Origin: a virus
Virus record (IMG/VR): IMGVR_UViG_3300032313_001260
Span: 1 to 21,365 of that record
Length of the DNA: 21,365 nucleotides
Reading direction: 5' to 3' (one strand)
The position numbers and the translations under genes are program-made. The notes below the pieces were generated by a model. The model was not told where the DNA came from, searched no databases, and worked only from the letters and a program-made list of their open reading frames with translations. This document shows positions 1 through 21,365 of this stretch, piece by piece; position 1 is the first letter of the stretch; every line of letters begins with the position of its first letter.

Positions 1-15
1 CACAGGAGAAGGACA

Positions 16-189
16 ATGTGGTTGATGATATTGATAGCGGTACACATAAGCGATCCAAAGGACGTTCCGGCAAGAGTGATGCTGGAGTTTCAGGATCAAG
101 TGACTTGCGAACAAGTGTTGAAAACAATGACCTATCAAGTAAAGTTTGATTCTTTCAAAGTACAAGGACAATGCATAAAAAAATCTTAG
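16..189 (+). CDS. small protein with hydrophobic N-terminus
   Basis: This 57-residue ORF is preceded by a good Shine-Dalgarno (GGAGAAGG, 5-12). Residues 1-10 are hydrophobic (MWLMILIAVH) and could be a signal or anchor segment. The rest is polar, with two cysteines (residues 31 and 53) that could form a disulphide if exported. The 3' end overlaps the next gene by 19 nt, and that gene's ribosome site lies inside this one, so the two are probably translationally coupled. I do not recognise the family; small phage proteins of this shape are common. The reading rests on the start signal, the overlap and composition. Confidence 0.6.
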   Translation: MWLMILIAVHISDPKDVPARVMLEFQDQVTCEQVLKTMTYQVKFDSFKVQGQCIKKS

Positions 190-1178
190 TCATTACTGAC
201 AACTTAGAGGATCAGATCAATGGTGTGGTTACCACTTTTAAGAACATTGAGGCGCCCGCTGTTCTGGATGGCTATAGTATCGTATACCTTACTCCCCGGG
301 AGTTCTTACATGTTGATTGCCCAGGCTACCCTGAAGTTAAACTTGCCTGGCCATGGGGTATTGGCAAGAAGATTAAAGCGATATCTCCGGATTATATACA
401 CATCGCCACAGAGGGTCCTCTTGGTTTGTTCGCTAGACTTTATCTTGACCTCAAGCATTACCGTTACAATACTAGCTATCATACTAAATTTCCTGAATTC
501 GTAAAAAAGATCTATCACATACCCTTAAGTGTTTCGTGGTGGTACCTGCGCTGGTTCCACAAACACAGCGGCCGTGTGCTAACAACCACAAAGACCATGG
601 TGAAAGATTTACAAGCGCATGGGTTCACTGGGGAAGTAGTTTCCTGGACTCGCGGTGTTGACCGTACAGTACTCAAACCCACACAAGCGTGGTCGCACCC
701 TAATCCAAGACCCCTGTTGTTGTATGTGGGCCGTATCAGCAAAGAGAAAAACGTAGAAGCAGTGTGTGATCTAGCAGACACCTATGATGTAGTCATAATT
801 GGGGACGGCCCGCATCGTGCTGCACTAGAAAAGCAATATCCAGGTGCACAGTTCCTGGGCTACAAAACAGGCAGCGATCTAGCCAACTGGTACAGTCGTG
901 CAGATGTATTTGTGTTTCCTAGTCGACTTGATACTTTTGGCATAGTAATTATTGAAGCAATGAGTGTGGGTACACCCGTAGCAGCATACCCAGTTCCTGG
1001 CCCACAGGACATTATAGAACCCGGGGCAGGATATATGAGTCACAATTTACGAGACAGTGTGGACATTTGTTTAAATTTAAACAGGGGTCGCGTTCAACAA
1101 CTGAGTGAAAAATGGACCTGGGAGTTATGCTGGGTTATATTCAAAGAGAATCTCGTAAGTTTAAATCGGACACAATGA
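171..1178 (+). CDS. GT4-family glycosyltransferase
   Basis: This 335-residue protein is a GT-B fold glycosyltransferase of the GT4/GT1 (Glycos_transf_1) type that moves a sugar from a nucleotide-sugar donor. The N-terminal half has the acceptor-side pattern NGVV (17-20) and THI-like TSYHTKFPEF (101-110). The C-terminal donor domain has LLLYVGRISKEKN (182-194), VIIGDGPHR (208-216) and the E-x7-E region at 254-262, where the first acidic residue is Asp (D254) and the second is E262 in TFGIVIIEAMSVGTPV. It resembles the alpha-mannosyltransferase/SqdX group (DUF-free, about 350-400 residues), slightly short. Start ATG has AGGACA upstream. In a phage it could glycosylate DNA, virions or host surface sugars. 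Donor and acceptor cannot be read from the sequence. The sugar-linked gene at 16264 may share its pathway. Confidence 0.85.
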   Translation: MHKKILVITDNLEDQINGVVTTFKNIEAPAVLDGYSIVYLTPREFLHVDCPGYPEVKLAWPWGIGKKIKAISPDYIHIATEGPLGLFARLYLDLKHYRYNTSYHTKFPEFVKKIYHIPLSVSWWYLRWFHKHSGRVLTTTKTMVKDLQAHGFTGEVVSWTRGVDRTVLKPTQAWSHPNPRPLLLYVGRISKEKNVEAVCDLADTYDVVIIGDGPHRAALEKQYPGAQFLGYKTGSDLANWYSRADVFVFPSRLDTFGIVIIEAMSVGTPVAAYPVPGPQDIIEPGAGYMSHNLRDSVDICLNLNRGRVQQLSEKWTWELCWVIFKENLVSLNRTQ

Positions 1179-1205
1179 TAGAGTGTCGCTGGAGCTCGTA
1201 ACCAG

Positions 1206-1226
1206 ATTTCCCGTTAGGGATTTTTA
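1206..1226 (+). terminator. weak possible terminator
   Basis: After the glycosyltransferase, TCCC (1209-1212) pairs with GGGA (1217-1220) around a GTTA loop, followed by TTTTT (1221-1225). Only four base pairs form, so this is a weak candidate. Confidence 0.3.
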
Positions 1227-1233
1227 ATTCAAG

Positions 1234-1239
1234 TAAATA
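1234..1239 (+). promoter_or_regulatory. TAAATA box (T4-late-like), distant spacing
   Basis: TAAATA lies 11 nt upstream of the ATG at 1251, which has no Shine-Dalgarno. It matches the core of the T4-type late promoter (TATAAATA), but the spacing is longer than at the other copies in this window. Confidence 0.3.
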
Positions 1240-1250
1240 AGTGTTCAATT

Positions 1251-1502
1251 ATGATAGAAGCCATTATTACATTTTTTTCTATATTTTTACTTGATATTGT
1301 CTACACTTATTATCTAAGATGTGTAGCCGATAACAATGTATTGGGCGCGAGTTTTTGGAGCGTGGCCTGCTATATATTGGGAAGTGCAGCGGTTATCAGC
1401 TATACCACAAATCACTGGTTGGTCATTCCCGCCATGGCTGGCGCATTTTGTGGTACTTTTGCTGGAATGAAAATCAAAAAGCTCAAATCACAGAAAGAGT
1501 AA
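1251..1502 (+). CDS. small multi-pass membrane protein
   Basis: This 83-residue, very hydrophobic protein has about three membrane segments (residues 3-22, 33-50, 56-74) and a basic tail, KIKKLKSQKE. The first segment carries DIVYTYYLR, a pattern seen in small phage and bacterial inner-membrane proteins of unknown role. No Shine-Dalgarno precedes the ATG; a TAAATA box sits 11 nt upstream. It ends 8 nt before the next gene, so the two are likely co-transcribed. Function unknown. Confidence 0.65.
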   Translation: MIEAIITFFSIFLLDIVYTYYLRCVADNNVLGASFWSVACYILGSAAVISYTTNHWLVIPAMAGAFCGTFAGMKIKKLKSQKE

Positions 1503-1505
1503 ATA
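1500..1505 (+). promoter_or_regulatory. TAAATA box (T4-late-like) before 1511 gene
   Basis: TAAATA ends 5 nt before the ATG at 1511. The TAA also serves as the stop of the upstream gene, which weakens the case. Spacing matches the other TAAATA-ATG pairs at 3940, 5509, 11328 and 16253. Confidence 0.35.
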
Positions 1506-1510
1506 CAGTT

Positions 1511-2155
1511 ATGAAGAAACCCACGATTGCCCTGTTTATACATCAGCCTCGCTGTTCGGTGCAGTGTGCAAACGGTATGCTTTTAGCGTTTTCTACACAT
1601 TATAACTTAAAATTGTTCACTTGGCATCCTTTAGAAGACAATTTCTTTGATGATGTGGATATTGTGGCTTTTCCAGGCGGCGATGGAGATTCAGAATCTT
1701 GGCATTGGCTAATGAAACATCATGCCCCAAGAATACGTGATTTTGTGGCCCGTGGCGGCAGATACCTGGGCATTTGTATGGGCGCATATTGGGCAGGCTC
1801 GCACTATTTTGACATACTTCGAGACGTAGATGCAGTACAATATATTACCCAGCCCAACACAGACACACGTAGACCACACGCAAAAGACATCAAAGTGAAC
1901 TGGAACGGCGAAGACATGACCATGTTCTTTTATGATGGCTGCGCTCTAGAAGGCGACAGAACCAAATTTGAAACTTATGCTACCTACGCCAACGGTGACC
2001 CAATGGCCATATTTCAGGGAAGAATTGGAATTATGGGCTGTCATCCTGAAGCAGAAGAAAATTGGTACACCATGTACTCTTGGCTGCGTACGAAATGGCA
2101 TGGCGGTCAACAAGATCTATTGCTCGAATTTGTTGACCTATTGATGTCTAAATAA
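1511..2155 (+). CDS. BPL_N / class I glutamine amidotransferase-like protein
   Basis: This 214-residue protein has the fold signature of the class I amidotransferase superfamily, closest to the BPL_N type (the N-terminal domain of eukaryotic biotin-protein ligase, also found alone in bacteria and phages). FPGGDGDSESW (54-64) is the oxyanion region, YLGICMGAYWAG (85-96) is the nucleophile elbow with C89, and GCHPEAEE (176-183) supplies H178 and E180 of a plausible catalytic triad. I start at 1511 rather than further upstream because the upstream in-frame Mets lie inside the preceding gene and the Met here begins the conserved beta strand (TIALFIH). AAAGAG lies about 11 nt upstream. Substrate unknown; standalone BPL_N proteins may be amidases or peptidases. 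Confidence 0.75.
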   Translation: MKKPTIALFIHQPRCSVQCANGMLLAFSTHYNLKLFTWHPLEDNFFDDVDIVAFPGGDGDSESWHWLMKHHAPRIRDFVARGGRYLGICMGAYWAGSHYFDILRDVDAVQYITQPNTDTRRPHAKDIKVNWNGEDMTMFFYDGCALEGDRTKFETYATYANGDPMAIFQGRIGIMGCHPEAEENWYTMYSWLRTKWHGGQQDLLLEFVDLLMSK

Positions 2156-2171
2156 TATAATTATATTATTT
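2150..2171. repeat. 22-bp perfect AT palindrome
   Basis: A perfect palindrome made only of A and T (centre at 2160/2161) starts inside the TAA of the amidotransferase-like gene. It could be a weak transcript-end hairpin or a protein-binding site. No poly-T run follows. Confidence 0.5.
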
Positions 2172-2202
2172 TCTAGTACTACAGGCGCACCAAAGGACAA
2201 TT

Positions 2203-2451
2203 ATGCATCATAAATTTGATATAGATATCGAAATGACAGCAACTATTAACAGCACAGTGGCTATGCAAATGATTCAAGAAGTTGTTGAACGACAGACCGG
2301 AAAAGCAATTACCAACATTGAACCAAAATATAATGGTACCAGCCTTGATGGATTTCATGTAACTTTTGACCCGCACATGACACCAACCGCAAAAAAATCA
2401 GCATTCACACCTAGTAAAGAATTTATTCTAATGAACTTCGACGACAACTAG
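2203..2451 (+). CDS. hypothetical protein (82 aa)
   Basis: An AAAGGACA Shine-Dalgarno precedes the ATG. The 82 residues look like a small alpha/beta domain: IEMTATI (9-15) reads as a beta strand, TVAMQMIQEVVERQTGK (18-34) as an amphipathic helix, then two more strands including GFHVTFDP (50-57). No cysteine, membrane segment or known motif is seen. It lies between the amidotransferase-like gene and the rubrerythrin, with the rubrerythrin promoter downstream, so it closes the preceding unit. Function unknown. Confidence 0.65.
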   Translation: MHHKFDIDIEMTATINSTVAMQMIQEVVERQTGKAITNIEPKYNGTSLDGFHVTFDPHMTPTAKKSAFTPSKEFILMNFDDN

Positions 2452-2534
2452 TAAAGATACCGGTAAGTGTTGTCAATTGAATTTTTCTATTACAATAATA
2501 AAAAAATATTCGGCAAAAATCTATTAAAATTGTG

Positions 2535-2564
2535 TTGACAATAGGCCTTGGCAGCATATATAAT
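2535..2564 (+). promoter_or_regulatory. sigma70-type promoter for rubrerythrin
   Basis: TTGACA (2535-2540), an 18-nt spacer and TATAAT (2559-2564), with a second overlapping TATAAT at 2564-2569. A strong consensus promoter about 40 nt before the rubrerythrin start. Confidence 0.8.
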
Positions 2565-2601
2565 ATAATGCATTGCAACATTTTTATTCAAGGAGAAATA
2601 A

Positions 2602-3039
2602 ATGCAAGTAAAAGGAACCAAAACCGAAGAGTGTTTGAAAGAAGCATTTGCAGGAGAATCAAAAGCCAATCGTCGTTATCTATATTTCGCAAACATGGCT
2701 GACATTGCAGGTGCTACAGATGTAGCCAACATTTTCCGTCATACTGCGGAAGGTGAAACTGGTCATGCACATGGCCACATGGAATATCTAGTCAACGGTG
2801 GCAGTGGCGATCCAGAAACAGGTTTGCCAGCAACCAATATCATTGAAGCACTTGAGTCAGCTATTTCGGGCGAAACACACGAGTACACTGACATGTACCC
2901 AGGCATGGCCAAGACAGCACGTGATGAAGGCTTTGACGAAATTGCCGACTGGTTCGAAACTCTAGCCAAGGCAGAGCGTAGCCATGCTGGTAAGTTCAAG
3001 AAAACTCTTGATGCTTATAAAGCAGAACAAAACAATTGA
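2602..3039 (+). CDS. rubrerythrin, diiron domain only
   Basis: A 145-residue ferritin-like diiron protein of the rubrerythrin family, which reduces peroxide in the cytoplasm and protects against oxidative stress. Predicted ligands are E19 ([11 protein letters not shown]), E52 and H55 ([10 protein letters not shown]), E91/E94 ([12 protein letters not shown]) and E125 and H128 ([10 protein letters not shown]). The usual C-terminal rubredoxin domain with two CxxC motifs is absent, since normal rubrerythrins are about 190 residues. Electrons must come from a separate donor, perhaps a host rubredoxin. Start is fixed by AAGGAG 8 nt upstream and a strong promoter. It is the first gene of a unit with the acetyltransferase and hydrolase that follow. 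Family assignment is firm; benefit to a phage is inferred. Confidence 0.93.
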
Positions 3040-3040
3040 T

Positions 3041-3277
3041 ATGAAATATGATACTGTTGTAACAGACGGTATAATAACTCTTACAAACCCTAATACTACT
3101 TTAGGGTTTGTGAGATTCAAGCCTACTGGTGTAATTGAATACATTTTTGTTCAGCCCATGTATCGCAAGCATGGATTGGCCAAAACGTTATTGAGCAAAG
3201 TCGCAGAGTTGACAGGACATGAGCCTGTACCGGAACCACCCGTTAGCCCACTGGGTCAAAAACTTTTTAAGGTATAA
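3041..3277 (+). CDS. mini GNAT-type N-acetyltransferase
   Basis: A 78-residue protein that keeps only the core of the GNAT acetyltransferase fold. Residues 31-51 (EYIFVQPMYRKHGLAKTLLSK) carry the acetyl-CoA binding pattern: beta strand, V-x-P-x-[YR]-R-x-x-G-[LI]-x-x-x-L-L. The N-terminal strands are shortened (full GNATs have 140-180 residues). The tail is proline-rich (PVPEPPVSPLGQKLF). The ATG is 1 nt after the rubrerythrin stop, with no clear Shine-Dalgarno, so coupling is likely. I reject the longer upstream reading because it lies inside rubrerythrin. Substrate unknown; it may be a degenerate or dimer-dependent enzyme. Confidence 0.7.
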   Translation: MKYDTVVTDGIITLTNPNTTLGFVRFKPTGVIEYIFVQPMYRKHGLAKTLLSKVAELTGHEPVPEPPVSPLGQKLFKV

Positions 3278-3278
3278 C

Positions 3279-3683
3279 ATGTTAGAATGTTTAATAGTTG
3301 GAGATAGCATTGCTGTTGGTGTTAGTCAAGTTCGTACTGAGTGTCAGGCCATTGCAAAAAGCGGCATTAACAGCAGTGACTGGAACAAAAAGAATTTACA
3401 TAAATTAAAGCCAACTAAGACATTGATTATCAGTTTAGGTGCAAATGATCTAGGTATTAATACCGAAGGTCATGTTAGATCATTACGTGCTAGTGCTCAG
3501 GCTGATAGAGTGTTTTGGTTATTGCCTAGTCAGCGATTAAAGCCTCGTCAAGTTGAGGCGGTACAACTAGTAGCTGCAGAGTTTGGAGATACTGTTATTC
3601 CTAGACCTGAAAGCAATATCAGCAGTGATGGTGTGCATCCTACGTATAAAGGTTATAAAATTTTAGGTGATCAGACTCGCTAA
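3279..3683 (+). CDS. small SGNH/GDSL-type hydrolase
   Basis: A 134-residue SGNH-superfamily hydrolase. The four conserved blocks are present: VGDSIAVG (7-14, nucleophile S10), AIAKSGI (24-30, oxyanion G29), SLGANDLGI (52-60, N56) and SSDGVHPTYKGY (115-126, D117 and H120). Esterases of this family are usually about 180-220 residues, so this is compact, but all catalytic residues remain. The start lies 1 nt after the acetyltransferase stop. A likely substrate is an ester on carbohydrate, lipid or peptidoglycan; with a glycosyltransferase and an acetyltransferase nearby, O-deacylation of surface sugar is a reasonable guess. The gene is followed by an 8-bp hairpin (3693-3714). Confidence 0.85.
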   Translation: MLECLIVGDSIAVGVSQVRTECQAIAKSGINSSDWNKKNLHKLKPTKTLIISLGANDLGINTEGHVRSLRASAQADRVFWLLPSQRLKPRQVEAVQLVAAEFGDTVIPRPESNISSDGVHPTYKGYKILGDQTR

Positions 3684-3692
3684 TGATTTTAC

Positions 3693-3714
3693 GTAGATCA
3701 ATTTAATGATCTAC
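3693..3714 (+). terminator. hairpin after SGNH gene
   Basis: GTAGATCA (3693-3700) pairs perfectly with TGATCTAC (3707-3714) around ATTTAA. No T-run follows, so this may be an mRNA 3' stabiliser rather than an intrinsic terminator. It separates the rubrerythrin unit from pqqA. Confidence 0.45.
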
Positions 3715-3741
3715 TGGATACAAATGCAGTGCAACATAGGG

Positions 3742-3747
3742 TATAAT
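3742..3747 (+). promoter_or_regulatory. -10 element of pqqA promoter
   Basis: TATAAT at 3742-3747 has no good -35 at 17 nt, so activation by a phage or host factor may be needed. It lies about 50 nt before pqqA. Confidence 0.55.
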
Positions 3748-3753
3748 TGTGAT

Positions 3754-3772
3754 ACATACTGTTGCAGTATGT
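3754..3772 (+). promoter_or_regulatory. 5' UTR hairpin of pqqA
   Basis: ACATACTG (3754-3761) and CAGTATGT (3765-3772) form a perfect 8-bp stem with a TTG loop, right at the predicted transcript 5' end. A 5' hairpin like this usually stabilises an mRNA; it may also be a binding site. Confidence 0.5.
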
Positions 3773-3796
3773 TAATTTTAATCAAGGAGAAATAAC

Positions 3797-3871
3797 ATGG
3801 CATGGACTACACCAGCAGCACAAGATATGCGTTTTGGTTTTGAAATCACTATGTATATTGCTAATCGTTAA
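3797..3871 (+). CDS. pqqA: PqqA, PQQ precursor peptide
   Basis: This 24-residue peptide aligns along its whole length with PqqA of proteobacteria. It has an N-terminal M-x-W-x-x-P-A, then D-x-R-x-G-x-E-x-T-x-Y-I and the terminal NR. E16 and Y20 have the E-x3-Y spacing of the Glu and Tyr that PqqE (radical SAM, with PqqD) cross-links to start PQQ synthesis; PqqF/G, PqqB and PqqC finish the cofactor. The start is fixed by AAGGAG (3784-3789). The gene has its own -10, a 5' UTR hairpin and a strong terminator, so it is monocistronic and probably made in quantity. None of pqqB, C, D or E is next to it. I infer that the phage supplies precursor to host PQQ enzymes; a repurposed peptide is also possible. 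Confidence 0.85.
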   Translation: MAWTTPAAQDMRFGFEITMYIANR

Positions 3872-3890
3872 TTTTACGATTTAAACAAAC

Positions 3891-3919
3891 AAAAAAGGAC
3901 TCTATTGGAGTCCTTTTTT
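3891..3919 (+). terminator. intrinsic terminator after pqqA
   Basis: GGACTC (3897-3902) and GAGTCC (3908-3913) pair around TATTG. The stem is flanked by an A-run upstream and six T residues (3914-3919), so it can also end transcripts partly on the other strand. A clear Rho-independent terminator. Confidence 0.9.
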
Positions 3920-3939
3920 ACTAATCATTGAAAATTTGT

Positions 3940-3945
3940 TAAATA
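3940..3945 (+). promoter_or_regulatory. TAAATA box (T4-late-like) before diiron gene
   Basis: GTTAAATA ends 4 nt before the ATG at 3950, the same context as before 5519. The gene has no Shine-Dalgarno. If the box acts as a late promoter, transcription would start at or next to the ATG. Confidence 0.5.
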
Positions 3946-3949
3946 CTGT

Positions 3950-4759
3950 ATGCAATTTAATACTCCAATATTTTCTAATCGAGCAATAAACTCAATTGAA
4001 AAAAAGTACGATCAATTTGAAAATACATTTATTTGTAGGTGGTTATATGATATCTATCTTGGAGAATACGAAACCACTCTAGCATACCCAATTCTTAAAA
4101 ACAATTTTGAACAGAATTACTATCAAAATATTGACTTAACTGATGAAAATAAAAAATTGATTGGTCAATATTTTGATAGAATGATACATGATGAAACAGT
4201 ACACTCTCAACTGCTGTTAGATTTGTTAAAAAACAATTTCAACAAAGACGTGTTGCCGCATGATTTAATAACAATAAAAAAACAGACGCTTGATAGATTG
4301 AGAGATTATAGTCTTACCCAGTTGTTAACTAGATACTATGTTGGAGAATGTTGTCTTTGGACCGGCTTTTATTTACTATACAAAAATTGCTCAGACAATC
4401 AAACAGCAAAAATATTTCATCGTTTGGTAGTAGATGAATCGCATCACAATAATAATATTTTTAAAATATATCAAAAACTCTTTAGTTCCGTAGAGTTAGA
4501 AAACAATAGCTATATTAGTTATGTGACAGAGTTAAGGTATTTTGGGTTAGGTTTTGTAAAAAGTTTTTTTAAATTAAATGATGAAACTAGTAAAAATAGT
4601 AGATGGGTTTTGAATTTAATTTACAATCACGACTGGCAGAGTCAATTTAATTTGATTTTTTTAAAGAAAACTTTTAAACTGTATTCGTTGTTTAATCCCG
4701 AAAGCGATTTTGACAGTTATTGCAGAATAATAAACAAAGATGTGTTAACAATAAATTAA
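3950..4759 (+). CDS. ferritin-like diiron oxygenase
   Basis: A 269-residue helical protein with two copies of the E-(x)n-E-x-x-H signature of ferritin-like diiron-carboxylate enzymes. Predicted ligands are E39 (or E41) in LGEYETTL, E82 and H85 in HDETVHSQ, E133 in VGECCLWTG, and E163 and H166 in VDESHHNNN. That is six ligands, as in ribonucleotide reductase R2, AurF-like N-oxygenases and acyl desaturases; I cannot choose among these families. The C-terminal 90 residues are aromatic-rich and lack known motifs. The ATG has no Shine-Dalgarno and follows TAAATA by 4 nt. The gene is AT-rich, like the radical SAM gene at 5519. It directly follows pqqA's terminator, so it may be unrelated to PQQ, or may act on a peptide or metabolite from this region. 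Confidence 0.75.
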   Translation: MQFNTPIFSNRAINSIEKKYDQFENTFICRWLYDIYLGEYETTLAYPILKNNFEQNYYQNIDLTDENKKLIGQYFDRMIHDETVHSQLLLDLLKNNFNKDVLPHDLITIKKQTLDRLRDYSLTQLLTRYYVGECCLWTGFYLLYKNCSDNQTAKIFHRLVVDESHHNNNIFKIYQKLFSSVELENNSYISYVTELRYFGLGFVKSFFKLNDETSKNSRWVLNLIYNHDWQSQFNLIFLKKTFKLYSLFNPESDFDSYCRIINKDVLTIN

Positions 4760-4770
4760 CATTTTGAGAC

Positions 4771-4799
4771 TTGACAACAAAGATAAATAAATATACAAT
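4771..4799 (+). promoter_or_regulatory. sigma70-type promoter for leader RNA
   Basis: TTGACA (4771-4776), exactly 17 nt, TACAAT (4794-4799). The predicted start site is about 4806, immediately before the ATG at 4807. Confidence 0.8.
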
Positions 4800-4806
4800 A
4801 GAGACT

Positions 4807-4929
4807 ATGATGACTTCAGTACAATTACATAAATCGTTTATATCACAACCCGAATGTGGGCTAACAGCCTACTGGGGTATGATTACACGTGATATTAGTA
4901 ATCGTGTCCTGGGGGATTATAGAACCTAA
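4807..4929 (+). CDS. 40-residue peptide (leader or precursor)
   Basis: The reading frame begins at ATGATG at the predicted 5' end of its transcript, so it would be translated leaderless; no Shine-Dalgarno exists. The 40 residues include single Pro, Cys and Trp (FISQPECGLTAYWGM, 11-25) and end in GDYRT. It could be an attenuator leader peptide or a substrate for the nearby radical SAM or diiron enzymes. There is no run of regulatory codons. I do not recognise a family, and the transcript may instead be purely structural. Confidence 0.4.
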   Translation: MMTSVQLHKSFISQPECGLTAYWGMITRDISNRVLGDYRT

Positions 4930-4951
4930 GTGTAGTACAACTAAATTCTAT

Positions 4952-4985
4952 AAAACCCCAGGACTAAACACCCTGGGGTTTTTTT
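4952..4985 (+). terminator. intrinsic terminator of leader RNA
   Basis: AAAACCCCAGG (4952-4962) pairs with CCTGGGGTTTT (4972-4982) around a 9-nt loop, with a seven-T run at 4979-4985. A strong terminator, possibly conditional. Confidence 0.9.
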
Positions 4986-4997
4986 ATAAAGGAAGAA

Positions 4998-5165
4998 ATG
5001 ACGAACGAACAAGAGATACTGTCGTTTCAAAAAAAGTTAGAAGAACGTAATTTTGTTTTAGACGATCGTTTACTTGAACAATTAGTTAAAGGTAAGATGG
5101 AAAGATTGCGTCAGCAATTGGAAATGAATACAAAACTACGTCAGTTAGCAAAACGACATAGGTAA
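4998..5165 (+). CDS. small helical, charged protein (55 aa)
   Basis: AAAGGAAG precedes the ATG. The 55 residues are predicted almost all helix, with heptad-like Leu and many Lys, Arg and Glu (LSFQKKLEERN, RLLEQLVKGKMERLRQQLEMN, LRQLAKRHR). It is a likely short coiled coil with a strongly basic C-terminus that could bind nucleic acid. It lies just after the conditional-looking terminator, so its expression may be set by read-through. It ends in two tandem TAA stops. Unknown function. Confidence 0.55.
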   Translation: MTNEQEILSFQKKLEERNFVLDDRLLEQLVKGKMERLRQQLEMNTKLRQLAKRHR

Positions 5166-5174
5166 TAAAGTGCA

Positions 5175-5258
5175 ATGCGGAACGAGGCTGCGGCAACACT
5201 TAAACTTGCCAAACGGGCGGAGCTCAGGATGAAACAGCTGGCGGTAACGGCCAAGTAA
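5175..5258 (+). CDS. doubtful 27-residue basic peptide
   Basis: In the same frame as the preceding gene, after its double stop, an ATG opens a 27-codon frame of Ala, Lys, Arg and Leu (MRNEAAATLKLAKRAELRMK...). No good Shine-Dalgarno is present. The DNA is GC-rich and has its own stems (GGCAA/TTGCC around 5193-5211), so this may be the start of the structured-RNA array instead. Confidence 0.2.
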   Translation: MRNEAAATLKLAKRAELRMKQLAVTAK

Positions 5259-5265
5259 AATTGAA

Positions 5266-5346
5266 ATGATAAAGCACATTCAAACACATAATGGCGTCCG
5301 GAGCCATGGATTACTGTTACGAGGATCCAAGAATGTGTTTTATCAT
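5266..5346 (+). ncRNA. structured RNA A (16-bp closing stem)
   Basis: The arms 5266-5281 and 5331-5346 form a 16-bp helix with one G-U pair. Inside are two hairpins: ATGGC/GCCAT (5291-5295 with 5303-5307, 7-nt loop) and GGAT/ATCC (5308-5311 with 5325-5328). It abuts RNA B directly. No coding frame fits it. It is a candidate stable RNA, possibly cut from a longer transcript by RNase III. I do not recognise a family. Confidence 0.55.
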
Positions 5347-5434
5347 ACACTCTAGATGAATAGACGGTCTTGACAACCAATTACCTATGTATTTAGGAAC
5401 TAGAGTGTTGCTGATTTACACTCTAGACGAACAG
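5346..5434 (+). repeat. direct repeat of structured RNA 5' ends
   Basis: TACACTCTAGATGAATAG at 5346-5363 recurs at 5417-5434 with two changes (ATGAATAG to ACGAACAG). The matching 3' arms AACTAGAGT at 5398 and 5474 are also repeated, while the sequences between differ. Confidence 0.7.
5347..5408 (+). ncRNA. structured RNA B
   Basis: ACACTCTAG (5347-5355) pairs perfectly with CTAGAGTGT (5400-5408). The interior can form GGT/ACC with a 7-nt loop (5366-5378) and CCTA/TAGG (5384-5397). Its first 17 nt are repeated at the start of RNA C, so B and C look like tandem copies of one family with different interiors. Confidence 0.5.
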
Positions 5435-5491
5435 CGTTCCGGTCCTGCGACGACGGGAAGGCGGCCTTTGGGCAACTAGAGTTAATTTTTT
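5416..5491 (+). ncRNA. structured RNA C with terminator-like end
   Basis: ACTCTAG (5420-5426) pairs with CTAGAGT (5476-5482); TTA (5416-5418) and TAA (5483-5485) extend the stem past a bulged C. A T-run (5486-5491) follows, so this unit may end the array like an intrinsic terminator. The GC-rich interior can form TTCC/GGAA and GCC/GGC hairpins. Confidence 0.5.
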
Positions 5492-5508
5492 TATAAAAGT
5501 ATAAAAGT

Positions 5509-5514
5509 TAAATA
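5509..5514 (+). promoter_or_regulatory. TAAATA box (T4-late-like) before radical SAM gene
   Basis: GTTAAATA ends 4 nt before the ATG at 5519, the same context as at 3938-3949. No Shine-Dalgarno is present. Confidence 0.5.
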
Positions 5515-5518
5515 TCTT

Positions 5519-6646
5519 ATGCATAATAATTTTTGCCATCATCCGTGGATTGGTGTTGATATCACTGCACAAGGAGAATTTAGACCCTGTTGCAAATACG
5601 ATGGTTTCACAGAGACATTGTATCCAAGATCATTACAAGAGTACCAAGCAAGTTCTGAAATTTTACAACTCAAGCATGATTTATTGGCTGGCAAAAGAGC
5701 CGACGGCTGTAGAAGATGTTGGAACGATGAAGACAGTGGTGTATTAAGTAAACGTCAAATTGATTATACTGAAATTTTTAAAGACAAGATTACCAGTTTA
5801 GATTCTTATAAAATTTTAAGTATTACATTTGGAAATAGCTGCAATTTAACTTGTAGAACATGTACCAGCTACTACAGTTCAGGATGGATTGTGCCTGAAA
5901 CAAAATTACAAACCAAATTTCCTACAATAGAAATTTACAAGCATCACAAATTTTATCAAGATAACAAATTCATTGAATCAATATTGACATCTTTTAAAAA
6001 TGTTGTACAAATTGACTTTGCTGGTGGCGAAACATTTGTATCAGGAACAAAAGCGCACTTAGAATTTTTGGACTATTTTATTCAACAAGGTGCAGACAAT
6101 ATCAGCTTGCGCTATGTTACAAACGGTACAATTTTTCCAAACAAAGAATTTTGGCAGCGTTGGAAAAAATTTAAATCTTTAGAAATACAACTCAGTGTTG
6201 ATGGCACAGAACAACAATTTAATTATTTAAGATATCCAGCCGATTGGACAACGGTGTTGCATAACATAAATCTTTATAAACAGCAGGAGATTACCAAGCT
6301 GACAGTGAGTCATACAATTAGTAATCTAAACGTATTTTATCTGCCAGAATTTGTCATATGGTGTATCAAAAACAAATTGGGAAAGCCGCATTTTAATCTA
6401 GTAGAGGCGCCAAGTCATTACAATATTAAATCGCTACCCGGCACAATTAAACAAGCAGTGGCTGATAAACTTTTGAAGTACAATCTAAAAAATATAGTAG
6501 AGTACATGAATCAAGAAGATTTAAGTTCTAACTTTGATTTTTTTCTAGAATTAACTGACGAATTAGACTTACAAAGAAATCAAAATTTTGGTAGCACTTT
6601 TCCAGAATTTAGTAAAATTATCAGTGACTATAAAATGGGTGCGTAA
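5519..6646 (+). CDS. radical SAM protein, N-terminal twitch/SPASM type
   Basis: A 375-residue radical SAM enzyme that should bind a [4Fe-4S] cluster and cleave S-adenosylmethionine to a 5'-deoxyadenosyl radical. The cluster motif is C108-x3-C112-x2-C115 (GNSCNLTCRTC), followed by FAGGETF (168-173, GGE motif) and LSVDG near residue 230. Before the core lies a Cys-rich domain (C6, C24, C25, C64, C67; FCHHPWIGVDI and GEFRPCCK) typical of the N-terminal twitch/SPASM-like family found in phages and marine bacteria. It can hold an extra iron-sulphur cluster. It is not PqqE, whose SPASM domain is C-terminal. The start has no Shine-Dalgarno and follows TAAATA by 4 nt. Its last three codons and stop run into tRNA-Lys. 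Substrate unknown; candidates are nearby peptides, sugars or tRNA. Confidence 0.88.
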   Translation: MHNNFCHHPWIGVDITAQGEFRPCCKYDGFTETLYPRSLQEYQASSEILQLKHDLLAGKRADGCRRCWNDEDSGVLSKRQIDYTEIFKDKITSLDSYKILSITFGNSCNLTCRTCTSYYSSGWIVPETKLQTKFPTIEIYKHHKFYQDNKFIESILTSFKNVVQIDFAGGETFVSGTKAHLEFLDYFIQQGADNISLRYVTNGTIFPNKEFWQRWKKFKSLEIQLSVDGTEQQFNYLRYPADWTTVLHNINLYKQQEITKLTVSHTISNLNVFYLPEFVIWCIKNKLGKPHFNLVEAPSHYNIKSLPGTIKQAVADKLLKYNLKNIVEYMNQEDLSSNFDFFLELTDELDLQRNQNFGSTFPEFSKIISDYKMGA

Positions 6647-6713
6647 CTCAACTGGTTAGAGTAATCGGCTTTTAACCGATAAGTTGTGAGTTCGAGTCTC
6701 ACCGCACCTACCA
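6637..6713 (+). tRNA. tRNA-Lys(TTT)
   Basis: Full cloverleaf with encoded CCA, and loop CTTTTAA giving anticodon TTT. The first pair is G-U. Its first 10 nt overlap the end of the radical SAM gene, so RNase P cleavage would remove that gene's stop codon. Confidence 0.93.
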
Positions 6714-6718
6714 TACAA

Positions 6719-6781
6719 AAACACATTGGTTCAGAGGGTTGTTCCAAAGGTAATTTGCTTCTAAGAAGTCCCAGTGTGTTT
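6719..6781 (+). ncRNA. structured RNA D between tRNA genes
   Basis: AAACACATTGG (6719-6729) pairs with CCAGTGTGTTT (6771-6781) over 11 bp with one U-G. A GCTTC/GAAGT hairpin (around 6757-6769) lies inside. It is near tRNA size and sits between tRNA-Lys and tRNA-Gln, but has no T arm or anticodon arm. It may be a T4 band C/D-like stable RNA or a decayed tRNA. Confidence 0.5.
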
Positions 6782-6794
6782 CCGTATGATTTTT

Positions 6795-6870
6795 TGGGGG
6801 TTAGCTCAGTTGGTAGAGCAGCGGGTTTTGATCCCGCGTGTCACAGGTTCGAATCCTGTACCCCTTGCCA
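6795..6870 (+). tRNA. tRNA-Gln(TTG)
   Basis: The loop TTTTGAT gives anticodon TTG. Discriminator is G and the 1-72 pair is T-T (unpaired), both in keeping with tRNA-Gln identity. CCA is encoded. Confidence 0.93.
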
Positions 6871-6878
6871 GTTACTGT

Positions 6879-6954
6879 GGTGTCTATAGTGTAGTGGCCT
6901 GCACCCTGCTCTGTGAAAGCGGTAGTACCGGATCGATACCGGTTAGACACCCCA
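6879..6954 (+). tRNA. tRNA-His(GTG)
   Basis: The loop CTGTGAA gives GTG. An extra 5' G (position -1) faces C73, the hallmark of tRNA-His. CCA is encoded. Confidence 0.92.
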
Positions 6955-6955
6955 T

Positions 6956-7031
6956 GCTGCTTTAGCTGATGTGGTCATAGCGGTGGTTTGAAGAGCCATT
7001 GAACTAGGTTCGATTCCTAGGGGCAGCACCA
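6956..7031 (+). tRNA. tRNA-Phe(GAA)
   Basis: The loop TTGAAGA gives GAA; T arm CTAGG/CCTAG. The acceptor has two G-U pairs. It starts 1 nt after the CCA of tRNA-His. Confidence 0.9.
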
Positions 7032-7038
7032 ACAATTA

Positions 7039-7113
7039 CGGTCCGTAGCTCAGCGGAAGAGTTCTGGTCTTCGAAACCAGCTGTCGGGAGTTCGAATCTC
7101 TCCGGACCGGCCA
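7039..7113 (+). tRNA. tRNA-Arg(TCG)
   Basis: The loop CTTCGAA gives TCG, which by U34 wobble could read the whole CGN box. The acceptor CGGTCCG/CGGACCG is perfect, discriminator G, CCA encoded. Confidence 0.92.
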
Positions 7114-7121
7114 TGATTTAC

Positions 7122-7196
7122 ACCCGAGTAGCTCAGTGGTAGAGCACGACCTTGATAAGGTCGGGGTCGGTGGATCGTTCCCACCTTCGGGTACCA
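7122..7196 (+). tRNA. tRNA-Ile(GAT)
   Basis: The loop TTGATAA gives GAT; acceptor ACCCGAG/TTCGGGT. The T loop is ATCGTTC, an unusual order compared with the normal TTCGANT. Confidence 0.9.
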
Positions 7197-7197
7197 T

Positions 7198-7273
7198 GGA
7201 AGTGTAGCATAGCGGCCAATGCGCCACCTTCATACGGTGTTTATCGTGAGTTCGAGTCTCACCACTTCTACCA
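7198..7273 (+). tRNA. tRNA-Met(CAT), elongator
   Basis: The loop TTCATAC gives CAT. The 1-72 pair is G-U, so it is not the initiator. One anticodon-stem pair is a mismatch. One of three CAT tRNAs here; the isoleucine form is more likely the one at 13968. Confidence 0.85.
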
Positions 7274-7444
7274 CGATTTTTATAAATTTTAATTTTGCAT
7301 GATAAATATTATTAGCAGCGCCAATGTTCTTTTGACGCCGGACTAAAATTGACGCGGAGAATTGACTCCTTTTTACTGTGTTTCAGTAAGACGCCAACCG
7401 TGAGTAGTATTCATCTACTAGCTATAAAATTTAAACATAAAACT
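7274..7444 (+). promoter_or_regulatory. structured leader of PP-loop operon
   Basis: This 170-nt gap holds a TAAATA (7303-7308), GGAG/CTCC followed by five T (7356-7374, weak terminator), a 6-bp TTACTG/CAGTAA hairpin (7373-7389) and AGTAG/CTACT with a 7-nt loop (7403-7419). GACGC occurs three times. TATAAAAT lies at 7423-7430. It looks like a regulatory leader, but the regulator is unknown. Confidence 0.4.
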
Positions 7445-8584
7445 ATGACAATATATCCTGATAGATTTGGTTGCTATCGTGTGGGCGATTTAAAATTTTA
7501 TAGCAAATTAGAAGCCATAGAAATGCAGGCAAAAACAAATATACACCTGCACTGGGATTTTAACGAAGCGGCATTTAGTGCATACGATTGGACTGCGGAG
7601 CCCGAACAGTCTATTACCGAACTATACAAACAACGAGCACAACAGTTACGAGAAAAATATGATTATATCATATTGATTTACAGTGGTGGCGCCGATAGCG
7701 AAACTATTTTGCAATCGTTTGTTTACAATGATATCAAGTTGGATGAAGTGGCCAGTTATGTAAACTATTCAGCCACTGGTAAGAAAAATAATTTTTTAAA
7801 TGAAGAAATTTTTGGTAACGCTATTCCTAGACTAGAGCGGTTAAAAGAAAAATATCCTTGGCTCAAGCATCGTGTGATTGAACTGCGTGATCTAATGCTA
7901 GATCATTTCACTGACCAAGATGTAAAATTCAGATGGATATATTATACCAACACATTGTTCGATGCCAATTGCCCGGCAAGAGAATCTCTTGCTTTGAAAA
8001 TCAAAGACTGGGCAGATTTAATACATCAAGGTAAAAAAGTTTGCGTGTTATGGGGATATGACAAGCCCAGAATCATTAACGAAAACGATCGTTATTCGGT
8101 GCGCTTTATTGATATCATTGATAGTGGGCCAACAGTGAAATCTTTCGCAGGAGAACTACCTTATGACGATGAATTGTTTTATTGGACTCCTGAAATGCCT
8201 CAAATTTCAATCAAGCAAGGACACATAATCAAAAATTACTTAGACAACAACTGGAGCACTTCGGCATTTGTTTCAACAGAAAGAACTGATTTGGCCTATA
8301 AAAAAGTCAACGGTGTAAGACATTGGTTAAACAAAGACGGACTGCATGCATTGATCTATCCCAACTATGAATTGGCATTGACTGCGGCCAAACCACAAAA
8401 CACTGTGGTAACTGAGCGTGATATATGGTTCTACAGTATGGAAGAAAGCAATCAAGCATTGCAAACATGGAAAATGGGAGTTTCAAAATTATGGCAAATA
8501 TTGCCTGAATATTGGAAAAATAATCCTGATGATTTTAAAAAAGGTCTCAAACTTTGTTGGAGCAAGGATTATTATCTAACATGA
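7445..8584 (+). CDS. PP-loop ATP pyrophosphatase (alpha-hydrolase type)
   Basis: A 379-residue protein of the adenine nucleotide alpha-hydrolase (PP-loop) superfamily, which activates a carbonyl or tRNA base by adenylation. The PP-loop is IYSGGADSETIL (78-89). It lacks the CxxC motifs of the thiolases TtcA/TtuA and resembles phage-borne 'asparagine synthase/ExsB-like' proteins of unknown substrate; the N-terminal YPDRFGCYRVGDLKFYSK block is shared by that group. I choose the ATG at 7445 because it begins this block; an upstream in-frame Met would add a non-matching leader. No Shine-Dalgarno is seen. The stop overlaps the next start as ATGA, and the third gene overlaps too. With the PLP enzyme and diiron oxidase it likely forms one pathway making an amide, thio- or amino-modified small molecule or RNA base. 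Confidence 0.78.
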   Translation: MTIYPDRFGCYRVGDLKFYSKLEAIEMQAKTNIHLHWDFNEAAFSAYDWTAEPEQSITELYKQRAQQLREKYDYIILIYSGGADSETILQSFVYNDIKLDEVASYVNYSATGKKNNFLNEEIFGNAIPRLERLKEKYPWLKHRVIELRDLMLDHFTDQDVKFRWIYYTNTLFDANCPARESLALKIKDWADLIHQGKKVCVLWGYDKPRIINENDRYSVRFIDIIDSGPTVKSFAGELPYDDELFYWTPEMPQISIKQGHIIKNYLDNNWSTSAFVSTERTDLAYKKVNGVRHWLNKDGLHALIYPNYELALTAAKPQNTVVTERDIWFYSMEESNQALQTWKMGVSKLWQILPEYWKNNPDDFKKGLKLCWSKDYYLT

Positions 8585-9420
8585 CGCATTCTTATCACGA
8601 TTATCCTGCATGGCATAATGGTAAATTTTGTTGTGTTGATGATCTTAAAATTAGTATTTTGGATCTGGGACTTATTCACAGTGATGCCACATACGATGTC
8701 ATAGCCTTCATTGACAATGCGGGGTTGAAAATTGAACAACACATTGATCGTTTCATTGGCAGTTGCGATTATTGGCGTATACGGTTAAATTACTCCAGGC
8801 AAGAACTAATAGATGTTGTGAGTAAAATTCATGCGTTAACTGGGTGGACCAACAGTATTGTTTGGTTGTCAGTCACTAGAGGTATTCCAGTTTCGGGTAA
8901 TCCTAGAGATTTAATCAATTGTGAACCCAATGTGATGTGTTATGCCAAACCGTATCAACAGTTCAATGGTACAGGTCGAGCCACTGTGTGTTTGTCCCAA
9001 CAACGTCGGGTACCTGATTCAGGTGTGAATCAACTGCACAAAAATTTTGTGTGGTCAGATCTAACCAGAGCACAATGGGAAGCTATTGATAGAGGGTATG
9101 ATACAGCCGTACTGTTAAGCGCAGAAGGATATTTGACTGAAGGACCAGGATTTAATGTGGCTGTAATCAAAGACGACACAGTGTATGCACCACTCTCAAA
9201 TAGATTACCAGGTATAAGCATGCGATTAGTAGAACAAACATGCCAAGAAAACAACATTAGATTTGAATGGACCAACATTGATCAAGAACTGCTTGACACA
9301 TGCGATGACATGATTTTGACCACCACAATTGGTAATTTGGTCACCGTAGAAAATTACAACGGACGTGAGCTGACTCCGTCACAAATACAGAACAAATTAA
9401 AAAAGGAAATAAAATGCTAG
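8581..9420 (+). CDS. fold-type IV PLP enzyme (aminotransferase/ADC lyase)
   Basis: A 279-residue member of the class IV aminotransferase family: branched-chain or D-amino acid transaminases and 4-amino-4-deoxychorismate lyase (PabC). R57 in HIDRF, the PLP Lys K154 in QLHKNFVWSDL and TEGPGFN (186-192, E187) are at the expected places; length is normal. Start codon overlaps the upstream stop (ATGA), so it is translationally coupled. It is followed, with a 7-nt overlap, by the haem-oxygenase-like diiron oxidase. A PabC role would suit p-aminobenzoate or folate supply, and CADD-type diiron oxidases can also make p-aminobenzoate, but transamination of another product is just as possible. Confidence 0.88.
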   Translation: MTHSYHDYPAWHNGKFCCVDDLKISILDLGLIHSDATYDVIAFIDNAGLKIEQHIDRFIGSCDYWRIRLNYSRQELIDVVSKIHALTGWTNSIVWLSVTRGIPVSGNPRDLINCEPNVMCYAKPYQQFNGTGRATVCLSQQRRVPDSGVNQLHKNFVWSDLTRAQWEAIDRGYDTAVLLSAEGYLTEGPGFNVAVIKDDTVYAPLSNRLPGISMRLVEQTCQENNIRFEWTNIDQELLDTCDDMILTTTIGNLVTVENYNGRELTPSQIQNKLKKEIKC

Positions 9421-10175
9421 ATACAGTAAAATTAGATACAGAAGTTTTTTTGTCAGACACTGCCTATGTCACACGTGAAACCTTGGGCGATTCGGATATA
9501 GCCCGTTTTGTAAATGAAAAAATGGATTATATCCTCGATCATAGAGCCATTGAACATCCGTTTTTCAATCATTACGCTGTTAATGGATTGCCCGAAGAAA
9601 AGAGCAAACTTCTTTATCTTGAAACCAGACACTATTTCAAATACTTGCCTTATTACATTTGCGGTATTGCTTCGTTGGTAGAAGATGATGATGCTGCCGG
9701 CAATGATGTAGTAAGATTTATCGCATTTAATGCACAAGATGAACTAGGGGAGTCGTACAGTCACTCAGACATGTACAAAGACTTCATGTTCAAGAAAGGT
9801 ATTACTCAAGAGGAATTGGCGAATCATCGTCCGTTGCCTAGTACTGTTGCCTTGAACGAGGGTATTAGAGTATTATATAATACCAGACCTATTGCTAGAG
9901 CATTGGGTGCTTTATACGCCGACGAAACACTGAGTGCCAGTCTGGTGTCAAAATACAACAAAGGTCTAACAGCGGAAGGCCTATCTGAACAAGATAGATA
10001 TTTCTGGACTTTGCATTGTGAGTGGGAAGTGGGACATTCAAATGCAGTATATAATATTGTTGAGCCTTACTTGCAAACTGATCAGGATCGTCGGGCATTC
10101 GGTGATGGCATCGACCAGTACCTGTTTCTAATGGAAAAATATTGGGACGGTATTGAACAGTTGTTAACAAAATAA
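9414..10175 (+). CDS. haem-oxygenase-like diiron oxidase (TENA/PqqC-like)
   Basis: A 253-residue helical protein of the iron-containing redox/HDO family related to PqqC, TenA, CADD, UndA and BesC. Predicted metal ligands are E110 and H117 (NAQDELGESYSHSDMY), E171 (YADETLSASLVSKYNKGL) and H201, E205 and H208 (HCEWEVGHSN). PqqC itself is cofactor-free, so this full set of ligands argues for a diiron enzyme instead. HDOs cleave C-C bonds, N-oxygenate or self-sacrifice a Tyr (CADD, p-aminobenzoate synthesis). Overlaps the preceding PLP enzyme by 7 nt, so the three-gene unit is tightly coupled. Because pqqA lies 5.5 kb upstream a PQQ link is tempting, but not demonstrated. Confidence 0.8.
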   Translation: MLDTVKLDTEVFLSDTAYVTRETLGDSDIARFVNEKMDYILDHRAIEHPFFNHYAVNGLPEEKSKLLYLETRHYFKYLPYYICGIASLVEDDDAAGNDVVRFIAFNAQDELGESYSHSDMYKDFMFKKGITQEELANHRPLPSTVALNEGIRVLYNTRPIARALGALYADETLSASLVSKYNKGLTAEGLSEQDRYFWTLHCEWEVGHSNAVYNIVEPYLQTDQDRRAFGDGIDQYLFLMEKYWDGIEQLLTK

Positions 10176-10210
10176 CAACTGTTGTTGAATTAGCAATAAA
10201 AAATAAACGG

Positions 10211-10239
10211 TTGCTCAAAAAGGTTCCTTTTGTTATAAT
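10211..10239 (+). promoter_or_regulatory. promoter, copy 1 of repeated module
   Basis: TTGCTC (10211-10216), 17 nt, TATAAT (10234-10239). The surrounding AAATAAACGGTTGC, CAAAAAG and TGTGTATTGT-like downstream tract nearly repeat at 14891-14940. Confidence 0.75.
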
Positions 10240-10269
10240 TGGTGTATTGTAATTAACAAGGAGCGCAAA

Positions 10270-10425
10270 ATGAGTAAAAAACACTTTGAATTGATTGCAC
10301 ATTATATTTCGACTATGTTGGATAGTCACTGCAAACTCAATGCCGCAGTGGCAGTGGCATCGGCTTGTAAAGTAGCTAATCCCAAGTTTGATGAGCAAAA
10401 GTTTTTTAAGGCATGTGGAGTTTAA
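10270..10425 (+). CDS. small phage-type protein (51 aa)
   Basis: AAGGAGCG precedes the ATG. The peptide runs MSKKHFELIAHYI...AAVAVASACKVANPKFDEQKFFKACGV. This matches a widely seen phage family of short proteins beginning with K-x-HF and ending with N-P-x-FD-x-x-[KR]F-x-x-[AY]-C-G. Its function is unknown. It has its own promoter (10211-10239), separate from the operon above. Recognition of the family is from memory of its pattern, not a database match. Confidence 0.7.
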   Translation: MSKKHFELIAHYISTMLDSHCKLNAAVAVASACKVANPKFDEQKFFKACGV

Positions 10426-10428
10426 TAG

Positions 10429-10457
10429 TTGACAATAAAGAATCATTTTGTTATACT
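10429..10457 (+). promoter_or_regulatory. sigma70-type promoter
   Basis: TTGACA (10429-10434), 17 nt, TATACT (10452-10457). It serves the gene at 10488. Confidence 0.8.
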
Positions 10458-10487
10458 GTTTGAATAGTAAGTAACCAGGAGTGAAAA

Positions 10488-10814
10488 ATGAGTTTATTTG
10501 TGCCTACTTCAAGAAAAGAAACACAAGCATTAATGCGGTACTTAGATAAGAATAGACCTGCTATAAACGAACGTAAACAAGATCCTGCATACAAATCAGA
10601 GATCAAACAGTTGCGTGAGTTTCATGCCAAGTTGTATTCAAGTGATTTTAGTCACTTACCTAAACCCAAGGCTGGTGAAGAAATTAGTCCTTGGGCATTG
10701 TCAGGATTACAAGCAAAATGTTTTCTTGTAGCAGAAAAGTTTCAAGTACCATTTTTTGATGTAGTTGGCGATGCGAACTCTCATTGCAACGGTTACGAGA
10801 TTGATAGTAACTAG
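10488..10814 (+). CDS. hypothetical protein (108 aa)
   Basis: CAGGAG lies 9 nt before the ATG. Charged N-terminal half (TSRKETQALMRYLDKNRPAINERKQDP, residues 7-33), then HLPKPKAGEEISPWALSGLQAKCFLVAEKF and a polar tail with GDANSHCNGYE. Two cysteines, no membrane segment. I do not recognise a family. It stands alone between its promoter and the tRNA-Leu promoter, whose -35 region overlaps the end of this gene. Confidence 0.65.
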   Translation: MSLFVPTSRKETQALMRYLDKNRPAINERKQDPAYKSEIKQLREFHAKLYSSDFSHLPKPKAGEEISPWALSGLQAKCFLVAEKFQVPFFDVVGDANSHCNGYEIDSN

Positions 10815-10829
10815 TATTTCTGCTATACT
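10801..10829 (+). promoter_or_regulatory. promoter for tRNA-Leu region
   Basis: TTGATA (10801-10806, within the end of the coding region), 17 nt, TATACT (10824-10829), 18 nt before tRNA-Leu. Confidence 0.7.
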
Positions 10830-10847
10830 GGTTAAATAGTAAGTTTT

Positions 10848-10932
10848 GCCTGGGTGGTGGAATTGGTATACACGCTGGTCTTAGAAGCCAGTGCCGAAAG
10901 GCTTAAGAGTTCGAGTCTCTTCCCAGGCACCA
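10848..10932 (+). tRNA. tRNA-Leu(TAG)
   Basis: Class II tRNA with long variable arm; loop CTTAGAA gives TAG (CUN box). CCA is encoded. Its last nucleotides (ACCA) also form the outer end of the 20-bp inverted repeat that closes the next structured segment. Confidence 0.93.
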
Positions 10933-11153
10933 TAGTAAAACATATTAGGTTACCTACACCGCTAGGGCGTCCGGATAGACTGCAACACTGCCGAGTGTTG
11001 GTTGAGACCGGGTCATGAAACAAGGAGCAATCCTGGTAATTGCGGCGGAGTAGTAGGACGTAATGAGGTTGACAGACAAGTCCGTGGACGGCACGGTAGG
11101 ACAGGTTCAAAACTGTTTTTTCTGTCAAACACCCTAATATGCTTTACTATGGT
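10929..11153 (+). ncRNA. structured RNA F, 20-bp closing stem
   Basis: Arms 10929-10949 and 11133-11153 are complementary at 20 of 21 positions (A10940 faces C11142), starting inside the ACCA of tRNA-Leu. The 183-nt interior is GC-richer than neighbours and has CAACACT/AGTGTTG with GCCG loop (from about 10982), AGGA/TCCT closed by a GCAA tetraloop (from about 11023), GTCCGTGGAC, and a GACAG/CTGTC hairpin with T-run. No convincing frame is present. It may be a large regulatory or catalytic RNA, or a decayed tRNA/intron. I could not match RNase P, tmRNA or a group I core. Confidence 0.5.
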
Positions 11154-11159
11154 AGAGAC

Positions 11160-11238
11160 ACAAGGAAGTGGGTAGGCCCGCCGCAATAGCACCACGTAAG
11201 GCATCCTTGTTATACTTAATGTTGGAGTAAGGTCCAAC
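11160..11238 (+). ncRNA. structured RNA G and hairpin H
   Basis: ACAAGGA (11160-11166) pairs with TCCTTGT (11204-11210) with a GTGG/CCAC helix inside. GTTGGA (11221-11226) then pairs with TCCAAC (11233-11238) around GTAAGG. It fills the rest of the 320-nt gap before tRNA-Glu. No gene is seen. Confidence 0.45.
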
Positions 11239-11252
11239 CTACCAAGTTTTAT

Positions 11253-11327
11253 GCACCGTTCGTCTATCGGTTAGGACACCCGCCTTTCACGCAGGTAAGA
11301 GGAGTTCGATTCTCCTACGGTGTACCA
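11253..11327 (+). tRNA. tRNA-Glu(TTC)
   Basis: The loop CTTTCAC gives TTC; acceptor GCACCGT/ACGGTGT; one C-A mismatch in the anticodon stem. CCA ends at 11327, directly followed by the TATAAATA box. Confidence 0.9.
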
Positions 11328-11335
11328 TATAAATA
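11328..11335 (+). promoter_or_regulatory. exact T4-late-type promoter box TATAAATA
   Basis: TATAAATA starts immediately after the CCA of tRNA-Glu and ends 5 nt before the ATG at 11341. In T4, transcription starts about 6 nt after the box, here on the ATG itself. Confidence 0.6.
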
Positions 11336-11340
11336 CAAGC

Positions 11341-11586
11341 ATGAAAGATCTGTTAAAAAATTTGCCACAGATACTAGGTGCTTTACCTGAAATCGTAAAG
11401 TATCTAAAGTACATACCCGTGCTAATGGTATTAGCGGGTATCGGCTATGGCATTTTTTACTACATGGAAAATCATCGAGATCCATTTATCTGTGTCAACA
11501 ATCAAGTATTCGAGCAACTAAGACTAGACAGTGATGTTTATGTGTTTAGAGGCGAAACTTGTGTTGATTCTAAAGATTTAAAATAA
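11341..11586 (+). CDS. single-pass membrane protein (81 aa)
   Basis: Residues 1-24 form a Leu/Lys-rich amphipathic helix (MKDLLKNLPQILGALPEIVKYLK), 26-46 a membrane span (YIPVLMVLAGIGYGIFYYMEN), and the rest is an exposed tail with two cysteines (C53, C76) able to form a disulphide in the periplasm. The start at 11341 lies 5 nt after TATAAATA and has no Shine-Dalgarno; a further upstream ATG lies within tRNA-Glu and is rejected. A late-expressed inner-membrane protein; role unknown, holin or spanin-type accessory possible. Confidence 0.65.
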   Translation: MKDLLKNLPQILGALPEIVKYLKYIPVLMVLAGIGYGIFYYMENHRDPFICVNNQVFEQLRLDSDVYVFRGETCVDSKDLK

Positions 11587-11591
11587 TATTT

Positions 11592-11667
11592 GGGGGTGTA
11601 GCTCAATTGGTAGAGCGGGTGCTTTGCAAGCACTAGGTAGCGGGTTCAAATCCTGTCACCTCCACCA
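11592..11667 (+). tRNA. tRNA-Ala(TGC)
   Basis: The loop TTTGCAA gives TGC. Acceptor GGGGGTG/CACCTCC with one G-U pair; CCA encoded. It starts 5 nt after the stop of the membrane protein gene. Confidence 0.93.
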
Positions 11668-11674
11668 AGTCAAT

Positions 11675-11759
11675 GGGAGTGCGGCTAAGTTAGAGAGTGG
11701 CGGCTGACTGTAAATCAGTTCTTTCGGGTGAGTAGGTGCGAATCCTTCCACTCCCACCA
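11675..11759 (+). tRNA. tRNA-Tyr(GTA)
   Basis: Class II with long variable arm; loop CTGTAAA gives GTA; acceptor GGGAGTG/CACTCCC perfect; CCA encoded. Confidence 0.93.
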
Positions 11760-11768
11760 AATAGTAGT

Positions 11769-11843
11769 GCCTTGTTATTTCAGTGGTAGAATGTCTCCTT
11801 TACACGGAGAAGGTCGGCAGTTCGAATCTGTCACAAGGTACCA
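11769..11843 (+). tRNA. tRNA-Val(TAC)
   Basis: The loop TTTACAC gives TAC; acceptor GCCTTGT/ACAAGGT; CCA encoded. Confidence 0.92.
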
Positions 11844-11852
11844 AAGTTTTAT

Positions 11853-11931
11853 TCCGCAGAACCCGAGCAAGGTGCATGGGCGTGACTGTTAATCACTGGT
11901 TAGTAGAGTTCAATCCTCTAATGCGGAGCCA
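11853..11931 (+). tRNA. tRNA-Asn(GTT)
   Basis: The loop CTGTTAA gives GTT. Discriminator G, CCA encoded. The D arm is unusual (CCC/GGG with a long loop) and the seventh acceptor pair is G-A. Confidence 0.85.
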
Positions 11932-11938
11932 AGGACGT

Positions 11939-12097
11939 TCCGTTGTCAACGGATACTGTGACCCGCAGGATGAGAAGTGAGGTGACTCTCACGGGTGGTA
12001 GTCTTTAAACCAAAAGGCCGCTGGCAATGCGAGAACGGGACTGGTCGGGGAGCGGGTGGAGGTCGTGCGTGATGATGTATTGGTCGTAAGCCAATAT
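11939..12097 (+). ncRNA. structured segment I between tRNA-Asn and tRNA-Asp
   Basis: Stems: TCCGTT/AACGGA (11939-11953, loop GTC), ACCC with GGGT enclosing GTGAG/CTCAC (11961-11996), and TATTGG/CCAATA with a 7-nt loop (12078-12096). The stretch 12030-12065 is unusually G-rich. No reading frame with start signals is seen in 11932-12146. A TATAAT at 12109 lacks a matching -35. Confidence 0.4.
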
Positions 12098-12146
12098 GTT
12101 TGATGCGATATAATTACCGCCGCAGTCTGTCAGAGCATTTAATTCA

Positions 12147-12221
12147 GGTCCTATAGTATATCGGTAAGTATGGCGCCCTGTCACGGCGCAGAGACGGGTT
12201 CAACTCCCGTTGGGACCGCCA
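12147..12221 (+). tRNA. tRNA-Asp(GTC)
   Basis: The loop CTGTCAC gives GTC; acceptor GGTCCTA/TGGGACC; T arm ACGGG/CCCGT; discriminator G; CCA encoded. Confidence 0.93.
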
Positions 12222-12230
12222 AGTTTTAAT

Positions 12231-12305
12231 GCGGGTGTAACTCAGTGGTAGAGTGTCAGCCTTCCAAGCTGTTCGTCGCAGGTTCGATCCCTGTCACCCG
12301 CTCCA
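12231..12305 (+). tRNA. tRNA-Gly(TCC)
   Basis: The loop CTTCCAA gives TCC; acceptor GCGGGTG/CACCCGC perfect; discriminator T; CCA encoded. Confidence 0.93.
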
Positions 12306-12310
12306 CTAAA

Positions 12311-12368
12311 TTGTTGCTTTTTAGCAACATTGCTAAATCGGCGACTCGTGTTGCAATTTTAGCAACAA
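12311..12368. repeat. nested inverted repeats of GTTGCT/AGCAAC
   Basis: TGTTGCT/AGCAACA (12312-12329, TTTT loop) and TGTTGC/GCAACA (12349-12367), while TTGTTGCT at 12311 also matches AGCAACAA at 12361. The alternative pairings suggest a regulatory or transcript-end role. A related TAGCAACAAAAA occurs at 14882 upstream of another promoter. Confidence 0.5.
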
Positions 12369-12378
12369 AATCTTTTGG

Positions 12379-12407
12379 TAGACCATAAAGGCCCATTTTG
12401 CTATAAT
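12379..12407 (+). promoter_or_regulatory. promoter with palindromic -10
   Basis: TAGACC (12379-12384), 17 nt, TATAAT (12402-12407). The -10 is embedded in TGCTAT-A-ATAGCA, a perfect inverted repeat. The same TAGACCATAAA start and palindromic -10 recur at 18226-18254. Confidence 0.7.
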
Positions 12408-12437
12408 AGCAGTATAGTAACTAACAAGGAGAGCAAA

Positions 12438-12752
12438 ATGTCTAAACTACTCATTACTACCCAAGTTTACGAAAACTACGCCTGGCGCGAAGATGGCACC
12501 TTAGGCATCGGTGCTGATGCTTATTGGAAGGCCAAAGGCGGGAATGATTATGTGGTTAAGAATTTCCGCGGCGACGATACAATTGCAGTCATGGCTGTAC
12601 GCAGTCAAATTGAGACTGAGAATGATGGTTATCGTGAACATATTGTCGATTGGTCAATTGTTGCCGACGACTATCTGACTGAGTTCGAACGTAGCCAATT
12701 GGAGTACGACGGCGAGATTACTTTCCCTGCAACAGAGTTGGAAGTAGCATAA
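12438..12752 (+). CDS. hypothetical protein (104 aa), phage type
   Basis: AAGGAGAG precedes the ATG. The protein is acidic and mixed alpha/beta; it begins MSKLLITTQVYENYAWREDG, has GADAYWKAKGGNDYVV (26-41) and ends in a Glu/Asp-rich stretch. The N-terminal pattern LLITTQVYENYAWR occurs in small phage proteins of unknown role, and I recall no experimental function. It is the first gene of a pair with the phosphoesterase at 12769. The start is chosen for the Shine-Dalgarno rather than the upstream in-frame Met in the promoter region. Confidence 0.7.
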   Translation: MSKLLITTQVYENYAWREDGTLGIGADAYWKAKGGNDYVVKNFRGDDTIAVMAVRSQIETENDGYREHIVDWSIVADDYLTEFERSQLEYDGEITFPATELEVA

Positions 12753-12768
12753 TTATAAGGAGAACCAA

Positions 12769-13332
12769 ATGCCAGCAGTGTTTTTAGTTAGTGATACGCA
12801 TTTTGGTCACGCTGGCGTTTGCCGTTTTACTCGCAACGATGGAGTGACGAAACTGCGCCCGTGGGACGATCCTGCGGAAATGGATGAGTTCATGGTAAAA
12901 GCATGGAACGAGCGTGTCAAGCCCACGGACAAAGTGTATCATCTAGGCGATGTTGTTATTAACCGCCGAGCATTATCTACGTTGGCTCGTTTAAACGGCG
13001 ACAAGGTCTTGATCCGCGGTAATCACGACATCTTTCGCGATGACGAGTATAGACAGTACTTTCGTGAACTACGTGCATACCATGTCATGAACGGAATGAT
13101 ACTAAGCCATATTCCCATACACGAAGAAAGTCTGGGTCGTTTTGGAGTTAACATTCACGGACATCTGCATAGCAACAGAGTTATGAAAGATGGTGCTGTT
13201 GATGTTAGATATCATTGCGTCTGCGTAGAACAAACAGACTTTGCACCTATCTTGTTTGAAGATGTTGTCAAGCGTATAGAAGCAGAAGGTGGTACAATAG
13301 GTTTTAAAAACGGTAATGGCCCAACAATGTAA
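12769..13332 (+). CDS. metallophosphoesterase (calcineurin-like)
   Basis: A 187-residue calcineurin-like phosphoesterase with the five conserved blocks: SDTHFGHAG (8-16), HLGDVVI near 63, IRGNHD near 86, LSHIPIH near 110, and HGHLH near 125. These give a two-metal site (Mn/Fe/Zn) for phosphodiester or phosphomonoester hydrolysis. The size fits the small YfcE/phage-type group. AAGGAG precedes the ATG and the gene follows the 12438 gene by 16 nt. Substrate may be a cyclic nucleotide, a nucleic-acid end or a second messenger; phage enzymes of this type can blunt defence signalling, but that is inference. Confidence 0.88.
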   Translation: MPAVFLVSDTHFGHAGVCRFTRNDGVTKLRPWDDPAEMDEFMVKAWNERVKPTDKVYHLGDVVINRRALSTLARLNGDKVLIRGNHDIFRDDEYRQYFRELRAYHVMNGMILSHIPIHEESLGRFGVNIHGHLHSNRVMKDGAVDVRYHCVCVEQTDFAPILFEDVVKRIEAEGGTIGFKNGNGPTM

Positions 13333-13335
13333 TAG

Positions 13336-13364
13336 TTGACTGGGCTGTTACTAACATATATAAT
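13336..13364 (+). promoter_or_regulatory. promoter for tRNA-Ser/Thr block
   Basis: TTGACT (13336-13341), 17 nt, TATAAT (13359-13364), 9 nt before tRNA-Ser. Confidence 0.75.
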
Positions 13365-13372
13365 AAACACAT

Positions 13373-13467
13373 GGAGCGTTGGCCGAGTTGGTCGAAGGCA
13401 CTTTCCTGCTAAGAAAGCAAGTGGACAAAAATCTGCTTCGTTGGTTCGAATCCAACACGCTCCGCCA
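13373..13467 (+). tRNA. tRNA-Ser(GCT)
   Basis: Class II, long variable arm; loop CTGCTAA gives GCT (AGY); acceptor GGAGCGT/ACGCTCC perfect; discriminator G; CCA encoded. Confidence 0.93.
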
Positions 13468-13473
13468 AGTTTG

Positions 13474-13547
13474 GCCCTTTTAGTTAAATGGTATAACAGT
13501 TGATTTGTAATCATCAATTGGCAGTTCGATTCTGTCAAGGGGCACCA
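13474..13547 (+). tRNA. tRNA-Thr(TGT)
   Basis: The loop TTTGTAA gives TGT; acceptor GCCCTTT/AAGGGGC; one mismatch in the anticodon stem; CCA encoded. Confidence 0.88.
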
Positions 13548-13558
13548 AAGGATAATAT

Positions 13559-13786
13559 ATGCCACACTCAGCAGATGTAACTAAGCAAGTCATTGAAAGA
13601 ATGATGAACTTACAAGAGTTTACTGTCACTGTTCCAGTTGAAAATAACTGGATTCCGAATGGTCGAGCGCCGTTTGATATTCGAATTAAGAATGGACTTG
13701 CTACAGTATCCGTTCCGGCATTGACTGAAGCAGAAGCTCGTAGTAAAATAATTGCATATTTTAATGCAAGTGATACAGAAGATTAA
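13559..13786 (+). CDS. small hypothetical protein (75 aa)
   Basis: AAAGGATA lies just before the ATG. Sequence is a small alpha/beta protein: a polar N-terminus, FTVTVPVENNW (22-32), APFDIRIKNGLATVSVPALTEAEARSKIIAYF (38-69). The arrangement of two strands then a helix (TEAEARSKI) resembles several phage/bacterial small domains, but I cannot name one. It sits between tRNA-Thr and tRNA-Pro, and its stop ends 1 nt before tRNA-Pro. Confidence 0.6.
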   Translation: MPHSADVTKQVIERMMNLQEFTVTVPVENNWIPNGRAPFDIRIKNGLATVSVPALTEAEARSKIIAYFNASDTED

Positions 13787-13787
13787 T

Positions 13788-13865
13788 CCGGGTGTAGCTC
13801 AGCCAGGCTAGAGCACCTGCTTTGGGAGCAGGGGGTCGTAGGTTCGAATCCTGCTACCCGGACCA
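13788..13865 (+). tRNA. tRNA-Pro(TGG)
   Basis: The loop TTTGGGA gives TGG; acceptor CCGGGTG/TACCCGG; T arm GTAGG/CCTGC; CCA encoded. Confidence 0.93.
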
Positions 13866-13874
13866 AGTAATAAT

Positions 13875-13958
13875 GCCCGGATGGTGGAATGGTAGACACG
13901 ACAGACTTAAAATCTGTTTCCGTCAGGAGTGCCGGTTCAAGTCCGGCTCCGGGTACCA
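13875..13958 (+). tRNA. tRNA-Leu(TAA)
   Basis: Class II; loop CTTAAAA gives TAA (UUR); acceptor GCCCGGA/TCCGGGT; CCA encoded. Confidence 0.93.
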
Positions 13959-13967
13959 AGTTTAGCA

Positions 13968-14046
<79 letters not shown>

Positions 14047-14063
14047 TTTACATATTGACAAAA

Positions 14064-14243
14064 ATGAAAAAAATTTTTATTGCAATGGCAGAAACCAATA
14101 ACGGCGATCGAGTGTTTGGTAATGCATACTTAACGTATCAGAAAGCCTATGCTGCTGCACTGGATATGATTAAAGAAGTAGAAATCAACACAGAGTGGCA
14201 ATTGTTGCCCATAGTTGAAGAAATTGATTTTGTAGAAGATTAA
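14064..14243 (+). CDS. small hypothetical protein (59 aa)
   Basis: The frame starts MKKIFIAMAETNNGDRVFGN and ends with acidic EEIDFVED. It has a hydrophobic N-terminal strand, a helix (TYQKAYAAALDMIKEVE, 24-40) and a short strand. No Shine-Dalgarno precedes the ATG, so the start could instead be the internal Met at residue 8. It lies between tRNA-Ile2 and tRNA-Arg(TCT) and is probably expressed on the tRNA transcript. It is short, with a shape common among phage hypothetical proteins; function unknown. Confidence 0.5.
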   Translation: MKKIFIAMAETNNGDRVFGNAYLTYQKAYAAALDMIKEVEINTEWQLLPIVEEIDFVED

Positions 14244-14252
14244 TTAAAATAA

Positions 14253-14327
14253 CTGGCGTTCGTTCAACGGATAGGACATGGGTCTTCTAAACCCAGAATG
14301 GGGGTTCGATTCCCTCACGCCGGACCA
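14253..14327 (+). tRNA. tRNA-Arg(TCT)
   Basis: The loop CTTCTAA gives TCT (AGR); acceptor CTGGCGT/ACGCCGG with one T-G; CCA encoded. Confidence 0.92.
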
Positions 14328-14329
14328 GG

Positions 14330-14358
14330 TTTACAAAAAATCAATCATTTGCTATAAT
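14330..14358 (+). promoter_or_regulatory. sigma70-type promoter
   Basis: TTTACA (14330-14335), 17 nt, TATAAT (14353-14358), directly after the CCA of tRNA-Arg. Confidence 0.75.
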
Positions 14359-14382
14359 GTTGTTTTGTTTGAGGAGCAAGCA

Positions 14383-14685
14383 ATGAACGACACCAACGAC
14401 ATACTAGGCACTCCAATTGAAGTAGGTTCCACTGTTATAACATGCCACAATGGCAGAATAATCGTAGGACGTATTGCAGAAATATACGAAGAAAGAGGCA
14501 ATGTAAAAGTTGAACCTTTGCCTTATGACACAAATGGTAGAAGACCTCCACCTGGAACGAAACCGTTTCGTCGTGCAGACTACAATGTGTTTGTAGTAAA
14601 CGACCAAGACTTGTTTATGAGCACTCTTAAAGGGTATTGTCATAATACGGGTGAATTTGACGAAGACTACGAAGAAGAATTTTAA
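14383..14685 (+). CDS. hypothetical acidic protein (100 aa)
   Basis: GAGGAG precedes the ATG. The protein begins MNDTNDILGTPIEVGSTVITC and has a beta-rich middle (SH3-like strand pattern GRIIVGRIAEIYEERGNVKVEPL, 24-46), a Pro/Arg stretch (GRRPPPGTKPFRR) and a very acidic tail (FDEDYEEEF). The beta-rich section is like small phage SH3-type or RNA-binding domains, though no known motif is certain. Expressed from its own promoter; next to tRNA-Cys. Confidence 0.65.
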   Translation: MNDTNDILGTPIEVGSTVITCHNGRIIVGRIAEIYEERGNVKVEPLPYDTNGRRPPPGTKPFRRADYNVFVVNDQDLFMSTLKGYCHNTGEFDEDYEEEF

Positions 14686-14693
14686 AGAATAAT

Positions 14694-14771
14694 GCAACGG
14701 TGGCAGAGAGGCCCAATGCAAGGGACTGCAAATCCCTAAAACCGCGTGTTCGAATCACGCCCGTTGCTCCA
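14694..14771 (+). tRNA. tRNA-Cys(GCA)
   Basis: The loop CTGCAAA gives GCA; acceptor GCAACGG/CCGTTGC perfect; discriminator T as in tRNA-Cys; CCA encoded. Confidence 0.93.
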
Positions 14772-14777
14772 AACAAA

Positions 14778-14867
14778 GGAAGTGTGGCAGAGTCCGGCTG
14801 ATTGCACCTGTCTTGAAAACAGACGAACCGTAAGGTTCCGTGAGTTCGAATCTCACCGCTTCCGCCA
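14778..14867 (+). tRNA. tRNA-Ser(TGA)
   Basis: Class II with a long variable arm (GAACCGTAAGGTTC); loop CTTGAAA gives TGA (UCN); CCA encoded. Confidence 0.93.
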
Positions 14868-14900
14868 AAATCGTGCTAAAATAGCAACAAAAATAAACGG

Positions 14901-14929
14901 TTGCCCAAAAAGACTCATTTTGCTATAAT
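14901..14929 (+). promoter_or_regulatory. promoter, copy 2 of repeated module
   Basis: TTGCCC (14901-14906), 17 nt, TATAAT (14924-14929). AAATAAACGGTTGC, CAAAAAG and TGTGTATTGT are shared with the promoter at 10211-10239. Confidence 0.75.
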
Positions 14930-14958
14930 ATGTGTATTGTGTAATTGAGGAGCTCGTA

Positions 14959-15279
14959 ATGCAAAAACTCGTTAATTTTATTGCAATTAGTATTTTTGCA
15001 ACTTCTGCTGTTGCTGCAGATTGGGAGGATCCTGAAGCACGTTTTGATGCTACCAAGAACTTTACTTCTAAAAGTACAATAGAATGGGTACTTACGAAAG
15101 ATGTGCAAACAACGTGTGATCGTGAAAGCAAGCGGCGCGGACTGGGTGGATTTGATTATGCTGTATTGGCTTGTTCATTTTGGCAAGGATCAACCTGTAT
15201 TATCTTTACCAAGCCAACTACCACATTACACGAAATTGGTCACGAAATGAGACATTGCTTTCAAGGCAATTATCATTGA
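14959..15279 (+). CDS. exported small HExxH zinc-peptidase-like protein
   Basis: GAGGAGCTCG precedes the ATG. Residues 1-20 are a clear signal peptide (MQKLVNFIAISIFATSAVAA) with cleavage likely after AVAA. The mature 86 residues hold four Cys that may pair in the periplasm, and end in LHEIGHEMRHCFQ: HEIGH fits the zincin HExxH motif, with a further His as a possible third ligand. Zincin domains are usually larger, so it may be a minimal peptidase or a metal-binding protein. Its promoter is a copy of the one at 10211. A role in lysis or envelope remodelling is a guess. The final TGA overlaps the next -35 box. Confidence 0.72.
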   Translation: MQKLVNFIAISIFATSAVAADWEDPEARFDATKNFTSKSTIEWVLTKDVQTTCDRESKRRGLGGFDYAVLACSFWQGSTCIIFTKPTTTLHEIGHEMRHCFQGNYH

Positions 15280-15304
15280 CAACAAAAACAACTTCAAGTA
15301 AAAT
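15276..15304 (+). promoter_or_regulatory. sigma70-type promoter
   Basis: TTGACA (15276-15281, overlapping the previous stop codon), 17 nt, TAAAAT (15299-15304). Confidence 0.75.
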
Positions 15305-15335
15305 ATGAAGTATATTAACTAAGTAGGAGATGTAA

Positions 15336-15593
15336 ATGAATATTCGACTTCGTGCTGTTGCTCGTACTGCTGGAATGTTTGCTGTTGCTACCTTGGTTCC
15401 GTTGGTGCTGGTAGGATTGTTTCAATTGGATGCAGACATTCTTTTAACCTTATTTCTGTTATTGTTTTTTGCCTGGATGCTCTGGGTTGTTTATTCAATT
15501 AATCTTGGGCAACTTGAAACAGAAGAAAAGATTCGCGAAATGCAGGAGCGTCGCGAAACAATGTTATCTAACATAGTAAATAAACAAGAGTAA
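15336..15593 (+). CDS. two-pass membrane protein (85 aa)
   Basis: GTAGGAGATG lies 8 nt before the ATG. A basic N-terminus (MNIRLRAVARTA) leads to two membrane spans (about residues 13-33 and 35-55), followed by a charged helix (LGQLETEEKIREMQERRETMLSNIVNKQE) that is probably a cytoplasmic coiled coil. The layout resembles holin-like or i-spanin-like small phage membrane proteins, but no direct match can be claimed. It ends just before tRNA-Trp. Confidence 0.6.
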   Translation: MNIRLRAVARTAGMFAVATLVPLVLVGLFQLDADILLTLFLLLFFAWMLWVVYSINLGQLETEEKIREMQERRETMLSNIVNKQE

Positions 15594-15598
15594 TACGT

Positions 15599-15672
15599 TC
15601 CGGTGTGGTGTAATGGCAGCGCCGCGGTCTCCAAAACCGCTAGTGGGGGTTCGATTCCCTCCACCGGAGCCA
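15599..15672 (+). tRNA. tRNA-Trp(CCA)
   Basis: The loop CTCCAAA gives CCA; acceptor TCCGGTG/CACCGGA; discriminator G; encoded CCA. Confidence 0.93.
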
Positions 15673-15695
15673 ACTTTATTTTCAAGGAGTTTGTT

Positions 15696-15887
15696 ATGAA
15701 ATACTTTCGAGTAGGTGTTCCTGTTCTGGTTGTGTTGGCAGTGATTTTTAATGCGATTACAGCATACGGAGCAGATAACTCAACAGCCTTTTATGCCAAC
15801 ATTACTGCATTGTGTGGTTGGTTGGTAATTGCTGGTGATGAAATAATCCATTTCCGTGACCAACGTGCTAATAAGGATAGTGTATAA
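15696..15887 (+). CDS. small two-span membrane protein (63 aa)
   Basis: CAAGGAGT precedes the ATG. The N-terminus is MKYFRVGVPVLVVLAVIFNAITAYG, a basic start and first span, followed by ADNSTAFYANITALCGWLVIAGDEII, a second span, then a charged tail HFRDQRANKDSV. The stop overlaps the next ATG by 1 nt (TAATG), so the 25-residue peptide after it is coupled. The size and topology are holin-like, but the function is unproven. An alternative upstream start lies inside tRNA-Trp and is rejected. Confidence 0.6.
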   Translation: MKYFRVGVPVLVVLAVIFNAITAYGADNSTAFYANITALCGWLVIAGDEIIHFRDQRANKDSV

Positions 15888-15964
15888 TGTTTGCGATTCC
15901 GTTGCGTGAAATACCTTATTACATCAAATGGCGATTTAAACAGATTTTAAAAAGATTCAAATAA
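15887..15964 (+). CDS. 25-residue basic amphipathic peptide
   Basis: Coupled to the preceding membrane gene by a one-base overlap. The 25 residues (MFAIPLREIPYYIKW, then RFKQILKRFK) are strongly basic and amphipathic, with no acidic residue after position 8. Such peptides can bind membranes. Candidate roles are membrane partner of the upstream protein, a lysis helper, or a chance ORF. It ends 5 nt before the initiator tRNA. Confidence 0.4.
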   Translation: MFAIPLREIPYYIKWRFKQILKRFK

Positions 15965-15969
15965 ACTAT

Positions 15970-16043
15970 CGCGGGATAGAGAAACGGCATCTCGAGAGTC
16001 TCATAAGCTCTAGTTCCTGGTTCGATTCCGGGTCCCGCAACCA
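15970..16043 (+). tRNA. initiator-like tRNA-fMet(CAT)
   Basis: The loop CTCATAA gives CAT. The first acceptor pair is C1-A72, unpaired, the mark of bacterial initiator tRNA (needed for formylation). The three G-C pairs normal in the initiator anticodon stem are not seen (stem AGAGT/GCTCT), so binding to the ribosomal P site may differ. CCA encoded. Confidence 0.8.
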
Positions 16044-16047
16044 ATCC

Positions 16048-16239
16048 CGGAGTCCCATCTCCGTTATTTCATGGGGGTAATTGGTATAACCATAATACCT
16101 GGGTTGACGATACAACCTTAAGACCTGTGGCGGTGCCTTGAAAAATCGTAGGGCGGGGACTGTACCGTCCTTATGGAAAAACAGATCGACAGAGTAGCAA
16201 GCAGCTCAGTCAGGGGCTTGGGGGACCAAGTGGCCTGAC
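16048..16239 (+). ncRNA. structured segment J
   Basis: Within the 220-nt gap before the oxygenase fusion: CGGAG/CTCCG (16048-16063), GGTTG/CAACC (16102-16117), GGAC/GTCC (16157-16170) and a GTCAGG/CCTGAC stem enclosing CTTGG/CCAAG (16209-16239). GC-rich against the AT-rich next gene, with no convincing frame. A candidate ncRNA or a 3' end of the initiator-tRNA transcript. Confidence 0.4.
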
Positions 16240-16252
16240 ACCATGTCATGAG

Positions 16253-16258
16253 TAAATA
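16253..16258 (+). promoter_or_regulatory. TAAATA box (T4-late-like) before oxygenase fusion
   Basis: GAGTAAATA ends 5 nt before the ATG at 16264; no Shine-Dalgarno is present. Confidence 0.5.
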
Positions 16259-16263
16259 AAAAA

Positions 16264-17412
16264 ATGAAAAATTTAGAAATTCTATCTAGATATGACTCAA
16301 AATATTTAGATCCAATTTGGGATAATAAAGTTCTTAATTATGATCATACAAAATATGATTGGCAAAGTTTATTTTTAAATGCAATACAGGAAAAATATCC
16401 TAGTTTAGAAAGACTCGATCAACTTCACTTACATGTAAAAACAAATCAGTTAATAGAATTACGCAAACATCTGGAGAATTTATTTCAGACCGATCAAGTT
16501 CGACAAAAAGTTGATGAGTTTTTTGAAGAATACATAAACAAATTATTGCCATCGCAGGATTACATGTTACAAAAAACTCCAGGTATTAGAATACTCGTAC
16601 CTGATCAGGCTAAAAAAGGCAGATTATTATCCTTTCATACAGGACACTGGACAGGTTATAATAATGGTATGTATACAGTATGGACACCAGTTACTCAAAC
16701 CTGGGACACTAATGCAATGCAGGTTATTAGTTGGACTGATACCATTACAGCCATGAAAAAAATTCATGCAAATAAATTAACAACTAAGGAAATACAATCT
16801 CTTTGCGAACAGTATTGTTGGCCTACTAATATTGATGTAGGGCAAAGTTGGTTATTTAATCAAGGACATTTACATGGTAATGTAAACAACGCTACCGGTG
16901 TATCTCGGGTAAGTTTTGATATTAGAGCCATGATTAAAGGATGTGATTATGGCTTTAGATATCCGGGTGGATTTTGGCGACTACGTGGAAAATCCAATCA
17001 CTTTCAAATTAATAAATTAGATACTAATAAACGCTGGATAACCTTATCAGACCAAGGCAGTCAATTTGTAGGTAGTACACCGCAATTTATATTTAGAGAA
17101 TTTTTACTTAATTGGTGTAGTAAGAATGGTATTACTCCTATTGAATGGCATAACGAATACCTTTACTGTGATTGGAATTTAAATTTTCAGCATAGCATTG
17201 TAAATGGTAGTATTGACGGTATAATTCTTCCTAGTATATATGCTCTAACAGCGGAACCGGTATTTAGATTAAAATTATTTCAGTTGGCATTAGATAAAGG
17301 TGTACAATTAGTATTTGTAGATGAAAATATTTTGTTAGATTCGCAAGCTTCATTAGATTATATTAAAAAGATATATGCTTTTGCTTACCCAGAAGAAAAT
17401 TTTAATAATTGA
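16264..17412 (+). CDS. fused 2OG-Fe(II) oxygenase-like / carbohydrate-cluster domain protein
   Basis: A 382-residue protein that appears to fuse two families of the 'sporadic carbohydrate cluster' (SCC). Residues about 110-250 look like the 2OG-Fe(II) oxygenase-type domain: LLSFHTGHWTGYNNG (121-135), VWTPVT (139-144), then GHLHGNVNNATGVSRVSFDIR (201-221) with the distal His (H202/H204) and 2OG-binding Arg (R215 or R221). Residues about 275-380 resemble the LIC12192-type SCC domain: REFLLNWCSKNGITPIEWHNEY, GIILPSIYAL, and LALDKGVQLVFVDEN. The expected HxD metal pair reads H125-T-G127, so the carboxylate is absent (the halogenase-like HxG form), unless H128 or another residue takes its place. 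A surface-sugar or glycan modification role is inferred. TAAATA lies 5 nt before the ATG, with no Shine-Dalgarno. AT-rich. Confidence 0.6.
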   Translation: MKNLEILSRYDSKYLDPIWDNKVLNYDHTKYDWQSLFLNAIQEKYPSLERLDQLHLHVKTNQLIELRKHLENLFQTDQVRQKVDEFFEEYINKLLPSQDYMLQKTPGIRILVPDQAKKGRLLSFHTGHWTGYNNGMYTVWTPVTQTWDTNAMQVISWTDTITAMKKIHANKLTTKEIQSLCEQYCWPTNIDVGQSWLFNQGHLHGNVNNATGVSRVSFDIRAMIKGCDYGFRYPGGFWRLRGKSNHFQINKLDTNKRWITLSDQGSQFVGSTPQFIFREFLLNWCSKNGITPIEWHNEYLYCDWNLNFQHSIVNGSIDGIILPSIYALTAEPVFRLKLFQLALDKGVQLVFVDENILLDSQASLDYIKKIYAFAYPEENFNN

Positions 17413-17489
17413 AACACATAAAAGAACCATAGTCAGGATAATTAGTTATAGTATCATGTCAGTAACGACACCAATTCCAGGAGACAGCG

Positions 17490-17648
17490 ATGCCTAATTC
17501 AAATTTTAGAAATTGGTTAAGAATTATCTGGCTAGAAAACTGTCGTGAACACGAAGACCACAACGAATTGCCTTACACATTACAAGAATATTGGCAACGA
17601 TACCGATGGTGGCTGCGACGAGAATATCGTTTTCAGAACAAAAAATAA
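17490..17648 (+). CDS. small Trp/Arg-rich protein (52 aa)
   Basis: CAGGAG precedes the ATG. The 52 residues are Trp- and Arg-rich (FRNWLRIIWLENC; YWQRYRWWLRREYRFQNKK) with many aromatics and a basic C-terminus; it may bind nucleic acid or membranes. The upstream TATAGT around 17444 is a weak -10 candidate. It ends in a strong terminator and is monocistronic. No family recognised. Confidence 0.55.
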   Translation: MPNSNFRNWLRIIWLENCREHEDHNELPYTLQEYWQRYRWWLRREYRFQNKK

Positions 17649-17669
17649 ACGAGCTCAGGCTCGTTTTTT
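17648..17669 (+). terminator. intrinsic terminator
   Basis: AACGAGC (17648-17654) pairs with GCTCGTT (17659-17665) around TCAG, running into a T-run (17664-17669). Confidence 0.85.
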
Positions 17670-17670
17670 A

Positions 17671-17699
17671 TTGACTGAGTAACTGTATTCTGCTAAAAT
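17671..17699 (+). promoter_or_regulatory. sigma70-type promoter
   Basis: TTGACT (17671-17676), 17 nt, TAAAAT (17694-17699), starting immediately after the terminator T-run. It drives the gene pair at 17717 and 17893. Confidence 0.75.
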
Positions 17700-17716
17700 T
17701 ATAACAAGGTGATAAA

Positions 17717-17896
17717 ATGCGTAAACCAGAAAAAATTTATCGAGTAAAAAATCTTCGATCCAACGAAATCTTTACTACCAGTACAGTATATGAAAAGAGT
17801 ATTGACGGAGAACAGTTTATCGGAGTGTGGCGAGATTCGGATCCGCATCGTAGAGTAAATTGGATTCGCAGAGATAGCACAGTAAAGATCAAATGA
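17717..17896 (+). CDS. small basic protein (59 aa)
   Basis: AAGGTGAT precedes the ATG. The sequence MRKPEKIYRVKNLRSNEIF...GVWRDSDPHRRVNWIRRDSTVKIK is basic, with beta-strand-like alternation and W residues; it could be a small SH3/OB-like nucleic-acid binding domain, unproven. Its stop overlaps the start of the next gene as ATGA, so it and the virion-type protein are coupled. Function unknown. Confidence 0.6.
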   Translation: MRKPEKIYRVKNLRSNEIFTTSTVYEKSIDGEQFIGVWRDSDPHRRVNWIRRDSTVKIK

Positions 17897-18228
17897 CCAA
17901 AGCTTTTAGCATCAACGTAGGTAATGGTGGTTCCGGTGGTACCTCTTACACAGTTGACAACAAGTGGACTACCGCAGGTATAACTAAAATACAAAGTACA
18001 CTTAAAGTAGACGGGGATGCCGACTTTGGTGGTGATATTACAGTAAAAGGACGCAGTTTAACCCAAACCCTAGAAAAGATCGAAGAACGACTAGCAATAT
18101 TGCCACCGCCAAACTTGGAACTTGAACGAGATTGGTCGGAATTGGCCGAACTTAGACAGCAGTATGTAGAACTTGAACGAGAGTTGCTAGAAAAGCAACG
18201 AGTTTTTGATATCCTCAAAAAGTCCTAG
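17893..18228 (+). CDS. coiled-coil phage structural-type protein (111 aa)
   Basis: Three parts are visible: a Gly/Ser/Thr-rich beta start (VGNGGSGGTSYTVDNKW, 9-25), a short repeat-like section (LKVDGDADFGGDITVKGRSL, 37-56) and a Pro hinge PPPNLELE followed by a heptad helix (WSELAELRQQYVELERELLEKQRVFDILKK). The GGDITV-x-G-x-[ST]L pattern and the WxxL...RELLEKQ...W/FxILK end are common in T4-like cyanophage and pelagiphage baseplate, tail-fibre or head-decoration proteins. I infer a virion role but cannot place it. The start overlaps the preceding stop (ATGA); it ends in TAG just before the next promoter. Confidence 0.7.
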   Translation: MTKAFSINVGNGGSGGTSYTVDNKWTTAGITKIQSTLKVDGDADFGGDITVKGRSLTQTLEKIEERLAILPPPNLELERDWSELAELRQQYVELERELLEKQRVFDILKKS

Positions 18229-18254
18229 ACCATAAATCCTGTTTGTGCTATAAT
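18226..18254 (+). promoter_or_regulatory. promoter with palindromic -10, leaderless start
   Basis: TAGACC (18226-18231), 17 nt, TATAAT (18249-18254). The -10 lies in GTGCTAT-A-ATAGCAC, a perfect 7-bp inverted repeat. The ATG at 18261 is 7 nt past the -10, on the predicted start site. Confidence 0.7.
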
Positions 18255-18260
18255 AGCACT

Positions 18261-18425
18261 ATGTACAAAATTTCTATACCAGTTAATCGAGCGTACGATG
18301 CCATTCAATGGGCATCAGTACAATTCAAGCATTTTGAAGTGCAGCACATGATGCCCGCTGACAAATATGAATTTAGATTTGAACGTGCTGAACAGGCCAG
18401 TTTTTTTGCATTGAGATGGCAATGA
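18261..18425 (+). CDS. small protein, paralogue 1 (54 aa)
   Basis: The ATG coincides with the predicted transcription start of the palindromic promoter, so it would be leaderless. The 54 residues include YDAIQWASVQFKHFEV (12-27) and FRFERAEQASFFALRWQ at the C-terminus. The same design, W-D-x-I...F, then FxF-x(6)-ASxFxxxW, is found in the following gene, so they are tandem paralogues. Function unknown. Its stop overlaps the next start. Confidence 0.65.
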   Translation: MYKISIPVNRAYDAIQWASVQFKHFEVQHMMPADKYEFRFERAEQASFFALRWQ

Positions 18426-18619
18426 TTGAAATTAAAAAACTCTGGCACAAGAGCCAATCAAACAGTCATTGGGACGATATATGCGATTGGTGTATTGATC
18501 AATTTGGCATTCCAACTCCAAATGAAGGCCGTTGGTACACACAAGCCACAGTAGGAACGATGCATTTTTATTTTGACAATGAACAAGATGCGTCACTGTT
18601 TATAATGAAATGGATGTGA
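18422..18619 (+). CDS. small protein, paralogue 2 (65 aa)
   Basis: The start at 18422 overlaps the preceding TGA (ATGA), preferred over the ATG at 18416 because of that coupling. It shares WDDICDWCIDQFGIP (17-31) and FYFDNEQDASLFIMKWM with the 54-residue protein before it, a tandem duplication with diverged sequence. No catalytic motif or membrane segment. Function unknown; phage small proteins of this pattern are common. It is 1 nt from the phosphoesterase start at 18621. Confidence 0.65.
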   Translation: MIEIKKLWHKSQSNSHWDDICDWCIDQFGIPTPNEGRWYTQATVGTMHFYFDNEQDASLFIMKWM

Positions 18620-18620
18620 T

Positions 18621-19442
18621 ATGAAAATTGCAGTCTGCAGCGATCTCCACCTAGAGTTCGGAGATCTAGATTTAACAAACGACGAAAACGCTGAAGTGTT
18701 AATACTGGGCGGAGATATATTCTTGGCTGCCGATCTAGCATCTGGTCCTGTGTTACCAGTTACCGAGCATGTACAAGAACGAGCAGATAGATACAATACT
18801 TTTATAACTCGTTGCAGTGAAAGATTCGCTCATGTTATACTAGTAATGGGCAATCATGAACACTATCATGGAGACTTTGCAACCACTGCCAATATAATAC
18901 GTGGCACTTTTGGAGATCTTCATAATGTGCATTTTTTAGATAAAGAATGGCGTATAATTAATGGCATATTATTTTTTGGTGGGTCGTTATGGACTAACAT
19001 GAATGGAGAAGATCCTGTCACTATGATGCGTATGCAGGGTACTATGAATGACTATGTTCAGACCAAGAACACTGGCCCTAACGCTGGCGGTAAACTGCTA
19101 CCACAGGACACAGTAGAGGATCATTATGCGTTTCGTAGAGCATTGGATGAGGTACTAGCACAGTTTCCAGACATGCCTACTGTAGTAGTGGGACACCATG
19201 CTCCTAGCAAGTCTAGTACGCATCCTCGCTACAAAACAGAGTATTATATGAATGGTGCATACAGCACTGACTTAGACAACTTTATATTGGATCGTAGACA
19301 GATTAAGTTATGGACACACGGGCACACACATGAGCCATTTGACTACATGATTGGTACTACCAGAGTTGTATGTAATCCACGTGGTTACATTGACTATGAA
19401 GCCAGAGCAGACGATTTTGTACTCAAATACTGGGAGATATAA
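18621..19442 (+). CDS. metallophosphoesterase (larger type)
   Basis: A 273-residue calcineurin-like phosphoesterase with SDLHLEFGDL (7-16), ILGGDIFLAADL near 29-40, VMGNHEHYHG near 75, VVVGHHAPS near 185 and WTHGHTHEPFDY near 232, then a final NPRGY. The family uses two metal ions to hydrolyse phosphoesters. It differs from the shorter enzyme at 12769 in length and in the GHH rather than SHIP block. The HApG/'NPRGY' end is typical of bacterial and phage 'metallophosphoesterase-like' proteins. It starts 1 nt after the previous stop; its stop overlaps the next ATG, so it belongs to the long operon that runs to the right end. Substrate unknown. Confidence 0.88.
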   Translation: MKIAVCSDLHLEFGDLDLTNDENAEVLILGGDIFLAADLASGPVLPVTEHVQERADRYNTFITRCSERFAHVILVMGNHEHYHGDFATTANIIRGTFGDLHNVHFLDKEWRIINGILFFGGSLWTNMNGEDPVTMMRMQGTMNDYVQTKNTGPNAGGKLLPQDTVEDHYAFRRALDEVLAQFPDMPTVVVGHHAPSKSSTHPRYKTEYYMNGAYSTDLDNFILDRRQIKLWTHGHTHEPFDYMIGTTRVVCNPRGYIDYEARADDFVLKYWEI

Positions 19443-19663
19443 TGAAAACTTTTGATACATATGAAGAAGTAGTTGGAATGAATCACTGCATGAAACGACC
19501 AATTGTGGTACATGCTAAAAAGATAGAGGTAGAATTTCGTGTCAATACACTAGAAGGCGACTACAAGCAAGGCAAGCCTGGTGACTATCTAATGCGTGGT
19601 ATAGACGGCGAACTTTATATTTGTGATGGTCCTATTTTTGAACGAACTTATGATTGGGTATAA
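19442..19663 (+). CDS. small phage protein with PGDYLMRG motif (73 aa)
   Basis: The ATG overlaps the stop of the phosphoesterase (TAATG). The C-terminal half KPGDYLMRGIDGELYICDGPIFERTYDWV matches a common phage domain, with pattern PGDY[LI]-x-x-G-x-[DN]-GE-x-Y-x-C/I-x-x-x-IFE-x-TY, preceded by VVHAKKIEVEFRV. Many phages carry it; the role is unknown. It is recognised by its pattern only. Confidence 0.8.
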   Translation: MKTFDTYEEVVGMNHCMKRPIVVHAKKIEVEFRVNTLEGDYKQGKPGDYLMRGIDGELYICDGPIFERTYDWV

Positions 19664-19665
19664 TT

Positions 19666-19842
19666 ATGACAGCGACTTTTAAGATTTCACTTAACGAACA
19701 ACTTAGACAGATCCGTATGCAGGATCATAATTCAGATCAACTTAGACTCATGAGAGAAATACGCAATGAAAAACTTCAAGAGTTCAAGCGGGCACATCAC
19801 ATGAATGTTGTAAACAAAAACAAAGTGGACGTCTATGTCTGA
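19666..19842 (+). CDS. small helical protein (58 aa)
   Basis: Start chosen at 19666 (2 nt after the previous stop) rather than the Met 12 nt upstream. The 58 residues are mostly polar helix (LNEQLRQIRMQDHNSDQLRLMREIRNEKLQEFKRAHH), a likely short coiled coil. The end overlaps the following gene by 8 nt. Unknown function; phage operon member. Confidence 0.55.
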   Translation: MTATFKISLNEQLRQIRMQDHNSDQLRLMREIRNEKLQEFKRAHHMNVVNKNKVDVYV

Positions 19843-20074
19843 TTTTCCTGAATTTGACAAGGCCTATAATGCGATGTTGCTGCCCGACGATGCAGACCGT
19901 TTTAATCATATAGCGGCAGAAACACGTTTCAACATTTATAATTCGCCTATATGGCGTTTACAAGGTCGTAAGTATTCCGAATCCGTTATTCAAGAATGTG
20001 TCAATAACTTACGCTTGAATGGGTATGATGATGCAGCCAATCAGGTAATAAAACATTTTGGAGTCGGAGAATGA
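19835..20074 (+). CDS. hypothetical protein (79 aa)
   Basis: Overlaps the previous gene by 8 nt and its stop overlaps the lipoprotein start (ATGA). The sequence begins MSDFPEFDKAYNAMLLPDDADRFN and ends SESVIQECVNNLRLNGYDDAANQVIKHFGVGE. The VIQEC...hFGV-x-E end resembles that of the genes at 20195, 20431 and 21046, so it may be a distant member of the same family. Confidence 0.6.
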   Translation: MSDFPEFDKAYNAMLLPDDADRFNHIAAETRFNIYNSPIWRLQGRKYSESVIQECVNNLRLNGYDDAANQVIKHFGVGE

Positions 20075-20211
20075 CAAAACTTATACTATCAATTTCTATT
20101 TTGTTAACCGGATGTAGTGTACTACAAACTACCCATAATGAAATGAAAAACGAAGTCGCCGGCTTCAAAGAAGATTGGAACAGGACATTTGGTCATGAAC
20201 GAAAGAATTAA
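20071..20211 (+). CDS. small lipoprotein (46 aa)
   Basis: MTKLILSISILLTGCSVLQ is a lipoprotein signal peptide with lipobox LLTGC (11-15), so Cys15 would be lipidated and the 32-residue mature chain anchored in the membrane. The mature part is polar and charged (HNEMKNEVAGFKEDWNRTFGHERKN). The start overlaps the preceding stop (ATGA), and its 3' end overlaps the next gene by 17 nt. A small lipoprotein inside a phage operon could be an outer-membrane spanin (Rz1-like) or a superinfection factor. No Pro-rich Rz1 signature is seen. Confidence 0.7.
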   Translation: MTKLILSISILLTGCSVLQTTHNEMKNEVAGFKEDWNRTFGHERKN

Positions 20212-20434
20212 ACAAATTGCCGAACAGGCTGGATACTTACCTGATAATTTTGGCATTGGGCATTGGGATATGCCCGAGTGTAAAAAGTTCGCTGAGTTGA
20301 TTGTTCGGGAATGTGTTAAATTTTGTGAACACGAATCCAATGATGATGAGCATGACGAGTATGATATGGGAATGTGGGTCAAGGCAGAAAGTATCAAAAC
20401 GGCAATTATGGAAGAATTTGGAATCAAAGAATGA
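20195..20434 (+). CDS. FAELIV family small phage protein (79 aa)
   Basis: AGGACA is close upstream. The N-terminus MNERIKQIAEQAGYLPDN and middle KKFAELIVRECVKFCEHE, then EEFGIKE, fit a family common in tailed phages (MNE-RI-x-x-LA-x-QAG...FAELIV-[RK]-EC...hFG[VI]). It is related to the next gene. It overlaps the lipoprotein end and the following start (ATGA). Function unknown. Confidence 0.7.
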   Translation: MNERIKQIAEQAGYLPDNFGIGHWDMPECKKFAELIVRECVKFCEHESNDDEHDEYDMGMWVKAESIKTAIMEEFGIKE

Positions 20435-20673
20435 ACAATCAACTAAGAAAAATTGTTGAACAGGCTGTATCGGCTGTTGATATTGTCACTGGAAATGAAG
20501 CACTGGATGATGAATTGGCCAAGATGTATATTCCTGATTGCTTCGCTGAAAAGTTCGCCGAGTTGATTGTCAAGGAATGTGCTGAACTATGTGATAATTT
20601 ACAAAAATGGCCTTCAACCGAACCAAGACATTGTGCTGAAGAAATTAGAGAACACTTTGGAGTTGATGAATGA
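20431..20673 (+). CDS. FAELIV family small phage protein (80 aa)
   Basis: The start overlaps the preceding stop (ATGA). It has MNNQLRKIVEQAVSAVD, KFAELIVKECAELCDN and the end IREHFGVDE. It is a paralogue of the 79-residue protein before it; the shared core is EKFAELIV[RK]ECxxxC. Function unknown. Confidence 0.7.
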   Translation: MNNQLRKIVEQAVSAVDIVTGNEALDDELAKMYIPDCFAEKFAELIVKECAELCDNLQKWPSTEPRHCAEEIREHFGVDE

Positions 20674-20888
20674 AACCAACAACTGATTTCGTATTGGTCA
20701 GAGGACCACGCACAGATGAAGATAATAACCCAATTGATATTCATATTCGTGTTGTGAGAAACACCGATGCCTTCGATTTTACTGAATATTCATTTTTGAG
20801 ATTATCCAAAACTGCTGAGTCTGAAATGGAAGAGTGGGTACCAACTAAAGAATTACACATATACAAGAAAGCATTTAAGGTGCAATGA
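20670..20888 (+). CDS. hypothetical protein (72 aa)
   Basis: ATGA overlap with the previous gene. The sequence KPTTDFVLVRGPRTDEDNNPIDIHIRVVRNTDAFDFTEYSFLRLS... alternates strands and charged loops and looks like a small beta-rich domain. No motif recognised. It overlaps the following start. Confidence 0.6.
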   Translation: MKPTTDFVLVRGPRTDEDNNPIDIHIRVVRNTDAFDFTEYSFLRLSKTAESEMEEWVPTKELHIYKKAFKVQ

Positions 20889-21049
20889 TGGGATGGAAAT
20901 ATGAGGTAAATGTGTGGGATGGTCCTGTAGATGGTGACTTTAAGTGGTTGCAAATTTATGCTGGACCAAGTATATTCAAAGCCATCTACAATATGTGGTG
21001 GGCAAAGCGTAACGGCTGGAAATGTATAAAACTGGAGTATCGACCATGA
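20885..21049 (+). CDS. hypothetical protein (54 aa)
   Basis: Starts at the ATG overlapping the previous TGA. MMGWKYEVNVWDG...DFKWLQIYAGPSIFKAIYNMWWAKRNGWKCIKLEYRP is aromatic-rich, strand-helix-strand in outline. The two tandem ATGs (20885, 20888) make the exact start uncertain by one codon. It overlaps the next start. Unknown function. Confidence 0.55.
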   Translation: MMGWKYEVNVWDGPVDGDFKWLQIYAGPSIFKAIYNMWWAKRNGWKCIKLEYRP

Positions 21050-21249
21050 ACGAAAATGCCGAAAAGATGTGGGCTGATCCAAGGTTCCAATTACTGGCTG
21101 ATTTAGACCGATTGTTGGATAGTAGCAAGATATGGGGTGGTATGGAATGGGTATATCATCCTATCCATCCAGTCAAGTATAGACCAATGGCTGAACGAGT
21201 CCGAGCAGAGTTGGGCAAACTTTACAAAGAATATGGAGTTGACGAATGA
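21046..21249 (+). CDS. small phage protein (67 aa)
   Basis: ATGA overlap with the previous gene. MNENAEKMWADPRFQLLADLDRLLDSS, then YRPMAERVRAELGKLYKEYGVDE. The final Y/F-GVDE resembles the FAELIV genes upstream, so this may be a diverged relative. Function unknown. Confidence 0.6.
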   Translation: MNENAEKMWADPRFQLLADLDRLLDSSKIWGGMEWVYHPIHPVKYRPMAERVRAELGKLYKEYGVDE

Positions 21250-21365
21250 GTGAAGAAATGAATGACTTGATTAGACAATACATCAAAGACAATTTACGGC
21301 TTGAGGTTAGGACAGATTCCATATACAATGGTGGCAGTGACGGTCCCATGTACACCGACTGTCAC
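21246..21365 (+). CDS. phage-type protein, 3' end missing
   Basis: The start overlaps the previous stop (ATGA). The 40 codons that fit begin MSEEMNDLIRQYIKDNLRLEV and continue open to the window end. The LIRQYI[KR]-[DE]-NL-x-[LI]-E/D pattern fits a short phage protein often seen in T4-like genomes. Length and function cannot be judged. Confidence 0.6.
   Translation, partial: MSEEMNDLIRQYIKDNLRLEVRTDSIYNGGSDGPMYTDCH

Follow-up and report, generated by a model that had tools for sequence, protein, structure and literature searches.

We identified in viral DNA a stand-alone gene for PqqA, the 24-residue precursor peptide of PQQ, and its identity, its organization as a separate unit, its location in a phage and its conservation could all be shown at the sequence level. 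The gene is probably functional and would serve as an auxiliary gene that supplies only the substrate peptide to the PQQ enzymes of the host. More broadly, we lean towards the view that unrelated phages of PQQ-dependent bacteria carry only this sacrificial precursor, in some cases behind a leader that evolved in the phages. This would represent a substrate-dosage strategy in which the enzymes are those of the host, and its scale would have gone unnoticed because so short a gene escapes annotation.

A pqqA gene in a probable fragment of a phage genome

The DNA analysed here (hereafter the window) is the same 21,365 bases as an IMG/VR virus record. Its proteins match those of two large contigs, G009 (166 kb) and G011 (148 kb), both of which encode phage portal proteins and also contain pqqA; G009 additionally encodes a baseplate wedge protein. 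Therefore, the window most likely represents part of the genome of a large tailed phage. It contains 24 tRNA genes, which are scattered over ~9 kb (6637-16043) and cover every amino acid except Asn, and an Rfam scan yielded only tRNAs plus near-threshold chance matches. Together with the occurrence of pqqA in cultured phages described below, these features bear out the phage-like nature that a previous sequence-only reading had assigned to this genome.

The open reading frame encoding the peptide (Table 1) exceeds the curated cut-offs of both the Pfam PqqA family PF08042 (21.1 bits) and the NCBIfam equivalog TIGR02107 (20 bits), and PF08042 gave no matches across 14 control genomes. The Glu-x3-Tyr pair of PqqA, the residues that are turned into PQQ, is present as E16 and Y20. 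By these profile comparisons, the product is a genuine PqqA, as had been claimed from an alignment of the peptide that included this residue pair.

Table 1. Features of the pqqA unit and of the adjacent rubrerythrin gene in the window
Feature	Position	Strand	Evidence
Rubrerythrin gene, conserved pqqA neighbour in related phages but not required by the unit	2602..3039	+	PF02915, 90 bits
-10 box TATAAT of the pqqA unit, weak -35	3742..3747	+	Sequence; conserved with the hairpin in related phages
5' leader hairpin ACATACTG-TTG-CAGTATGT	3754..3772	+	8 bp, -7.7 kcal/mol, z -2.3 (predicted fold)
Shine-Dalgarno AAGGAG, 7 nt 5' of ATG	3784..3789	+	Sequence; conserved in alignment
pqqA, 24-aa PQQ precursor peptide MAWTTPAAQDMRFGFEITMYIANR	3797..3871	+	PF08042, 38.8 bits; TIGR02107, 39.1 bits
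Rho-independent terminator AAAAAAGGACTCT/ATT/GGAGTCCTTTTTT	3891..3919	+	13 bp, -15.5 kcal/mol, z -5.6

Several other features of the window deserve mention. Another small monocistronic unit (4771-4986) begins with a strong sigma-70-like promoter (11/12), followed by a 40-aa ORF (4807-4929) with no PHROG match and by a repeat (ACCCCAGG...CCTGGGGT) that resembles a terminator and has a run of T residues. Immediately after the pqqA terminator, positions 3950-4759 encode a 269-aa rubrerythrin-clan protein that also has no PHROG match and no homologue in the loci retrieved for comparison. In a 382-aa protein (16264-17412), two models of the 'sporadic carbohydrate cluster' match in tandem, one for a 2OG-Fe(II) oxygenase and one for the LIC12192 family, both below the cut-offs.

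Predicted transcription unit of the phage pqqA gene

The ribosome-binding sequence, the leader hairpin and the strong terminator that had been noted around the gene were all confirmed, the latter two as predicted structures (Table 1), and none of 200 shuffled sequences was as stable as the terminator. The proposal that pqqA has its own promoter was upheld in part. The -10 box is a perfect TATAAT, and its arrangement with the hairpin is conserved in related phages, but a good -35 box is absent and the box was not among the predictions of a generic promoter scan of the window. The terminator-like site listed by the generic scan (3754-3772) corresponds to the 5' hairpin, which begins approximately at the transcription start expected from the -10 box.

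Among phage pqqA genes encoding IANR/IATR-type peptides, a leader stem of at least 7 bp is present in 46%, compared with 3% of shuffled sequences and 7% of the leaders of bacterial genes whose peptides are of this type. The stem sequence varies among phage subgroups; its position is roughly maintained. The window and G009 each have a single copy of the combination of TATAAT and the ACATACT hairpin, in both cases upstream of pqqA, and a general phage promoter hairpin was rejected on this ground. These observations suggest a phage-specific pqqA leader, in which the hairpin at the 5' end may stabilize a short mRNA. At the 3' end, terminator-like structures follow pqqA in 52 of the 152 viral cases (2% in shuffled sequences).

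Absence of other pqq genes

As previously noted for the window, no homologue of pqqB-E was found in it, whether by a PqqE profile, by a search for pqqB-E around pqqA or by tests of its enzyme-like ORFs; with no adjacent pqqB-E, the gene does not belong to a pqqABCDE operon. The search elsewhere gave the same result: tblastn detected none of pqqB, C, D and E near pqqA in 309 viral loci (a count that includes window-derived and whole-contig pieces) or in six isolate loci, and all four were detected in 24 bacterial loci used as the positive control. The PqqE cut-off was reached in none of the 50 virus records searched, the window among them, and 47 had not even a weak PqqE-like match, although many of these records are fragments, so that absence from the complete genome is secure only where the record is long. 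Only one of the 50 (G013) encodes, alongside pqqA, a PQQ-repeat protein as large as a dehydrogenase.

Two candidates in the window were rejected. The radical-SAM protein at 5519 belongs to NF033640 (twitch) and is not PqqE, and the protein at 9414, which has an HDO fold, resembles BesC/TENA and is not matched by an NCBIfam PqqC model. The latter, a haem-oxygenase-fold protein, scores 218 bits against 4-chloro-allylglycine synthase BesC, below the cut-off. Its gene and that of a class IV aminotransferase, the end of which it overlaps, together occupy 8581-10175, and the pair possibly represents a small amino-acid-modifying pathway in the phage.

Distribution among viruses

A search with a degenerate pattern for GFE[IV/M]TMY yielded at least 120 viral stretches, all with small PqqA-like frames, and tblastn detected pqqA in nine cultured Methylophilales phages and one spring podovirus. 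The pqqA-bearing Methylophilales isolates belong to unrelated lineages (Kyanoviridae, 141 kb; Zobellviridae, 43 kb; others, 35-39 kb). In the records of P19250A, MEP301, Venkman and MEP402 the gene is unannotated, and in those of Melnitz and Manatee Spring it is hidden under an antisense 'hypothetical protein' ORF. Furthermore, 15 of the 44 large contigs selected via other genes (rubrerythrin or phosphoesterase) contain pqqA, one of them in two copies. As far as sequence searches can tell, the lone viral pqqA is thus not a rarity of this genome but occurs widely, and for the most part unnoticed, in phages whose hosts use PQQ.

Two matches to 'Acinetobacter phage MD-2021a' were not counted, as the one inspected lies on a WGS contig that contains pqqBCDE as a complete operon. 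This record (L267, L431) contains a ppk gene and the full pqq operon, and is probably bacterial chromosome deposited as phage.

Among 80 rubrerythrin-bearing viral loci, approximately one-quarter contain pqqA within ~2 kb of the rubrerythrin gene, always on the same strand and in one of two arrangements, ~15-430 bp upstream or ~0.7-1.5 kb downstream. Peroxide is a product of PqqC chemistry, and a link through peroxide removal is conceivable; shared ancestry may also explain the pairing.

Possible role and alternative explanations

One PqqA peptide is spent for each PQQ, and the enzymes of the pathway are catalytic. Because these enzymes would already be present in the host, the peptide alone would suffice for the phage. 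During infection, pqqA would give rise to a short mRNA with its own terminator and a 5' structure, and host PqqD/PqqE would crosslink the peptide at Glu16-Tyr20. A protease, PqqB and PqqC would then complete PQQ. The phage would thereby contribute only the consumable substrate to pre-existing host enzymes, and the PQQ supply of host quinoprotein dehydrogenases, and hence periplasmic electron flow, would be held or raised after the shut-off of host transcription, presumably to the benefit of the phage. As cited in PMC9851590, 70-80% of the PqqA added to a cell-free extract was converted to PQQ (Wang 2021). The title of another study cited there (Ge 2015) describes one pqqA copy of Methylovorus as the dominant contributor, so extra copies need not raise PQQ.

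The auxiliary-gene reading is supported by the profile scores, the breadth of viral occurrence, the invariant residues and low pN/pS described below, the lack of PqqE or pqqB-E in viruses and the presence of pqqA in all of the Methylophilaceae genomes drawn. The single PQQ-type dehydrogenase among the 50 virus records argues against it, as does, if the host lies in Comamonadaceae, the limited occurrence of pqqA in that family (see below). The earlier proposal that the phage may raise host PQQ is thus supported in part: a true stand-alone phage PqqA is most simply read as an auxiliary metabolic gene that feeds host PqqD/PqqE. Its inference of a methylotroph as the host is not supported for the window. 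Three other explanations are less likely than substrate dosage.

First, pqqA may be a recently captured host gene that confers no benefit and is kept by chance or through the mobility of the small unit. A ~140-bp stretch containing pqqA (Venkman/MEP301) is indeed common to otherwise unrelated Methylophilales phages, and three viral peptides are identical to bacterial ones, all of the Methylophilaceae type. However, only one CDS is identical in DNA sequence between 136 viral and 117 bacterial pqqA sequences, and the viral genes are under purifying selection, with a pN/pS of 0.13-0.25 versus 0.25 for the bacterial genes (the pattern bias is common to both sets). The recurrence of the gene across unrelated phages and a phage-type leader that is absent from host operons also argue against mere carriage, which we regard as improbable.

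Second, the peptide might have been repurposed, with the radical-SAM enzyme at 5519 or another phage protein converting it into a non-PQQ product. The radical-SAM gene lies 1.6 kb downstream of pqqA, and such genes are also present in G009 and G011. However, this enzyme is of the twitch subfamily, nearly all virus records lack even a weak PqqE-like match, and every part of the bacterial PqqA consensus is retained in the peptide. A set of 75 distinct viral peptides shows no variation at W, P, R, G, F, E, T and Y, although the GFE-x-T-M-Y core is partly imposed by the search pattern. In the rubrerythrin-linked PqqA peptides, all found by profile and not selected by the pattern, G, F, E, T and Y of GFE-x-T-x-Y are likewise kept, and M varies. 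The invariant Glu and Tyr and the strong purifying selection thus disfavour the repurposing that had been offered as an alternative, and we consider it very unlikely.

Least likely of all is a decoy that floods PqqD/PqqE and, to the gain of the phage, reduces or stalls PQQ production by the host or consumes SAM: the viral loci and records searched encode the peptide but none of the enzymes, but a decoy could freely lose Glu or Tyr, both of which are invariant, selection on the viral gene matches that on bacterial PqqA, G013 couples pqqA with the PQQ-repeat protein, and pqqA co-occurs with methanol dehydrogenase in PMC7678222.

Host range

Many viral PqqA peptides are of the Methylophilaceae type (EMRFGFEVTMYV[MC]N[KR]), and the methylotroph host fits these carriers but not the window, whose peptide type (DMRFGFEITMYIANR) is that of Comamonadaceae/Burkholderiales operons. 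The Comamonadaceae loci with the nearest PqqA in the genome set are normal, full pqqABCDE operons. This one short peptide points, with some uncertainty, to a Burkholderiales host. pqqA was present in 27 of the 121 genomes of the family of G004 (Comamonadaceae), mostly as a single copy, and in every one of 80 genomes sampled from the family to which G001 belongs (Methylobacillus, and thus Methylophilaceae), with 1-12 copies each. The latter agrees with the dispersed extra pqqA copies, typically accompanied by one set of the other pqq genes, that have been described in Methylophilaceae (PMC4109929).

Significance and comparison with known systems

Viral PqqA itself was reported in 2020 for one Lake Baikal population, VP_266 (PMC7678222), and it is also listed among genes from reservoir sediments (PMC13188868). 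P19250A was stated to lack the reported genes (Coutinho et al., PMC7678222), but it does contain pqqA, which was missed earlier. The breadth of occurrence, the missed copies in isolates, the absence of other pqq genes, the selection on the peptide and the phage-specific leader are new with respect to the open literature searched. A 24-codon gene that gene callers overlook appears to occur commonly in phages that infect methylotrophs and other bacteria dependent on PQQ. If our reading is true, it provides a simple and testable example of a virus that supplements a cofactor precursor made on ribosomes, for which cultured phage-host pairs exist (Venkman, Melnitz, MEP301, MEP401/402 and P19250A), and phage pqqA may serve as a small marker for PQQ-using hosts.

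Compared with the PqqA of bacterial pqqABCDE operons, the window peptide has the same length, the full consensus and the Glu-x3-Tyr pair, and is 87.5% identical to Comamonadaceae PqqA. Unlike the operon genes, however, it is located in a phage, is not followed by pqqBCDE and has its own promoter-like box, 5' hairpin and terminator. As in the window, pqqA of VP_266, which lies on a T4-like phage contig, is a candidate auxiliary gene; the VP_266 genome has in addition a gene for methanol dehydrogenase and has been attributed to Methylophilaceae (PMC7678222), whereas the window shows neither sign. A further parallel is provided by the extra pqqA copies of Methylophilaceae (PMC4109929), which are also stand-alone, are often followed by a terminator and rely on one set of other pqq genes elsewhere in the cell, just as the phage gene has no adjacent set. 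The window copy differs from them in residing in a phage and in its leader hairpin, a feature rare in the bacterial copies.
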